Assembly (NCBI RefSeq): GCF_003330765.1
Contig: NZ_CP024902.1
Coordinates: forward strand, 2,480,001-2,544,000
Direction of reading: 5' to 3'
DNA from: Burkholderia pyrrocinia
GTDB lineage: Bacteria; Pseudomonadota; Gammaproteobacteria; Burkholderiales; Burkholderiaceae
Length of the DNA stretch: 64,000 bases
The position numbers were made by a program, and so were the translations under genes. Shown one piece after another: positions 1 to 64,000 of this stretch; the stretch's first letter is position 1; each line of letters begins with the position of its first letter. The notes below the pieces were generated by a model. It did no database searches. It was not told the DNA's origin and saw only the letters and a program-made list of their open reading frames with translations.

Positions 1-1340
1 TCGACCTCCGCCTCGCGAATCACGAGCGGCGGCGACAGCAGCATCCGGTCGCCGGTCGCGCGCATGATCAGGTTGCCGTTGAAGCAGAAGTCGCGGCAGA
101 TCGTGCCGATATCGACGTCCGCGCCGAACCGCTCGCGCCGGTCCCGATCGCGCGCAAGCTGAACGCCCGCGACCAGCCCTGTTCCCGCAATCTCCCCGAC
201 GATCGGATGGTCGCCCAGCGCGCCGCGCAGCCGGCGCTGAAAATACGGCCCGATGTCGGTCTTCACGCGTTCGACGATCCCTTCGTCGCGCAGCACTTTC
301 AGGTTCGCGACCGCGACGGCCGCGGCGACCGGATGGCCCGAGTACGTGAGGCCGTGGTTGAATTCTCCGTTGTCGATGATCGGCCGCGCGACACGCTCGT
401 GAATGCCGACGGCGCCCATCGGCACATAGCCCGACGTGAGGCCCTTCGCCATCGTGATCAGGTCCGGCTCGAAGCCGAAGTGCTGATGCGCGAACCATTC
501 GCCGGTGCGGCCGAAGCCGCCGATCACTTCGTCGGCGACCAGCAGGATGTCGTACTTGCGGCAGATCCGCTGGATTTCCGGCCAGTACGTCGACGGCGGG
601 AAGATCACGCCGCCCGCGCCCTGGAACGGCTCGCCGATGAACGCCGCGACGTTCTCCGCGCCGAGTTCGAGAATCTTCGCTTCGAGCTGCTGCGCGCGCG
701 CGAGGCCGAACGCTTCCGGCGTTTCGCCCGGCTGCGCTTCGCCGAAGAAGTACGGCTGGTCGATGTGCACGATGTGCTCGACCTTCGACGGCATCTGCTC
801 GTGCATGTAGCCCATCCCGCCGAGCGTGCCGCCCGCGATCGTCGAACCGTGATAGCCATTCCTGCGCGAGATCACGTATTTCTTCTGCGGCTTGCCCTGT
901 ACGCGCCAGTACTGGTGCACGAGACGCAGCACGGTGTCGTTGCCTTCCGAGCCGCTGTTGCAATAGAAGAAGTGATTGAAGCCGGCCGGCGTCACTTCCG
1001 CGAGCATCGCGGAAAGCTCGATTACCGGCGGGTGCGTCGTCTTGAAGAAGGTGTTGTAGAACGGCAGCTCCTGCAGCTGGCGATATGCGGCATCGGCGAG
1101 TTCCTTGCGGCCGTAGCCGACGTTCACGCACCAGAGGCCGGCCATCCCGTCGATGACCTTGTTGCCGTCCGAGTCCCACAGGTAGACGCCGTCGGCCTTC
1201 ACGATCACGCGGCTGCCCGCGCGGTTGAGCGCGCCCATGTCCGAGAACGGGTGGATGTGGTGTGCGGCGTCGAGCGCGCGGTATTCGGCGGTCGAGTGTG
1301 CGGCCGGCCACGGCGGGAAGGCTTCGTTTCGATCGGTCAT
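1..1340 (-). CDS. spuC: Putrescine/polyamine aminotransferase (class III, PLP), 3' end cut by the window
   Basis: Class III PLP-dependent aminotransferase expected to transfer the amino group of putrescine, or a related omega-amine, to pyruvate or another keto acid. About 446 residues are visible, so only some 10-30 C-terminal residues are missing. The PLP-anchoring lysine lies in MAKGLTSGYVPMG (about residue 299), and the VADEVIGGFGRTGEWF block typical of omega-aminotransferases precedes it. The start is the ATG at 1338-1340. It follows the gamma-glutamylputrescine synthetase gene by about 28 bases on the same strand, which supports a polyamine substrate; family alone would also allow beta-alanine or GABA. 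The symbol is by analogy to Pseudomonas spu genes. Confidence 0.82.
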   Translation of the reverse strand, partial: MTDRNEAFPPWPAAHSTAEYRALDAAHHIHPFSDMGALNRAGSRVIVKADGVYLWDSDGNKVIDGMAGLWCVNVGYGRKELADAAYRQLQELPFYNTFFKTTHPPVIELSAMLAEVTPAGFNHFFYCNSGSEGNDTVLRLVHQYWRVQGKPQKKYVISRRNGYHGSTIAGGTLGGMGYMHEQMPSKVEHIVHIDQPYFFGEAQPGETPEAFGLARAQQLEAKILELGAENVAAFIGEPFQGAGGVIFPPSTYWPEIQRICRKYDILLVADEVIGGFGRTGEWFAHQHFGFEPDLITMAKGLTSGYVPMGAVGIHERVARPIIDNGEFNHGLTYSGHPVAAAVAVANLKVLRDEGIVERVKTDIGPYFQRRLRGALGDHPIVGEIAGTGLVAGVQLARDRDRRERFGADVDIGTICRDFCFNGNLIMRATGDRMLLSPPLVIREAEV

Positions 1341-1368
1341 GTTTCCTCCGGATAACGGTGCCACACGC

Positions 1369-2706
1369 TCATACGTGCAGCAGCAGATGCCTGCGTTCCC
1401 ACGAGCTGATCACGCGGAAAAACGCTTCGTATTCGGTTTCCTTCAGCGCCAGGTAGGCCTTCACGAACTTGTCGCCGAGGATGCCGGCGAGCGGCTCGCA
1501 CGCGGCCATCAGCGAGATGCCCTCCTCGAGGTTGCGCGGCAGCTGGTACGGCAGGTCGTAGCCGTCCGATGCGATCGGCTCGGTCGGCGCGAGTTGCTGC
1601 GTCATCCCGAGATAGCCGGCGGCGAGCGTCGCAGCGAACGCAAGGTACGGGTTGCAGTCGACACCCGGAATGCGGTTCTCGATGCGGCGCGCCACGGGGC
1701 TCGACTGCGGGATGCGGAAGCCGACCGTGCGGTTGTCGTAGCCCCACTGCACGTTGATCGGCGCGGCCATGAAGCGCGACAGCCGGCGGTACGAATTGAT
1801 GTACGGAGCGAAGATCGGCATCAGCGCCGGCGTGTACCTCTGCAGCCCCGCGAGGTAGCTGTGGAACTGCGGCGACACGGCGCCGTCTTCGTCGGCGAAC
1901 AGGTTGCGCCCCGTGCGCGCATCCGCGAGGCTCTGGTGGATGTGCATCGCGGAACCCGGCTCGTTCTCCATCGGCTTGGCCATGAAGGTCGCGTACATGT
2001 TGTGCCGCAGCGCGGCCTCGCGCACCGTGCGCTTGAACAGGAACACCTGGTCGGCCAGCGGCAGCGCGTCGCCGTGCACGAAGTTGATCTCCATCTGCGC
2101 GGCGCCGACCTCGTGGATCAGCGTCTCGATATCGAGGCCCTGCATCTCGCAGTACTCGTAGATGTCCTCGAACAACGGATCGAATTCGTTGACGGCCTCG
2201 ATCGAATACGACTGGCGGCCGGTCTCCGCACGCCCCGTGCGGCCGACCGGCGGGCGCAGCGGCAGGTCGGGATCGACGTTCATGTCGACGAGATAGAACT
2301 CGAGCTCGGGCGCGACCACGGGCTTCCAGCCCTTGGCCTGGTACAGGTCGAGCACGCGACGCAGCACGAAGCGCGGCGAGATCTCGACCGGCGAGCCGTC
2401 GAAGTGCACGCAATCGTGGATCACCTGCGCGGTCGGATCGACGGCCCACGGAATCAGGCAGATCGTCGACGCATCGGGCACGCACACCATGTCGGGATCG
2501 GTCACGCCGGTCAGCGTGCCGTCTTCCGGATAGTCGCCGGTGACGGTCTGCACCATCACGGCCTGCGGCAGGCGCATCGATTCTCCGGATTCGAATTTGT
2601 TGCGCGGAATGATCTTGCCGCGCGCGATGCCGGCCATGTCGGGAATGATCGCCTCGACCTCGGTGATGCGGTGCTGTCGCAGGAATTCGCTCAGTTCGGG
2701 TTGCAT
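1369..2706 (-). CDS. puuA: Gamma-glutamylputrescine synthetase (glutamine synthetase family)
   Basis: Predicted cytoplasmic ligase joining glutamate to putrescine with ATP, the first step of the gamma-glutamylated putrescine route. The 445-residue protein has the glutamine synthetase fold: an N-terminal beta-grasp part (DMAGIARGKIIP), the metal/ATP block APELEFYLVD, the glutamate-binding MHIHQSL stretch, and NRTVGFRIP. It is shorter than true GlnA and lacks the adenylylation-site tail. Downstream of a PuuD-like amidohydrolase gene by 12 bases and upstream of a class III aminotransferase, it fits PuuA/SpuI-type enzymes rather than ammonia assimilation. The exact amine is inferred from context. 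Confidence 0.85.
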   Translation of the reverse strand: MQPELSEFLRQHRITEVEAIIPDMAGIARGKIIPRNKFESGESMRLPQAVMVQTVTGDYPEDGTLTGVTDPDMVCVPDASTICLIPWAVDPTAQVIHDCVHFDGSPVEISPRFVLRRVLDLYQAKGWKPVVAPELEFYLVDMNVDPDLPLRPPVGRTGRAETGRQSYSIEAVNEFDPLFEDIYEYCEMQGLDIETLIHEVGAAQMEINFVHGDALPLADQVFLFKRTVREAALRHNMYATFMAKPMENEPGSAMHIHQSLADARTGRNLFADEDGAVSPQFHSYLAGLQRYTPALMPIFAPYINSYRRLSRFMAAPINVQWGYDNRTVGFRIPQSSPVARRIENRIPGVDCNPYLAFAATLAAGYLGMTQQLAPTEPIASDGYDLPYQLPRNLEEGISLMAACEPLAGILGDKFVKAYLALKETEYEAFFRVISSWERRHLLLHV

Positions 2707-2718
2707 GATCGGCCTCTT

Positions 2719-3525
2719 TCAGTCGACGTCGGATGCGGCCGGCGACGACATCGCGCCGCCGGCCGCATGAATGCGATGCGTCATGCGCGCGCGGCACGCC
2801 GCACCGAATGCCGCGAAGATGTCGCGCGACAGCGGCTGCTCCGCGTAGCGCCATTCGGGATGCCACTGCACGCCGAGCGCGAACGCGCGCGCGCCGAGCA
2901 CGCTGACGGCCTCGACCAGTCCGTCGGGCGCGCTGGCTTCGACGACAAGCCCCGCGCCGACACGCGCGATGCCCTGGTCGTGCAGCGAATTGACCGTTGC
3001 CTCGTGCGCGCCGCGCGCGACCCGCTGCAGCAGGCCGCCCGGCGCGAGCTGCACGACGTGCGCGGGGCCGTACTGCCGTTCGAGCGGATCGGCCGGCCGT
3101 TCGCGATGGTCGTCGAAGCCGGTCGTCGCATGCAGCCGCTGATGCAGCGTGCCGCCGTAGGCGACGTTCAGCTCCTGCATGCCGCGGCAGATCGCGAGCA
3201 CGGGCACGCCCGCGTCGATCGCCGCGCGGATCAGCGGCAGCGCGGTCGCATCGCGCGCGGGATCGTGCAGCGTGTCGGGCTCGCTCGCGGCGCCGCCGTA
3301 ATGGTGCGGCTCGACGTTCGAATAGCTGCCGGTAAACAGCAGCCCGTCGACCGCCGCGACGATCGCGTCGGCCGGCTGGCGCGCACCCAGCGCGGGCAGC
3401 ACGAACGCAAGCGCGCCGGCGCCGTCGACGAGCGCGGCAAGGTACTTCTCGCCCGCCGTGTGGTTCGGATGCGCACCGCGCAGGATGCGGTCGGCGGTGA
3501 CGGCTACGATCGGGCGCGCACGCAT
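2719..3525 (-). CDS. puuD: Gamma-glutamyl-GABA hydrolase (class I glutamine amidotransferase fold)
   Basis: Predicted hydrolase releasing GABA and glutamate from gamma-glutamyl-GABA, the last step of the gamma-glutamylated putrescine route. The 268-residue protein has a class I amidotransferase triad: Cys113 in AICRGMQELN, and His222 and Glu224 in GVQWHPEW. It carries no synthase domain, as expected for PuuD/SpuA. It is the first gene of the minus-strand spu/puu operon. The middle oxidation enzymes (PuuB/PuuC) are not visible and may lie beyond base 1 or elsewhere. The start at 3525 has a weak GAAGAGA ribosome-binding sequence. Confidence 0.83.
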   Translation of the reverse strand: MRARPIVAVTADRILRGAHPNHTAGEKYLAALVDGAGALAFVLPALGARQPADAIVAAVDGLLFTGSYSNVEPHHYGGAASEPDTLHDPARDATALPLIRAAIDAGVPVLAICRGMQELNVAYGGTLHQRLHATTGFDDHRERPADPLERQYGPAHVVQLAPGGLLQRVARGAHEATVNSLHDQGIARVGAGLVVEASAPDGLVEAVSVLGARAFALGVQWHPEWRYAEQPLSRDIFAAFGAACRARMTHRIHAAGGAMSSPAASDVD

Positions 3526-4125
3526 GGGCGTCTCTTCGGTAATCGCGCGCGGAACGCTCGCGCGCGGAACGATGAAGGTCCGCGGTTGCGCCGCACGCGC
3601 ACATCGCGACGCGACGCATGCGCGATCCTGCCGCGCGGACGATGCGGCAACAGGTAGTGCGGCCCGGAACGGAAGCGGAAAAGGACGCTAGGGCAACAAG
3701 GATGCGCTGCCGTCGCACTGCACCGCGCTGAACACGTGCGCGGCAATGAGGTTGAAGCGGCGCAGGCCGCGATGGGAAATGGCGAAGAAACGAGGCTCGC
3801 GTAAAGGGGCGGCACGCGCGCCGCGATCAGCGTGCCGGATCGGCCCGGCCTGAGGCGGCGCGCCCGCCGACGGACTTCGCGTCCGGCGTATCGAAGGGCT
3901 GGCGGCTTTCACGATCGTACTCGACTGACTGATGGAGGCAGGACACGTGTCGCAATGCCGCTCGGCGACACGTCAGCAAGAGGTCTCGCAACGGATTCCG
4001 GCGCGGTGCGGCCATGATCGATGGCCTCGCCGCCGGTGCGCGCGTGACGACTTCCTGACATTCAGCTTATATCACCTAAAAATTGCGTCAAATTTTCAGG
4101 TGCCGATGACGACATCGATCAGACG
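3526..4125. other. 600-base region without a convincing gene, upstream of the putrescine operon
   Basis: No reading frame here has credible protein content; the open frames are arginine/proline-rich GC artefacts and mutually overlapping. The part nearest 4050-4102 is clearly more AT-rich and holds a dyad plus a minus-strand promoter-like sequence, described separately. If that promoter drives the putrescine operon, most of this stretch would be a leader of roughly 520 bases. It could also carry an unannotated RNA. I see no riboswitch I recognise. Confidence 0.5.
4050..4102 (-). promoter_or_regulatory. Imperfect dyad overlapping a minus-strand promoter-like sequence
   Basis: Bases 4073-4102 form an imperfect 30-bp palindrome with arms CACCTAAAAATT and AATTTTCAGGTG around a short centre. 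Reading the minus strand, a TTTGACG-like -35 lies inside the dyad and TATAAG, a near-consensus -10, follows at about 4067-4072. A regulator bound here would cover the promoter. The nearest downstream minus-strand gene is puuD, 550 bases away. The strand and promoter role are inferred. Confidence 0.45.
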
Positions 4126-4160
4126 AAAAAAACGGCATCGATCGCCAGGATCGATGCCGT
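4126..4160 (-). terminator. Rho-independent terminator of the hut operon
   Basis: A perfect 12-bp stem (4132-4143 with 4149-4160), loop GCCAG, is followed on the minus strand by a run of seven T (4126-4132). It lies about 90 bases past the hutG stop and is the obvious end of the histidine utilisation transcript. Confidence 0.9.
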
Positions 4161-4247
4161 GTTGTGCATTGCATCGGTACGCCCACTGCGCGCCGGCGGG
4201 CCTCGGCCCGCTGCTCCGCCGCGCCGCCGCAAGCGGGCGGCCCGCGC

Positions 4248-5045
4248 TCAGCGATGCGCGAGCGCGGTTTCGACGAGCGCCTGCAGCAGCGGCACGATCC
4301 GCGCCGCACGCGCTTCGTCGTACGCGTACGGGCGGGTTTCTTCCATGTAGGTGATCTGCGACAGCTCGAGCTGCACGGCCTCGACACCGGTGTCGGGCAC
4401 GCCGTAGTGACGCGTGATGTAGCCGCCCTTGAAGCGCCCGTTCGCGACAGCCGTATAGCCGCCATGCGCGAGCGCGCGCGCGGCCAGCGCCTCCGCGAGA
4501 CCCGGCGCGGCACTCGCGCCGCTCGACGTGCCGAAGTTGAAGTCCGGCAGGCGGCCGTCGAAGAAGCGCGGCACGTGCGAGCGGATCGAATGCGCTTCCC
4601 ACACGAGCACGCGGCCGTGCTCGCGCTTCAGGCGCGCGATCTCGCGTTGCAGCGCATCGTGATACGGAAGCCAGTAGCGGTCGCGGCGACGCATGATCTC
4701 GTCGTTGCCGGGCAGCGCATTCGCCGGATAGAGCGGCGCCTTGTCGAACGTATCGACCGGCACGAGCCCTGTCGTGTCCTGCCCCGGATACAGGTTCTCG
4801 TTGTCGGGCGGACGGTTCAGGTCGACGACGTAACGCGCGTGCGACGGCACGAGGATCGATGCGCCGAGGCTCGCCGCGAACCCGTACAGCCGCTCGAGAT
4901 GCCAGTCGCAATCGTCGACGAAGCGCGCGTCGGGCGTCATCGTCGCGGCGATGTCGTCGGGGATGTGCGTGCCTGCGTGCGGAATCGAGATCAGCAGCGG
5001 CAGCGTGCCCTGCTTCAGCGTGAATACAGCCGGTTGTTCAGTCAT
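4248..5045 (-). CDS. hutG: N-formylglutamate deformylase
   Basis: Hydrolyses N-formylglutamate to glutamate and formate, the last step of the five-step histidine pathway. The 265-residue protein belongs to the N-formylglutamate amidohydrolase family; metal-site signatures include SIPHAGTHIPDDI near residue 20, the VDLNRPPDNENLYPGQ block and WEAHSIRSHVP. It is the last gene of the hut operon, 59 bases after hutF, followed by the terminator at 4126-4160. Presence together with hutF defines the formylglutamate branch rather than the single-step formiminoglutamase branch. Confidence 0.93.
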   Translation of the reverse strand: MTEQPAVFTLKQGTLPLLISIPHAGTHIPDDIAATMTPDARFVDDCDWHLERLYGFAASLGASILVPSHARYVVDLNRPPDNENLYPGQDTTGLVPVDTFDKAPLYPANALPGNDEIMRRRDRYWLPYHDALQREIARLKREHGRVLVWEAHSIRSHVPRFFDGRLPDFNFGTSSGASAAPGLAEALAARALAHGGYTAVANGRFKGGYITRHYGVPDTGVEAVQLELSQITYMEETRPYAYDEARAARIVPLLQALVETALAHR

Positions 5046-5104
5046 GTCGCATCACCGTAAGAGTCTGCCGGCGCACGCGTGCGGCGTGCGCCGGTTGCCG
5101 CGCG

Positions 5105-6481
5105 TCAGCGCAGCAGTTGCGCCAGCGCGGCGCGGTAGTCGGCATACGCGACGGCTTCGTCGCGATGGCGGCGGCCGCTCACGACGCGTTCACCGCCCGT
5201 GTAGACGTCGAGCACGGGCGTCTCGCCGTGCTCGGCGAACACGATGCCCGACAGCCACGCCGTGCTGCCGTGTTCGGCGATCGCCGGATGATCGGGATCG
5301 AGCACGAGCCAGTCGGCGCGGCAGCCTTCGCGCAGCGCACCGACGCGCCGCCCGCTGGCCTGTGCGCCGCCCGCGAGCGATGCGTCGAACAGGCGATCGG
5401 CGACATGCGTCTGCGTGTCGCTGGCCAGCACGTTGCGCGCGCGGTGCACGAGCCGTTGCCCGTATTCGAGCAGGCGCAGCTCGGCGCGCCAGTCGACCGA
5501 CGCATGGCTGTCCGAGCCGACGCCGATCACGCCGCCCTGCGCGAGATAGTCGACGGCGGGGAACACGCCGTCGCCGAGATTCGCTTCGGTCGTCAGGCAC
5601 AGGCCGGCGACTGCGCGACGCTTCGCGAGCGCTGCCGTTTCGGCCGCATCGACGTGCGTCGCGTGCACGAGGCACCAGCGCGCATCGACGTCGAAGCGAT
5701 CGAGCAGCCATTGCACGGGGCGCGCCCCGTATGCACGTACGCAGTCGTCGACTTCGGCCGTCTGCTCGGCGATATGGATGTGCACGGGCGCGTCGTCGGG
5801 CAGGCCTTCGAGCAGCACGCGCAGCCCGTTCTCGGACACCGCGCGCAGCGAGTGCGGCGCGACGCCGTAGCGCAGCCCGCCGTGTTCGGGTGCCGCGCGG
5901 CGCATGGCGTCGAGCAGTTCGAGCAGGCCTTCGGGCGTGTTGATGAAGCGGCGCTGGTCGTCGCGCGGCGGCTTGTTGCCGAAGCCGGCGAACTGGTACG
6001 ACACGGGCAGCATCGTGATGCCGATGCCGGCCGAGCGCGCGGCGTCGACCACGCGCGTGCCGAGTTCCGCGATGTGCGGATAGCGCGAGCCGTCCTGCGC
6101 GTGATGCACGTAGTGGAATTCGCACACCGACGTGTAGCCGCACTTGAGCATCTCGACATACAGCCAGCGCGCGATCGCCGCGAGCGCGTCGGGCGTGATC
6201 TTCAGTGCGAAGCGGTACATCAGGTCGCGCCAGCTCCAGAAGCTGTCGGCAGGATTCGCGCGGTATTCGGTCAGCCCTGCCATCGCGCGCTGGAACGCGT
6301 GCGAATGCAGGTTCGGCATGCCGGGCAGCACCGGCCCGGCCGCGCGCGCGACGCCGGCCGGTGCGTCGGTGTCGGGCGTCACGCCGGTCAGCGTGCCGGC
6401 CGCGTCCCAGCGCAGCAGCACGTTGCGGCGCCAGCCATCGGGCAGATAAGCGTGGTCCGCGAACAACGTTGTATCGGTCAT
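5105..6481 (-). CDS. hutF: Formimidoylglutamate deiminase
   Basis: Deiminates N-formimidoyl-glutamate to N-formylglutamate plus ammonia. Amidohydrolase-superfamily protein of about 458 residues, with the metal motif PNLHSHAFQRAM near the N terminus, HIHIAEQ, and the late GVGSDSHAS aspartate motif. A start four codons upstream (6493) is possible, but it would overlap hutI and has no ribosome-binding site. The ATG at 6481 is preceded by GGATAG at good spacing and lies 4 bases after the hutI stop, so I chose it. Works with HutG downstream. Confidence 0.93.
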   Translation of the reverse strand: MTDTTLFADHAYLPDGWRRNVLLRWDAAGTLTGVTPDTDAPAGVARAAGPVLPGMPNLHSHAFQRAMAGLTEYRANPADSFWSWRDLMYRFALKITPDALAAIARWLYVEMLKCGYTSVCEFHYVHHAQDGSRYPHIAELGTRVVDAARSAGIGITMLPVSYQFAGFGNKPPRDDQRRFINTPEGLLELLDAMRRAAPEHGGLRYGVAPHSLRAVSENGLRVLLEGLPDDAPVHIHIAEQTAEVDDCVRAYGARPVQWLLDRFDVDARWCLVHATHVDAAETAALAKRRAVAGLCLTTEANLGDGVFPAVDYLAQGGVIGVGSDSHASVDWRAELRLLEYGQRLVHRARNVLASDTQTHVADRLFDASLAGGAQASGRRVGALREGCRADWLVLDPDHPAIAEHGSTAWLSGIVFAEHGETPVLDVYTGGERVVSGRRHRDEAVAYADYRAALAQLLR

Positions 6482-6485
6482 AAGG

Positions 6486-7709
6486 CTATCCATTCATGCG
6501 ACGAAACACGGTCGTGCCGCCGCGTACGACCTGCTCGCACAGCGGCCGGCCGATCCAGTAGGCGAGTTCCGACAGCGAGCCGACCGACCACGCGGCGAAG
6601 TCGGCCTGGCGACCGACCTCGAGCGCGCCGTGGCGATCCGCGCGGCCGAGCGCCGCGGCCGCATGGCGCGTGACGCCCTGCAGCACCTCGGGCACCGTCA
6701 TGCGGAACAGCGTGCAGCCGAGGTTCAACGTCAGCAGCAGCGATTCGAGCGGCGACGTGCCGGGGTTGTGATCGGTCGCGAGCGCGATCGGCACGCCGTG
6801 CTTGCGCAGCAGCTCGATCGGCGGCAATTGCGTTTCGCGGATGAAGTAGTACGCGCCGGGCAGCAACACGGCGACCGTACCGGCCGCCTTCATGGCCTCG
6901 ATGCCCGCTTCATCGAGAAATTCGAGGTGATCGGCGGACAGCGCGCGGTAGCGCGCGGCAAGCGCCGTGCCGCCCGCGTTCGACAGTTGCTCCGCATGCA
7001 GCTTCACGGGCAGCCCGCGCCGCGTCGCGGCCTCGAACACGCGCTCGGTCTGCGCGAGCGAAAAGCCGATGCGTTCGCAGAACACGTCGACCGCGTCGAC
7101 GAGGCCCTCGTCGGCCAGCGCCGGCAGCATCCGCTCGCACACTTCGTCGATATACGCGTCGGCACGGCCCGCATATTCGGGCGGCAGCGCATGCGCGCCG
7201 AGGAAGGTCGTGTAGACCGTGACCGGGAAGCGCTCGCCGAGCTGGCGCGCCACGCGCAGCATCTTGCGCTCGCTCGCGAGGTCGAGCCCGTAGCCCGACT
7301 TGATCTCGATCGCGGTCACGCCTTCGGCGAGCAGCGGCTGCAGGCGCGCGGCGGCCTGCACGAACAGCGTCGTCTCGTCGGCCGCGCGCGTCGCACGCAC
7401 CGTCGACACGATACCGCCGCCCTGCCGCGCGATTTCCTCGTAGCTGACGCCCGCGAGGCGCTGCGCGAATTCGTCGGCACGCGTGCCGCCGTACACGAGG
7501 TGCGTATGGCAGTCGACGAGGCCCGGCGTCACCCACGCGCCGTGCAGATCCTCGCGCTGCCAGTGCGCATAACCGTGCGGCAGCGCGGACAACGTGCCGA
7601 GCCAGACGATCGTGCCGGTTTCGTCGACGGCGATCGCCGCGTCGTCGATCGTCTCGTCGGGATGGCCGTGCGGACACAGCCTCAGGTGATGCCAGACAGT
7701 CGGTTTCAT
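6486..7709 (-). CDS. hutI: Imidazolonepropionase
   Basis: Opens the ring of 4-imidazolone-5-propionate to N-formimidoyl-glutamate, the third step of histidine breakdown. Metal-dependent amidohydrolase of 407 residues, full family length. It shows [17 protein letters not shown] near residue 70, KLHAEQLSN in the middle and the ATDHNPGT motif near residue 320. Tightly packed in the operon: 4 bases after hutD and 4 before hutF. Confidence 0.95.
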
Positions 7710-7713
7710 GCGT

Positions 7714-8337
7714 TCAGTCTCGTTCGCCGATGGCGAGCGATACGGCGAGCAGCGCGCCGCTACCGCTCACGACGACGTCAAACGCACGCTGCGGCCCGTC
7801 GAGCCGCAGCGTGTCCATTTCTTCCAGTGCGTAACGTGCACCGTCGATCGCGATCTCGACCGTGCCGGCCGCGCAGAACAGCAGCACGGTGTCAGCCCGC
7901 TCGATGCGGTGCGCGCCTGCGCGCCACACGTCGAGCGCCCCGTGCGCGGTCGAGCGGCGCGTCATCAGGTTGAAGTCGCGCGTCGCGCCGTCGTGCAGCG
8001 TCGCGTCGATCGCCGTTTCGCCCGCGAAATCCGCGCGGGCCAGCGGTGCGTCGAGCACGTGGCGCGCGCCGCCTTCCTCGGCGAGCGTCATGCCCGCGCC
8101 GGACAGCAGCACGAGCGTGCGATCGATCCCGTCGAAACGCGAGAACGGCCCGGCCGTGCCGACGTCTGCGACGCTCACGCGCCACGCGAATGCGTCGAGC
8201 GCGGCACCGGGCGGGAACGCGCCGATCTCGCGCGTCACGCCGCCGCCGTTCTTCCACGGCGACGCGACGAGATCCGCTGCGCGGATCAGCGCGGCGGCCA
8301 GCGTCGCGTTCACCGGCGCCTGGTCGAGCGCCGTCAT
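7714..8337 (-). CDS. hutD: HutD family cupin protein of histidine utilisation
   Basis: HutD proteins are cupin-fold proteins found in many proteobacterial hut operons. In Pseudomonas they affect growth on histidine, with a proposed role in limiting hut expression. The 207-residue protein begins [10 protein letters not shown] and carries the family stretch [13 protein letters not shown]. The start is the ATG at 8335-8337, two bases past the hutU stop; the longer open frame upstream overlaps hutU and is not used. The biochemical activity is not known. Confidence 0.85.
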
Positions 8338-8339
8338 GC

Positions 8340-10028
8340 TCAGCGGCCGAGCATCGGCAGCTTCAGGCCGGCTTCGCGGGCCGTCTGCTGCGCGAGTTCG
8401 TAGCCGGCATCCGCATGGCGCATCACGCCCGTCGCCGGGTCGTTCAGCAGCACGCGGCCGAGACGCTCGTGCGCTTCGGCGGTACCGTCGGCGACGATCA
8501 CGACGCCCGAGTGTTGCGAGAAGCCCATGCCGACGCCGCCGCCATGGTGCAGCGACACCCACGATGCGCCGCCTGCCGTGTTCAGCAGTGCGTTCAGCAG
8601 CGGCCAGTCGCTGACGGCATCCGAACCGTCCTTCATCGATTCCGTCTCGCGGTTCGGGCTCGCGACCGAACCCGTGTCGAGGTGGTCGCGGCCGATCACG
8701 ATCGGCGCCTTCAGTTCGCCGTTCTTGACCATCTCGTTGAATGCCTGACCGAGGCGGTAGCGATCCTTCACGCCAACCCAGCAGATCCGTGCCGGCAGGC
8801 CCTGGAACGCGATCCGCTCACGTGCCATGTCGAGCCAGTTGTGCAGGTGCGGATCGTCGGGGATCAGCTCCTTCACCTTCTGGTCGGTCTTGTAGATGTC
8901 TTCCGGATCGCCCGACAGCGCAACCCAGCGGAACGGGCCCTTGCCTTCGCAGAACAACGGACGGATGTACGCCGGCACGAAGCCCGGGAAATCGAACGCG
9001 TTCTCGACGCCCATTTCCAGCGCCATCTGGCGGATGTTGTTGCCGTAGTCGAGCGTCGCCGCGCCGCGTTCCTGCAGCGCCAGCATCGCGCGCACCTGGA
9101 CGGCCATCGACTGCTTCGCGACCTTCACGATGCTTTGCGGATCGACCTTCTGCGCCTCGCGCCATTGCGCGACGGTCCAGCCTTGCGGCAGGTAGCCGTT
9201 GATCGGGTCGTGCGCGCTCGTCTGGTCGGTCACGCAGTCCGGCGTGACGCCGCGCTTGACGAATTCCGCGAACACGTCGGCCGCGTTGCCGAGCAGGCCG
9301 ATCGACACCGGCTTGCCCGTGCGCTTCGCTTCCTCGATCATGCCGAGCGCTTCGTCGATGGTCGTCGCCTTCTTGTCGACATAGCGGGTCTTCAGGCGGA
9401 AATCGATGCGCGTCTCGTCGCATTCGACCGCGATCATCGAGAAGCCGGCCATCGTCGCGGCGAGCGGTTGCGCGCCGCCCATCCCGCCGAGGCCGCCCGT
9501 CAGGATCCAGCGGCCCGACGGATCGCCGTTGAAATGCTGGTTCGCGACCGAGAAGAAGGTTTCGTAGGTGCCCTGCACGATGCCCTGGCTGCCGATGTAG
9601 ATCCAGCTGCCGGCCGTCATCTGGCCGTACATCATCAGGCCCTTGCGATCGAGTTCGTGGAAATGATCCCAGTTCGCCCAGTGCGGCACGAGGTTCGAGT
9701 TCGCGAGCAGCACGCGCGGCGCATCCTTGTGCGTGCGGAACACACCGACCGGCTTGCCCGATTGAATCAGCAGCGTCTCGTTCTCTTCGAGGTCCTTCAG
9801 CGACGCGAGGATCTGGTCATAGCATTCCCAGTTGCGCGCCGCGCGGCCGATGCCGCCGTACACGACGAGCGCATGCGGGTGCTCGGCGACTTCCGGATCC
9901 AGGTTGTTCTGGAGCATCCGGTAGGCCGCTTCGGCCAGCCAGGTCTTGCAGGTCTTCTCGCTGCCGCGCGGCGCGCGGATCGTGCGCGTCGGATCGAGAC
10001 GGGGATCGATGTGTTTCGGATGGTTCAT
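8340..10028 (-). CDS. hutU: Urocanate hydratase
   Basis: Adds water to urocanate to give 4-imidazolone-5-propionate, using tightly bound NAD+ as electrophile. The 562-residue length is typical. Recognisable family blocks are [16 protein letters not shown], the [19 protein letters not shown]-binding stretch near residue 175, the conserved [14 protein letters not shown], and [16 protein letters not shown] near the C terminus. It sits between hutC (39 bases upstream) and hutD in the same transcript. Confidence 0.97.
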
Positions 10029-10067
10029 GACGACTGCTCCCGAAGGAAAATGACTATCAAATAGGAA

Positions 10068-10763
10068 TCAGAAATGCCCGGTGAAGCGATAACGGCTGCC
10101 GGGATGCCACAGATTCGCCACCGAGGCGACGACGCCCTGCGACCAGGTGCGCCGATGTAAAACCAGACACGGCTCGACGTCGTCCATCCGCAGCTGCTCG
10201 CGCCGCTCCGGCGCCGGGGCCGCCGCTTCGATCCGGTACTCGACGCGCTGCAGCGGAGCCGCGCGCATCAGGTACAGGTTCGGCGTCGTGTTCGTGAAAT
10301 CCTGCTCGGCGTAATCCGGCGCGACCGCCGGATTCACCCATCGTTCTTCGAGCTGCACGGGCTCGTCGTTCTCGAAGTGCAGCACCTGCGAATGAAACAG
10401 CTTCGCGCGCACGGCCACCTGCATCTCGTCGGCGAGCGCCTCGTCGGCGCGGATCGTCTCGAGACCGAGCACGCTGGCGTGATACGCATGCCCGCGCGCG
10501 CCGACCTCCTCCGAGATGCTGCGGATCGCCACCAGCGTCGACTCGTACTTCGGCCGCGCGACGTAGGTGCCGGCGCCCTTCATGCGCGTGAGCACCTGCT
10601 CGGCCGTCAACTCGCGCAGCGCGCGGTTGACGGTCATGCGCGCAACCTTGAACTCGCGCGCCAGCTCGTTCTCGGACGGCACCTGGTCGCCCTCCTCCCA
10701 CTCGCCGGCGTGGATGCGGGCCAGGACGAAATCCTTGATCTCCTGGTAGACCGGCGCGCTCAT
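10068..10763 (-). CDS. hutC: HutC, GntR-family histidine utilisation repressor
   Basis: Repressor of the hut operon; in this family urocanate is the inducer. About 231 residues: an N-terminal GntR winged helix (YQEIKDFVLARIHAGEWEEG, then PSENELAREFKVARMTVNRA) and a C-terminal UTRA ligand domain (LEERWVNPAVAPDY, GVVASVANLWHPGSRYRF). The start is the ATG at 10761-10763, four bases after hutH; the longer frame would intrude into hutH. Because hutC lies inside the operon it represses, expression is self-limiting. Likely binding sites are the dyads at 12302-12314 and 12346-12358. Confidence 0.93.
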   Translation of the reverse strand: MSAPVYQEIKDFVLARIHAGEWEEGDQVPSENELAREFKVARMTVNRALRELTAEQVLTRMKGAGTYVARPKYESTLVAIRSISEEVGARGHAYHASVLGLETIRADEALADEMQVAVRAKLFHSQVLHFENDEPVQLEERWVNPAVAPDYAEQDFTNTTPNLYLMRAAPLQRVEYRIEAAAPAPERREQLRMDDVEPCLVLHRRTWSQGVVASVANLWHPGSRYRFTGHF

Positions 10764-10767
10764 GGGC

Positions 10768-12291
10768 TTACTGTTCCGATGCGAACGAGAACGGGCTGAT
10801 CTTCGCGAACGCACGCTCGCCGACCAGCTTCGCGATCGCCGCGATGTCCGGCGCGAAGTAGTGGTCGAGCTCGTAATGCTCGACCTTGGCGCGGATCGTT
10901 TCCATCACGGGCGCCAGCTTCGGGCTCGTGTGGTACGGCGCGCGCAGGTCGACGCCCTGCGCGGCGGCCAGCAGTTCGATCGCGAGGATGTGCTTCGTGT
11001 TGTCCGCGATGTCGGCGAGCTTGCGCGCGGCGAACGTCGCCATCGACACGTGGTCTTCCTGGTTCGCCGAGGTCGGCAGCGAATCGACCGACGCCGGGTG
11101 CGCGAGCGTCTTGTTCTCCGACGCCAGCGCGGCGGCCGTCACGTGAGCGATCATGAAGCCCGAGTTCACGCCGCCGTCCCTCACGAGGAACGGGGGCAGG
11201 CCCGACAGCGTCGCGTCGATCAGCAGCGCGATACGGCGCTCGGCCAGCGCGCCGATTTCCGCTGCGGCGAGCGCGAGGTTGTCGGCCGCGAACGCGACGG
11301 GTTCCGCGTGGAAGTTGCCGCCCGACAGCACTTCGCCGGTGTCCGGGAAGATCAGCGGGTTGTCCGACACGGCGTTCGCCTCGATCAGCAGCACGTTGGC
11401 CGCGTGGCGCATCTGGTCCAGACACGCGCCCATCACCTGCGGCTGGCAGCGCAGGCTGTACGGATCCTGCACCTTGTCGCAGTCGCGGTGCGACTGGTTG
11501 ATCGGCGAGCCTTCGAGCAGGTCGCGGTAGGCCGCGGCCGCGTCGATCTGGCCTTGATGGCCGCGCAGCTCATGAATGCGCGCGTCGAACGGCTTCACCG
11601 AGCCGGCTGCCGCGTCGACCGACAGCGCACCCGCGACCAGCCCGGTGCGGTACAGGTCTTCGATCGAGAACATGTTGTCGAGCGCCAGCGCCGTCGATGC
11701 CTGCGTGCCGTTCAGCAGCGCGAGGCCTTCCTTCGCCTGCAACGTCAGCGGCGCGAGGCCCGCGACGCGCAGACCGTCGATCGCGCTCGCGCGCTCGCCG
11801 CGAATGAACACTTCGCCGACGCCGAGCAGCACCGCCGACATGTGCGCGAGCGGCGCGAGGTCGCCCGATGCGCCGACCGAGCCCTTCACCGGGATCAGCG
11901 GCAGCACGTCCGCGTTGAACAGCTTGATCAGCGCGTCCATCACTTCGCGACGGATGCCCGAGTGGCCGCGGCCGAGGCTCGACAGCTTCAGTGCCATCAG
12001 CAGGCGCACCGACGAGCGCTCCATCGGCTGGCCGACGCCAACCGCGTGCGACAGCACGAGGTTCTTCTGCAGCAGTTCGAGCTGGTCGTGCGGGATGTGC
12101 GTGCTGGCCAGGCGGCCGAAGCCCGTGTTGATGCCGTAGGCCGGCTCGCCCTTCGCGGCGATGTCGGCGACAGCCTTCGCGCCGGCGTCGATCTTCGCGA
12201 AGCTGGCCGGGTCGAGCGTCAGTTGCACGGATTCGCGTGCGATCTGGCGCAGTTGCGGGAGGGTCAGGTGGCCGGGGGTCAACGTAATCAT
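10768..12291 (-). CDS. hutH: Histidine ammonia-lyase
   Basis: Removes ammonia from L-histidine to give trans-urocanate, the first step of the pathway. 507 residues, full length. The self-processing ASG tripeptide that forms the MIO electrophile is at residues 141-143 within [12 protein letters not shown], and the active-site YGINTGFG lies at about 52-59. First gene of the operon. It is preceded by two HutC-type operators, one of which ends only about 11 bases before the ATG. Confidence 0.97.
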
Positions 12292-12301
12292 GTGAGCAAT
12301 C

Positions 12302-12358
12302 CTGTCTAGACAAGTTCGGAATGGATTGCAGTGTAGCCACCCAAACTTGTCTAGACAA
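12302..12358 (-). promoter_or_regulatory. hutH promoter with twin HutC-type operators
   Basis: Two palindromes share the core TGTCTAGACA: 12303-12312, and 12347-12358 (TTGTCTAGACAA), with centres 45 bp apart. On the minus strand a -35 (TTGTCT, 12353-12358) lies inside the distal dyad. It is followed by a 17-bp spacer and a -10, TACACT (12330-12335). The proximal dyad covers the early transcribed region up to the hutH ribosome-binding site. The arrangement fits repression at two positions by HutC; binding itself is inferred. Confidence 0.8.
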
Positions 12359-12440
12359 CCAGTTTTTCATCGATTTCGACTTGGGAGTTTCCCTGATGTC
12401 CGGCTCGGGCCGCCGGACCGGCCCGCGGGATCCGGGTCTT

Positions 12441-12480
12441 AACATATGTTGCAATTATTTTGTTACTGTCAACATACGGA
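12441..12480 (+). promoter_or_regulatory. AT-rich upstream region of the binding-protein gene with repeated AACATA motif
   Basis: The palindrome AACATATGTT (12441-12450) is followed exactly 30 bases later by AACATACG (12471-12478), in an unusually AT-rich stretch before the amino-acid binding protein gene. This could be the promoter or operator of that gene. No protein can be assigned to it from sequence. Confidence 0.35.
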
Positions 12481-12505
12481 TCACCACTCGCCAAGGAGAC
12501 CCGCC

Positions 12506-13426
12506 ATGAACTTCCCGTCACGATTCGCCGCCCGGTTCGGCCGCCGCCTGCTCGTCGCCGCGTGCGCGCTCGCATGCGGCGCCTCGCTCGCCGCGGAGCC
12601 GCTTTCCGGCACGCTCGAGAAGATCCGGCAGAGCAACCTGATCTCGATCGGCCACCGCGAAACGTCGGTGCCGTTCTCCTACGTCGACGCGAGCGGCAAG
12701 GTGATCGGCTTCTCGCAGGACCTGTGCGACCGCGTGATCGCCGCCGTAAAGGCACGCACCGGCAAGCCCGACCTGCAGGTGCGCTTCATCCCGGTCACGT
12801 CGCAGAACCGCATCCCGCTCGTGCAGAACGGCACCGTCGATCTCGAATGCGGCGTGACCACGAACCTCGCTGCGCGCCACGCGCAGGTGGCGTTCTCGAC
12901 CACCTTCTTCGTCGCGACGACGCGCCTGCTCACGCGCACGACGTCGGGCATCCGCGACTTTCCCGACCTCGCCGGCAAGACGGTCGTGACGAACCAGGGC
13001 ACGACGTCCGAACGCCTGCTCCGCAAGATGAACGAGGAAAAGAAGATGAACATGCAGATCATCAGCGCGAAGGACTACGGCGAAGGACGCCTCACGCTCG
13101 AATCGGGCCGCGCGGCCGCGTACATGATGGACGACGTGCTGCTCGCGGGCGTGCGCCAGCTCGCCGCGAAGCCGGCCGACTGGCGGCTCGTCGGCACGCC
13201 GCAATCGTCGGAAGCCTACGGATTCATGCTGCGCAAGGACGATCCGCAGTTCAAGGCGCTCGTCGACGGCGTGCTCGTCCAGCTGATGAAGAGCGGCGAG
13301 ATCAATGCGCTGTACGACAAGTGGTTCATGAAGCCGGTGCCGCCGAAGGGCTTGTCGTTCGACTTCCCGATGAGCGACGTGATCAAGGCGCGCTATGCGG
13401 CGCCGAACGACGCGCCGCTCGAATGA
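12506..13426 (+). CDS. Periplasmic amino-acid ABC transporter substrate-binding protein (GltI-like)
   Basis: Predicted periplasmic binding protein for an acidic or other polar amino acid. About 306 residues, with a secretion signal over the first 30 (twin-arginine-like basic start, hydrophobic core, AxA-type site at SLAAEP). The mature part is a family 3 solute-binding domain (LISIGHRETSVPFSY, GKVIGFSQDLCD, NGTVDLECGVTTN), resembling GltI/AatJ. The ATG at 12506 has an AAGGAG ribosome-binding site 7 bases upstream. No permease or ATPase follows, so it is an orphan here. Its divergence from hutH suggests, but does not show, a link to amino-acid use. Confidence 0.85.
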   Translation: MNFPSRFAARFGRRLLVAACALACGASLAAEPLSGTLEKIRQSNLISIGHRETSVPFSYVDASGKVIGFSQDLCDRVIAAVKARTGKPDLQVRFIPVTSQNRIPLVQNGTVDLECGVTTNLAARHAQVAFSTTFFVATTRLLTRTTSGIRDFPDLAGKTVVTNQGTTSERLLRKMNEEKKMNMQIISAKDYGEGRLTLESGRAAAYMMDDVLLAGVRQLAAKPADWRLVGTPQSSEAYGFMLRKDDPQFKALVDGVLVQLMKSGEINALYDKWFMKPVPPKGLSFDFPMSDVIKARYAAPNDAPLE

Positions 13427-14201
13427 GCGCCGCGCGTGGACGCCGGCTCACGCGCGTCCACGCAACACACGCCGCGTAGCCGGGCGCCGCGTCGAGCCAG
13501 GCCGCGTCGAACGCTGCGACGCCGGCGGCGGGCGCGGCCGGCTCGACGATCGTCGTCGCGGGGGTCGCCGCATCGCGCGGCGGCACGACCGCGAATGCGC
13601 GCAGCCCGCCGACGATGCCCGTGCCGAGCGCCTTGAGCAGCGCCTCCTTGGCCGACCACACGCGCATGAACGCGTCCGCGCGCGCATCGGCGGACAGGCC
13701 GTCGAGATACGCGGCCTCGGCGGGTGCGCAGACTTCGCGCGTCAGCGCGCGCCAGTCGGCCGCGCGGTTGCAGCACTCGATATCGACGCCGACGCGGCCC
13801 GCGGGCACCCACGCGAGCAGCGCATGATCGCCCGCGTGCGACACGTTGAAGTCGAGCCCGGTGCCATGCGCGGGGTCCAGCGACGGCCGCCCCGATTCGT
13901 CGACGACGATCGCGACCGCGTGCGGCGCAACACCGAGGGCCGCGCCGAGCAGGTCGCGCAGCGCGGCGCGCGTCGCGGCACTGCGCACCGCATCCTCGTG
14001 CCGCATGAAGCGCGCGGCCCGCGCGCGCTCGCCATCGCTCAGCGCCGCATACGCGGGCGACGCAAGCGGCACGCGCCAGTCGAAATCGACGCGCGCGATC
14101 CGCACGCCGGCGCGAGACGCGGCGGGCGGCACGTCGAGCGCCTGCACGCGCCACGCGCGGGGCGTGTCGAACGGGGAAGCGGAATCGGACGGAATGGACA
14201 T
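13383..14201 (-). CDS. 4'-phosphopantetheinyl transferase (Sfp/AcpT type)
   Basis: Transfers the phosphopantetheine arm of CoA to a serine of carrier proteins. About 272 residues, the Sfp-like two-lobe size. Family signatures are GLDFNVSHAGDHALLA, the Mg-binding GVDIECCNRAADW and WSAKEALLKALGTGI. The start is the ATG at 14199-14201 (MSIPSDSAS). The upstream open frame continues through another gene and is not used. The 3' end overlaps the convergent binding-protein gene by 44 bases. No PKS, NRPS or fatty-acid synthase gene is nearby, so it may serve carrier proteins elsewhere in the genome. Confidence 0.85.
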   Translation of the reverse strand: MSIPSDSASPFDTPRAWRVQALDVPPAASRAGVRIARVDFDWRVPLASPAYAALSDGERARAARFMRHEDAVRSAATRAALRDLLGAALGVAPHAVAIVVDESGRPSLDPAHGTGLDFNVSHAGDHALLAWVPAGRVGVDIECCNRAADWRALTREVCAPAEAAYLDGLSADARADAFMRVWSAKEALLKALGTGIVGGLRAFAVVPPRDAATPATTIVEPAAPAAGVAAFDAAWLDAAPGYAACVAWTRVSRRPRAALIRAARRSAPHSAP

Positions 14202-14332
14202 CGGCACGCGGCAGCCTGTGCTGTGGAATGAAACGTCCGATGTTAATCGATCGCGCCGGCCGGCGGCCGACGACCGGCGCGGCAGGGTAAGGAAGCGAAT
14301 CGGCACGGCGCGATGCGTTCGCACGCGCCAGG

Positions 14333-15373
14333 TCACCCGTTCGCGGCCACGCCCGGCACGCCGGACCCTGCCGTCCGCCTGCGCGACGCCGGATGAAGCG
14401 CGTGCACGGCGCCCGGCGCATCGGCCGGCAGCACGCCGTGCTGCAGCCAGTACAGCGCGACGGGCCACAGCGCGTCGGTGAAACGGCTGTGGAAAAACGC
14501 GAAATGGCCGATCGCGTCGACGCCGATGTCGCCCGGCGCGATCCGCAGGTGCGTGACGTCGCTGCCCGCGTAGTAGCCGACCAGCCGCTCGATCGCGTCG
14601 ACCGTGCCGAATGCGTCGTCGTCGAGGCCGATCGCGAGCATCGGCGCCGACAGCCCCGCGAAACGCGCCGGCAGCGCCGCGCGGCTCACGGCGCTTTCGT
14701 CGAGCAGGCCGCCCGTATAAATGTCTTCGAAACGCGGTCGCGAGCGCGCCCACGACAGCGCGATGCCGCGCGGCGTGTCCTCCATCCAGCCGAGCCGCTT
14801 CGCGGGCACATAGCCGAACACGGCCGCGAGCGCGGGCATCGCGACATGCCACTTCCACCACATGCGGCGCCGCTCGGCCGGCAGGTAATCGCGCCAGTAC
14901 GCATACTGCGCACCGACGGTCACCGCATGCCGCACATGCACGTTCGATCCCGCGAGCCCGAGCACGCAGCCGCCGATGCTGTGCGCGACGACGTCGAGCG
15001 GCTGGCCCGGAAACGCGGCGCGCGCATAGTGCAGCGCGGCCTCGCAATCGAGCCTGCCCCAGTCGAGCCAGTTCGCGCGCAGCTTCGCGAGCCGCGCCGG
15101 GCGCGATCCGCCGATGCCGCGATAGTCGTAGACGAGCACGTCGCGCCCCTGCGCGAACAGCCAGGCCGCGAAACGGAAGTAATAGTCGCAGCGCACCGAC
15201 GTCGCGCAATTGATGACCGTCACGGGCCGCACGGCACCGCCGCCGCGATGGCGCCACACATGGCCGCGTAGCACATAGCCGTCGGCCGCGCGCAGCGTCA
15301 CGGGCTCGGGCGGCAGCGCGCCCGCCGCGCGATCACGCTGCGCCGCCCCGCCTTCTTCGTTCGAAATCGTCAT
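14333..15373 (-). CDS. Alpha/beta hydrolase, serine nucleophile
   Basis: Alpha/beta-hydrolase-fold protein of 346 residues. The nucleophile elbow is VAHSIGG (serine near residue 127), preceded by the strand LVYDYRGIGGSRP. A likely acid is in IGLDDDAFG and the catalytic His in AIGHFAFFHSRF. This arrangement matches the YheT/carboxylesterase-like group of general hydrolases acting on small esters or lipids; the substrate cannot be told. It lies 131 bases upstream of the phosphopantetheinyl transferase gene on the same strand, possibly one transcript. Confidence 0.7.
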   Translation of the reverse strand: MTISNEEGGAAQRDRAAGALPPEPVTLRAADGYVLRGHVWRHRGGGAVRPVTVINCATSVRCDYYFRFAAWLFAQGRDVLVYDYRGIGGSRPARLAKLRANWLDWGRLDCEAALHYARAAFPGQPLDVVAHSIGGCVLGLAGSNVHVRHAVTVGAQYAYWRDYLPAERRRMWWKWHVAMPALAAVFGYVPAKRLGWMEDTPRGIALSWARSRPRFEDIYTGGLLDESAVSRAALPARFAGLSAPMLAIGLDDDAFGTVDAIERLVGYYAGSDVTHLRIAPGDIGVDAIGHFAFFHSRFTDALWPVALYWLQHGVLPADAPGAVHALHPASRRRTAGSGVPGVAANG

Positions 15374-15385
15374 CCTGTCTCCTGT

Positions 15386-15540
15386 CGGCCAGAGTTAACG
15401 CTTCAGCGCTTACTCTGGCCCCATGCTTCGCGGTCGGTCAGCGTTAGCGCTTTAGCGCTTTAGCGCTTACTGCGATCCCATGCTTCGCGGTCGGCCAGAG
15501 TTAGCGCTTTAACGCCTGCCCTGGCCCCCTGCTTCGCGAT
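15386..15540. repeat. Three imperfect tandem repeats (49, 57, 49 bp), each able to form a hairpin
   Basis: Units 15386-15434, 15435-15491 and 15492-15540 start CGGYCAG and end TGCTTCGCGRT. Unit 2 has an extra 8 bp (TTAGCGCT) in its middle. Unit 1 is a long near-perfect stem: GGCCAGAGT pairs with ACTCTGGCC around the inner arms AACGCT and AGCGCT. The other units keep the shape with changed bases. The block fills the gap between divergent hydrolase and LysR genes. Confidence 0.8.
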
Positions 15541-15648
15541 CCGGGCCGGCGCGAACCGCCACCCGCACCCATCGGCCAGCCTCCATTGAACTTGACGCGC
15601 CCCGTGTTCTCAACCAATCTTGCTGCTCCGTTCGCATGAGTCATACGC

Positions 15649-16590
15649 ATGTCAACGCCGCTCGTCCGTCTCCCGTCGCTCGACCTCGTCCGCGGTTTCG
15701 TCGCCGTCGGTCGCCGCATGAGCATCACGCTCGCCGCGCAGGACCTGTGCGTCACCCAATCGGCGGTCAGCCGCCAGGTGCATGCGCTCGAAGCCCATCT
15801 CGGCGTCGCGTTGCTGCAGCGCGGCTACCGGAAGATCGCGTTCACGCCGGAAGGCGAGCGGCTGTTCCGCGTCGCGGATGCGGCCCTGCACAGCCTGCAG
15901 GACACGGTCGCGTCGCTCGCCGCCGCGCGCGAGCGCCAGCCCGTCACGATCACCGCGAGCATCGGCGTTACCGCGCTGTGGCTGCTGCCGCGGCTCGGGC
16001 GGCTGCAGGCGCGCCTGCCCGGGATCGACCTGCGCGTCGCCGCGAACGACAAGGTACTCGATTTGCGCGCCGAAGGCATCGACCTCGGCATCCGCTATTG
16101 CCCACGCGATCGCGCCCCGACCGGCGCGCTGCGCCTGTTCGACGAGATCGTCGTGCCGGTCGCGCATCCGGCGCTCGCCGCGCGGCCGGTCACGAGCGCG
16201 GCCGCGATCGCCGACCACGTGCTGCTCGAATTCGACGGGCCGCCGCAACCGCAATTGCAGTGGCACGCGCACCTGCACGCGGCCGGGCTCGGCGACGCGC
16301 GCCCGAAAGGCGTGCTGCGCTTCAACCAGTACGACCAGGTGATCCAGGCCGCGATCGCGGGCCAGGGCGTTGCGCTCGGACGGCTCGCGCTGGTCGCGCC
16401 GATGCTCGCGGACGGGCGGCTCGCAGTGCTCGGGCCGCATACTCAGGCGCTGTCGGATGCGTACGGCTACTGGCTGTTCCAGCACGATCCGGCGCCGCGC
16501 CGCGAAGTCGCCGACGTGCGCGACTGGATGCTCGCCGAAGCGGCCGAATGCGACGCGGCGATGCGCGCGCACGACACGGCGTCGGCGTAA
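15649..16590 (+). CDS. LysR-family transcriptional regulator (GcvA-like)
   Basis: DNA-binding regulator of 313 residues. The N-terminal winged helix-turn-helix is LDLVRGFVAVGRRMSITLAAQDLCVTQSAVSRQVHALE. The following effector domain resembles the GcvA/AmpR branch (RKIAFTPEGERLFR, WLLPRLGRLQARLPGIDLRV). It lies just before an MFS carrier gene on the same strand, which may be its target. The ligand is unknown. Confidence 0.85.
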   Translation: MSTPLVRLPSLDLVRGFVAVGRRMSITLAAQDLCVTQSAVSRQVHALEAHLGVALLQRGYRKIAFTPEGERLFRVADAALHSLQDTVASLAAARERQPVTITASIGVTALWLLPRLGRLQARLPGIDLRVAANDKVLDLRAEGIDLGIRYCPRDRAPTGALRLFDEIVVPVAHPALAARPVTSAAAIADHVLLEFDGPPQPQLQWHAHLHAAGLGDARPKGVLRFNQYDQVIQAAIAGQGVALGRLALVAPMLADGRLAVLGPHTQALSDAYGYWLFQHDPAPRREVADVRDWMLAEAAECDAAMRAHDTASA

Positions 16591-16774
16591 GCCGGCGCCG
16601 GCTTTCCGGATCAACCGGGCCATGGCCGATCGCTGCCGCCCCCCGTTCGCGCGTCATCGCATTCCCCACACGCATGCCAACCTGACCGAATGATCGCTTG
16701 AGCGATGACCGGCCCGATCGTCTAATCGGATCGAGCGCAGTCGTTTCGCCGCGCACCTTCATCCGGAGACACGC

Positions 16775-18001
16775 ATGACCCCGATCGAGCAGGAAGTCCG
16801 ACGCCGCTGGCTGCCCGTGCTGGCGGGCGGCCTGATCATGGGTGCCGCGCTCGGCATCCGCCACGTGCAGGGCCTGTTCCTCGCGCCCGTGTCGCTCGAC
16901 CACGGCTGGTCGCGCGAAGCGTTCGGGTTCGCACTGGCGCTGCAGAACCTGATCTGGGGCGTCGCGCAGCCGTTCACGGGGATGGTCGCCGACCGCTTCG
17001 GCTCGGTGCGCGTGATCGTCGCCGGGATGCTGCTGTATGCGGCCGGGCTCGTCACGATGGCGCATGCGGCATCGACCGGCCTGTTCACGGTCGGCGCCGG
17101 GCTCGTGATCGGCATCGCGCTGTCGGGCTCGGCGTTCGCGTCGATCTACGGTGCGCTGAGCCGCCTGTTTCCGCCCGACCGGCGCGGCTGGGCGCTCGGC
17201 GTCGCGGGCGCGATCGGCGGGCTCGGCCAGTTCTGCATGGTGCCCGTCGCGCAGGAACTGATCGGCGGTGTCGGCTGGCGGCATGCGTTCATCGCGCTGG
17301 CGCTCGTCGCGGCGCTGCTCGCGCCGCTCGCCGTGCTGCTGCGCGAGCGGCCCGTGCTGGCTGCCGCCGCCGGCCCCGACCAGTCGATCGGCGAAGCGGT
17401 ACGCGAGGCGTTCGCACATCGCGGCTTCTGGCTGCTGAATGCGGGCTTCTTCGCGTGCGGATTCCAGCTCGCGTTCATCGCGACGCACCTGCCCGCGTAC
17501 CTGCTCGACCACGGGCTGCCGGCGCGCCACGCAAGCGTCGCGCTCGCGCTGATCGCGCTGACCAACGTGGCCGGCACCTATGCGTGCGGCCAGCTCGGCG
17601 GGTTGCTGCGGCGCAAGTACGTGCTGTCGGTGCTGTACCTCGTGCGCGCGCTCGCAATGGCCGCGTTCGTCGCCGCGCCGCTGTCGCCCGCGAGCGTCTA
17701 TGTGTTCGCGGCCGTGATGGGGTTCACGTGGCTCGGCACGGTGCCGCTGACGAACGGCGTGATCTCGCAGGTGTTCGGCGTGCGCTACATCGCGACGCTG
17801 TTCGGCTTCGTGTTCTTCGGGCACCAGCTCGGCAGCTTCTTCGGCGTCTGGCTCGGCGCGCTCGTGTATGACGCAACGCATTCGTACCTGCCGCTGTGGA
17901 TCGGCTCGATCGCGCTCGGCGTGCTCGCGGCGCTCCTGCACCTGCCGATCGACGACGCGCGCATCGCGCGGCCCGCGTCGGGCAGCGCGGCATGGGCATG
18001 A
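16775..18001 (+). CDS. MFS transporter
   Basis: Inner-membrane major facilitator carrier of 408 residues with about 12 hydrophobic helices. The loop after helix 2 (GMVADRFGSVRVIVAGMLLYAAG) carries the MFS motif A-like pattern. It resembles the oxalate/formate antiporter or monocarboxylate-type (OFA/NarK-like) MFS group rather than drug efflux, but the substrate is not readable. Downstream of a LysR gene. Its stop overlaps the start of the small gene at 17998. Confidence 0.8.
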   Translation: MTPIEQEVRRRWLPVLAGGLIMGAALGIRHVQGLFLAPVSLDHGWSREAFGFALALQNLIWGVAQPFTGMVADRFGSVRVIVAGMLLYAAGLVTMAHAASTGLFTVGAGLVIGIALSGSAFASIYGALSRLFPPDRRGWALGVAGAIGGLGQFCMVPVAQELIGGVGWRHAFIALALVAALLAPLAVLLRERPVLAAAAGPDQSIGEAVREAFAHRGFWLLNAGFFACGFQLAFIATHLPAYLLDHGLPARHASVALALIALTNVAGTYACGQLGGLLRRKYVLSVLYLVRALAMAAFVAAPLSPASVYVFAAVMGFTWLGTVPLTNGVISQVFGVRYIATLFGFVFFGHQLGSFFGVWLGALVYDATHSYLPLWIGSIALGVLAALLHLPIDDARIARPASGSAAWA

Positions 18002-18114
18002 CCCGCGCGGCGCTGGCCGCTGGCGCACTCGCGTTCGTCGCGTGGTGCGGCGCGGCCTACTTCGATTCGGGCGTCGCATACGCATTGCTCGAACACGTCG
18101 CGTTCTGCAACTGA
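17998..18114 (+). CDS. Small hydrophobic protein (38 aa) coupled to the MFS gene
   Basis: A short frame starting with ATG that overlaps the MFS stop as ATGA and ending 18114. An in-frame ATG two codons earlier is also possible. The product begins MTRAALAAGALAF and is one hydrophobic segment followed by a tail with two cysteines (one in the helix, one near the C terminus). The overlap suggests translational coupling with the carrier. No known family is recognised. It could be an accessory membrane peptide or chance coding in GC-rich DNA. Confidence 0.5.
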   Translation: MTRAALAAGALAFVAWCGAAYFDSGVAYALLEHVAFCN

Positions 18115-18144
18115 CCCGGCGAACCGCGCCGCGCGGGCGAACGG

Positions 18145-19641
18145 TCAGCGACGCTTCGGCAATGCGGCCAGCGCATCGAGCGCGCGGCCCCGCGCGGCCG
18201 CATGATCGACGAGCGGCACCGGATAGTCGACGCCGAGCCGCACGCCGGCCGCGTCGAGTTGCAGCGGCGACGCTTCCCACGGCGCATGGATCGACGCAGT
18301 GTCGAGGCCCGCGAGTTCGGGCACCCAGCGCCGCACATACGCGCCGTCCGGGTCGAACTTCCGGCCCTGTGCGACCGGATTGAAGATGCGGAAATATGGC
18401 GCGGCGTCGGCGCCGCAACCGGCCACCCATTGCCAGCTCGCCGCGTTGTTCGCGGGATCGGCGTCGACCAGCGTATCCCAGAACCACGTTTCGCCCGCGC
18501 GCCAGTCGACCAGCAGATGCTTGACGAGGAACGACGCGACGACCATCCGTACGCGGTTGTGCATCCAGCCGGTCGTCCACAGCTCGCGCAAGCCCGCATC
18601 GACGAGCGGATAGCCGGTCAGCCCGCGCTGCCATGCGCGCAGTGCGGCGGGATCATCGCGCCATGGCATCGCGTCGAACTGCGCGCGGAAGTTGTCGGTC
18701 GCGAGCGCCGAAAAGTGGTACAGCAGCGCGTAGCTGAATTCGCGCCAGCCGAGCTCGCTCAGGAACTTGTCGGCACCCGCAGCGCACGCCGCGCCGCCCG
18801 CGTGAGCGGCGCCCTGCACCGCGTGCCACACCTGTCGCGGCGACACGTTGCCGAAGCGCAGAAACGGCGACAGCCGGCTCGTCGCGGGCCGGTCGGGACG
18901 GTCGCGCGCATCCGCATAGCCGGCGAGCGATGCCGTCAGGAACGCGTCGAGCCGTTCGTGCGCGCCGGCTTCGTCGGGCGCCGGCCACGCGTCGCGCAGG
19001 CCGCCGGCCCAGTCCGGCACGGGCGGGCGCAGCGCAAGCGCGTCGAGCGCCAGCGCGCGGTCACGCACGGCTGCCGGCCACGGATGAAACACGATCCGTT
19101 CGGGTTCCGGCAGCGGCGCGACAACGGCGCGATCGCGGCGCGCCGCGCGCCAGTACGCGGTGAACACCTGGTACGGCGCGCCGCTGCCCGTCAGCACCTC
19201 CCACGGCTCGTTCAGCAGGCTGCCGTTGCTGCTCTCGACCGTGACGCCGCGCGCCCTGAGCGACGCCTTCAGCGCGGCGTCTGCATCGCGCTGCGGCTGC
19301 GCATAGCGGCGGTTCCAGTACACGGCTTCCGCGCCCGTGTCGTGCACGATGCGCTCGATCTCGCGCGGCGCATCGCCGCGCAACAGCAGCAGGCGCCCGC
19401 CATGACGCGCGAGCGCGGCGTCGAGCCCGGCCAGCGACCCGTGCAGCCACCAGCGCGCCGCGCCGCCCAGCGGACGCCCCGCGCCGTCGCCCGTATCGTC
19501 GACGAACACGCACACGAGCGGCCGGCCGGACGCAACCGCGCGCGTCAGCGCAGGCTGGTCGGTCACGCGCAGATCGTCGCGGAACCAGACGATCGCGGGA
19601 GCAACGGACGACTTGGCGGGCACGGGCACCTCGATGCTCAA
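18145..19641 (-). CDS. phrB: Deoxyribodipyrimidine photolyase (CPD class I)
   Basis: Light-driven repair of cyclobutane pyrimidine dimers using FADH- and, probably, a folate antenna. About 498 residues. The N-terminal Rossmann antenna domain (AIVWFRDDLRVTDQPAL) is followed by the helical FAD domain: TSRLSPFLRFGNVSPRQVW, FLSELGWREFSYALLYH, the Trp-bearing WMHNRVRMVVASFLVKHLL, and WQWVAGCGADAAPYFRIFNP. No ATG fits; I start at TTG 19639-19641, with GTG at 19627-19629 as an alternative. Longer upstream frame is not plausible. Convergent with the MFS/small-protein unit. Confidence 0.92.
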   Translation of the reverse strand: MSIEVPVPAKSSVAPAIVWFRDDLRVTDQPALTRAVASGRPLVCVFVDDTGDGAGRPLGGAARWWLHGSLAGLDAALARHGGRLLLLRGDAPREIERIVHDTGAEAVYWNRRYAQPQRDADAALKASLRARGVTVESSNGSLLNEPWEVLTGSGAPYQVFTAYWRAARRDRAVVAPLPEPERIVFHPWPAAVRDRALALDALALRPPVPDWAGGLRDAWPAPDEAGAHERLDAFLTASLAGYADARDRPDRPATSRLSPFLRFGNVSPRQVWHAVQGAAHAGGAACAAGADKFLSELGWREFSYALLYHFSALATDNFRAQFDAMPWRDDPAALRAWQRGLTGYPLVDAGLRELWTTGWMHNRVRMVVASFLVKHLLVDWRAGETWFWDTLVDADPANNAASWQWVAGCGADAAPYFRIFNPVAQGRKFDPDGAYVRRWVPELAGLDTASIHAPWEASPLQLDAAGVRLGVDYPVPLVDHAAARGRALDALAALPKRR

Positions 19642-19754
19642 AGCGGAACGGGACACGTATTGTCGCGGCTGCGCCGCGCGGTGTCGACGCTCGACGCGCC
19701 GTGGCCGATGACGTTCACGGCAATCGCACCGCGTCGCACGACCGGTGAAACGCC

Positions 19755-19799
19755 TTAGTCCATTCCGACGATTCTCCGCCGCGTGCGCCGGCCTACGCT
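19755..19799 (+). promoter_or_regulatory. Putative activator site and -10 before the SRPBCC/NTF2-like pair
   Basis: TTAGTCCATTCCGACGA (19755-19771) matches the 17-mer at the cysD/DUF1214 divergent promoter in 14 positions. A -10-like TACGCT follows at 19794-19799, giving an estimated start near 19806 and placing the dyad centre close to -42. The leader before the ATG at 19949 would be about 140 bases. Confidence 0.6.
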
Positions 19800-19948
19800 C
19801 GATGTCGGGTACACCGCGATGCGCGGCACGTGCCGTGCCGATACCGGCACCCCCAACCATACGCGCCGGCCAATGCTGGCGCGGACCCTTCCGACCGCTG
19901 CGGCGCCCGGCACCCGGGCGCGCTCGCAGCCTCACCCGATACGCCGCC

Positions 19949-20428
19949 ATGACCAAACCCTCGAATCTCGTCACCTCGATCACCGTCGACATCGACGCGC
20001 CGGCCTCCGTCGTCTGGGAAGTGCTGACCGACTTCCCGCGCTACGGCGAATGGAACACGTTTTGCGTCGGCTTCGAAACGACCGGCAAGCTCGGCGATTT
20101 CGTGCACATGCAGGTTCGCATTCCGGGCACGGAGACCGTGATTCCCGTCAGCGAGATTCTCGTCGCCTGCGAGCCCGAGCGCCTGCTGTCGTGGGAGCAG
20201 CGCCCGACCGACGACAACAAGGACGCCGCGCGCCGCGACCAGTACATCGACGCCGACGGCGCCGAGCGCTGCCGCTATGTCACGACCGACCAGTTCCTCG
20301 GCGTCAACGCGGACACGATCATGCAGCACCACGGTGCGTGGGTGAAACAGGGCTTCGACCAGTGCGCGCGCGACGTGAAGCAGCGCGCCGAAGCGCTGCA
20401 TGCGGCGCGCCGGCGCAACAGCGCGTGA
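19949..20428 (+). CDS. SRPBCC-fold (polyketide cyclase/START-like) protein
   Basis: 159-residue single-domain protein with the helix-grip fold signature IDAPASVVWEVLTDFPRYGEWNTF at its N terminus, and the late WVKQGFDQCARDVKQR helix. Members bind hydrophobic ligands in an internal cavity. Some are cyclases, most are of unknown role. The start is the ATG at 19949. It is followed after 13 bases by an NTF2-like gene and preceded by the motif shared with the sulfotransferase locus, so I infer a ligand-binding or isomerising role on the same substrate. No catalytic residues can be assigned. Confidence 0.75.
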   Translation: MTKPSNLVTSITVDIDAPASVVWEVLTDFPRYGEWNTFCVGFETTGKLGDFVHMQVRIPGTETVIPVSEILVACEPERLLSWEQRPTDDNKDAARRDQYIDADGAERCRYVTTDQFLGVNADTIMQHHGAWVKQGFDQCARDVKQRAEALHAARRRNSA

Positions 20429-20441
20429 CCGGGAGCGGCCG

Positions 20442-20894
20442 ATGCCCGATCTGCAAACGCTCTCCGACCATCACGACATCCGCGAACTGATCGTCGCGTA
20501 TTCGAGTGCGATCGATACGCGCGACTTCGACGCGCTCGATGCGGTGTTCACGCCCGATGCGGCGATCGACTATCGCGCGATGGGCGGCATCGCCGGCCGC
20601 TATCCGGACGTGAAGGCCTGGCTGCGCACCGTGCTGCCGCAGTTTCCGCAGTACCAGCACATGGTCGGCAACCTGTCGGTCCGGCTCGACGGCGATACCG
20701 CGCGCGGCCGCACGATCTGCTTCAATCCGATGGAAATCGCGCTGCCGGACGGCGGCACGCAGGTGATGTTTCTCGGGCTGTGGTACGTCGACCGGCTCGT
20801 GCGCACCGCGCAGGGCTGGCGCATCGCCGAGCGCGTCGAGGAGCGCTGTTACGGCCACAACGTGCCGGCCGTACTCGCGGGCGCGACCGGCTGA
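20442..20894 (+). CDS. SnoaL/NTF2-like small-cavity protein
   Basis: 150-residue cone-shaped alpha+beta barrel protein of the SnoaL-like (NTF2 superfamily) type. Features are the N-terminal helices HHDIRELIVAYSSAIDTRDFDALDAVFTPDAAIDY and the strands FLGLWYVDRLVRTAQGWRIAERVEER. Relatives include steroid isomerases, dehydratases and ring-hydroxylating dioxygenase small subunits, as well as inactive ligand binders. The start at 20442 is 13 bases after the SRPBCC stop, so the two form an operon. It faces the DHH gene tail to tail. Function not assigned. Confidence 0.75.
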   Translation: MPDLQTLSDHHDIRELIVAYSSAIDTRDFDALDAVFTPDAAIDYRAMGGIAGRYPDVKAWLRTVLPQFPQYQHMVGNLSVRLDGDTARGRTICFNPMEIALPDGGTQVMFLGLWYVDRLVRTAQGWRIAERVEERCYGHNVPAVLAGATG

Positions 20895-20957
20895 TCCGGC
20901 CGCGACGCGCGCGCCGTGCCATGGCGGCACGGCGCGCGCGTCGCCAATATCGTTTCG

Positions 20958-21938
20958 TCAATCGAGCCGGAACGCCGCCTCGAAACGCGCGACGAACGCG
21001 TCGAACTCGGCTTCCGGCAGATGGTTGATGCCGCCCGCGCGCTTGCGCCCGCCGCCGGTCGGAAAGCCGCGGCAGAACTCGTCGGCGCCGAGCGGCCGGC
21101 CGTCGGGCACGCGCACGCTGACGACGAGCCCGCCGTCCGCGCGCGGCGACAGCACCGCGAGCGCCGCATGCGGCGCGTTGCGCATCCGCTCGTTTGCGAG
21201 CATGCCCGTCGCGCGCCGCGCCCACGGATGATCGGGCATCCGTACCAGCGTCGCGCCCGGCACCTCGCGCAGCGGCGCGAGCGCGCATGCGCGCGCCATG
21301 TCATCGCGGTAGCCGTCGCGCAGCGCGGCGAACACGGCGGTCTCGCGCACGAAATCGAGCGGATCGACGCATGGCAACATCGCGTCGGCGAGCGCCGCCG
21401 GATCGAAGTGCAGATCGCCGACGCAATCGCCGTACGCGTTGTAGTTCAGGTAGAGCCCGAGTTCAGCGAGCGTGCCACGCTCGGCCTCGTCGATCCCGTG
21501 CTTGCGCGCGAGCGCGCCGCCGAGCGCCGGCAGTTCATCGCCGAATGCCGCGACGATCGCCCAGCGCACGTGCCGGCCGCCGAGATAGCGGTCCACGAGC
21601 ACGCTCGTGCAGACGTCGGCCGCCGTGTCGATATGCGTATCGAAGCGCGGATCGTCGGGCAGCTCGCCGGCGAAGTGATGGTCGAAATAGCGGACCGTCG
21701 CGCCGCTGCGCAGCAGCCGCGCGCACGCGTCGCGGTTCTGGTCGTGCGACACGTCGAGCACGGTGACGATGTCGCCTGCCCGCGCGTCGATCCGCTCGAG
21801 CAGCTTGATGTCGCGCTTCACGCCGGTCACGAGCGTGCCGCGCCCGCCCTCCGCGAGCCGCAGTTGCTGGAGCGCGCACAGGCCGTCCGCGTCGCCGTTG
21901 AACGCGAAGAAATGCCGCGTGTGTGGGTTGTCCTGCAT
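20958..21938 (-). CDS. DHH-family phosphoesterase
   Basis: 326-residue member of the DHH superfamily of Mn-dependent phosphoesterases. Motif I is NGDADG (residues 14-19), the second Asp is in VLDVSHD, the signature YFDHHF gives DHH at 86-88, and motif IV is in IDTAADVCTS. A DHHA1-type GGGRKRAGG substrate loop lies near residue 300. Relatives include nanoRNases and pAp phosphatases (NrnA). It starts 17 bases after the SDR gene and closes the operon that contains a sulfotransferase. A role in removing 3',5'-pAp, the by-product of sulfotransfer, is my inference. Confidence 0.8.
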   Translation of the reverse strand: MQDNPHTRHFFAFNGDADGLCALQQLRLAEGGRGTLVTGVKRDIKLLERIDARAGDIVTVLDVSHDQNRDACARLLRSGATVRYFDHHFAGELPDDPRFDTHIDTAADVCTSVLVDRYLGGRHVRWAIVAAFGDELPALGGALARKHGIDEAERGTLAELGLYLNYNAYGDCVGDLHFDPAALADAMLPCVDPLDFVRETAVFAALRDGYRDDMARACALAPLREVPGATLVRMPDHPWARRATGMLANERMRNAPHAALAVLSPRADGGLVVSVRVPDGRPLGADEFCRGFPTGGGRKRAGGINHLPEAEFDAFVARFEAAFRLD

Positions 21939-21955
21939 GATCCGTTACTCCATCG

Positions 21956-22747
21956 TCAAGGCATGAAATCGCCGCCGTTCGCGTCGAGCGTCGCGCCCGT
22001 CACCGCGTTCGCATAGTCCGACGCGAGGAACAGCGCCGCGCGCGCGCAATCGTCGTCGGTCGGCAGCTTCGCGAGCGCGATGTTCGACGCGATCGGCGCG
22101 ATGATCTGCTCCTCCGTCATCCCGTATTCGTCCGCCGCCTGGCGGAAATACGTCTGCGTCGGCACGCCCCACATCCAGCCCATGTGGATGCTGTTCGCGC
22201 GAATACCGTGCACGCCGAGTTCGCGCGCCAGGTATTTTGCCGCAACGGCGAGCGCCCCCTTCGATACAGCGTAGCCGGCTTCCCCTGCAAAAGGCTTGCG
22301 GGTCGCCTGCGTGTTGATCATCACGATCGCGCCACGCTGCTGCCGCTTCATGTGCGGCACGACTTCCTGCGTGAGCGCCATCGTGCCGAACACGTTGGTG
22401 TCGAACACCGTGCGCCAGCCGTCGAGGTCGGCTTCGTCCACCGGCTCCGGAAACGTGCCGTGCACGAACGCGCTGTTCACGAGCGCGTCGATCCGGCCGA
22501 AGCGCTCGACGGCCTGCGTCGCGAGCTGCCGGCATTGCGTGCGATCGGTGATGTCGGTCTTCATCTTCAGCACGTCGCAATCGACGCCAAGTTCGCGGAT
22601 CCGTGCTTCGGCGTCGTCGAGCTTTTCCATCGTGCGCGCCGCGACGACCACGCCGCGTGCGCCCTCGCGCGCGGCCTCGACGGCGAGCTTCACGCCGAGC
22701 CCCGGCCCGATCCCGGAAATCACGATGATCTTGTCCTTCAGCAACAT
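21956..22747 (-). CDS. Short-chain dehydrogenase/reductase
   Basis: Classical SDR of 263 residues, NAD(P)-dependent oxidoreductase acting on alcohol/carbonyl groups. The nucleotide-binding glycine motif is SGIGPGLG (variant of TGxxxGxG). The catalytic Tyr/Lys are in AGYAVSKGAL, and the C-terminal signature is TGATLDANGGDF. The aspartate-rich LKMKTDITDR segment follows strand 3. The start is the ATG at 22745-22747. Between the sulfotransferase (41 bases) and DHH gene (17 bases) in one operon, it probably interconverts the hydroxyl/keto group of the molecule being sulfonated. Confidence 0.85.
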   Translation of the reverse strand: MLLKDKIIVISGIGPGLGVKLAVEAAREGARGVVVAARTMEKLDDAEARIRELGVDCDVLKMKTDITDRTQCRQLATQAVERFGRIDALVNSAFVHGTFPEPVDEADLDGWRTVFDTNVFGTMALTQEVVPHMKRQQRGAIVMINTQATRKPFAGEAGYAVSKGALAVAAKYLARELGVHGIRANSIHMGWMWGVPTQTYFRQAADEYGMTEEQIIAPIASNIALAKLPTDDDCARAALFLASDYANAVTGATLDANGGDFMP

Positions 22748-22788
22748 GGGTTGTCTCCTGGTTGTCGTTCGTCTCGCGGGCGCCGCCG

Positions 22789-23982
22789 TCAACCGGCCGC
22801 CCGCAGATGCCGCGCGCGATACGCGGCGAAGTCGCGCGCGAGCTGCGCATCGGTGAAGCCGAAGCGTGCGATCGAATAGTCGTGCGCGGCGCGCTTGTCG
22901 CGGCCGTTGCGCGCCATCCAGTCCGTCATCGCCGCGCGCTGCCGCGCATCGAGCGGCATGCCGGCGAAACCGTACACGGCCTCCACGACGCCGAGCGGAT
23001 TCGAGACGGTGTCCTCGAAACGCACGTCGAGGAACCGGTCGGCCGGCAGCGCGTCGCGCGCCGTCATCGCCGCGCCGATCGCGCGCGCCATTCCCGCGCT
23101 CCACTGCGCGCCGACGGCGAGCGGATCCGGATCGTCCGCATACATCTGCCACAACGTGTGCGCCATGCTCGCCATCGACGGAATCGTCTGCGCCGGATCG
23201 CGGTGCGTGAGCACGACCTGCGCGCGCGGAAACACGCAGCACAACACGTCGAGCGCATGCAGGTGCTGCGGCGTCTTCAGCAGCCAGCGCTCGGCCGGCG
23301 CGACGCCGCGCCGCGCCTTCTGCCACTGCAGGAACTGCAGCATGCGCTTCAGGTACGTGTAGACCGGCGTGAGATCCTGCTTCGCGAGCCACGCCGTATA
23401 GCCCGGCACGTTCGCGTAAGAATCCATCGCGCACACGAACGCGTGCTCCATCAGCATGAACTCCTCGTCGGCGAGCATCGCGTCTAGCGGATGGATCGTC
23501 AGGATCTGCGGAATGCAGTCGATCATCATCGCGACCTCGGCCTGCGCGCGCGCGATGCGCACGGTCGGCGCGTCGAGCGTCTCGCCGGCGAGCGGCGCCG
23601 GGTAGCGCGTTTCCCACCACGCGGCCGAATGAAAGCGCGGGTCGACGGCCAGCAGCCGCTGCAGCAGCGTCGTGCCCGTGCGCGGCAGGCCGACGATCAC
23701 GAGCGGATCGTCGATCGCGATGTCCGCGATCTCCGGATGACGCCGGAAGTAATCCTCGACGACGAGCCGGTTCACGAGCTGGCCGACGAGCTTCTCGCGC
23801 ATCATCGCCGCGCCGCGCGCGGACAGCTTCGCTTCGTCGATCAGCGACGCGCACATCACGTCGAGCGCCTCGCGATACGGCCCGTCGCCGAACGCGTTGA
23901 GCCCGCCCGTGCGTGACACGGCCTCGGCAATCAGCCCGTCGGCGTCAAGCAGCGTGCGGATCGAGTCGAGCGGTGCGTTCAT
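22789..23982 (-). CDS. PAPS-dependent sulfotransferase (Sulfotransfer_3 type)
   Basis: Predicted to move the sulfuryl group of PAPS to a hydroxyl or amine of a small molecule. 397 residues. The 5'-phosphosulfate-binding loop is VIVGLPRTGTTLL (about 95-107). The 3'-phosphate-binding segment is VVLTHRDPAQTIPSMASM (about 257-273), with LLKTPQHL between. The family resembles bacterial and mycobacterial Stf-type enzymes. Its start overlaps the DUF1214-like gene as ATGA (23979-23982). Divergently transcribed cysD-cysNC would supply PAPS. The acceptor is unknown. Confidence 0.85.
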   Translation of the reverse strand: MNAPLDSIRTLLDADGLIAEAVSRTGGLNAFGDGPYREALDVMCASLIDEAKLSARGAAMMREKLVGQLVNRLVVEDYFRRHPEIADIAIDDPLVIVGLPRTGTTLLQRLLAVDPRFHSAAWWETRYPAPLAGETLDAPTVRIARAQAEVAMMIDCIPQILTIHPLDAMLADEEFMLMEHAFVCAMDSYANVPGYTAWLAKQDLTPVYTYLKRMLQFLQWQKARRGVAPAERWLLKTPQHLHALDVLCCVFPRAQVVLTHRDPAQTIPSMASMAHTLWQMYADDPDPLAVGAQWSAGMARAIGAAMTARDALPADRFLDVRFEDTVSNPLGVVEAVYGFAGMPLDARQRAAMTDWMARNGRDKRAAHDYSIARFGFTDAQLARDFAAYRARHLRAAG

Positions 23983-25088
23983 ACGGCCTCCTTCAGCGTG
24001 GCGAGCTTCACGACGCGCGTGCGCGGATGCACGGGTTGCGCGGCACCGACCCAGCGCCAGCAGATCGTGCCGGTGCGATGCCCGGCCGTATCGAGCCAGT
24101 TCGCATCGCCCGGCTGCGATGCGGCGACGACCACCGTCACGCCGCCGCCGGCATTCGGCCGCGCGCTGTGCTTGTTCACGCAGATGTCGAAATGGCGGTA
24201 GTCGAGCGACTCCATCCAGTAGTTGTTGAGCTGCACGTTCCAGAAATCGCAGTTGGGCACCGTATCGACGTCGATCACGAGCGCTTCGTCGTCGGCCAGC
24301 GACCAGCACGAGTGGTAGTAGTAGATGTTCGGGTCGCCGCCGACCGACTGGCACAGCGCCTGGTCGGCGGGCGGCAGCGCGTTCACGTGCGACCGGTAGC
24401 TCGCGGCCCAGTCGGCGAACAACTTCGACGTCTGCTCGACGAACTGCGCGGCGCGCGTGAGGCCGCCCTGCAGCACGAGCGGGTCGAGCGGCGCCGGTCG
24501 GTCCTGCGCGCCGATGCGCTCGATCTTCAGTTGCGCGGGCGTCTCCGCGCGCCGGTCGAGGAAGGTCTGGCGCACCAGCAGCGCATTCGTGCCGGGCTCC
24601 ATGCGCACCCAGTTGCCGGCGCGCGGCGTTTCGCCCAGCACGATCTCGAAGCTGCCGTCCGGCGCGATCTCGAGCTGCTTCGCGTCGATAAAGCCCGTCT
24701 GCAGCATCTTGCCGTCGGTCTCGTAGCCGCCCTTCTGCGTGCCGAAGCTCAGGTACGCGACCGTGCCGCGCCGCCCCGTTACGCGGTATTCGCAGCGGCC
24801 GTCGAGGCGCGCGTACTGGTACAGGTTGTCGGGATTGTCGGCACCGATCTTCGCGGTCTCGTGCGACGGCGAGAAAAAGCCGGGCCATGCGCCGTCGGCA
24901 AACTCGACGTGCATTTCGAGCGCGATGCGCATCAGCCGGCTCAGGTAGCGGAACCCTTCCGCGCGCGTGAGCGGATCGTCCGGCGCCTCGGCGCGCAGGA
25001 TCTGTTGTCCGCTGCGTTTCAGGGTGTCGCAGAAATCGGCCCAGGTCTGGCCCGAAAGCAATTGCGTGGCACGTGTGTCGTCCGTCAT
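23979..25088 (-). CDS. DUF1214-like protein of unknown function
   Basis: 369-residue protein with no signal peptide. The C-terminal half resembles DUF1214: VPNCDFWNVQLNNYWMESLDYRH, then NWLDTAGHRTGTICWRWVG. The N-terminal part has RAEGFRYLSRLMRIALEMHVE, similar to the helical start of such proteins. These beta-rich proteins have no firm biochemical role, though they often sit near lipid or steroid metabolism genes. First gene of the sulfotransferase operon, overlapping it by 4 bases, so the products are probably made together. Its promoter shares a dyad with cysD. Confidence 0.65.
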   Translation of the reverse strand: MTDDTRATQLLSGQTWADFCDTLKRSGQQILRAEAPDDPLTRAEGFRYLSRLMRIALEMHVEFADGAWPGFFSPSHETAKIGADNPDNLYQYARLDGRCEYRVTGRRGTVAYLSFGTQKGGYETDGKMLQTGFIDAKQLEIAPDGSFEIVLGETPRAGNWVRMEPGTNALLVRQTFLDRRAETPAQLKIERIGAQDRPAPLDPLVLQGGLTRAAQFVEQTSKLFADWAASYRSHVNALPPADQALCQSVGGDPNIYYYHSCWSLADDEALVIDVDTVPNCDFWNVQLNNYWMESLDYRHFDICVNKHSARPNAGGGVTVVVAASQPGDANWLDTAGHRTGTICWRWVGAAQPVHPRTRVVKLATLKEAV

Positions 25089-25118
25089 GTGTCGTCTCCG
25101 CCGATGGTCGAGCGCTCA

Positions 25119-25235
25119 CCTTAAGCGCCGGCGCCGTGCGCCACTTCGTCCGGGTGGACTAAGGAAAGATCCGCTGCGCCGCCGCGCCGCGGTTTAGTCC
25201 ACCCGGACGAAGAGCGACATGCGCTGTGCTCGATA
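25119..25235. promoter_or_regulatory. Divergent promoter with 19-bp inverted repeat between DUF1214-like and cysD genes
   Basis: CTTCGTCCGGGTGGACTAA (25144-25162) and its exact reverse complement (25194-25212) are separated by 31 bp. Each arm is itself a dyad (TAGTCC, 4 bases, GGACGA). Reading outward, each is followed about 39-41 bases from its first T by a weak -10-like hexamer: TAAGGT on the minus strand and TACCGT on the plus strand. That puts each dyad near -42, a class II activator position. The LuxR-type protein at 28235 is the best candidate ligand. Confidence 0.7.
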
Positions 25236-25302
25236 CCGTTGGCGTCATGCACGAAACGCCGCACATGTCGCGCGGCGCCGGCATGAAACAAGGAGACGAA
25301 CG

Positions 25303-26199
25303 ATGTTGACCCACTTGGAGCGACTGGAGGCCGAAAGCATCCACATCATGCGCGAGGTGGTCGCGGAGAGCGAGAACCCGGTGATGCTGTATTCGATCGG
25401 CAAGGACAGCTCGGTCATGCTGCATCTCGCGATGAAGGCGTTCTACCCGGCGAAGCCGCCCTTTCCGCTGCTGCACGTCGATACGACCTGGAAGTTCCGC
25501 GAGATGATCGCGTTTCGCGACGAGACGGCCGCGCGCCTCGGCCTCGACCTGCGCGTGCACATCAACCCCGACGGCGTCGCGAACCACATCAACCCGTTCA
25601 CGCACGGCTCGGCCGTGCACACCGACGTGTGGAAGACCCAGGGCCTCAAGCAGGCGCTCGATCACTACGGCTTCGACGCCGCGTTCGGCGGCGCACGACG
25701 CGACGAAGAGAAGTCGCGCGCGAAGGAGCGCATCGTGTCGCTGCGCTCGGAGCAGCACCGCTGGGACCCGAAGCGCCAGCGCCCCGAACTCTGGTCGCTG
25801 TACAACGCGCGCAAGCGCAAGGGCGAAAGCCTGCGGGTGTTCCCGATCTCGAACTGGACCGAGCTGGACATCTGGCAGTACATCCAGCTTCACGCCATCC
25901 CGATCGTGCCGCTCTACTTCGCGAAGGTGCGGCCCGTCGTCGAGCGCGACGGCGCGCTGATCATGGTCGACGACGAACGCCTGCCGCTACGTGAAAGCGA
26001 AGTGCCGCAGATGCGCAAGGTGCGCTTTCGCACGCTCGGCTGCTACCCGCTGACGGGTGCGATCGACAGCGACGCGACGTCGCTCGACGACATCCTGCAG
26101 GAGATGCGCGAGACGCGCACGTCCGAGCGCCAGGGGCGGCTGATCGACAGCGATTCGGCCGGTTCGATGGAAAAGAAGAAACAGGAGGGCTATTTCTGA
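25303..26199 (+). CDS. cysD: Sulfate adenylyltransferase subunit 2
   Basis: Catalytic subunit of ATP sulfurylase, making APS from sulfate and ATP with the GTPase CysN. 298 residues of the PAPS-reductase/ATP-pyrophosphatase fold. The PP-loop is [12 protein letters not shown] (about residue 30); [16 protein letters not shown] and the C-terminal [17 protein letters not shown] end are typical CysD. The ATG at 25303 has AAGGAG 8 bases upstream. Overlaps cysNC by one base. The divergent sulfotransferase operon, rather than sulfite reductase genes, suggests dedicated PAPS supply. Confidence 0.95.
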
Positions 26200-28115
26200 T
26201 GGCACACGTTCTCACCGCGCGCGACACGCTCGCGCGCCCCGCCCCTGCCGCGTCCGCCGCCGACGACGCGCAAACCAAGGACCTGCTGCGCTTCATCACG
26301 TGCGGCAGCGTCGACGACGGCAAGAGCACGCTGATCGGCCGCCTGCTCTACGAATCGAACCTGCTGTTCGACGACCAGCTCGCGCAGCTCGAGGCCGATT
26401 CGAAGAAGGTCGGCACGCAAGGCGGCGAACTCGATTTCGCGCTGCTCGTCGACGGCCTGTCGGCCGAACGCGAGCAAGGGATCACGATCGACGTCGCGTA
26501 CCGCTTCTTCGCAACCGCGCGGCGCAAGTTCATCGTCGCCGACACGCCCGGCCACGAGCAGTACACGCGCAACATGATCACCGGCGCGTCGACCGCCGAT
26601 CTGGCAGTCATCCTGATCGACGCGCGCAAGGGCGTGCTCACGCAGACGCGCCGCCATAGCCATCTCGTCGCGCTGATCGGCATCAAGCGCGTCGTGCTGG
26701 CGATCAACAAGATGGATCTCGTCGACTACGACCCGGCCGTGTTCGACCGCATCGATGCCGACTATCGCGCATTCGCGGCCGAACTCGGGCTGCCGGAGAT
26801 CGTCAGCATCCCGATGTCGGCGCTGCGCGGCGACAACGTGATCGTGCCGAGCACGCGGATGCCGTGGTATGCGGGCCCGACGCTGATGCAGCATCTCGAC
26901 AACCTGCCGCTCGCCGCACGCGTGACGCGCGACGAGCCGTTCCGGCTGCCCGTGCAGTGGGTCAACCGCCCGCACCTGAACTTCCGCGGCTATGCGGGCA
27001 GCATCGCGTCGGGCGAGATCCGCGTCGGCGAGCGCGTGCGCGTGCTGCCGTCCGGCCAGGAGAGCCGCGTCGCGTCGGTGATCACGCAGCGCGGCGAAAG
27101 CGACATCGCGCGCGCCGGCGACGCGGTGACGCTCACGCTCGCCGACGAGATCGACATCAGCCGCGGCGACCTGATCGCGCGCGCGGACGCGCCGCCCGAA
27201 GTGGCCGACCAGTTCGAGGCGACGCTCGTGTGGATGCACGACGAGCCGCTGCTGCCCGGCCGCCCGTATCTCGTGAAACTCGGCACGCAGACGGTCGGCG
27301 CGACCTGCGCGACGCCGAAGTACAAGATCGACGTGAACACGCGCGAGCATCTCGCCGCGCGCACGCTCGCGCTCAACGAGATCGGCGTGTGCAACCTGAG
27401 CTTCGACCGGCCCGTCGCGTTCGATCCGTACGACCGGAACCGCCATACGGGCGGCTTCATCGTGATCGACCGCTTCACCAACGACACGATCGGCGCCGGG
27501 ATGCTGCACTTCGCGCTGCGCCGCGCGCACAACGTGCACTGGCAGGCCGTCGACGTCGATCGCGACGCGCGCGCCGTGCAGAAGGCGCAGACGCCGCGCA
27601 TCGTGTGGCTGACGGGGCTGTCGGGCGCCGGCAAGTCGACCATCGCGAACCTCGTCGAGAAGCGGCTGCACGCGCTCGGCAGGCACACGTACCTGCTGGA
27701 TGGCGACAACGTGCGGCACGGGCTCAATCGCGATCTCGGCTTCACCGAGGCCGATCGTGTGGAGAACATCCGGCGCGTCGCCGAAGTCGCGCGGCTGATG
27801 CTCGACGCGGGGCTCATCACGCTCGTGTCGTTCATCTCGCCGTTCCGCGCGGAGCGCGACATGGCGCGCGCGATGGTCGGCGCCGACGAGTTCGTCGAAG
27901 TGTTCGTCGACACGCCGCTCGCGATTGCCGAGGAACGCGATCCGAAGGGCCTGTACAAGAAAGCGCGGCGCGGCGAGCTGAAGCACTTCACGGGCATCGA
28001 CTCGCCGTACGAGCCGCCCGCGCAGCCCGAGCTGCGCGTCGATACGGTGGCCGAGTCGCCTGAAGAAGCGGCGGACCGCATCGTCGCGTACCTGCTGCGC
28101 GAGCGCACGGCGTAA
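26199..28115 (+). CDS. cysNC: Bifunctional sulfate adenylyltransferase GTPase subunit / APS kinase
   Basis: Fusion of CysN (GTPase that drives APS formation with CysD) and CysC (phosphorylates APS to PAPS). 638 residues. The N-terminal G domain has [15 protein letters not shown] (about 36-50), [13 protein letters not shown] and NKMD; EF-Tu-like beta-barrels follow. The APS kinase domain starts near residue 467 with the P-loop [10 protein letters not shown] and has [15 protein letters not shown]. The start overlaps the cysD stop (TGATG). PAPS is not needed if the cell reduces APS directly, so the kinase domain points to sulfotransfer. Confidence 0.95.
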
Positions 28116-28150
28116 GCGCCGCATGCGGGTTTCCCGCAAGCCCGCGTCGT

Positions 28151-28194
28151 CTACTCCGTTCGGATGACGCGGGCCGCCGGCTGGCCGGTATGCT
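28151..28194 (+). promoter_or_regulatory. Putative autoregulatory site and promoter of the LuxR-type gene
   Basis: CTACTCCGTTCGGATGA (28151-28167) agrees with the cysD/DUF1214 17-mer at 11 positions and keeps its dyad (TACTCC, 4 bases, GGATGA). TATGCT, a good -10, is at 28189-28194, the same spacing as at the other three promoters. It predicts a start near 28201, and makes 28235 the likely translation start. Confidence 0.55.
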
Positions 28195-28234
28195 GGGTCG
28201 GGAACCCTTCATCCCGACCCAGGAGAACACGAGC

Positions 28235-29422
28235 ATGCAGATCGCGCTGGCGCCCGGCGACACGGCCACGCACGACGGTTTCGACGACGCCGCGTGGACG
28301 GCGCGCGAACTCAGCGCGTGGCTCGGGCTCGTCTATCAGGGCCCGTCGGAAGCGACCCCGTGGGCCGGCTTTCTCGAAGCGGTCCGCGTGCGGCTCGACG
28401 CGAGCTTCACGACGCTCGTGCTGCGCAATCCGGGCGGCTCGCGGCACGGGCTCATCATCAACGCATCGACGCACGGCCCGCTGCTGCCCGGCGAGCCGTC
28501 GTACAGCGAGCAGTTCTATGCGCTGTGCCCGTTTCTCGACCACCCGCCCGGCCAGGTCTTCACGGCCGACCGGCTGTTCGGCGAAACTGCGTGGCGCGCG
28601 CACGATTTCTACCGGCAGTACCTGCAGCCGCTCGACCTGCGCTACATCCTCGGCGCGAACCTGCGCGGCGAACGCGGCGTCGAGTGCGCGTTCTTCGTGA
28701 GCCGTGCGCACGGCGGCCGCGATTTCGACGCGGCCGAACGCGCGCAGGTCGCGACGCTGCTGCCGCACCTGCAGCGGGCAGTCGAGCTGCACGCGGCGTT
28801 CGACGTGCTCGATGCCGAACGCGCGCTGTACGCGGGCACCGTCGACCGGCTCGATGTCGGCACCGCGATCGTCGACGAGGACGGCCGCGTGATCAAGCGC
28901 AACCGCATCGCCGAGCGGCTGATCGAGCAGCAGGACGGGCTGTGCGTGCGCCAGGAGCGGCTCCACGCGTCGTGCCCGCTCGACGAGCGCCGGCTGCAGA
29001 AGGCGCTGCAGGCCGCGCTCGAGCATTTCCGTGCGGGCGCGCTCGTGCGCATCGAAGCCACCACGCTGTCGCGCCCCGGCGGCGCGATGCCGTTGAGCGT
29101 GCTGCTGCGACCGCTCGCGCCCTACCGCGGCGCCGAGGATCGCCAGCATCGGCCGGCCGTCGCGGTGTTCGTCCGCGATCCGACGGCGTCGCCGCAGACG
29201 TCGCGCGACATGCTGCACCGGCTGTTCCGGCTCACGCCGATGGAGACCGAAATCGCGCTGCTGCTCGTCGACGGGCTGACGCTCGACGAGGCGGCCACCG
29301 CGACCGGCATCACGAAGAACACCGCGCGCGCGCACCTGCGCGGCATCTTCGCGAAAACGGGCGCGACGCGGCAGGCCGTGCTCGTGAAGACGCTGCTCAA
29401 CAGCGTCGTGTCGATGGCGTAG
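28235..29422 (+). CDS. LuxR-type transcriptional regulator, candidate activator of the sulfonation locus
   Basis: 395-residue regulator. The last 65 residues form a LuxR/GerE helix-turn-helix: FRLTPMETEIALLLVDGLTLDEAATATGITKNTARAHLRGIFAKTGATRQAVLVK. The large N-terminal region has no receiver domain or obvious autoinducer-binding motif; it may be PAS/GAF-like and sense a small molecule. I chose the ATG at 28235 because AGGAG lies at 28221-28225 and the predicted promoter would exclude the start at 28190. It lies 119 bases after cysNC on the same strand, with its own promoter. Confidence 0.85.
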   Translation: MQIALAPGDTATHDGFDDAAWTARELSAWLGLVYQGPSEATPWAGFLEAVRVRLDASFTTLVLRNPGGSRHGLIINASTHGPLLPGEPSYSEQFYALCPFLDHPPGQVFTADRLFGETAWRAHDFYRQYLQPLDLRYILGANLRGERGVECAFFVSRAHGGRDFDAAERAQVATLLPHLQRAVELHAAFDVLDAERALYAGTVDRLDVGTAIVDEDGRVIKRNRIAERLIEQQDGLCVRQERLHASCPLDERRLQKALQAALEHFRAGALVRIEATTLSRPGGAMPLSVLLRPLAPYRGAEDRQHRPAVAVFVRDPTASPQTSRDMLHRLFRLTPMETEIALLLVDGLTLDEAATATGITKNTARAHLRGIFAKTGATRQAVLVKTLLNSVVSMA

Positions 29423-29465
29423 CAGGCGCCGATCGGCCGCGCGGCGATCGGCGTTATCTCAGCCG

Positions 29466-29595
29466 ATGTCATACGTCATCAGACATGAATGAATACCGAT
29501 CCGGCGTCGTGACATTCCCCAATATTTGCGCAATTCCCGGGTAAACCCGCGACGTCTTCGTGGGTGCTCAGGCGTACCATGTTATACGACGACAT
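29466..29595 (+). promoter_or_regulatory. Two related dyads upstream of the MFS/lactonase operon
   Basis: 29466-29486 and 29579-29595 both begin ATGTYATACG and end GACAT, so each is a short-armed dyad. They resemble GntR/FadR-type operators in style. The second lies about 75 bases before the MFS start, close to where a promoter would be. No adjacent regulator of that family is present in the window. Confidence 0.4.
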
Positions 29596-29667
29596 ACTAC
29601 ATTGACCGCCACCCAGACGCCGACGCGGGCTGCCGCCCCGTCCGCCGCCGCTTGACCGGAGACACCC

Positions 29668-31035
29668 TTGAACCCGCCCTCGCCCGCCCTGCCCGGACGC
29701 GACCCGCTCGCGTCCGCCGTCTCGAAAGTGAAGTGGCATGTATTGCCGCTCGTGCTGATCATGTTCATCGCGAACTACATCGACCGCGTGAACGTCGGTT
29801 TCGTCGATCGCCACCTCGAAGCGTCGATCGGCATCGGCGCGGCCGCATACGGGCTCGGCGCCGGGCTGTTCTTCGTTGGCTATGCGCTGTTCGAAGTGCC
29901 GTCGAACCTGCTGATGCAGCGCTACGGCGCACGCGTGTGGCTCGCGCGAATCATGGCGACCTGGGGCATCGTCGCGGCCGCGATGGCGTTCGTGTGGAAC
30001 GACACGTCGTTCTACGCGCTGCGCTTCCTGCTCGGCGTGGCCGAGGCCGGCTTCTTCCCCGGCGTCGTGCTGTACCTGTCGCAATGGCTGCCGCCGCAGG
30101 AGCGCGGCAAGGCGATGGCGATCTTCCTCGGCGGCTCCGCGTTCGCATCGGTGCTGTCCGGGCCCGTCACCGGCGCGCTGCTGTCGATCCGCGGCTTCGG
30201 CCTCGAAGGCTGGCAATGGATGTTCCTGATCGAAGGGTTGTTCTCGGTCGCGCTGTGCGGTGCGAGCTGGCTGCTGCTGAAATCGCATATCCGCGACGCG
30301 ACGTGGCTCACGGCCGACGAACGCGCGGCGCTCGAAACGGCGCTCGACGCGGAACGCGCGACGCGCGACGTGCGCTCGAACGTGCCCGTGCGCGCCACGG
30401 CGCTGCTGCGCGATCCGCAGATCATGCTGTTCTGCTTCCTGTATTTCTCGATCCAGTTGACGATCTACGCGGCCACGTTCTGGCTGCCGACGATCATCCG
30501 CAAGATGGGCGGCCTCACCGATTTCCAGGTCGGCCTGTACAACACGATTCCGTGGATGATCGCGATCGGCGCGATGTACTGCTTCGCGGTGCTGTCGTCG
30601 AAGTGGAAGCATCCGCAACGCTGGCTCGCGTTCGCGCTCGTGCTCGCCGCATGCGGGCTGTTCGCGTCGACGTCGCACGATCCCGTGTGGTCGTTCGCGT
30701 CGATCTGCTTCGCCGCGCTGGGCTTCAAGGCCGCGTCGTCGCTGTTCTGGCCGATCCCGCAGGGCTACCTCGACACGCGCGTGGCCGCGGCCGTGATCGC
30801 GCTGATCAACTCGGTCGGCAACCTCGGCGGCTTCGTTGCGCCGACGGCATTCGGCTATCTGAAGCAACATACTGGTTCGATCACAGGCGGGCTGTATGCG
30901 CTCGCGATCGCTTCCCTCGTCGCCGCGGTCGCCGCGCTGTTCGCACGCACGCACCGGCGCAGCGATCCGCCGCGCGGCCTGCCGGCCGACGAGTCCTTCA
31001 CGAACGCTTCGATGCTCCGCCATGCCGAACACTGA
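29668..31035 (+). CDS. MFS transporter, anion:cation symporter (ACS) type
   Basis: Inner-membrane carrier of 455 residues, about 12 helices. The N-terminal FIANYIDRVNVGFVDRHLE and LSQWLPPQERGKAMAIFL are hallmarks of the ACS family (tartrate, galactonate, phthalate and hexuronate carriers). The start is TTG at 29668 with GGAG 6 bases upstream; no ATG fits. Its end overlaps the following lactonase-fold gene by 14 bases, so they are co-translated. Together they suggest uptake and lactone hydrolysis of a sugar acid or aromatic lactone; the compound is unknown. Confidence 0.85.
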   Translation: MNPPSPALPGRDPLASAVSKVKWHVLPLVLIMFIANYIDRVNVGFVDRHLEASIGIGAAAYGLGAGLFFVGYALFEVPSNLLMQRYGARVWLARIMATWGIVAAAMAFVWNDTSFYALRFLLGVAEAGFFPGVVLYLSQWLPPQERGKAMAIFLGGSAFASVLSGPVTGALLSIRGFGLEGWQWMFLIEGLFSVALCGASWLLLKSHIRDATWLTADERAALETALDAERATRDVRSNVPVRATALLRDPQIMLFCFLYFSIQLTIYAATFWLPTIIRKMGGLTDFQVGLYNTIPWMIAIGAMYCFAVLSSKWKHPQRWLAFALVLAACGLFASTSHDPVWSFASICFAALGFKAASSLFWPIPQGYLDTRVAAAVIALINSVGNLGGFVAPTAFGYLKQHTGSITGGLYALAIASLVAAVAALFARTHRRSDPPRGLPADESFTNASMLRHAEH

Positions 31036-32071
31036 CCGCCTGACCGTCGTCGTCTCGAATGCCGCCGACGGCGACCTCGCCACGTTCTCCCTCGCGGCCG
31101 ACGGCACGCTCGCGCCGCTCGCCCGCTACCCGGCCGCCGACGTCGCGATGCCGATCGCCGTGCAGGCCGACCGCGCGCGGCTCTACGTCGCGACGCGCGG
31201 CGAACAGCCGACCATCGTCGCGTTCCGCTGTATGCCGGCCACCGGCGCGCTCGCGCGCATCGGTGCGACCGCGATCGACGCGAGCCACGCGTACCTGTCG
31301 CTCGACCGCAGCGGCCGCTGGCTGCTCGGCGCGTCGTATGGCGGGAATTCGCTGAGTCTTTACGACGCCGCGCGCGTGCGCGACGGCGACGGCGCGCCGC
31401 TGCAGGTCGCCGGCGGCATCGCGAACGCGCATGCCGTCGTCGTGTCGCCGGACAATCGTTTCGCGTACGTCAGTTCGCTCGGCTCGGACCGCGTGTTCAG
31501 CTTCGCGCTCGTCGAGGACGCGGCCGGCCTGCGCATGCTCGAACACGGCGAAACGCGCGTGCCGGCCGGCTTCGGCCCGCGCCACCTGCAATTCGCGCGC
31601 GACGGCCGCACGCTCGTCGTCGTCAGCGAATTCCAGGCCACGCTCGCGACCTTCGCGCGCGATCCCGACAGCGGCCGGCTCGGCGACGCGCATGTCAGCG
31701 CGCGCCACCCGGCCGTCGCCGGACTCGCGCAAGGCCATGCGCGGCCGCCCGCGCCCGCCGAACCTTCCGTCTGGGCCGCCGATCTCCATCTGACGCCCGA
31801 CGAACGCTTCGCGTATGTCAGCGAACGCACGTCGAGCCAGCTGCTCTGCTATCACCGCCTTGCCGACGGCACGTTCGAGCCCGCGCACGCGACCGCCACC
31901 GAGACGCAGCCGCGCGGGTTCGCGATCGACCCGTCTGGGCGCTGGCTCGTCGCGTGCGGCGAACAGTCTGAACACGTATCGGTGTATGCGATCGCACCGG
32001 ACGACGGCGCGCTGTCGCTGCACGCACGCGTGCCGGGCGGGCGCGGCGCGAACTGGATCGCGATCGTCTGA
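31022..32071 (+). CDS. Lactonase family (6-phosphogluconolactonase-like beta-propeller) protein
   Basis: 349-residue seven-bladed beta-propeller of the cytoplasmic lactonase family (YbhE/Pgl-like, related to carboxymuconate cyclase). Repeated blade strands are seen: GDLATFSLAADGTLAPL, HAVVVSPDNRFAYVSSLGSDRVFSF, GPRHLQFARDGRTLVVVSE, AADLHLTPDERFAYVSERTSSQL, QPRGFAIDPSGRWLVACGE. Start ATG 31022, inside the end of the MFS gene. Its partner is a sugar-acid-type carrier, so a lactone of the imported acid is the likely substrate rather than 6-phosphogluconolactone; this is inferred. Confidence 0.8.
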   Translation: MPNTDRLTVVVSNAADGDLATFSLAADGTLAPLARYPAADVAMPIAVQADRARLYVATRGEQPTIVAFRCMPATGALARIGATAIDASHAYLSLDRSGRWLLGASYGGNSLSLYDAARVRDGDGAPLQVAGGIANAHAVVVSPDNRFAYVSSLGSDRVFSFALVEDAAGLRMLEHGETRVPAGFGPRHLQFARDGRTLVVVSEFQATLATFARDPDSGRLGDAHVSARHPAVAGLAQGHARPPAPAEPSVWAADLHLTPDERFAYVSERTSSQLLCYHRLADGTFEPAHATATETQPRGFAIDPSGRWLVACGEQSEHVSVYAIAPDDGALSLHARVPGGRGANWIAIV

Positions 32072-32131
32072 CGAAGCGACACCGGCCCGGGATCCGGCAA
32101 GCCGGCCCCGACGGCCGGTTCATGCCTGCGT

Positions 32132-33169
32132 TCAGCGCCGCTCGCTCGGCGCGACGCCCGTCCAGCGCTTGAACGCGCGCGTGAAATTGGCGCGGTCCGT
32201 ATAACCGACGCGCGCCGCGATCTCGTCGACCGGCAGGCGTGTGCCCTCGAGCAACCGCAGCGCGTCGCGCAGCCGGATCTCGTCGAGCAGCGCCGAATAG
32301 GCCGCGCCGTACTCGGCGAGCTTGCGCTTGAGCGTGCGCGCCGACACATGCAACTCGCGCGCGACGTCGTCGACCGACGGATAACCGCCATCGCCGCAGA
32401 TCAGCAGGTTGCGCACGCGCTCGACGATGCTTTCCGCGTAGCCGAGCCGCGCGAGTTCGGCCTCGCATTGCTGGACGATCATCTGCGCGGTATGCGCGTT
32501 CGCGGTGCCGATCGGCTCGTCGAGCAGCGCGGCGTCGCAGCGGATCCGATTCGCGCTCGCGTCGAAATGGCAGCGCGGCAGCCGCGCGCGATAACGCTCG
32601 AACCACGACGGCTCGGGCCATTCGAAGTGGAGTTCGGCGCGCGACTGCAGCGTGCGCCCCGGTGCCGGATACAGCAGCGAATTGAACAGGATCGCGGTCT
32701 CGACCAGGAAGTTTTCCACCGCGAACTGGCGCAGCCGGCCGAGCGGAAACGCTTCGAGCACGTCGATGTCGACGATCCCGTCGAGCTGCGCAAGCCGCAC
32801 CGAGAAAAACGGCACGCGCGTCGGCAGGTAGCGGATGCCGAGCGCGATCGCCTCGCCGAGCGTCGCGCAACTCATCAGCCCGAAGCCGATCAGGCCCGCT
32901 TTCGTCAGGCTGCTGCGCAGGCCGATCTCGATCGCAATCGACGGGTCGTCCGTCGCGTCGAGCAGGTTGAACACGATCGCCGCCTGTTGCAGCGGCGTGA
33001 TGCGCGCATCGGGCTGCGCAAGCCGGGCACGCTCGACGCCCGAGCCGGCCAGAATGCGGCCGCCATCGATGCCGCGCTCCTCGGCCAGCATCAGCATGAA
33101 CAGCGCATATGCGGACGACACCGTCGCCTTGTTCAGCTGGCGCGCGGCATCCGGGGCGGACAGGGCCAT
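32132..33169 (-). CDS. AraC-family transcriptional regulator
   Basis: 345-residue regulator. It has an N-terminal sensing domain of the arabinose-binding-like (PF12625) type (LMLAEERGIDGGRILAGSGVERARL, ATLGEAIALGIRYLPTRVPFF) and a C-terminal pair of helix-turn-helices (PSVDDVARELHVSARTLKRKLAEYG, VDEIAARVGYTDRANFTRAFKRWTG). The start is the ATG at 33167-33169; the longer frame is unlikely. It is divergent from a fatty acid desaturase, and the intergenic region holds a 28-bp direct repeat suited to an AraC activator. Confidence 0.88.
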   Translation of the reverse strand: MALSAPDAARQLNKATVSSAYALFMLMLAEERGIDGGRILAGSGVERARLAQPDARITPLQQAAIVFNLLDATDDPSIAIEIGLRSSLTKAGLIGFGLMSCATLGEAIALGIRYLPTRVPFFSVRLAQLDGIVDIDVLEAFPLGRLRQFAVENFLVETAILFNSLLYPAPGRTLQSRAELHFEWPEPSWFERYRARLPRCHFDASANRIRCDAALLDEPIGTANAHTAQMIVQQCEAELARLGYAESIVERVRNLLICGDGGYPSVDDVARELHVSARTLKRKLAEYGAAYSALLDEIRLRDALRLLEGTRLPVDEIAARVGYTDRANFTRAFKRWTGVAPSERR

Positions 33170-33209
33170 GCGGCGGACTCCGGAGCGGTTTCGGCGGATT
33201 GTAGCGTCG

Positions 33210-33310
33210 CTGGCCCGCCATGACACCACGGCGGCACTCTAGCCGCGCAGCACGGCGTCGGATGCCCGCTCGCCGGACATCCTGGCCCGAAATGACACCA
33301 GCATTGGCAC
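33210..33310. promoter_or_regulatory. 28-bp direct repeat between AraC regulator and desaturase genes
   Basis: Bases 33210-33237 and 33282-33310 share CTGGCCCG, then ATGACACCA, then GGCAC, with a two-base difference and a one-base insertion between them. The period is about 72 bp, near seven helical turns. Direct repeats of this kind are the usual binding sites of AraC-type proteins. The second copy would lie about 90 bases before the desaturase ATG. Confidence 0.6.
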
Positions 33311-33395
33311 CCGCGGCCCTCGCGTGCGATCCGGCGCGCGCCTATGCTTGTCCCATCGGCATTGCGCCCCACTCTTTCCGCAGGGATTCCGTTCG

Positions 33396-34505
33396 ATGAG
33401 CCAACCCGCACGAGCCGTCTTTCGCAACGACGCGGACAAGGTCGCGTATGTCCGCCGCGAGGTCAACGCCGCGAGCGATGCGATCCGCGCGCGCTTTCCG
33501 CTGCTCGACCGCCAGAACCTCGTCGGCGCGACCGTGATGGCCGCATCGGTGAGCGCGATGCTCGCGATCGCGTGGCTGTATGCGCGCGGCGCGATCGCGT
33601 GGTACGTCGCGCTGCCGCTCGCCGCGTTCGTCACGTCGCTGATCCACGAGCTCGAGCACGACCTGATCCACCTGATGTACTTCAAGAAGACGCCGTGGGC
33701 CTATCACCTGATGATGGCGCTGTGCTGGCTCACGCGGCCCGGCACGATCAATCCGTGGACGCGGCGGCGCATGCACCTGCATCACCACAAGGTGTCGGGC
33801 GGCGAATCGGATCTCGAGGAATTCGGCATCACCAACGGCGAGCGCTGGGGCGTGAAGCGCCTGCTGATGATCGCGGACGGCATGCTCGCCGTCGTGCTGC
33901 GGCCCACCGCGATGCGCCGCAAGGTGAAGCAGTATGTCGCCGCACAGCCGGTGCAGGACGCGGCCGAACGCGTGCAGTTGCGTGTCGAGCAGGTGTCGTC
34001 GTACATGCCGGTCGGTCACCTGTACTACGCGCTGTGGCACACGTTCATCGTCTATCACGTCGGCCTGTTCGCGCTGCATGCATTCGGCCATGCGGCGACG
34101 GTGCCGGCCATCGTCGAGCGTGCAATGGGGGTCGTCGATTTTCTCGCTGTGGTGTGGCTCGGGCCGAACTTCGTGCGCAGCTTCTGCATCAACTTCGTCA
34201 GCTCGAACATGCACTACTTCGGCGACATCGATTCGCGCAACGTGATCCAGCAGACGCAGGTGCTCAACCCGTGGTGGATGCTGCCGTTCCAGCTGTTCTG
34301 CTTCAATTTCGGCAGCACGCACGCGATCCATCACTTCGTGGTGCGCGACCCGTTCTACATCCGGCAGTTGACTGCGCGAACCGCGCATGCGGCGCTGCGC
34401 GAAGTGGGTGTGCGCTTCAACGACGTCGGCACGTTCGCGCGCGCGAATCGCTGGAGTGCTTATCGACCGTCGCGCGGCGCGCGCCACGCACCGGCCGACG
34501 CGTAA
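33396..34505 (+). CDS. Membrane fatty acid desaturase
   Basis: Di-iron membrane desaturase/hydroxylase of 369 residues. The three histidine boxes are HELEHDLIH (about 87), HLHHHK (about 128) and HAIHH (about 308). Hydrophobic segments flank them, placing the active site on the cytoplasmic face. It is expected to act on acyl chains or a related hydrophobic substrate with reduced ferredoxin or an external reductase. No reductase gene is adjacent. It is divergent from the AraC regulator, its probable controller. Confidence 0.85.
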   Translation: MSQPARAVFRNDADKVAYVRREVNAASDAIRARFPLLDRQNLVGATVMAASVSAMLAIAWLYARGAIAWYVALPLAAFVTSLIHELEHDLIHLMYFKKTPWAYHLMMALCWLTRPGTINPWTRRRMHLHHHKVSGGESDLEEFGITNGERWGVKRLLMIADGMLAVVLRPTAMRRKVKQYVAAQPVQDAAERVQLRVEQVSSYMPVGHLYYALWHTFIVYHVGLFALHAFGHAATVPAIVERAMGVVDFLAVVWLGPNFVRSFCINFVSSNMHYFGDIDSRNVIQQTQVLNPWWMLPFQLFCFNFGSTHAIHHFVVRDPFYIRQLTARTAHAALREVGVRFNDVGTFARANRWSAYRPSRGARHAPADA

Positions 34506-34548
34506 CGCCGGCGCCCGGAGGCCCGCCGCGCCGCTCGATCACGGCACA

Positions 34549-35169
34549 TCAATCGCCAATCGGCGGCATCGGCCCCTGCCCACGAATCCACGACCAGTTC
34601 GCGAGTTCGGCCATTTCCTTGTCGCCGCGGCTGTCGCCGTACGCGAACAGCTGCTTTGGCGGCCGGTTGCCCCACCACCCGCGCAGCCGCACGACCTTCT
34701 GCGGCCCCCAGCAGTTCTCGCCGTCGAGCCGCCCGGCGAACGCGCCGCGTTCGAACGCAAGCTGCGTCGCGAGCACGGTGTCGAAGCCGGCCGTCTTCGC
34801 CCACTTCTCCAGATACAACGACGGCGACGCGCTGACCAGCACGACTTCGTGCCCGCGCGCCTGATGCTCGCGAATGCGCTCGAGCATTTCCGGACGCACA
34901 AGGCGCGGCAGATAGGCGTCGACGAACGTGCGCGCCTGCGCGTCGAGCGCGTCCTCGCGGATCGGCCCGAACGCGAACGACGCGAACTTCGCCTTCGCGT
35001 CGCCGCGCGACAGCAGCCCGGCCTTCATCGCGACGATCCATGGCAGCGCACGCAGCCCGGCCCATGCGAAGCGCGGCGTGCCGACCGCGTAGCGGACGAA
35101 ATGGCGGAAGCTGTCGGTAGTCGTGATGGTGCCGTCGAAATCGAACGCGGCGACGATGCGGTCAGTCAT
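34549..35169 (-). CDS. HAD-IB family hydrolase
   Basis: 206-residue HAD-superfamily phosphatase of the SerB/HAD-IB type. Motif I is AFDFDGTITTTDSF (nucleophile Asp10, acid/base Asp12), motif II VLVSASPSLYL, motif III Lys in GPQKVVRL, motif IV YGDSRGDKEM. Members dephosphorylate small metabolites such as phosphoserine or phosphoglycerol-like compounds; the substrate is not predictable. It stands alone, convergent with the desaturase gene. Confidence 0.85.
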   Translation of the reverse strand: MTDRIVAAFDFDGTITTTDSFRHFVRYAVGTPRFAWAGLRALPWIVAMKAGLLSRGDAKAKFASFAFGPIREDALDAQARTFVDAYLPRLVRPEMLERIREHQARGHEVVLVSASPSLYLEKWAKTAGFDTVLATQLAFERGAFAGRLDGENCWGPQKVVRLRGWWGNRPPKQLFAYGDSRGDKEMAELANWSWIRGQGPMPPIGD

Positions 35170-35302
35170 GGAGAATCGGCGGGAAAGCGATGAGATGCCC
35201 GGGAAGATAGCAGACTCGCGCCGGCGCGCGCGAAATGGCGTGACGCAGCGCGACCCGCGCAGCGAACGCGCGCGCCGAAGCGCGCGGGTTCGTACCGCTC
35301 GC

Positions 35303-36169
35303 TCAGCGCTGCGGCCGAGCCGCCAGCGCCGCCGGCAGCACGACGTTCATCAGATGGTCGGCGCGCGACAGCAGATCGGTCACGCGCTCGTCGAGCCCGC
35401 GCAGTTGCGCGGGTTGCATCCGGATCTGCTGGACGGCCTGCCCGACGATGTTGCGGCGGTCGAACAGCGTGCGCTCGACGCCCGCGTCGTCCGGCACGCG
35501 CACGACGTCCGACACCGCGCTCAGCGCCGCGAGCACGACCACGAGGTTTTCTTCCGCATGGCGGACCTTCGCGGCGAGCTCCTCGGTGCGGCGCGGGAAG
35601 AAGCCGAGCGACTGCTTGAGCGCCCCAAGCGCCGCGCGGTAATCGACATGGCCCGACGCCGCGCCGAACCAGCGTTCGAACATGCCTGCCTTGCGCGTCG
35701 CCTGCGCGAGCATCCCGGCCATCATGTCGGCCGCGCCGAGTTCGTTGAATTCGCGCGTCGTCGCCGCGACGGCTTCGACGAGGTTGCCCGCCGCCTCCAG
35801 CGCGCCGTCGCCGATCGTCGCGACCGTCGCGAGCTTGAGCGGCACCAGTTGCCGGATGTGCCGCTCGATGCGCGGCGCGTAGTCGGGATAGAGATTCGGG
35901 AAGCTGGCCTGCGCGGCGCGGAAGCACGATTCGAGCTGCGGGTGATTCGATTCGCCGAACAGCGCGCGGCCGACCGCATCGGCAGGCGCCGCGCGCACGG
36001 CCTTGTCGGGCGCCGGCCCCAAGTCGAGCGCCTGCGGCGCCGGCCGGTCGGGCGCACGCGCGGCCGGCGCACCGGCCGCGGGCGGTGCATCGAACGCAAG
36101 ACGCCCGGGCGTGCGCTCGGGCGTCGTATCGAACTCGAGCCGCTTCGGCTCGTCGGACGGATTCGTCAT
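35303..36169 (-). CDS. Helical protein of unknown function in the Ter-type operon
   Basis: 288 residues. The first 75 are low-complexity and Pro/Ala-rich (APAARAPDRPAPQALDLGPAPD), followed by an alpha-helical domain (ADMMAGMLAQATRKAGMFERWF, YRAALGALKQSLGFFPRRTEELAAKVRHAEENLVVVLAALS). No enzymatic motif or membrane segment is seen. It is the last gene of the TelA-VWA-DUF475-TerD operon, 54 bases after terD. It might be an adaptor for the metal/stress complex, analogous to the helical TelA protein upstream. The role is unknown. Confidence 0.7.
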   Translation of the reverse strand: MTNPSDEPKRLEFDTTPERTPGRLAFDAPPAAGAPAARAPDRPAPQALDLGPAPDKAVRAAPADAVGRALFGESNHPQLESCFRAAQASFPNLYPDYAPRIERHIRQLVPLKLATVATIGDGALEAAGNLVEAVAATTREFNELGAADMMAGMLAQATRKAGMFERWFGAASGHVDYRAALGALKQSLGFFPRRTEELAAKVRHAEENLVVVLAALSAVSDVVRVPDDAGVERTLFDRRNIVGQAVQQIRMQPAQLRGLDERVTDLLSRADHLMNVVLPAALAARPQR

Positions 36170-36223
36170 CGCTGCATCCTGCCCGGCGCGGCGGCTTCCC
36201 GCACGCCGCCGGGCTGCCGCCAG

Positions 36224-36880
36224 TCAGACCGCGCCGCCGTACGCGCGCACGAAGTCGCCCAGGCCGCGGTTGTAGCCGGCGCCGACCGCCTTGAACATGA
36301 AATGGCCGTCGCGGCGATAGAAGCTGCCGACCTGCACCGACGTCTCCATCGAGAAGTCTTCCTCCAGCGCGTACTTCGCGATCACCGCGCCCGACACCTC
36401 GTCGGCGATCTGGATGTAGCTGTTGCGAACCTGCCCGAAGTTCTGACGGCGCGCTTCGGCCTGGTCGATCGTCACGACCACCGAGATTTCCTCGACGTCG
36501 GCCGCGAGCTTCGTCATGTCGATGAAGATCACTTCGTCGTCGCCGTCGCCGCTGCCCGTGCGGTTGTCGCCGCTATGCACGACGCCCATGCACTTCGACG
36601 CCGGCATCCCGCGCTTCGGGAAATCGTCGCCCGGCTGGATGAAGGTTTCCTTGCGCTCCATCGTGCGGATTTCGCTGTTGTAGAACACGAAGTGCTGATC
36701 CGAGATCAGCTTCGGATTGCCCTGCGCGTCGTACTTGCACAGGAACACCGACACGTCGAGATCGAAATCCGTGCCCGTGTCCGTTGCGTTCGCGTCCCAA
36801 CCGAGACCGATGCGGAATTTCTGCGTGCCGGGCGCTTCCTTCGACAGGTTGACGCGACCGCCTTTCGACAAATTGATCAT
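36224..36880 (-). CDS. terD: TerD family protein
   Basis: 218-residue TerD-domain protein, cytoplasmic calcium-binding beta-sandwich of the tellurite/chemical stress system. The Ca2+ site signatures are DFDLDVSVFL (about 39-48) and SGDNRTGSGDGDDEVIFID (about 103-121). Members are linked to tellurite, phage and peroxide tolerance, though the mechanism is unclear. It lies 100 bases downstream of the DUF475/TerC-like gene and upstream of the helical unknown. The symbol is for the family; I cannot separate TerD from TerZ/TerX. Confidence 0.9.
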   Translation of the reverse strand: MINLSKGGRVNLSKEAPGTQKFRIGLGWDANATDTGTDFDLDVSVFLCKYDAQGNPKLISDQHFVFYNSEIRTMERKETFIQPGDDFPKRGMPASKCMGVVHSGDNRTGSGDGDDEVIFIDMTKLAADVEEISVVVTIDQAEARRQNFGQVRNSYIQIADEVSGAVIAKYALEEDFSMETSVQVGSFYRRDGHFMFKAVGAGYNRGLGDFVRAYGGAV

Positions 36881-36980
36881 CTGAACCTCTTCTGCTGGAA
36901 CCGCCGTTGCGCCGGCGGCAATGCCGGGCCGCCCTGCGCGGCCCCTCGTTGATGGTTTCCGTGCCGCGCGTGACTCGCGG

Positions 36981-37997
36981 TTACTCGCTCGCCACCGCGG
37001 TCCGGTCTTCCTTGCGTTGCACGACGATCGACGACCACACGGCTGCGGCGATCATCGCTGCGCCGATCAGGCCCGTGACAACCTCGGGCACGTCGAATTT
37101 CACGCCGAGGAACATGATCGTTGCAAGCGCACCGATCGCCCAGAACGCGCCGTGTTCGAGATAGCGGTACTGCGCGAGCGTGCCCTTCTTCAGCAGCACG
37201 AGCGTCATCTCCCGGATATAGGCCGCGCCGACGCCAAGGCCGAGCGCGATCAGGAAGATGTTGTTAGACAGTGCGAACGCGCCGATCACGCCGTCGAAGC
37301 TGAACGACGAATCGAGCACTTCGAGATACATGAAACCCGCGACGCCTTCGCGCACCACGCGCGTGCCCGTCTCCCCGCCGCCGACCAGGTCGCCCACGCC
37401 GTGCGCGATCACGAAGCCGATCACGCCGAACGCGCCCGCGAGCAGGAAGCTGACCTGCTCGGCCGCCGGCACGTAGAACGACGCGACGATCACGATCGCG
37501 AGCGTCAGCGCCACTTCCAGCGCCGTGATGCGGCCGAGATGGCGCATCGGGCCTTCGAGGAAGCCGATCCAGTGCTCGTCCTTCTCGGTGTCGAGCATGA
37601 ACTTGAAGAACACCATCAGCAGGAACGCGCCGCCGAACGCGGACACCTCGTGATGCGCGGACGTCAGCACCGCCGCGTATTTCTCGGGCGACTCGACCGC
37701 GAGCGTCAGCGCGTCCCACAGGCCGATGTGGCCGATCACCGCGACGATCAGCAGCGGGAACACCAGCCGCATGCCGAACACCGCGACCGGCAGGCCGAAC
37801 ACCATGAAGCGGTTGCGCCACTTCTCCGACCAGTTCTTGAGCACCGATGCATTGACGACCGCGTTGTCGAGCGACAGCGAAATTTCGAGCACACACAGGA
37901 CAGCGACGATCAGCATGTCCTTCACGCCGCCGAGGAGATAGGCCGCGACCAGCGCGAGCACCGTGAGCGACAGCGGGATCTTGAAGTCTTTCAACAT
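36981..37997 (-). CDS. DUF475 / TerC-like integral membrane protein
   Basis: 338-residue polytopic membrane protein of the TerC superfamily (DUF475). The acidic helix motif ISLSLDNAVVNASVLKNW (about 40) and LDSSFSFDGVIGAFALSNN (about 235) give the paired Asp/Asn residues typical of TerC-like metal-transport proteins. Likely exports or handles a metal ion such as Mn2+ or Ca2+ for the TerD complex. It lies between the VWA and terD genes. Confidence 0.85.
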   Translation of the reverse strand: MLKDFKIPLSLTVLALVAAYLLGGVKDMLIVAVLCVLEISLSLDNAVVNASVLKNWSEKWRNRFMVFGLPVAVFGMRLVFPLLIVAVIGHIGLWDALTLAVESPEKYAAVLTSAHHEVSAFGGAFLLMVFFKFMLDTEKDEHWIGFLEGPMRHLGRITALEVALTLAIVIVASFYVPAAEQVSFLLAGAFGVIGFVIAHGVGDLVGGGETGTRVVREGVAGFMYLEVLDSSFSFDGVIGAFALSNNIFLIALGLGVGAAYIREMTLVLLKKGTLAQYRYLEHGAFWAIGALATIMFLGVKFDVPEVVTGLIGAAMIAAAVWSSIVVQRKEDRTAVASE

Positions 37998-38042
37998 GAT
38001 GGGGGTAATCGAGTTCGGGATAAAAAGGCTTGCAGGCCGCGC

Positions 38043-38789
38043 CTACTTCGCGCGCACCCAGTCGCAGAATTCCTGCGTGATCAGCTGTTCGTAGATCTGT
38101 TCGTCGCTGACGTCGAGCGATTCGAGATGCAGGAAGCCGACGTTCGGCATCTCGTCCGCGATTTCCGCGAGGAAGCCGAATTCGCTCGGATCGCCGACAC
38201 CGACGAGCGACCAGTACAGCGGGAAGTGCTGCGACTCGGCCAGCAGCTGGCGCACGCGCTTGCGGTCGTTCTTCGGGTTCTGGCCGTCGGTCACGAACAG
38301 CACCCAAGCGGGCAGATGGCCGTTCACCGGCGCGGATGCGGCCGGCGCGGGCGCTTCGTCCGCGCCGCCGAACAGCCGGCTCAGGAAGCCGCGCTTCTCT
38401 TCGCGCTTCGGGTCCGGCTCCGGCGCGCGGAAGAAGAAATCGACGATGTCGTTCATCACCGGCGCGTACTGCGTGCCGCCCCACTTGTCGATCCGCGCGT
38501 TGAGCACATGATCGGAAATGTACGAGCCGTAGTTGTCCGGCGTCGCGGTCGGCAGGCGGTCGTAGCCTTCGGTGAAGGTCCACGTGTCGACTTCGCCGTT
38601 GTCGTCGAACTTCAGTGCGATGCCGAGGATCCGGTCGTGCGTCTCCTGGATCACGCCCGACTGGTAAAGCGGCTTCGCGGAGCCCGAGATGTCGAGCGCC
38701 GCGCCGACGCGCACGACGGGCGGCTTCAGGATCTGGCGTTTTTCGAGGACGATCGCGACCTTCGCCGCGCGTTTCTCAAGCGTAATCAT
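38043..38789 (-). CDS. VWA-domain protein of the Ter stress system (TerF-like)
   Basis: 248-residue von Willebrand factor A protein with the MIDAS metal site: VRVGAALDISGSAKPLYQ (DxSxS, about 26-43), the Thr in KWGGTQYAPVM, and the late VLFVTDGQNPKND. A Pro/Ala-rich linker (FGGADEAPAPAASAPV) divides the domain. VWA proteins act as metal-dependent scaffolds for TerD and TelA partners in such clusters. The start is the ATG at 38787-38789, so the longer open frame upstream into telA is not used. Tightly linked: 20 bases after telA. Confidence 0.85.
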   Translation of the reverse strand: MITLEKRAAKVAIVLEKRQILKPPVVRVGAALDISGSAKPLYQSGVIQETHDRILGIALKFDDNGEVDTWTFTEGYDRLPTATPDNYGSYISDHVLNARIDKWGGTQYAPVMNDIVDFFFRAPEPDPKREEKRGFLSRLFGGADEAPAPAASAPVNGHLPAWVLFVTDGQNPKNDRKRVRQLLAESQHFPLYWSLVGVGDPSEFGFLAEIADEMPNVGFLHLESLDVSDEQIYEQLITQEFCDWVRAK

Positions 38790-38809
38790 GCGGTGTTCTC
38801 TCAGTTCTC

Positions 38810-39898
38810 TTAGTTGTGCTTCGGAGCGAATCGGGTGATCAGGTCCTGTTCGAGCTGGCGCAGGCGCGGCGCGTCCTGCTCGCGCTGGCGCTTGCCGTCG
38901 GCGATGATCTGCGTGACGTCGTCGAACGCGCCGAACAGCTGCTGCTGCGCGTATTCGAATGTGTCGGTCGAGATCACCGGACGCTGGCCGAGCTTCGCGA
39001 CTTCCTGCGCGTTCTGGCGATTCAGGTCGGCCTGCGCGCGGATCGCTTCGTCGGCCGCGTCGTACGTCGCGTTCGCGAGCGCCGCCGCGCGCTTCGTGCT
39101 GAGCTGCTCGAGGTAGAGCGCGAACGCGTTGGTCCACGCGGGGATCAGCACCGTCTTGATCGTCATGAACTTCGACGTCAGCGTGCGCTTCTGGTCCTGC
39201 TCCATCCGGATCTGCGGGGCCAGCTGCTTCGACATCAGCATCGCGCGATCGAGGTCGTCGAGCTTGCTTTCGAGCGCATCGACCTTGCGCTTCACGTCGA
39301 GCAGGCGTTGCGCGCCGAATGCGTCGTCGGCCTGTTGCTGGCCGGCCGCGAGATGCGCGCGCAGCGTCGCGAGCGCCGTTTCGCCGTGCGCCTTCGACTG
39401 CGCAAGTTCCTGGTGCAACGCGTAGTTGTCGTTGTACATCCGCTCGAGCTCGTCGATGCCGGCCTTCTGGCGCTGCGCATGGTTCTCGAGTTCGACGACG
39501 AGCGTGTCCATCCGCTTGCTCACCGACTCGTATTGCGACAGCAGCTTCTCCCTGGTCGAGCGGAACAGCCGCGTGACCTGCGTGAGCAGCCCGCCCTTGT
39601 CGGCGCCGCGCGGGTCGAGCCCCTTCGCGGTCGCGATCAGTTCGTTGAGCTTGTCGCCGAACTGGTCGGCATCCGACGCGCGGACGCTCGCGAGAATCTG
39701 CTGGGAGAAGGCGGCGATCCGCGTACCCTGCGTCGCGCCGAGCTGGTCGATCTCGTCGACGGTGATCAGGCGCGCGTGCTCCGTCGGCTGCGCTGCCGGC
39801 ACGACGGCGACGGCAGGCACTGCGACGGGTGACAAAGACGGGGTGGAAGGACGATCGCTGACCGCATCGGATTTCTTGTCGTCGAATAGCGGCTTCAT
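38810..39898 (-). CDS. telA: TelA-family toxic anion resistance protein
   Basis: 362-residue TelA (KlaA) protein, implicated in tolerance to tellurite and other toxic anions. Largely alpha-helical with predicted coiled coils (KVDALESKLDDLDRAMLMSKQLAPQIRMEQDQKR). An N-terminal 45-residue disordered Ala/Pro part precedes. It is the first gene of the five-gene Ter operon and probably sets its promoter; the upstream region 39899-40252 holds AT-rich inverted repeats. The mechanism of TelA is unknown. Confidence 0.88.
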   Translation of the reverse strand: MKPLFDDKKSDAVSDRPSTPSLSPVAVPAVAVVPAAQPTEHARLITVDEIDQLGATQGTRIAAFSQQILASVRASDADQFGDKLNELIATAKGLDPRGADKGGLLTQVTRLFRSTREKLLSQYESVSKRMDTLVVELENHAQRQKAGIDELERMYNDNYALHQELAQSKAHGETALATLRAHLAAGQQQADDAFGAQRLLDVKRKVDALESKLDDLDRAMLMSKQLAPQIRMEQDQKRTLTSKFMTIKTVLIPAWTNAFALYLEQLSTKRAAALANATYDAADEAIRAQADLNRQNAQEVAKLGQRPVISTDTFEYAQQQLFGAFDDVTQIIADGKRQREQDAPRLRQLEQDLITRFAPKHN

Positions 39899-40252
39899 GT
39901 GGCTACCACGTTTCCTTTTCTGCTTTTTGCTACGTGTTGTCGTGCGCGCGAGGCGCGCATCCGCGGTTGCCGTCGTGCTCTCTCACGGGCGGCAGACGGA
40001 CAATAAATGGCGACGGTGCGGTGCGTCAAGGGAATGAATTCTTTCAATTTCCATTCATTTTGTAATGAAGTGCGCGGACGCACCGCTCGACCGCCGCCAC
40101 TCCTGCCGCCATGCGCGTTAGCCACGCAAGATTCGGGCACATTCAAGCTTACATGTCTGATCAATACGAAAGAAAAATGAAATCCCCGGTTTTTTGCGGA
40201 TTTCAGACAGCGCGTGTGCGCGGACGAAGCACTCGCGAGCGTCGATCGCGCG
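39899..40252 (-). promoter_or_regulatory. Promoter region of the telA operon, AT-rich with repeated AATGAA motifs
   Basis: This 350-base gap holds an AT-rich patch (40030-40070) with the inverted repeat AATGAAT (40033-40039) / ATTCATT (40053-40059) and a third AATGAA at 40064-40069. On the minus strand a TTGACG (-35 like) follows, with TATTGT downstream, but the spacing is not ideal. The terminator of the upstream gene lies at 40179-40204. No gene is seen. Confidence 0.4.
40171..40204 (-). terminator. Probable terminator after the unknown gene at 40253
   Basis: On the minus strand, GAAATCC (40204-40198) pairs with GGATTTC (40185-40179) around a 12-base loop and is followed by a T-rich run, ATTTTTCTTT. 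The stem is only 7 bp, so moderate confidence. Confidence 0.5.
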
Positions 40253-40669
40253 TTACCGACCCTGCACGTGATTCATGCCGAGCCGAGGCAGGATGAACGG
40301 CACGGATAGGTCACGAATCGTGAAATCCCATCGTCCGTCGATATCCACGAACGTCGCGCTGAAATGCCGGTCGTCGGCCCACGTGATGACGTCCAGATGG
40401 CACGACGCATACATCGCGCCGACCGTGCGTTGCGCGCGCACCTTCAGCGGATCCTTCGACACAAGCGTGAACGTGACGGCTTCCTCGAACGGGCAGTCAT
40501 AGTCGGTGACGAGCAGATACGCTGCCGGCGTCTCGAACTGGCGAAGCAGCACGTAGCCGGAAACGGCGAGACCGGAACGCACGCCGCCCACGAGCACATG
40601 CGTGCGTGACGGCCACGATTCATACGGACCGTCGTGCGTCTCGAGCGTAAAGCGATCGACCGGCTTCAT
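40253..40669 (-). CDS. Unknown protein (138 aa)
   Basis: 138-residue protein with mixed alpha/beta pattern: VLVGGVRSGLAVSGYVLLRQFETPAAYLLVTDYDCPFEEAVTFTLVS, then HLDVITWADDRHFSATFVDIDGRWDFTIRDL. No membrane segment, signal peptide or catalytic motif. I do not recognise the family. It lies 45 bases after the LysE-type gene on the same strand, so they may share a transcript. A candidate terminator follows. Confidence 0.6.
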   Translation of the reverse strand: MKPVDRFTLETHDGPYESWPSRTHVLVGGVRSGLAVSGYVLLRQFETPAAYLLVTDYDCPFEEAVTFTLVSKDPLKVRAQRTVGAMYASCHLDVITWADDRHFSATFVDIDGRWDFTIRDLSVPFILPRLGMNHVQGR

Positions 40670-40714
40670 CGCCGCGCCGGCTTCAGCGTGCCGATATCCC
40701 GTTGCATCGCCGCT

Positions 40715-41344
40715 TCAGTTCGCGGCCTTGCGATACAGCGCGACATACCCCGCAAGCATCAGCAGCAGCGACCCGCTGACCCGGTTCAGCCACTTCTCCC
40801 CGGCCGCTTTCCATACCCGCACCGAATGCACGCCGAGCAGCGCGTAGCCGGTCATCCCGATGACGTCGATCGCGACGATCGTCGCCGCGAGGATCGCGTA
40901 TTGCGGCGCGATCGCATGCGACCGGTCGACGAACTGCGGCAGCAGCGCGGACATGAACAGGTAGTACTTCGGGTTGCTCATCGCGACGAAAAAGCTCTTC
41001 AGGAAGGCGGTCCTGCGATCGGGCGTCGGGGGCTCGAGTTCCTGGGCAACCGTGGATCGACCGCTCGACATCAGCATCCGGATGCCCACGTACGCGAGCC
41101 ACGCCGCACCGAGCAGCTTCAGCGTCACGAACGCCGTTTCCGACGCGTCGAGGAGCACGCCGAGGCCGAACCCGACCAGCGCGACGAGCACGATGTCGGC
41201 CGTGACGGCGCCGAGCATGCCGACCATCGCGTGACGCAATCCGTACCGCGAACCGTTGCTCATCGCGAGCAACACCGTCGGGCCGGGCGTCGCGACGCCG
41301 ACGGACAGGATCAGGGCAAATGCGAGCAAGGCGGAGAGCGACAT
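40715..41344 (-). CDS. LysE/RhtB-family exporter
   Basis: 209-residue inner-membrane protein with about six hydrophobic helices. The LysE/RhtB signature is the N-terminal ALILSVGVATPGPTVLLAMSNGSRYGLRHA, followed by KSFFVAMSNPKYYLFMSALLPQFVD. Members export amino acids or homoserine lactone-like compounds by proton antiport; the substrate is unknown. The start is the ATG at 41342-41344 with AAGGAA upstream; the longer frame upstream is not used. Confidence 0.88.
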   Translation of the reverse strand: MSLSALLAFALILSVGVATPGPTVLLAMSNGSRYGLRHAMVGMLGAVTADIVLVALVGFGLGVLLDASETAFVTLKLLGAAWLAYVGIRMLMSSGRSTVAQELEPPTPDRRTAFLKSFFVAMSNPKYYLFMSALLPQFVDRSHAIAPQYAILAATIVAIDVIGMTGYALLGVHSVRVWKAAGEKWLNRVSGSLLLMLAGYVALYRKAAN

Positions 41345-41719
41345 GGCGTGGCGTTCCTTCTGAAGAGGGCCGTGCGAACGGATGGCATCGTCGTCACCGG
41401 CCACTCGGGCCGCAACCGTCGCGCCCGATTTGTTGCGACGAATACGAACGGCCAATGATCGCACGGTCATCCCGATGCTCGTTGGGCGGCTGTGCGACGT
41501 CGATCTTGCATGGCGAACCGTGGAAAGGCGTGCCGCAGATCGCGGGCGCCGAAGACGACGTTCCGTGCAACCGTGCGTAACGTCGCAAACAAATCGTGCG
41601 GGTCGTCGACAATCGGCGGGTATCTGACGCAGGTGTGGTTGTCGATGACGACGGATTTCTGAAGGGCGTGGAAGGGAGTGGCGGGCCGCGGCCAGAGTTT
41701 GCTATACTCTCGGACTTCC
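41345..41719. other. 375-base gap between the LysE gene and the tRNA; nothing convincing
   Basis: No protein-coding or RNA gene is supported. A -10-like TATACT sits at 41703-41708, 11 bases before the tRNA, and is its likely promoter; no clear -35 is present. The minus-strand open frame that reads through the tRNA is a known annotation artefact. Confidence 0.5.
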
Positions 41720-41809
41720 GGAGAGATGGATGAGTGGTTTAAGTCGCACGCCTGGAAAGCGTGTATAGGTGTAAGCCTATCGGGGGTTCGAATCCCCCTC
41801 TCTCCGCCA
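41720..41809 (+). tRNA. serX: tRNA-Ser (anticodon GGA)
   Basis: 90 nt including an encoded CCA. The acceptor stem GGAGAGA pairs with TCTCTCC. The anticodon loop CTGGAAA puts GGA at 41754-41756, reading UCC/UCU serine codons. A long variable arm (TATAGG / CCTATC) and the T loop GTTCGAATC are typical of tRNA-Ser. It is followed by a strong terminator, and no integrase is next to it. Confidence 0.97.
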
Positions 41810-41818
41810 GAATGCATG

Positions 41819-41858
41819 AAGCCCCTTGATTTCTCGATGAATCAAGGGGCTTTTCTTT
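41819..41858 (+). terminator. Rho-independent terminator after tRNA-Ser
   Basis: A 13-bp stem (41819-41831 with 41840-41852), followed by TTTTCTTTT. It is 9 bases past the tRNA CCA. It also faces the convergent symporter gene and may end that transcript from the other side. Confidence 0.9.
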
Positions 41859-41900
41859 TGGACCCGCCGGCCCGCCCCACATCCGTCCGCCCCCCCGCCC

Positions 41901-43916
41901 TCACGGATGCCGAATGTAATCCACCAACGCCCGCGTATACTCATCCGGCGGCCGATCGCACAGACTCACCACAATCGCCACCACAAACCCCGCCGGCACA
42001 CCAAACACACCCGAACTGATCGGCTCGATCCCGAACCACGTGCGTCCCGCGAAGCCCGTCAATTGCGTGAAGTACGGATAGGTCGACACGATGTAGTACA
42101 CGCACACCGCGAGCCCCGTCACCATCCCGGCAATCGCGCCGCGCGTCGTCGTACGCTTCCAGAACACCCCGAGCACAAGTACCGGAAAGAAGCTCGATGC
42201 CGCGAGCGAGAACGCCGCGCCGACGAGAAACAGGATCTTCCCCGTACTGAGCGACGCGACATACGACGCGAACAGCGCGACACCGAGCAGCAGCACCTTC
42301 GAGATCGTCACGCGCCGCTGGCTCGATGCCTCGGGTGCGACCATGCAGTAATAGACGTCGTGCGACAGCGCATTCGCGATCGTCAGTAGCAACCCGTCCG
42401 CGGTCGACAGCGCCGCGGCAAGCGCACCGGCCGCGATCAGTCCCGACACGACATACGGCAGCCCCGCGATCTCCGGCGCGGCCAGCACGACCATGTCCGG
42501 CTGCATCTGGATTTCCGACCAGTGCACGATGCCGTCGCGAATCACCTCGACCACGCTGATCAGGTCGGGCTCGAAGTGATGCCACTGCGTGACCCACGCC
42601 GGCAATTCGGCGAACGGCCGCCCGACGAGGTTCGCGAGGATCTCGTACTTGATCAGCACCGCGAGCACCGGCACGCTCAGGTAGAACAGCGCGATGAAGA
42701 ACAGCGTCCAGCCGACCGAGCGTCGTGCCGACGCGACCGACGTCGTCGTGTTGTAGCGCGTCAGGATGTGCGGCAGGCTCGCGGTGCCGATCGACAGGCA
42801 CAGCAGCAGCGCAAGGAAATTCCGCTCGCGCGGCTTGCGTTCGTCGTCGCTCGCGGCGGGAAACGGCTCGTGCATCGGCACGGGCGGCTCGGCTCGGGCA
42901 AGCAGATCGTCGCGCGCCTGCGTCCACGCGACGCGCGCCGCCGCCGGATCGCGCGGGAAGTCGGCCAGTTCGCGCTCGCGCTGGCTGATCTCGCGCAGCG
43001 GCCCGTTGTGGCGCCGCAGGTCGGCAAGCTGGTCGACGAGATGCCTGCGTGCGTCCGCATAGGACGCCGGCAGCCGGTCGAGCTGCGTCTGGATGTCCGC
43101 GGCCTGTCGGCGGTACGCGTCGCGCACCTGCTGCTCCCCGGTCGCATCGCGCACCTGCGCCTCGCGCGCCGCGACACGCTCCATCAGCTTGCCGTAATTG
43201 AACTGCGGCACGGGGCCGAGCCCGTTCTTCATCGCAATCAGCGACACCGGAATCAGGATCGCGCTGATCAGGATGATGTACTGCGCGACCTGCGTCCACG
43301 TGACTGCGCGCATCCCGCCGAGAAACGAGCACACGAGAATGCCCGCGAGCCCGCAGAAGATCCCGATCGCAAAATCGACGCCGATGAAGCGCGTCGCGAT
43401 CAAACCGATCCCCTGGATCTGCGCGACCAGATACACGAACGAACACAGGATCGCCGCACCGGCCGCCAGCGCACGTACGGCGGTGCTCGAAAAGCGTGTG
43501 CCGAGAAAATCGGGAATCGTGTAGCGCGCGAGCTTGCGCACGTAAGGCGCGAGCAGGAAGGCGACGAGGCAGAACCCGCCCGTCCAGCCCATCACGTATG
43601 CAAGCGCGTCGTAGCCGGTTGAGTAAAGCGATCCGGCAAGGCCGATGAACGACGCGGCCGACAGCCAGTCGGCCGCCGTCGCCATCCCGTTGAACGCGGA
43701 CGGCACGCGCCGCCCGGCCACGTAGTACTCGACGAGATCGGACGTGCGCGACAGCAGCCCGATCACCGCATACACGGCGATCGGCACGAACAGGAACACG
43801 TAGCCGATCCAGACGCCGGAGCCGGTCGCGCGCTCGATCCGCCACATCAGCAGCACGAACCCGAGAAAACCCAGCGTGTAGAGCGCGTACGCGCGAATCA
43901 GTCGATGCGTCAGCAT
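41901..43916 (-). CDS. Sodium:solute symporter, large subunit (VC_2705-like, with extra internal domain)
   Basis: 671-residue SSS-family carrier of the acetate/lactate-type group that pairs with a DUF4212 small subunit. Transmembrane helices surround the sodium-site region (DLVEYYVAGRRVPSAFNGMATAADWLSAASFIGLAG). It differs from ActP by an inserted soluble segment of about 120 residues (from about residue 236: ERVAAREAQVRDATGEQQVRD, RDDLLARAEPP) with coiled-coil character. It lies 3 bases after the small-subunit gene. Substrate probably a short carboxylate, given the neighbouring acs gene. Confidence 0.85.
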   Translation of the reverse strand: MLTHRLIRAYALYTLGFLGFVLLMWRIERATGSGVWIGYVFLFVPIAVYAVIGLLSRTSDLVEYYVAGRRVPSAFNGMATAADWLSAASFIGLAGSLYSTGYDALAYVMGWTGGFCLVAFLLAPYVRKLARYTIPDFLGTRFSSTAVRALAAGAAILCSFVYLVAQIQGIGLIATRFIGVDFAIGIFCGLAGILVCSFLGGMRAVTWTQVAQYIILISAILIPVSLIAMKNGLGPVPQFNYGKLMERVAAREAQVRDATGEQQVRDAYRRQAADIQTQLDRLPASYADARRHLVDQLADLRRHNGPLREISQRERELADFPRDPAAARVAWTQARDDLLARAEPPVPMHEPFPAASDDERKPRERNFLALLLCLSIGTASLPHILTRYNTTTSVASARRSVGWTLFFIALFYLSVPVLAVLIKYEILANLVGRPFAELPAWVTQWHHFEPDLISVVEVIRDGIVHWSEIQMQPDMVVLAAPEIAGLPYVVSGLIAAGALAAALSTADGLLLTIANALSHDVYYCMVAPEASSQRRVTISKVLLLGVALFASYVASLSTGKILFLVGAAFSLAASSFFPVLVLGVFWKRTTTRGAIAGMVTGLAVCVYYIVSTYPYFTQLTGFAGRTWFGIEPISSGVFGVPAGFVVAIVVSLCDRPPDEYTRALVDYIRHP

Positions 43917-43919
43917 GAA

Positions 43920-44264
43920 TCAGCGCCCGCCATGTGCGTTGCCGGTACGCGCCGCATGGTCGTCGTACGCGCGGCGCAGCGTACGGTCCGCGCGTTGCAT
44001 CAGCCCGATATAGACGACGATCAGCACGAGATACACGAGAATCGCGCCCTGCGCGCCGACATAGAACGGCAGGCTGAAACCGGCGAAGCGGACCCCCGCG
44101 AGCGCGGGCGCGAAGAACGGCACGACGAACGATACCGCGAAGCCGATCGCCATCAGCACCGCGATCAGCGCGACATTGAAGCGCCAGTAGCGCGCGTGGG
44201 CACGCGCGAGCGGCTCGGGAACGGGCGGCGGCGCGGCACGCGCGGGACGGGTCGGAACGGTCAT
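43920..44264 (-). CDS. DUF4212 small subunit of the sodium:solute symporter
   Basis: About 114 residues with two hydrophobic helices (VALIAVLMAIGFAVSFVVPFF and YVGAQGAILVYLVLIVVYIGL). This matches the small-subunit family that always sits beside the VC_2705-type symporter. The start is the ATG at 44262-44264; a TTG at 44279 would lie inside the acs terminator. Stop codon is 3 bases before the symporter ATG, so the two are co-translated. Confidence 0.85.
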   Translation of the reverse strand: MTVPTRPARAAPPPVPEPLARAHARYWRFNVALIAVLMAIGFAVSFVVPFFAPALAGVRFAGFSLPFYVGAQGAILVYLVLIVVYIGLMQRADRTLRRAYDDHAARTGNAHGGR

Positions 44265-44277
44265 GCCGTTGTTTAGC

Positions 44278-44320
44278 AAAAAGCCCCTGCGCGGGCAATC
44301 GGGATTGCCGCGCAGGGGCT
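44278..44320 (-). terminator. Rho-independent terminator of acs
   Basis: AGCCCCTGCGCGGGCAAT (44282-44299) pairs with its complement at 44304-44320 with one bulged base. On the minus strand it is followed by a run of T (44278-44282). It ends the acs transcript, so the symporter genes just beyond probably have their own start or need read-through. Confidence 0.85.
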
Positions 44321-44347
44321 CATGCGCGTGACGCGCAACCGGTGCGA

Positions 44348-46330
<1,983 letters not shown>

Positions 46331-46628
46331 CGACTACCCCTTGGTGAACATGAATCCTCTGGCGGCGCGATCGTGCGCGCCGCGCGTCTTGCCGGCGCAT
46401 GCGCGCCGCTGTCTCCCACCCGCCCGCGCACGGCCGCAAAGGCTGCGCGCGATGCTGCACCGCACCACATCACGCGACGGTGAACGTGCGGCCCGGCAGT
46501 TTCCACGATAAGCGCTCCAACTTACCCGTCACTTACGCGGCATGACCGTTTCGCACGCCGGGCGGCGCTTTACGCTGTTACAACCGCGACCCTACAATCC
46601 TAACTGAACTCGCCTCCCGGATTCCAGC

Positions 46629-47537
46629 TTGAATCGCTACGCCCTCTTCCTCATCCTGTCGATGCTGTTCGTCGGCAGCAACGTCGGTATCGGTAAATCC
46701 ATCGTTGCATTCGTCCCCATCGCCATCCTCGCCACGCTGCGTTTCGTGATCGCGATCGCCGTGCTGTGGCCGCTGTTCAGCCCCGTGAAGATGCGCGCGG
46801 TCAAGCGCGGCGAGTGGCTGAACCTGTTCCTGCAGGCGTTCTTCGGCACCTTCATGTTCACGCTGCTGATGCTCAACGGCGTGCAGCGCACGAGCGCGGT
46901 GGCGGCCGGCGTCATCACGAGCACGATCCCCGCGATCGTCGCACTGTTCGCGTGGCTGATCCTGCGCGAAAAACCGAACGGCCGTGCGCTCGTATCGATC
47001 GCGCTCGCGATCGCCGGCATCGTGACGATCAACCTCGCCAACGGCAGCGCTGCCGGGCACGGCGCCCACGGCGAAGCGTCCGGCTCGCTGACCGGCAACC
47101 TGCTGATCCTCGGCGCGGTGTGCTGCGAATCGATCTACGTGATCCTGTCGCGCCGGCTCACGCAAACCCTCGCGCCGATCGACATCTGCGCGTATACGCA
47201 CCTGTTCGGCCTGTTCCTGATGCTGCCGCTCGGCGCGACGGCGCTGTGGCACTTCGATTACGCGAGCGTGCCGGCCGGCACCTGGGCGCTCGTCGTCTGG
47301 TACGGGCTGTCGGCCAGCATCTTCTCGTTCTGGCTGTGGATGAAAGGCATCCGGCATGTGCCGGGCAGCCTCGCCGGCGTGTTCAGCGCGGTGCTGCCGA
47401 TCGCCGCAGCCGCCTATGGAATCGCATTCCTCGGCGAGCGCCCGACGCTCGCGCATGGCATCGCGCTCGCGTGCGTCGTCGCCGGCATCGTGCTCGCGAG
47501 CCTGCGCATGAAACGCGTGCCGGCCGCCGCATCCTGA
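46629..47537 (+). CDS. EamA/DMT-family transporter
   Basis: 302-residue inner-membrane protein of the drug/metabolite transporter superfamily with about ten hydrophobic helices and two EamA halves (YALFLILSMLFVGSNVGIGKS; VLPIAAAAYGIAFLGERPT). It starts at TTG 46629, because the first membrane helix begins immediately after; an ATG further in would cut it. Likely exports an amino acid or similar metabolite. Divergent from acs. Confidence 0.85.
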   Translation: MNRYALFLILSMLFVGSNVGIGKSIVAFVPIAILATLRFVIAIAVLWPLFSPVKMRAVKRGEWLNLFLQAFFGTFMFTLLMLNGVQRTSAVAAGVITSTIPAIVALFAWLILREKPNGRALVSIALAIAGIVTINLANGSAAGHGAHGEASGSLTGNLLILGAVCCESIYVILSRRLTQTLAPIDICAYTHLFGLFLMLPLGATALWHFDYASVPAGTWALVVWYGLSASIFSFWLWMKGIRHVPGSLAGVFSAVLPIAAAAYGIAFLGERPTLAHGIALACVVAGIVLASLRMKRVPAAAS

Positions 47538-47650
47538 TCCGTCCCCGGCAGCGCCGGCGCGTCGCTGCAGTCGCGCCGGCCGACGCGTTACAATAGCGCG
47601 CCTTTTCAAGATTACCCCCGATACCTGCGCACCGCGCCCGACCCTCCATC

Positions 47651-48262
47651 ATGTCCGCCCCGCATTCGCCTGGCCGCCTCCCCTCCCGTCGCCCGCTTCG
47701 CCCGCTTCCCGCGCTGATCTTCATGAGCCGCTGGCTCCAGGTTCCGCTTTACCTGGGCCTGATCGTCGCGCAGGCCGTCTACGTGTTCCTGTTCCTGAAG
47801 GAAGTCTGGCACCTGCTGTCGCATGCCACCAGCCTCGACGAAGTCAGCGTGATGCTCGCGGTGCTCGGCCTGATCGACGTGGTGATGATCTCGAACTTGC
47901 TGATCATGGTGATCGTCGGCGGTTACGAAACGTTCGTGTCGCGCCTCGGCATCGAGGGCCACCCCGACGAGCCCGAGTGGCTCGACCACGTGAATGCGGG
48001 CGTGCTGAAGGTCAAGCTGTCGATGGCGCTGATCAGCATTTCGTCGATCCACCTGCTGAAGACGTTCATCAACCCCGACCAGCACACGATGCACGCGATC
48101 ATGTGGCAGGTGATCATTCACGTGTCGTTCCTCGTGTCGGCGCTCGTGATGGCGTGGGTCGACCGCCTGACGACGCACACGCATCCCGCCCATTTCCACG
48201 AGGCGCATGCGCCCGCCGCGGCCGTGTCCCGCAAGCCGGCCGAAGCAGCCGTCAACGCATAA
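47651..48262 (+). CDS. YqhA/UPF0114 family membrane protein
   Basis: 203-residue inner-membrane protein with about four hydrophobic helices ([54 protein letters not shown]). It matches the YqhA family (TIGR00645-like), whose role is unknown. The C-terminal tail is His-rich ([13 protein letters not shown]). It lies 35 bases upstream of fumarase on the same strand and may share a transcript. Confidence 0.85.
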
Positions 48263-48297
48263 AACGCATTCCCCACAGTCCTCACAGAGTCTCAGCC

Positions 48298-49821
48298 ATG
48301 ACCGTCATCAAACAGGAAGACCTGATCCAGAGCATCGCGGATTCGCTGCAGTACATCAGCTACTACCACCCGCTCGACTACATCCAGGCCCTCGGCCGCG
48401 CGTACGAGCTGGAAGAAAGCCCGGCCGCGAAGGACGCGATCGCGCAGATCCTCACGAACAGCCGCATGTGCGCGGAAGGCAAGCGTCCGATCTGCCAGGA
48501 CACGGGCATCGTCACGATCTTCGTGAAGGTCGGCATGGACGTGCGCTGGGACGGCGCGACGATGGGCCTCACCGACATGATCAACGAAGGCGTGCGCCGC
48601 GGTTACACGCATCCGGACAACGTGCTGCGCGCGTCGATCGTCAATCCGCCGGAAGGCGCCCGCAAGAACACGAAGGACAACACGCCGGCCGTGATTCACT
48701 ACGAGATCGTGCCGGGCGACAAGGTCGACGTGCAGGTTGCAGCGAAGGGCGGCGGCTCGGAGAACAAGTCGAAGTTCGTGATGCTGAACCCGTCCGACTC
48801 GATCGTCGACTGGGTGATGAAGACGGTCCCGACGATGGGCGCGGGCTGGTGCCCGCCCGGCATGCTCGGGATCGGCATCGGCGGCACCGCCGAGAAGGCG
48901 ATGCTGATGGCGAAGGAATCGCTGATGGATCCGATCGACATCCAGGAAATCATCGCGCGCGGCCCGCAGGACTGGGTCGAGGAACTGCGTGTCGAACTGC
49001 ATGAGAAAGTCAACGCGCTCGGCATCGGCGCGCAGGGTCTCGGTGGCCTGGCGACCGTGCTCGACGTGAAGATCATGGCTGCACCGACGCACGCGGCATC
49101 GAAGCCGGTCGCGCTGATCCCGAACTGCGCGGCAACGCGCCACGCGCACTTCGTGCTGGACGGCTCGGGCCCGGCGAAGCTCGAGGCGCCGTCGCTCGAC
49201 GCCTGGCCGAAGGTCCAGTGGGAACCGAACACGGAAACCAGCAAGCGCGTCGACCTGAACACACTGACGCCGGAAGAAGTCGCCAACTGGAAGCCGGGCC
49301 AGACGCTGCTGCTGTCGGGCAAGATGCTCACCGGCCGCGACGCCGCGCACAAGCGCATCGCCGACATGCTCGCGAAGGGCGAGAAGCTGCCGGTCGACTT
49401 CACGAACCGCGTGATCTACTACGTCGGCCCGGTCGATCCGGTGCGCGACGAGGTGGTCGGCCCGGCAGGCCCGACCACGGCCACGCGCATGGACAAGTTC
49501 ACCGAGACGATGCTCGCGCAGACGGGCCTGATCTCGATGGTCGGCAAGGCCGAGCGCGGCCCGGTCGCGATCGATGCGATCAAGAAGCACAAGGCCGCAT
49601 ACCTGATGGCGGTCGGCGGCGCGGCTTACCTCGTGTCGAAGGCGATCCGCGGCGCGAAGGTGCTCGCATTCGAAGACCTCGGCATGGAAGCGATCTACGA
49701 GTTCGACGTGCAGGACATGCCGGTAACGGTTGCTGTCGATTCGTCGGGCACGTCGGTGCATCAGACCGGTCCGAAGGAATGGCAGGCGAAGATCGGCAAG
49801 ATCCCGGTCGCAGCCGCTTAA
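48298..49821 (+). CDS. fumA: Class I (iron-sulfur) fumarate hydratase
   Basis: Reversibly hydrates fumarate to malate in the TCA cycle. 507 residues, single-chain class I form with a 4Fe-4S cluster held by cysteines in RPICQDTG, GWCPPGMLGIG and the IPNCAATRHAHF segment. N- and C-terminal halves correspond to alpha and beta chains of two-subunit fumarases. The C-terminal region has DLGMEAIYEFDV and VDSSGTSVHQTGP. The ATG is 48298. Iron-dependent TCA enzymes of this sort are common targets of iron-saving sRNAs. A terminator follows at 49831. Confidence 0.95.
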   Translation: MTVIKQEDLIQSIADSLQYISYYHPLDYIQALGRAYELEESPAAKDAIAQILTNSRMCAEGKRPICQDTGIVTIFVKVGMDVRWDGATMGLTDMINEGVRRGYTHPDNVLRASIVNPPEGARKNTKDNTPAVIHYEIVPGDKVDVQVAAKGGGSENKSKFVMLNPSDSIVDWVMKTVPTMGAGWCPPGMLGIGIGGTAEKAMLMAKESLMDPIDIQEIIARGPQDWVEELRVELHEKVNALGIGAQGLGGLATVLDVKIMAAPTHAASKPVALIPNCAATRHAHFVLDGSGPAKLEAPSLDAWPKVQWEPNTETSKRVDLNTLTPEEVANWKPGQTLLLSGKMLTGRDAAHKRIADMLAKGEKLPVDFTNRVIYYVGPVDPVRDEVVGPAGPTTATRMDKFTETMLAQTGLISMVGKAERGPVAIDAIKKHKAAYLMAVGGAAYLVSKAIRGAKVLAFEDLGMEAIYEFDVQDMPVTVAVDSSGTSVHQTGPKEWQAKIGKIPVAAA

Positions 49822-49830
49822 GCGCGAACG

Positions 49831-49858
49831 AAAGGCCGGACGGGAGTCCGGCCTTTCC
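49831..49858 (+). terminator. Terminator after fumarase
   Basis: AAAGGCCGGAC (49831-49841) pairs perfectly with GTCCGGCCTTT (49846-49856) around a four-base loop. The T-tail is short. It lies 10 bases past the fumA stop. Confidence 0.8.
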
Positions 49859-49860
49859 AC

Positions 49861-49915
49861 TTCTCATTCTCATTATGGTGCGCAGCCGGTTATTCACGGC
49901 TGATTCTCATTACAC
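49861..49915 (+). promoter_or_regulatory. Repeated TTCTCATT elements before bacterioferritin
   Basis: TTCTCATTCTCATTAT (49861-49876) and ATTCTCATTAC (49903-49913) are repeats of the TTCTCATT half-site seen in Fur boxes. No full 19-mer is present, so iron control by Fur is possible but weaker than for bfd, hemP and ftrA. Confidence 0.4.
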
Positions 49916-50010
49916 GCAAAAGGCAGGCCCGACAAGGCTCCGAGGCTTGGCTTTTCTCGTTCGAGCGATTATCGTTCGGTTTCTGAAGCCCCACTGAACA
50001 AGGAACAGCC

Positions 50011-50487
50011 ATGCAAGGCGACAAGAAAGTCATCGAATATCTGAACGCCCAACTGAAGAATGAGCTCACGGCGATCAACCAGTACTTCCTGCATGCCCGC
50101 ATGTACAAGCACTGGGGCCTCGACAAGCTCGGCAAGCACGAATACGACGAGTCGATCGGCGAAATGAAGCACGCCGACTGGCTGATCGAGCGCGTGTTCA
50201 TGCTCGACGGCCTGCCGAACCTGCAGGATCTGCACAAGCTGCTCGTCGGCGAGGAAACCGAAGAAATCCTGAAGTGCGACCTGAAGCTCGAACAGATCTC
50301 GCAGACCACGTGCAAGGAAGCGATCGCCTACTGCGAATCGGTTCGCGACTATGTGTCGCGCGAGATCTTCGAAAAGATCCTCGACGACACCGAAGAGCAC
50401 ATCGACTGGCTGGAAACGCAGATCGACCTGATCGGCAAGGTCGGCCTGCAGAACTACCAGCAAACGATGATGGGTTCGGCCGAGTAA
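50011..50487 (+). CDS. bfr: Bacterioferritin
   Basis: Iron-storage 24-mer subunit with heme at the dimer interface. 158 residues, four-helix bundle. Ferroxidase ligands Glu18, Glu51 and His54 are in KNELTA and EMKHAD; the heme-ligand Met52 is between; EEHIDWLE gives the second site. The ATG 50011 follows an AAGGAA ribosome-binding site. The upstream AT-rich region has Fur-like half-sites. MurI follows after 28 bases, and the ferredoxin that releases its iron (bfd) is downstream. Confidence 0.97.
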
Positions 50488-50515
50488 TCACCCCACCCGC
50501 CGCCGCGCCGTCCGC

Positions 50516-51379
50516 ATGACGATGACGAACCAGCCAGCCGCTGCCGCGATGCACCCCGCCGCTCCTGTCGGAATCTTCGATTCGGGGCTCGGCGGCCTGT
50601 CGGTGCTGCGCGCCGTGCGCGCGCACCTGCCCGGCGAGTCGTTCGTCTACACCGCCGATACGCGCTACATCCCGTACGGCGAACGCGACGACGCATTCAT
50701 CACCGAGCGCACGCTCGCGATCGGCGAGTGGTTTGTCCGGCAGGGCGCGAAGGCGCTCGTCGTCGCCTGCAATACGGCGACCGCCCAATCGATCGCGGCG
50801 GTACGCGAACATCTCGCGATCCCGCTCGTCGGCGTCGAGCCGGGCATCAAGCCGGCCGTCCAGCAATCCGCGAGCGGCGTCGCCGGCGTGCTCGCCACCC
50901 AGGCGACGCTGCGCAGCACCCGGTTCCAGACGCTGCTCGAACGTCATGGCGCCGGTTGCCGCTTCATCTGCCAGCCGGGCCACGGGCTCGTACAGGCGAT
51001 CGAGAGCGGCGACACGGGCTCGCCCGCGCTGCGCGCGCTGCTCGACAGCTATCTGCAGCCGATGCTGGACGACGGCGCCGATACGGTCGTCCTCGGCTGC
51101 ACGCACTACCCGTTCCTCACCGCAACGATTCGTGACATTGTCGGCGACCGCATGGCGATCATCGACACGAGCGACGCGATCGCGCGCCAGCTCGTGCGCG
51201 TGCTCGACCAGCACGGCCTGTGCGCGCCCGCCGGCACACCTGTCGCGCCGCCCCGCTTCTGCTCGACCGGCGACGGCCGGCAATTGCAGGCACTCGCGTC
51301 GACGCTGCTCGGCCTCGATGCGCCGGTCGAATCCGTCACCATTTCCTCGCCGAACGCGCGCGCCTGCGCGACCGCCTGA
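50516..51379 (+). CDS. murI: Glutamate racemase
   Basis: Makes D-glutamate for peptidoglycan. 287 residues. The catalytic cysteines are in VVACNTATA (about 85) and VLGCTHYPFLT (about 196), with FDSGLGGLSVL near the N terminus binding substrate. Start ATG 50516; an internal ATG at MHPAAP is another option. It lies between bfr and bfd. Confidence 0.95.
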   Translation: MTMTNQPAAAAMHPAAPVGIFDSGLGGLSVLRAVRAHLPGESFVYTADTRYIPYGERDDAFITERTLAIGEWFVRQGAKALVVACNTATAQSIAAVREHLAIPLVGVEPGIKPAVQQSASGVAGVLATQATLRSTRFQTLLERHGAGCRFICQPGHGLVQAIESGDTGSPALRALLDSYLQPMLDDGADTVVLGCTHYPFLTATIRDIVGDRMAIIDTSDAIARQLVRVLDQHGLCAPAGTPVAPPRFCSTGDGRQLQALASTLLGLDAPVESVTISSPNARACATA

Positions 51380-51484
51380 CGCGGGCCGGCACGTCCTCTC
51401 CCGCCACCGTTCCGCCGCCTCCGCCGTTTCAAGGGTCCGATGACCTTAAAAAAAGCCCGGCCCAGGCTTGTCAACGTCCGCAAA

Positions 51485-51508
51485 ATTAATGATAATAATT
51501 CGCATTAA
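51485..51508 (+). promoter_or_regulatory. Fur box upstream of bfd
   Basis: AATGATAATAATTCGCATT (51488-51506) resembles the 19-mer GATAATGATAATCATTATC consensus and shares TTCGCATT with the ftrA site. It is 24 bases before the bfd ATG, overlapping the likely promoter. Predicts repression by iron-loaded Fur of bfd and the tonB-exb genes beyond. Confidence 0.8.
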
Positions 51509-51529
51509 CGTTAGCTATCGCAACTCATC

Positions 51530-51766
51530 ATGATCGTCTGCGTGTGCAAGTCTGTTTCCGATCGCAAGATTCGCGCGTCCCTCGCAGAGGGCGTGAACTC
51601 TTTCGATGAACTCCAGTTCGAGCTCGGTGTGGCCACGTGCTGCGGCAAGTGCGAGGAGTCCGTACGCGACCTCATGGCCGAGCAAGGCGTCTGCGCGAGC
51701 CGGTGCGGTGTCGAGCATCACGCTCACCCGATCCCGGTCACGTTCTACGAACGCAAGGCCGCCTGA
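51530..51766 (+). CDS. bfd: Bacterioferritin-associated ferredoxin
   Basis: Small [2Fe-2S] protein that delivers electrons to bacterioferritin for release of stored iron. 78 residues; cluster cysteines Cys4 and Cys6 in VCVCKSVSD, and Cys38 and Cys41 in CCGKCEESV. It has a short extra C-terminal tail (HHAHPIPVTFYERKAA) containing histidines. Preceded by a Fur box, so made in iron shortage. Confidence 0.95.
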   Translation: MIVCVCKSVSDRKIRASLAEGVNSFDELQFELGVATCCGKCEESVRDLMAEQGVCASRCGVEHHAHPIPVTFYERKAA

Positions 51767-51870
51767 CCCGCGCCGAGTGTGCGCATGCGGCCCCGGCCGC
51801 ATTTTTTGTCTTGACCGTCAGCAAGCCACCGTCTGCGCGAGCCAGCGGCTTACCTGCCAAGGAGCCTGTC

Positions 51871-51933
51871 ATGGAATTGCTGATCGGATTTGTGACCACC
51901 GTTTGCATCTCGCTGCTGATCTTCCGCAAGTGA
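51871..51933 (+). CDS. 20-residue hydrophobic micro-ORF between bfd and tonB
   Basis: ATG 51871, with a perfect AAGGAG 7 bases upstream (51859-51864), encodes MELLIGFVTTVCISLLIFRK, one membrane-spanning segment ending in positive residues. Its size is below usual gene-finder limits. The strong ribosome-binding site and membrane-like composition favour a real small protein. If read in the Fur-controlled transcript, it would be induced in iron shortage. No family is recognised. Confidence 0.5.
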   Translation: MELLIGFVTTVCISLLIFRK

Positions 51934-51984
51934 TGCCGATTCACCCGCCGCGCCCCGGGTGCGACATCATTCTTTCAAGCTAAC

Positions 51985-52710
51985 ATGCAGGCTTCGCATT
52001 CCGCTCCTGCCGGCGTCTTGCCGGCTGCACCACGTATGAATCCCCGAGTGATCGTCGTCGCGGTCGGTGTGCTTGCCGCACACGCGATCATGCTGACGGC
52101 CGCCTGGCTGCATCGCAACGCGCCGCCGCCGAAATCGGTCGAGGTCCAGTCGATCACCGCGCAGCTCATCCCGCCTGCGCCGATCGCCCAGCAGGTCGCG
52201 GCCGAATCGATCCCGCAGCCCGCGCCGCCGAAACCCGTGCCGCACGTGAAGCCGAAGGTCGAGCCGAAGCCGGTACAGAAGGCAGCAAAGCCGACACCGG
52301 TCGCGCCGTCGCCCGATCCGTCGCCGACGCCCGCGCCGGCAGCCGATCCCACACCGGCACCCGCTGCGCCCGCCGCCGCCGCACCTGCGGCCACGCCCGG
52401 CCCGGCTCGTGAAACGATGCAGGTCAGCGCACCGAAAAACGTGCCGACGCTGCAATGCAATTTCGTGAAGCCCGATTACCCGTCGATGTCGCGCCGCCGC
52501 GGCGAAACGGGCACCGCCTACGTCCACTTCGTCGTCGGCACGAGCGGCAAGGTCGAAAGCATCGACCTGCAGAAGAGCAGCGGTTATCCGCGCCTCGACG
52601 AAGCCGCACTCGACGCGATGCGCGCCACCTCCTGCCGTCCGTACATCGAGAACGGCCAGGCGATCCGCGCCGCCCGCACACAGCCCTATAACTTCGGGCT
52701 CACCGACTAA
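51985..52710 (+). CDS. tonB: Energy transducer TonB
   Basis: Couples the proton gradient used by ExbBD to outer-membrane receptors for siderophores and heme. 241 residues: an N-terminal membrane anchor (VIVVAVGVLAAHAIMLTAAWL), a Pro/Ala/Lys-rich periplasmic linker, and a C-terminal TonB domain (QCNFVKPDYPSMSRRRGETGTAYVHFVV). A second in-frame ATG at 52036 would give a more typical short N terminus. It is followed by exbB after 34 bases. Confidence 0.93.
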   Translation: MQASHSAPAGVLPAAPRMNPRVIVVAVGVLAAHAIMLTAAWLHRNAPPPKSVEVQSITAQLIPPAPIAQQVAAESIPQPAPPKPVPHVKPKVEPKPVQKAAKPTPVAPSPDPSPTPAPAADPTPAPAAPAAAAPAATPGPARETMQVSAPKNVPTLQCNFVKPDYPSMSRRRGETGTAYVHFVVGTSGKVESIDLQKSSGYPRLDEAALDAMRATSCRPYIENGQAIRAARTQPYNFGLTD

Positions 52711-52744
52711 CCTGCCTCATCCGGAAGATTCAAAGGAAAGAAAA

Positions 52745-53473
52745 ATGCAAAGCTACGGTATCGCGCACGTCTGGGCGCAAGGTGATTTCGTCACGCGCGC
52801 CATTGCGATCACGCTGCTCGTGATGTCGGTCCTGTCGTGGATCGTGATCGTCGTCAAGGGCTGGAACGTGATTCGCCTGAACCGCCTCACGAAGAACGCC
52901 GAACAGGCGTTCTGGCATTCGGACGATTTCGACGACGGCATCAAGAAGCTCGGGCTCGCCGCATCGACGCCGAACGACAACCCGTTCCTCGCACTCGCGC
53001 TGTCGGGCAAGGAAGCCGCCGACCATCACCACCAGACGCAACCGCACCTGCACGACCGCATGGACGTGTCGGACTGGGTCACGCGCTGCCTGAAGGACAC
53101 GATGGACGAAGGCATCTCGCGCATGCAGAGCGGTCTCGCGATCCTCGCGTCGATCGGCAGCACGGCGCCGTTCGTCGGCCTGTTCGGCACGGTCTGGGGG
53201 ATCTACCACGCGCTGCTCGTGATCGGCGCAACCGGCCAGACGTCGATCGACCAGGTCGCGGGCCCGGTCGGCGAATCGCTGATCATGACGGCCTTCGGCC
53301 TGTTCGTCGCGATCCCGGCCGTGCTCGGCTACAACGCACTGACCCGCGCGAACAAGGGTGTCGTCAGCAAGCTGCGTCGCTTCGCGCACGGCCTGCACGC
53401 GTACTTCGTGACGGGCGCGAGCCTCGCATCGTCGTCGACGCGCGACGGCCTGCGTCTCGCGCGCGCCAGCTGA
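52745..53473 (+). CDS. exbB: Biopolymer transport protein ExbB
   Basis: MotA/TolQ/ExbB channel protein, 242 residues. The hydrophobic N-terminal helix (AIAITLLVMSVLSWIVIVVKGW) is followed by a cytoplasmic loop and paired helices with the signature AFVGLFGTVWGIYHALLVIG and ESLIMTAFGLFVAIPAVLGYN. Forms the proton channel for TonB. Downstream of tonB, upstream of exbD by 13 bases. Confidence 0.95.
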   Translation: MQSYGIAHVWAQGDFVTRAIAITLLVMSVLSWIVIVVKGWNVIRLNRLTKNAEQAFWHSDDFDDGIKKLGLAASTPNDNPFLALALSGKEAADHHHQTQPHLHDRMDVSDWVTRCLKDTMDEGISRMQSGLAILASIGSTAPFVGLFGTVWGIYHALLVIGATGQTSIDQVAGPVGESLIMTAFGLFVAIPAVLGYNALTRANKGVVSKLRRFAHGLHAYFVTGASLASSSTRDGLRLARAS

Positions 53474-53486
53474 GGCGGGGTGAACC

Positions 53487-53915
53487 ATGGCAATGAACAC
53501 CGGTTTCAGCGACGATGACGACGATGCCGTGATGAGCGAGATCAACATGACGCCGCTCGTCGACGTCATGCTCGTACTCCTGATCATTTTTCTCGTGACC
53601 ATCCCGGCGATGCAGCATGCGGTGAAGATCGACCTGCCGCACGCCAGCAGCCAGCCCGTCGACGAAAAGCCGCAGACGGTCGACGTCGCGATCCAGGGCG
53701 ACGGCACGATCCTGTGGGACGACCACACGGTCACGCGCGAACAATTGCAGGCACGCATCGCGGAAGCGGCGCAACGCAAGCCGCAGCCGGAGTTGCACCT
53801 GCGTGCCGACCGCAAGGTTGCATACGAGCACGTCGCCGAAGTGATGTCGGATGCGCAGGCAGGCGGCCTGACGAAGCTCGGCTTCGTGACCGCGCCGGCC
53901 GCGAAAGCGAAGTAA
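53487..53915 (+). CDS. exbD: Biopolymer transport protein ExbD
   Basis: 142-residue single-pass membrane protein. The transmembrane helix bears the proton-carrying Asp: INMTPLVDVMLVLLIIFLV (Asp27-ish). The periplasmic TolR/ExbD domain follows (EQLQARIAEAAQRKPQPELHLRADRKVAYEHVAEVMSDAQ). Works with ExbB and TonB. Last gene before tandem repeats and a strong terminator. Confidence 0.95.
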   Translation: MAMNTGFSDDDDDAVMSEINMTPLVDVMLVLLIIFLVTIPAMQHAVKIDLPHASSQPVDEKPQTVDVAIQGDGTILWDDHTVTREQLQARIAEAAQRKPQPELHLRADRKVAYEHVAEVMSDAQAGGLTKLGFVTAPAAKAK

Positions 53916-53947
53916 CGCGCACACGTCTCGCCCCTCGCCGGGGGCGT

Positions 53948-54003
53948 CCCTAACCGGGCGTACCTTGCCGGCCACCCCTAACCGGGCGTACCTCGCCGGC
54001 CAC
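53948..54003. repeat. 28-bp tandem repeat (two copies, one mismatch)
   Basis: 53948-53975 and 53976-54003 are head-to-tail copies of a 28-mer starting CCCTAACCGGGCGTACC and differing at one base. A partial third unit may precede it. It lies between exbD and its terminator. Confidence 0.85.
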
Positions 54004-54012
54004 CCCCAAAGT

Positions 54013-54046
54013 AAAAGGCCTTCATCGCCAGATGAAGGCCTTTTTT
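54013..54046 (+). terminator. Terminator of the tonB-exbB-exbD transcript
   Basis: AAAAGGCCTTCATC (54013-54026) pairs with GATGAAGGCCTTTT (54031-54044) around loop GCCA, then TT. The stem is 14 bp; the A-run/T-run flanks make it probably bidirectional, so it may also end the LysR transcript from the right. Confidence 0.92.
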
Positions 54047-54327
54047 CATGCGCACGCGGGCGCCTTCGGGCGGCGGGCTCTTCGGCGGTATCGGTTGCGC
54101 CTCGAGCAACGCAAATGCGGCTACCGTGGTCTGCACGGACTGCGCTTTCTGCCCTATCTGGCTCGCAATATATGCGGCCACCTGATTTCGCTCAGAACTT
54201 CCTTCACGAAATGGGATTTCAATATAGGCCCGCACGCGCGCGCATTCAAGGCCCCGGCGATTGAAACTTGCGATTGCAGGCGACGCTTCAATGACAAAAC
54301 AAATTTGCTTCGTCGAGCACGCCGTGT
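54047..54327. other. 280-base gap before the LysR 3' end; nothing seen
   Basis: A slightly lower-GC stretch between the terminator and the LysR stop. No gene-like open frame, hairpin or repeat was found that I would trust. Confidence 0.5.
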
Positions 54328-55302
54328 TCAGGTCGCCGAAACATCGGCCGCCGCTTCCTTCTTTGCGCGCTCCGGACAACCCGGCTCCTTGTAGGCGCCG
54401 TGATCGAGCTTCTCGACCAGATAGTCGACGAACGCCCGCACCGCGGGCGGCATCCCCTGCCGCGACACGAACACCGCATACAGCTGCGGCACCGGCAGCG
54501 TCCAGCCCGGCATCACGGGCGACAGTTGCCCTGCACGCAGCGCATTGCCGTACATCATCTCCGGCAGCGCCGCAATGCCGAGGCCGTCGAGCACGGCCTC
54601 GCGGATCGTCATCAGGTCGGCCGTCACGAGTCGCGGGTCATGCTCGTGCACATGACGCGTCCCGTCCGGCGCAATCAGGTTGAACACGTGCCGCCCGTCG
54701 ACGCTCGGCGTATCGAGCGTCTCGAAGCCGGTCAGGTCGTCCGGCACCAGCGGCGGCGCATTCTGGCTCAGCAGGCTCGGCGCGCCGACCAGCATCTGCT
54801 CGGTGCGCCACAGCGGCCGCACGACGATGTTGGCGTTCTGCGGCGGTTCCGAGCGCACGCGCAACGCGACGTCGATCGAATCCTCGAACAGGTCGATCAC
54901 GCGATTCGTCACGCGGACGTGCACCTTCACCTCGGGATAACGGCGCAGGAATTCGGGCAGGATGCGCGACAGCATCGTCTGCGACAGCGTGACGGGCACG
55001 CTGACACGCACCGAGCCGCGCGGCGACGCACGCAACTGCTGCACCGCGTTCATCGCGGCCTGCGCTTCGGCAAGCATCGCCTGGCAATGCTGGTAGAACA
55101 GCTCCCCCGCCTCGGTCAGCGCGAGCTTGCGCGTCGAGCGCTGCAGCAGACGCACGCCGAGCGCCGCCTCGAGTTCGGTCAGGCGCCGTGACAGGCGCGA
55201 TTTCGAGATACCCAGCACGCGCTCCGCGGCCGAGAAACCGCCATGTTCGACGACCTGCGAAAAGTACATGAGGTCGTTCAGGTTATGTGCATCGAGATTC
55301 AT
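54328..55302 (-). CDS. LysR-family transcriptional regulator
   Basis: 324-residue LysR regulator. The winged helix-turn-helix is NLNDLMYFSQVVEHGGFSAAERVLGISKSRLSRRLTELE; the effector domain follows (SVRVSVPVTLSQTMLSRILPEFLRRYPEVKV). The type resembles Pseudomonas/Burkholderia regulators of pirin-type genes (DhcR/AaeR group). It is divergent from the pirin gene, which it probably controls through the dyad at 55371-55401. Effector unknown. Confidence 0.88.
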   Translation of the reverse strand: MNLDAHNLNDLMYFSQVVEHGGFSAAERVLGISKSRLSRRLTELEAALGVRLLQRSTRKLALTEAGELFYQHCQAMLAEAQAAMNAVQQLRASPRGSVRVSVPVTLSQTMLSRILPEFLRRYPEVKVHVRVTNRVIDLFEDSIDVALRVRSEPPQNANIVVRPLWRTEQMLVGAPSLLSQNAPPLVPDDLTGFETLDTPSVDGRHVFNLIAPDGTRHVHEHDPRLVTADLMTIREAVLDGLGIAALPEMMYGNALRAGQLSPVMPGWTLPVPQLYAVFVSRQGMPPAVRAFVDYLVEKLDHGAYKEPGCPERAKKEAAADVSAT

Positions 55303-55367
55303 GTCATCGTTCCAATTTCAGAACAATCCATTGCGAGCGGTCGCAAATCGAACGGTAAAACGCCCAA

Positions 55368-55401
55368 TATAATAGCGCTATGTTTCAAAAATAACGCTAT
55401 T
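55368..55401 (+). promoter_or_regulatory. Pirin promoter with dyad overlapping the start region
   Basis: A consensus -10 TATAAT (55368-55373) faces the pirin gene. The inverted repeat AATAGCG (55371-55377) / CGCTATT (55395-55401) overlaps it and the predicted start. The dyad is a likely LysR binding site. Confidence 0.55.
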
Positions 55402-55424
55402 CCGATGATTTCGAGGGCCTCCCC

Positions 55425-56297
55425 ATGACGACCGCTCGCTCGCTTGACCGTACGTACCCCGCGCTTCGCACCACCGAAGGCGGCGGCTTCGTGGTTCACC
55501 GTCCGTTCCCGACCCGGCTGCTGATGGATTTCGATCCGTTCCTGCTGCTCGACGAAATGGGCCCCGTCGACTACGCCCCCGGCGAAGCCAAGGGCGCGCC
55601 CGACCATCCGCATCGCGGCTTCGAGACCGTGACCTACGCGCTCGACGGGCGCTTCCGCCATCGCGACTCGTCCGGCCATGCCGGCACGCTCGGCCCCGGC
55701 GACGTGCAGTGGATGACGGCCGGCGCCGGCGTCGTGCACAGCGAGATGCCTGATCCGGCGTTCGCGCAGGCAGGCGGCCGCTCCCACGGCTTCCAGCTGT
55801 GGGTCAACCTGCCGCGTCGCGACAAGCTGATCGCGCCGCGCTACCAGGAGATCCCGGCCGACCGCATCCCGACCGCGACGTCGCCGGATGGTCGCGCGCG
55901 CGTGCGCGTCATCGCCGGCGAAGCGTTCGGCGTCCGGGCCGCGATCGAGACGCGCACGCCGATCCTCTACCAGCATTTCACGCTGGAACCCGGCGCGACG
56001 GTCACGCAGCCCGTGCCGGCCGGTTATCGCGTGTTTGCCTATCCGATCGACGGAACGGGCCTCTACGGGCCCGACAGGCAGGCTGTCGACGCACGGCACA
56101 TGATCGTCTACGGCGACGACGGCGACACGGTCACGTTCGCCGCCGGCGACACGCCGCTCGACCTGCTGCTGATCGGCGGCGTGCCGCTCAACGAGCCGAT
56201 CGTCCGCTACGGCCCGTTCGTGATGAATACCGAGGAAGAGATCCGGCAGGCCGTCGTCGACTACCAGACCGGCCGCATGGGCCGCATCGAAGCGTGA
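55425..56297 (+). CDS. Pirin family protein
   Basis: 290-residue double cupin. The N-terminal domain has the metal site HPHRGFET (about 63-70) and GDVQWMTAGAGVVHSEM (about 90-106), giving His residues for a metal ion. Bacterial pirins include quercetin dioxygenases and regulators of central metabolism; the substrate here is unknown. Divergent from a LysR gene. Confidence 0.88.
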   Translation: MTTARSLDRTYPALRTTEGGGFVVHRPFPTRLLMDFDPFLLLDEMGPVDYAPGEAKGAPDHPHRGFETVTYALDGRFRHRDSSGHAGTLGPGDVQWMTAGAGVVHSEMPDPAFAQAGGRSHGFQLWVNLPRRDKLIAPRYQEIPADRIPTATSPDGRARVRVIAGEAFGVRAAIETRTPILYQHFTLEPGATVTQPVPAGYRVFAYPIDGTGLYGPDRQAVDARHMIVYGDDGDTVTFAAGDTPLDLLLIGGVPLNEPIVRYGPFVMNTEEEIRQAVVDYQTGRMGRIEA

Positions 56298-56397
56298 CGC
56301 CCGATCGGGGGCCGCAGGTGCCGCGAAACAGATGGTTTTGCGTCACAATGACTTCTTGAACCATGTGGCCGCCCGCCATCAGAAGGAACCCGTTCCC

Positions 56398-56880
56398 TTG
56401 AACTTCGAACATCTGATCCAGATCAACTCCGACGATCCGGCCGTGCCGACCCTCACCCGCGACCAGCTCTGGGAAGGTCTCGTGCTGCGCGCCGAGCAGC
56501 CGCAACTGTTCGTGCTCGGCCTCGACAGCTGCGTCGTCCACGAACGGACGGACACGACGCTCGAACGTGAACTGCACTACGGACATGCGACCGTGCGCGA
56601 TCACGTCACGTTCACGCCGAACCAGCAGGTCCGCTACGACATCCGCGCGGCCGATGGCGAGATCGGCGGCTCGCTGACGATGACGATCGAGGAGCGCGAC
56701 GACCACGCGCTGTTCCTGCGCTTCGAGTACCGCACGACCCTGCCCGTCACGGACGACAGCGAAGACGCGCGGCAGACGCACGGGATCGTCAAGGAAGCGT
56801 ACCGCACGTCGGATATCGACACGGTCCGCCTGATCCGCGAATATGTCCAGGGCCGCAAGGATCCCGATCCGCTGCACTGA
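56398..56880 (+). CDS. DUF1857/SRPBCC protein
   Basis: 160-residue protein of the SRPBCC fold, DUF1857 type (MNFEHLIQINSDDPAVPTLTRDQLWEGLVLRAEQPQ). I use TTG 56398 as start because AAGGAA precedes at good spacing and related proteins begin NFEHLI; the ATG at 56332 would add an unrelated 22 residues. Ligand unknown. It lies 100 bases after pirin, on the same strand. Confidence 0.75.
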   Translation: MNFEHLIQINSDDPAVPTLTRDQLWEGLVLRAEQPQLFVLGLDSCVVHERTDTTLERELHYGHATVRDHVTFTPNQQVRYDIRAADGEIGGSLTMTIEERDDHALFLRFEYRTTLPVTDDSEDARQTHGIVKEAYRTSDIDTVRLIREYVQGRKDPDPLH

Positions 56881-56956
56881 ACCCGGCGGCGGCCTGCGGG
56901 CCGCCCCTTTGACGCAACCTATCAGGTCTTGCGTTTCGATCGATAAAGAGTTTTGT

Positions 56957-56977
56957 AAATGGGAATAATTATCATTT
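56957..56977 (+). promoter_or_regulatory. Fur box upstream of hemP
   Basis: AATGGGAATAATTATCATT (56958-56976) matches the Fur consensus 19-mer well. It is 42 bases before the hemP ATG, overlapping the promoter region, and predicts induction of hemP in iron shortage. Confidence 0.82.
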
Positions 56978-57017
56978 AGAATTCATTCCATCGCATCGAC
57001 AGTCACCGATCAAACGA

Positions 57018-57263
57018 ATGACCGACACCATCCGCCCGACCACGCTGACCTTGCGCCACACGACCGGCACGGCAAGCAGCAGCCGTCAGAAGACGGCAGC
57101 GGTCACCACGCCGGCGAAGCCCGCCGGCAACCGCGATGCAGGCACGCGGGTCCTCAGCAGCGATGCGCTGCTGCAAGGCCACAGCCACATCAGCATCGCG
57201 CATAACGGAGAGACCTATCAGTTGCGCGCCACACGGCTCGGCAAACTGATCCTGACGAAGTAA
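57018..57263 (+). CDS. hemP: Hemin uptake protein HemP
   Basis: 81-residue small cytoplasmic protein. The C-terminal HemP domain is ISIAHNGETYQLRATRLGKLILTK. In Burkholderia, HemP (also HmuP) is needed for heme uptake gene expression. The N-terminal 40 residues are low-complexity and polar. No heme receptor follows; the next genes on the other strand are the FtrABCD iron system. The structured 3' region up to 57452 may encode an sRNA. Confidence 0.9.
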   Translation: MTDTIRPTTLTLRHTTGTASSSRQKTAAVTTPAKPAGNRDAGTRVLSSDALLQGHSHISIAHNGETYQLRATRLGKLILTK

Positions 57264-57452
57264 CGACAGAGTATTGTGGGGACCACCTCCCTGAGAGGTG
57301 TTGGGCATTAGCCAGCGGAACGGCTTGCACGCGAGATCTAGACCCCTTCGTGCAAACACACTCAAGCAGCCGTTGCAGCAAGCCAAGCCACTTTTTTGGT
57401 TCTCGCACAAGGAAAAAAAAAAGCGACACGTCCTTCGACGTGTCGCTTTTTT
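57264..57452 (+). ncRNA. Candidate Fur-controlled small RNA in the hemP 3' region
   Basis: After the hemP stop, the DNA folds into successive stems: CACCTC/GAGGTG (57284-57300, loop CCTGA); AACGGCT (57319-57325) with AGCCGTT; and TTGCACG (57325-57331) with CGTGCAA (57349-57355). The C-rich CCTCCC near the first hairpin could pair with ribosome-binding sites. It ends in a strong terminator. An iron-regulated sRNA, BrrF, has been reported in B. cenocepacia and, as I recall, lies by hemP; I cannot confirm identity. Alternatively it is only a 3' UTR. Confidence 0.5.
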
Positions 57453-57454
57453 GT
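57413..57454. terminator. Strong bidirectional terminator between hemP and ftrD
   Basis: AAGCGACACGTC (57421-57432) pairs with GACGTGTCGCTT (57437-57448) around loop CTTC. It is flanked by ten A on the left and six T on the right. It would end the hemP transcript and, read on the minus strand, the ftr operon. Confidence 0.92.
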
Positions 57455-57532
57455 TTGGGTGGCCAATGCGTGAAACACGCCACCCGCGTTACTGCGTCAA
57501 TGCATGACAGCCGAAGCGGCACACGAGCCGCT

Positions 57533-58930
57533 TCAGAAACCCCAGAACATCAACCACCATGCGCTGTCGACGACGGCAAGCCCGACGGCGAACCACGCGA
57601 ATGCCGCGAGCCGGCGCGGCCACGCCGCATAGCGCCCTGTCACTTTCCACGCGAGCCACGCACTCCATGCGTTGGCGCCGACCAGGATCGCGATGCGCAC
57701 ATCGGTCGCCCAGCCGAGCGGCACATGCTCGGCGCGCAGCAACGACAGCGTCGTTGCCGACAGCCCGAGGAACACGCCTGCGCCCGCTATCGGGATCAGC
57801 GCCTGTGCGAGGTGATGCAGCCGCACGCGATCGAAACGGCCGAGCATCAGCGTGGCAGCGGCCAGCAGCACCAGCAGCGCCGTGCCGTACACGAGCCCGG
57901 TGCCGACGATGTAGCTGACGATCAGCCCGCCGTCGAGCCAGGAGAATACGTCGTTGCGATCCGGATAGTGCGTGAGCAGGATCCACGGCGCATTGGTTTC
58001 GAGCGGCCACGTGATGTCACGGTCGATCAGCCAGCCCGCGAGCCATTGCTTGATCTGCACGAACCACGGGCTGACGGTCCAGTGGAACGCGCCGATCGCG
58101 ACGCCGAGCAGGCCGTACAGGATCAGCGCGGTGTCCCACGGGTTCGCCTGCTGCGCGCCGAGGTTCACGACTTCGTCGGACGGCGAGCGCAACGACAGCG
58201 AGATCGCGTCGCGGTGCCCGCTGCAGCGGCCGCACATATGGCACGCCGCTCCACCCTTCATGCTGCGCAACGGCACGAGCGGCGCACAGTTGATCGGAAT
58301 CACGCGATGGCCGTGCTCGCCATTCTTGTACGAACGGCGCCACGCATCCTCGTCGACCTTGTAGCGCATCGGCGCGAGCCGCGCGAGCAGCCCGAACACG
58401 CCATTGACCGGGCACAGGTACTTGCACCACACGCGTTTCTCGCGGCCGTACAGCACACCGATCACGATCGCGCCGACGGTCGAGCCGCCCAGCACGAACA
58501 GCACCGCGAGCGGGTACTGGTACACGCTCACCATCTGCCCGTAGATCGTCGTGATCCCGAACGCGACGAACGGCCAGCCGCCCCACCGTATCCAGCGCGG
58601 AATCGGGCCGCCGCGGCCGAACTTGCTCGCGTATTCGGTGAGCGCGCCCTCCGGGCACAGCACGCCGCACCAGACGCGACCGAGCATCACCATCGACAGC
58701 AGCACGAACGGCCACCAGATGCCCCAGAACGCGAATTGCGCGATGAGCGTGAGGTTGCTCCACAGATGCGCGGAATCGTCCGGCAGCGGCAATACCGCCG
58801 GCACGATGATCAGAAACGCGTAGACGGCGACGACGACCCACTGGATGCCGCGGATCAGCCCGCCGTGGCGCTGCATCCACTGGCCGGCCTGCGCGAGCCA
58901 GCCCGGCTTGGTTGCGGCGACAACGCTCAT
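57533..58930 (-). CDS. ftrD: FtrD-type polyferredoxin (4Fe-4S membrane protein)
   Basis: 465-residue inner-membrane protein of the NapH/CcoG-like ferredoxin group, with about 8 helices and clusters of cysteines for 4Fe-4S centres (CGVLCPEGALTEY, KYLCPVNGVFG, CHMCGRCSGHRDA). In FtrABCD it is thought to pass electrons across the membrane for iron uptake. Last gene of the operon; overlaps ftrC by 4 bases (58927-58930). Confidence 0.88.
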   Translation of the reverse strand: MSVVAATKPGWLAQAGQWMQRHGGLIRGIQWVVVAVYAFLIIVPAVLPLPDDSAHLWSNLTLIAQFAFWGIWWPFVLLSMVMLGRVWCGVLCPEGALTEYASKFGRGGPIPRWIRWGGWPFVAFGITTIYGQMVSVYQYPLAVLFVLGGSTVGAIVIGVLYGREKRVWCKYLCPVNGVFGLLARLAPMRYKVDEDAWRRSYKNGEHGHRVIPINCAPLVPLRSMKGGAACHMCGRCSGHRDAISLSLRSPSDEVVNLGAQQANPWDTALILYGLLGVAIGAFHWTVSPWFVQIKQWLAGWLIDRDITWPLETNAPWILLTHYPDRNDVFSWLDGGLIVSYIVGTGLVYGTALLVLLAAATLMLGRFDRVRLHHLAQALIPIAGAGVFLGLSATTLSLLRAEHVPLGWATDVRIAILVGANAWSAWLAWKVTGRYAAWPRRLAAFAWFAVGLAVVDSAWWLMFWGF

Positions 58931-59769
58931 GCCGCGCGGCCTGCGGCGACGGCCGGACGACGGCTCGCGCGCTTCATCAGCAGCCAGACGACTGCCCAGT
59001 ACACCGCATAGGCGACCAGGTTGGTCAGTGCCGGGTGCGCGCGATAACCGGTCAGCGTCGCGACGAGCGAGCCGAACGTGCCCGAATCATCGAGGACCGC
59101 GGACGTGTCCCACACCTGCGAAATGCCGAGCGGCAGGATTTCCTTGTCGATCAGCTTGTCGACGCCGGTCTGGAACAGACCCGCGCCGAGGAACAGCAGC
59201 ATCACTTCGGTGACGCGGAAGAAATGCCGCCACGAGAAGTGCTTGCCGCCGAGCTGCAGCAAATAGAACGTGAAAAACGCGAGGCCGAGGCCGATCAAGA
59301 CCGCGAGCATCTGGCTGCCGCCGACGTGGCCCGACTGGCCGAACCCGAGGCCGTACAGGAAGATCACCGTCTCGCTGCCTTCCCGCGCGATCGCGAGCGC
59401 GACCAGCACGGCGACGCCCCACCAGTTCGAATCGCGCGTGCTCTGCTGCAGCGATTGCTCCATGTCGCGCTTCAGCGTGCGGCCGTGCCGGCGCATCCAC
59501 AGCACCATCTGCACGATCAGCACACATGCGATCAGCACCATGGCAGTCTGGAAGTAGTCCTGCGCGTCACCGGACAGCACTTCGGTGAAACCGACCAGCG
59601 CGGCGCCGAGGCCGACAGCCATCAGCAAGCCGACACCGACGCCGGCCCAGAGAAAAGGCAGGCCGCGGCGCGCGTCGTCGTCGCCGTTTTTCAGCCATGC
59701 ATAGAGAATGCCGACGACGAGCAGCGCTTCGACGCTCTCCCGCCAGACGATGAACAAGATCTGACCCAT
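58927..59769 (-). CDS. ftrC: FTR1-family iron permease
   Basis: 280-residue, seven-helix iron permease. The FTR1 motifs RESVEALLVVGIL (about 9-21) and REGSETVIFLYGLG (about 129) supply glutamates for iron. It imports Fe3+ or Fe2+ through the inner membrane. Second-to-last gene of the ftr operon, overlapping ftrD as ATGA. Confidence 0.92.
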   Translation of the reverse strand: MGQILFIVWRESVEALLVVGILYAWLKNGDDDARRGLPFLWAGVGVGLLMAVGLGAALVGFTEVLSGDAQDYFQTAMVLIACVLIVQMVLWMRRHGRTLKRDMEQSLQQSTRDSNWWGVAVLVALAIAREGSETVIFLYGLGFGQSGHVGGSQMLAVLIGLGLAFFTFYLLQLGGKHFSWRHFFRVTEVMLLFLGAGLFQTGVDKLIDKEILPLGISQVWDTSAVLDDSGTFGSLVATLTGYRAHPALTNLVAYAVYWAVVWLLMKRASRRPAVAAGRAA

Positions 59770-59827
59770 CGATACCTCCCGACGCGCGGCGCAAGGGATA
59801 GGTGCACCTGCGCGCAGATAAAACGCG

Positions 59828-60160
59828 TTACTTCGCGACGATCACGCCCTGCGCCTGCTGGTGGAAATCGTCGAAAAACTTGTATTCGCCCGGCGACAGC
59901 GGGGCGACGACCACGAACGAATCGGCGCCCGGCGCAAGCACCTTCTCCTTGCGCAGTTGCACGCTCTCGAATTCGGCAGCGCCCTTGCCGGTGTTCTTGA
60001 TCTCGATCTTGAAACGCTGGCCGGCCGGCACTTCGATGCGGGCGGGATTCAGCTTGCCGTCCGCCATCTCGAGCTTGAACGTCGGCAGATCGGCAGCGTA
60101 CGCTGCACCGGCAAGCCACAACGCAGCGGCTGCGGCAACGATTTTCTGGGGAATTTTCAT
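59828..60160 (-). CDS. ftrB: Periplasmic cupredoxin-like protein FtrB
   Basis: 110 residues with a clear signal peptide (IVAAAAALWLAGAAYAA). The cupredoxin domain (ADLPTFKLEMADGKLNPARIEVPAGQRFKIEIKNTG, then FHQQAQGVIVAK) probably binds copper and oxidises Fe2+ for delivery to FtrC. Lies 58 bases upstream of ftrC and 55 after ftrA. Confidence 0.88.
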   Translation of the reverse strand: MKIPQKIVAAAAALWLAGAAYAADLPTFKLEMADGKLNPARIEVPAGQRFKIEIKNTGKGAAEFESVQLRKEKVLAPGADSFVVVAPLSPGEYKFFDDFHQQAQGVIVAK

Positions 60161-60215
60161 TCTGGATTCTCTACGCCGACGGCGCGCCGAAGCGCGCCGT
60201 TCGTGATGCCATCGA

Positions 60216-60773
60216 TCAGTAACCGCCCTTCTTGCCGATACCGGCGAACGGGAAGTCGTACTCGAGGGTAATGGGCTTGAACCACGCGCCCACGCCCGTT
60301 TCCTTGTCGATGTGACGGCCGAATGCCATGTGACCCGACTGCATCGGCGGCTTGACGACCATCGTCAGGTGGTATTTGCCCGGGCCGTTCAGCTTCACGT
60401 TGTCGCCGTAGTGCGGACCGTCGCTCGCGACCATGCCCATCAGGTCGCCTTCAGCCTTCCACTTCGTGTCGCCCTGCTTCGTCAGCTTGTACGTGACCTG
60501 CAGGTACGGCATCCAGTCGCCTTCCGCGAAACCCGTCGGGTTGTTCTTGACCGCATGGATGTCGGCCTCAAGGTGGACGTCGGAATCCGACGCCTTGCGC
60601 ATCATCCCTTCCGGATCCATCGTGATCGGCTGCAGGTACACCGCGCCGATTTCCATGCCGCCCTGGATCTGCTGCTTGCCGATCGGATATTCGGCAGCCG
60701 AGGCCGACATCGCGGCAAGCGCCGCCGCTACCGCAACCGTCGTGCGGATGAACGAAGAACCCAACATGGACAC
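60216..60773 (-). CDS. ftrA: Periplasmic iron-binding protein FtrA (P19/Tp34 family)
   Basis: 185 residues. Signal peptide (TTVAVAAALAAMSASAAEYPIG), then a P19/Tp34 domain (GGMEIGAVYLQPITMDP, VHLEADIHAVKNNP, SGHMAFGRHIDKETGVGAWFKP). P19 binds Fe2+ and copper in the periplasm and hands iron to the FTR system. First gene of the ftr operon; preceded by a Fur box at 60859-60877. Confidence 0.92.
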   Translation of the reverse strand: MSMLGSSFIRTTVAVAAALAAMSASAAEYPIGKQQIQGGMEIGAVYLQPITMDPEGMMRKASDSDVHLEADIHAVKNNPTGFAEGDWMPYLQVTYKLTKQGDTKWKAEGDLMGMVASDGPHYGDNVKLNGPGKYHLTMVVKPPMQSGHMAFGRHIDKETGVGAWFKPITLEYDFPFAGIGKKGGY

Positions 60774-60858
60774 TCCTTGTTATTTGTCTGACTATCTGAC
60801 GACGTGCGGGCCGCCGCCGGGGCGGCTCGCTGGAAACACTAACGCGACCAAGAACGTT

Positions 60859-60877
60859 AATGCGAACAATTCTCAGT
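60859..60877 (-). promoter_or_regulatory. Fur box upstream of ftrA
   Basis: Read on the minus strand, ACTGAGAATTGTTCGCATT is a good Fur box and shares TTCGCATT with the bfd box. It lies about 90 bases before the ftrA ATG. Predicts iron repression of the whole ftr operon. Confidence 0.82.
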
Positions 60878-60993
60878 AATTATGGAGTTTAGCACCGAAC
60901 CCGTTCCGGAACAAACGGGAAGCCGTGTAAACCCCTGATCCGACAAGGCTTACAGGCCCGTTACCGAAAGGTTTCTGTGACGCTTGGAAAGAC

Positions 60994-63084
60994 TTACCGG
61001 CCGCCGTTGACGTGATCGCCGACGTTCGCGCCGAACACGCGCTCGCGCAGCAGCGCAAGCTGGTCGCGCGTCGCGGCGGCCTTCTCGAACTCGAGGTTCT
61101 TCGCGTAATCGGACATCTGCTTCTCGAGACGCTTGATTTCCTTCGCGAGCTGCTTTTCCGACATGTCCTCGAATTTCGCGCGCTGTTGCGCCTCCTTCAA
61201 CTCCGCGCGCGCCTCGTCGGCGTTGTAGACGCCGTCGATGATGTCCTTGATGCGCTTCACGACGCCGCGCGGCGTAATGCCCATCTTCTCGTTGTGCGCG
61301 ATCTGCTTCGCGCGGCGCCGCTCGGTCTCGCCGATCGCGCGCTTCATCGACTCGGTCATGTTGTCGGCATAGAGAATCGCCTTGCCGTTCACGTTTCGCG
61401 CGGCACGGCCGATCGTCTGGATCAGCGAGCGTTCGGCGCGCAGGAAGCCTTCCTTGTCCGCATCGAGGATCGCGACGAGCGACACTTCGGGAATGTCGAG
61501 GCCCTCGCGCAGCAGGTTGATCCCGACCAGCACGTCGAACGTGCCGAGCCGCAGGTCGCGGATGATCTCGACGCGCTCGACCGTGTCGATGTCGCTGTGC
61601 AGGTAGCGCACCTTGACGCCGTGGTCGGCCAGGAACTCGGTGAGCTGCTCGGCCATGCGCTTCGTCAGCACGGTGATCAGCACGCGCTCGCCGGCCTTCA
61701 CGCGCGCGTTGATCTCGGTCAGCACGTCGTCGACCTGCGAGCTCGCCGGCCGCACTTCGATTTCCGGATCGACGAGCCCGGTCGGCCGCACGACCTGTTC
61801 GGCAATCTGCCCCGTCACGCGCTTCTCGTAGTCCGCCGGCGTGGCCGACACGAACACCACCTGGCGCATCTTGCGTTCGAACTCGGGGAACTTGAGCGGC
61901 CGGTTGTCGAGCGCCGACGGCAGCCGGAACCCGTAGTTGACGAGGTTCTCCTTGCGGGCGCGGTCGCCGTTGTACATGCCGTTCAGCTGGCCGATCAGCA
62001 CGTGCGATTCATCGAGCAGCATCAGCGCGTCGGGCGGCAGGTAATCAACGAGCGTCGGCGGCGGCTCGCCGGGCGCGGCGCCCGAGAAATGCCGCGAGTA
62101 GTTCTCGATGCCCTTGCAGAAGCCGAGCTCCTGCAGCATCTCGAGATCGAAACGGGTGCGCTGCTCGAGCCGCTGCGCCTCGACGAGCCGGTTGTCGCGG
62201 TGGAAGAACTCGAGCCGCTCGCGCAGCTCGTCCTTGATCGTTTCGACCGCGCGCATCACGGTGTCGCGCGGCGTCACGTAGTGCGACGACGGATACACGG
62301 TGAAACGCGGGATCTTCTGCCGCACGCGGCCCGTCAGCGGGTCGAACAGGTGCAGCGCCTCGACCTCGTCGTCGAACAACTCGACGCGCACGGCCATTTC
62401 CGCGTGTTCGGCCGGGAAGATGTCGATCGTGTCGCCGCGCACGCGGAACGTGCCGCGCTGGAAATCCTGGTCGTTGCGCGTGTATTGCATCGCGATCAGC
62501 CGCGCGATCACGTCGCGCTGGCCGAGCTTGTCGCCGGTGCGCAGCGTCAGGATCATCTGGTGGTATTCGGACGGGTTGCCGATACCGTAGATCGCCGACA
62601 CCGTCGCGACGATCACCACGTCGCGACGCTCCATCAGGCTTTTCGTCGCCGACAGCCGCATCTGCTCGATGTGCTCGTTGATCGACGAGTCCTTCTCGAT
62701 GAACAGGTCGCGCTGCGGCACGTATGCCTCAGGCTGGTAGTAGTCGTAGTACGAGACGAAGTACTCGACCGCGTTGCGCGGGAAGAACTCGCGGAACTCC
62801 GAGTAGAGCTGCGCGGCGAGCGTCTTGTTCGGCGCGAACACGATCGCCGGACGGCCGAGCCGCGCGATCGTGTTCGCCATCGTGAAGGTCTTGCCCGAAC
62901 CCGTCACGCCGAGCAGCGTCTGGAATGCAAGGCCGTCGCCGATGCCTTCGACGAGCGTCTCGATCGCGGTCGGCTGGTCGCCGGCGGGTGGATACGGCTG
63001 GTACAACTGGAACGGCGACCCTTCGAAGGTCACGAATTTCGATTCGTCGAGCGCGTCGCCGACTTCGGCATGGTGTGCGGACAT
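60994..63084 (-). CDS. uvrB: Excinuclease ABC subunit B
   Basis: Helicase subunit of nucleotide excision repair, 696 residues. Walker A GVTGSGKT (about 45), the beta-hairpin region [16 protein letters not shown]-like DESH, helicase motif VI region QTIGRAARN, and the C-terminal UvrC-binding coiled coil ([29 protein letters not shown]). I use the ATG at 63084 because Burkholderia homologues begin near it, though 63117 is also open. Divergent from a tyrB-like aminotransferase. Confidence 0.97.
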
Positions 63085-63223
63085 GGAATGCGGCCGGTGC
63101 GAGGGCAAAGAAAGCATTCTAGCGCTTCGCGGCCGGGTGAACTGCTGTCGGCTCCTGACGCGCGACGACCGCCGGAAATCGCGATTCGCCGCCGAATCGC
63201 CGCCCCCGCCAGCGTGAATTCGC

Positions 63224-63229
63224 TACAAT
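63224..63229 (+). promoter_or_regulatory. -10 element upstream of the aminotransferase
   Basis: TACAAT, near-consensus -10, about 106 bases before the tyrB-like ATG. No good -35 at normal spacing. Confidence 0.4.
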
Positions 63230-63334
63230 GTCAGGCTGCTGCGCTTTCCGGCGTCGTGCCTGCCCGCACGCGGTTCGCCACGCCCGGCCCGCCCGTTGAA
63301 AGCCTGACCCTCTTTCCACTACTGCCGAATCATC

Positions 63335-64000
63335 ATGTCGCTCTTCTCCGCTGTCCAGCTTGCTCCCCGCGACCCGATCCTGGGCCTGAACGAAGCCTTC
63401 AACGCCGATGCGCGTCCGACCAAGGTCAACCTCGGCGTCGGCGTGTACACGAACGAAGAAGGCAAGATTCCGTTGCTGCGCGCGGTTCGCGAAGCGGAGA
63501 AGGTGCGTGTCGAAGCCGGCCTGCCGCGCGGCTACCTGCCGATCGACGGGATCGCCGCCTACGATGCGGCCGTGCAGAAGCTGCTGCTCGGCAACGATTC
63601 GCCGCTGATCGCTGCGGGCCGCGTGGTCACGGCGCAGGCACTGGGCGGCACGGGCGCGCTGAAGATCGGCGCCGATTTCCTGCGCACCGTGAACCCGAAC
63701 GCGAAGGTCGCGATCAGCGATCCGAGCTGGGAAAACCACCGCGCGCTGTTCGAAGCGGCCGGCTTCGAAGTCGTCGCGTACCCCTATTACGACGCCGCGA
63801 CCAACGGCGTGAACTTCGAAGGCATGCTGTCGGCGCTGAACGGCTACGCGGCGGGCACGGTTGTCGTGCTGCACGCGTGCTGCCACAACCCGACCGGCGT
63901 GGACCTGACCGACGCGCAATGGCAGCAGATCGTCGACGTCGTGAAGGCGCGCAACCTCGTACCGTTCCTCGACATGGCCTACCAGGGCTTCGGCGAAAAC
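63335..64000 (+). CDS. tyrB: Aromatic/aspartate aminotransferase (class I, PLP), 3' end cut by the window
   Basis: Aminotransferase of the AspC/TyrB subfamily, first 222 residues visible of about 400. Substrate-binding LNLGVGVYTNEEGKIPLLRAV appears in its variant VNLGVGVY; YLPIDGIAAYDAAV, GGTGALKIGADFL, SDPSWENHRALFEAAGF and HACCHNPTGVD follow. The PLP lysine lies beyond the window. Makes tyrosine/phenylalanine or aspartate from keto acids; the split between AspC and TyrB cannot be made from this part. Start ATG 63335. Confidence 0.92.
   Translation, partial: MSLFSAVQLAPRDPILGLNEAFNADARPTKVNLGVGVYTNEEGKIPLLRAVREAEKVRVEAGLPRGYLPIDGIAAYDAAVQKLLLGNDSPLIAAGRVVTAQALGGTGALKIGADFLRTVNPNAKVAISDPSWENHRALFEAAGFEVVAYPYYDAATNGVNFEGMLSALNGYAAGTVVVLHACCHNPTGVDLTDAQWQQIVDVVKARNLVPFLDMAYQGFGEN

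Follow-up and report, generated by a model that had tools for sequence, protein, structure and literature searches.

The window analyzed here is a stretch of 64,000 nucleotides (C1:2480001-2544000) from the 8.0-Mb, three-contig genome of Burkholderia pyrrocinia. A preliminary description had named a set of genes in it as a sulfonation locus, and each of these genes was confirmed to be present and open; the scores given below are from Pfam and NCBIfam models. A minus-strand group of four genes encodes a DUF1214-type protein (23979..25088; PF06742, 35.3 bits, cut-off 25), a PAPS-dependent sulfotransferase (ST) of the Sulfotransfer_3 family (22789..23982; PF13469, 142.4 bits, cut-off 27, E 3.3e-41), an SDR oxidoreductase of the PRK07890 type (21956..22747; NF005909, 354 bits, cut-off 258) and a DHH-DHHA1 phosphoesterase, the proposed pAp phosphatase (20958..21938). 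The DUF1214 and ST genes overlap by 4 bases, and gaps of 41 bases (to SDR) and 17 bases (SDR to DHH) follow, so the group looks like a single operon with DHH as its final gene.

Divergent from this group, the plus strand carries cysD, encoding the small subunit of ATP sulfurylase (25303..26199; NF009214, 573 bits, cut-off 413), a cysN-cysC fusion (cysNC) encoding the large subunit together with APS kinase (26199..28115; NF004035, 1060 bits, cut-off 715), and a LuxR-type regulator gene (28190 or 28235..29422, the likely start being 28235; GerE, 19.2 bits, below the cut-off of 23.5). The cysD and cysNC genes overlap by one base, and a gene for an MFS transporter (29668-31035) adjoins the LuxR gene. 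At the far end, beyond DHH, two plus-strand genes encode an SRPBCC (Polyketide_cyc2) protein of 159 aa from the ATG at 19949 (19949..20428; PF10604, 44.5 bits, cut-off 27.4) and a SnoaL_4/NTF2-like protein (20442..20894; PF13577, 110.6 bits), an optional member of the set. The divergent promoter contains paired dyads (25148..25208), GTCCGGGTGGAC at 25148-25159 and GTCCACCCGGAC at 25197-25208, which we propose as LuxR sites.

Both subunits of the CysD/CysN-CysC complex and the APS kinase domain scored above cut-off (NF009214, NF004035, PF01583). A further PAPS_reduct gene pair was found beside a separate CysN at C1:2844478-2847485; judged by gene order, this would be the ordinary assimilatory set, the cassette cysD would be a second copy in the genome, and the PAPS supply of the cassette would duplicate the housekeeping set. 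Sulfate-activation genes of its own, linked to an ST and additional to the housekeeping set, are what marks a dedicated PAPS-supply system, and this is the arrangement found here. Two further APS kinases are encoded elsewhere in the genome, at C1:845463-845912 and C2:988735-989181.

The ST was the only match in the genome to PF13469 and also the only one to PF00685. The residues of its GLPRTGTT loop and its HR...S motif, which we take to be the PAPS-binding loop and the 3'-phosphate motif, were conserved in 11 sequences from several taxa, and G98, R101, G103, T105, R261 and S269 were invariant among them down to 32% identity. The nearest relatives among named records were from Burkholderia. 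The solved sequences nearest to the ST profile were PDB 2zq5 (E 1.5e-65) and 2z6v (9e-53), both deposited as uncharacterised and presumably mycobacterial STF-type sulfotransferases. Provided that the ST acts as other members of its family do, a sulfate ester (sulfation) and not a C- or N-sulfonate would be formed.

When 65 genomes of the genus were surveyed, the ST was found in 34, one of which (G025) has it divided between two frames. Exactly these 34 genomes also have a cysNC with an identity of 88% or more; the remaining 31 all lack it and have an ordinary CysN alone, at about 51% identity (34/34 vs 0/31; Fisher 3e-19, with relatedness ignored). In the 20 carriers that were fetched out of the 34, the order phr-SRPBCC-(SnoaL)-DHH-SDR-ST-DUF1214-cysD-cysNC-LuxR-MFS was kept with few exceptions: SnoaL was present in 15/20 and is therefore regarded as optional, a few edge genes were not seen, and LuxR, present in all 20, lay away from the cassette in one (L060).

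As a comparison, we used 20 non-carrier sites, defined as genus genomes that lack the cassette and have a DHH of at least 80% identity. At these sites DHH is present without the cassette, and ST, cysD, cysNC and LuxR are gone. Remnants of SDR, SnoaL, SRPBCC or DUF1214 with differing deletion ends were left at 13 of the 20, including one nearly full SDR (L067). These fragments, together with 14 changes on a rough local tree, indicated that the block was lost, probably many times. SRPBCC was found in all 20 fetched carriers, and the non-carrier sites had no full SRPBCC gene and fragments at two; the SRPBCC/SnoaL pair beyond DHH thus disappeared together with the cassette block. The MFS transporter was present at 17/20 non-carrier sites as well and therefore probably lies outside the cassette.

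Beyond the genus, 80 loci from named genomes were collected and their flanking stretches were scanned. Rearranged versions of the set occurred in Pseudomonas, Cupriavidus, Ralstonia, Comamonas and further genera, with cysNC within the flank in 67/80 loci and full-length matches to DUF1214 in 80/80 and to SDR in 78/80, one of the latter (L189) just 27% identical. Two layouts were distinguished. In type I, found in Burkholderia, Paraburkholderia, Cupriavidus, Ralstonia, Collimonas and part of Pseudomonas, the supply and ST operons are divergent and are accompanied by DHH and a LuxR-type gene. In type II, found in Comamonas, Aromatoleum, Halopseudomonas and other Pseudomonas, the genes run in one direction as cysD-cysNC-DUF1214-ST-SRPBCC-SDR with CysQ, and an EthD gene was present in 16/20 loci. 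Strains of Cupriavidus necator, Pseudomonas protegens and Comamonas testosteroni (L150, L155, L170 and L158) are among the carriers. Retention of the content despite rearrangement argues for selection to stay together.

A check sample of 20 stretches was drawn without peptide patterns. Of the 20 ST-bearing family genomes outside the genus, 16 (all except G229, G259, G268 and G273) were used, together with four genomes of the class. In 11 of these 20 stretches, cysD, cysNC, DUF1214, ST, SDR and DHH were found all together. Partial sets were also observed. Nevskia, Solimonas and Sinimarinibacterium, with distant STs, keep only DUF1214-ST-SDR; neither cysNC nor DHH nor CysQ was seen in the flank scanned, which means that the supply genes can be dispensed with. 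Neither cysD nor cysNC was seen in L199, nor in L208-L210, which have DHH, DUF1214, ST and SDR; in all, DHH occurred without cysNC in the stretch scanned in L128, L183, L185, L199 and L208-L210. In L212-L214, DUF1214 adjoins ST with no supply genes, accompanied by SDR in L213 and L214, and in L215 (G463:C21) an ST region stands alone inside a long frame. The Planktothrix plasmid matches H26, H27 and H34 are likewise ST regions in long frames, annotated there as polyketide synthase. A second DUF1214 lies downstream of DUF1214-ST-SDR in three Nevskiaceae/Solimonas-type loci (L179:12771-13871, L186:12034-13140 and L188:13091-14191).

A plasmid of Tsukamurella, which belongs to another phylum, has DUF1214-SDR-ST on one side of an IclR-type regulator gene and, pointing the other way, cysD and cysNC on the other side; its DUF1214 is 33% identical, and it was the sole full core among the five plasmid records opened out of 52 matched. 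The neighbours thus do not vary freely: the set is conserved in the genus and across genera, and its core extends to one plasmid of another phylum. We concluded that the gene set is more than a chance assembly and is a genuine unit, and this conservation supports the earlier proposal of a self-contained sulfation locus.

The DHH protein gave no match to any Pfam or NCBIfam model at 1e-3. It was identified as a DHH protein by its metal-binding Asp/His motifs (D16, D18, D62, D86-H87-H88 and D134), invariant in 30 sequences, and by its predicted model, which has the RecJ/NrnA fold over its full length. In fold comparison the model resembled a proven pAp phosphatase, but RecJ nucleases scored equal or higher, so the fold alone gives no pAp specificity. 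Among the 67 loci with cysNC, 43 had DHH only, 20 had only CysQ, a known pAp phosphatase, one had both (the CysQ being a distant homologue) and three had neither. This split reflects few evolutionary switches, about two on the ST tree, which limits its weight. A positional swap was seen in one locus (L168). DHH is tightly linked to ST outside the genus, and the genome of the window has a CysQ match below cut-off only. The possible pAp removal proposed earlier for the locus is therefore given strong, though indirect, backing as a task of the DHH protein, by mutual exclusion with CysQ, the positional swap and the predicted fold, and is very probably built into the cassette. Within the genus, DHH was also kept in 24/31 genomes without the ST, with at least 80% identity in 20 of them, and 21 of these 31 genomes have no PF13469 sulfotransferase at all; this counts against a dedicated role, and the protein must either have other work or be a leftover there. 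A second DHH subfamily (45-52% identity to the cassette protein), without ST, was seen in 28/238 non-genus genomes.

In the divergent promoter, the paired dyads contain GTCCGGGTGGACTAA and TTAGTCCACCCGGAC, with 49 bases from one GTCC to the next. An exact match to this pair lay between the cysNC and ST coordinates in 30/34 genus carriers (all except G003, G029, G030 and G047). Three of the 31 non-carriers matched the pair pattern, at GTCCC repeats elsewhere, and a reversed control pattern matched 22/65 genomes, so the evidence is the place and sequence of the pair and not its mere presence. Across the 80 loci, which are related to one another, GTCCN4GGAC occurred within 300 bases upstream of DUF1214 in 43/45 loci with a cluster LuxR and in 6/35 without, against a background of 48/4815 sequence windows; among the CysQ loci it occurred in 3/20. 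Since these sites track the LuxR gene, the LuxR-type protein may contact them. The dyad TCCGTTCGGA (28155..28164), upstream of the LuxR gene, is a weak candidate for a site of the same regulator; the same ten bases were found upstream of LuxR in 10/11 Burkholderia loci, whereas the other loci listed lacked them. Separately, six genomes (G008, G012, G013, G026, G036 and G043) contain spaced GTCC...GGAC repeats of the GTCCC type on C1, C4 or C6, off the cassette, which look like another site array.

Several observations bear on the acceptor. The structure 6ans is a near-orthologue of the DUF1214 protein (E 1e-205, 93% identical over 362 residues), and solved DUF1214 structures have been deposited without function. 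In L211 (G321:C9:4490500-4508500; 210-3967 and 7281-9613), cysD-cysNC-DHH are contiguous in one direction, the cysNC matches being overlapping pieces, beside an ST of 31% and a DUF1214 of 30% identity. That DUF1214 and ST diverged there and the supply genes and DHH were conserved points to DUF1214 as a component of the acceptor side; it seems that in this locus the acceptor module was exchanged and the supply module kept. In four loci (L177, L178, L183 and L185), DUF1214-ST-SDR lie near genes of the meta-cleavage lower pathway, not all of them in each locus: of the representatives scanned, the L178 acetaldehyde dehydrogenase and the L185 hydroxy-oxovalerate aldolase exceeded their cut-offs, and both L183 proteins, an oxopentenoate hydratase and an HsaD-like hydrolase, fell short. 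These neighbours give no more than a hint of aromatic or steroid-like compounds. The acceptor would be small and probably hydrophobic.

The reading we prefer, to which we assign a probability of about 0.78, is that the cassette is dedicated to sulfation and closes its own nucleotide loop, the activities being predicted. CysD and the CysN part would convert sulfate and ATP to APS, which the CysC part would phosphorylate to PAPS. The Sulfotransfer_3 enzyme would then sulfate a hydroxyl of one particular small organic acceptor, so that a sulfate ester is formed and pAp, a toxic by-product, is released; DHH, or CysQ in the sister layout, would convert pAp to AMP and relieve product inhibition. SDR and DUF1214, with SRPBCC and sometimes SnoaL or EthD, may make, hold or finish the acceptor, and the LuxR-type protein may switch the divergent operons through the paired GTCCN4GGAC sites.

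The most readily dismissed alternative is a role of the cassette in storing sulfur or supplying cysteine, with the second CysD-CysNC as a spare assimilatory set and the ST as a passenger. CysD and CysN do belong to families of assimilatory enzymes, but a separate CysN and a PAPS_reduct pair are encoded elsewhere in the genome. Among the ten proteins scanned, none apart from CysD itself (of the same fold family) was named as a PAPS or sulfite reductase, and cysNC shares the fate of the ST across the genus (34/34 vs 0/31); we consider this explanation very improbable. There is a somewhat greater, though still small, chance that DHH is a nanoRNase or RecJ-like nuclease that came into the operon by chance, another enzyme clearing pAp. 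The mutual exclusion with CysQ, the swap in L168, the contiguous cysD-cysNC-DHH run in L211, the tight linkage to ST outside the genus and the below-cut-off CysQ match in the genome of the window all speak against a chance nuclease.

Regarding the acceptor, the ST could instead modify a polymer, lipid or peptide of the cell surface, as NodH and RaxST do. According to the available part of PMC4216712, RaxST and the sulfation of Nod factors do each have a dedicated PAPS supply. However, no glycosyltransferase, secretion or peptide gene was found among the ten proteins scanned, the SDR, SRPBCC, SnoaL and EthD partners are of types typical of small-molecule pathways, and four relatives lie near meta-cleavage pathway genes, so we regard a surface acceptor as unlikely. 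More doubtful still is that the sulfate is a temporary leaving group on an unreactive alcohol, from which SRPBCC and SnoaL would eliminate or cyclise to give a sulfur-free end product. Some SRPBCC and NTF2-fold enzymes are cyclases or catalyse eliminations, and SRPBCC accompanies the ST in both retention and loss, but several Cupriavidus loci have no SRPBCC in the flank scanned, and SnoaL is optional.

Going beyond the dedicated cassette, we tentatively suggest an undescribed, portable sulfation pathway common to Pseudomonadota and Actinomycetota, though this wider claim is rather unlikely to hold in full. It would combine an own PAPS supply, interchangeable DHH and CysQ, and a conserved DUF1214-SDR-ST core acting on one metabolite. 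DUF1214 would be an indispensable member, either presenting the acceptor or exploiting the sulfate as a leaving group. If the cassette works as read here, it predicts a sulfated small molecule common to Burkholderia, Cupriavidus, Ralstonia, Comamonas and Pseudomonas and provides a genetic handle on it; to our knowledge, few sulfated small molecules are known from soil Pseudomonadota. Bacteria would then also have a candidate pAp phosphatase family with no relation to CysQ, and DUF1214 would gain a functional context.

The cassette resembles the rhizobial NodPQ-NodH system of Nod factor sulfation, in which a second ATP sulfurylase/APS kinase set feeds one sulfotransferase and NodQ is a fused CysN-CysC. 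Unlike NodPQ-NodH, the cassette has an acceptor module of SDR, DUF1214 and SRPBCC in place of lipo-chitooligosaccharide genes, and a built-in candidate pAp phosphatase; against NoeE, the one nodulation ST model met, its ST scored 18.5 bits, far below the cut-off of 500. No nodABC or raxX-raxAB acceptor or export genes were present among the ten proteins scanned at 19.9-31.0 kb.

The nearest solved relatives of the cassette ST are the mycobacterial STF-type 2zq5 and 2z6v, and Rv3529c-Rv3531c is presumably a comparable group of ST, SDR and partner. In the available part of PMC6429209, these genes are merely entries in a table of cholesterol-catabolism genes. MtPAPP of Methanothermococcus, a pAp phosphatase of the DHH family, is 10% identical to the cassette DHH, in which, from motif order, Asn14 probably takes the position of His6 of MtPAPP; MtPAPP serves sulfate reduction, whereas the cassette DHH would serve a sulfotransferase. 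A parallel in Xanthomonas is RaxP/RaxQ-RaxST in RaxX tyrosine sulfation, where a PAPS-making pair serves a specific sulfotransferase, as described in the available text of PMC4216712. The presumed substrate of RaxST is a peptide, and its gene has the secretion genes raxA and raxB as neighbours (PMC4216712, PMC6637879, as far as these texts were available). Unlike in the Rax system, the supply and transfer genes are adjacent in the cassette. The cassette is thus a variant of the dedicated-PAPS kind represented by NodPQ-NodH and RaxPQ-RaxST, with a different ST and a different acceptor module.
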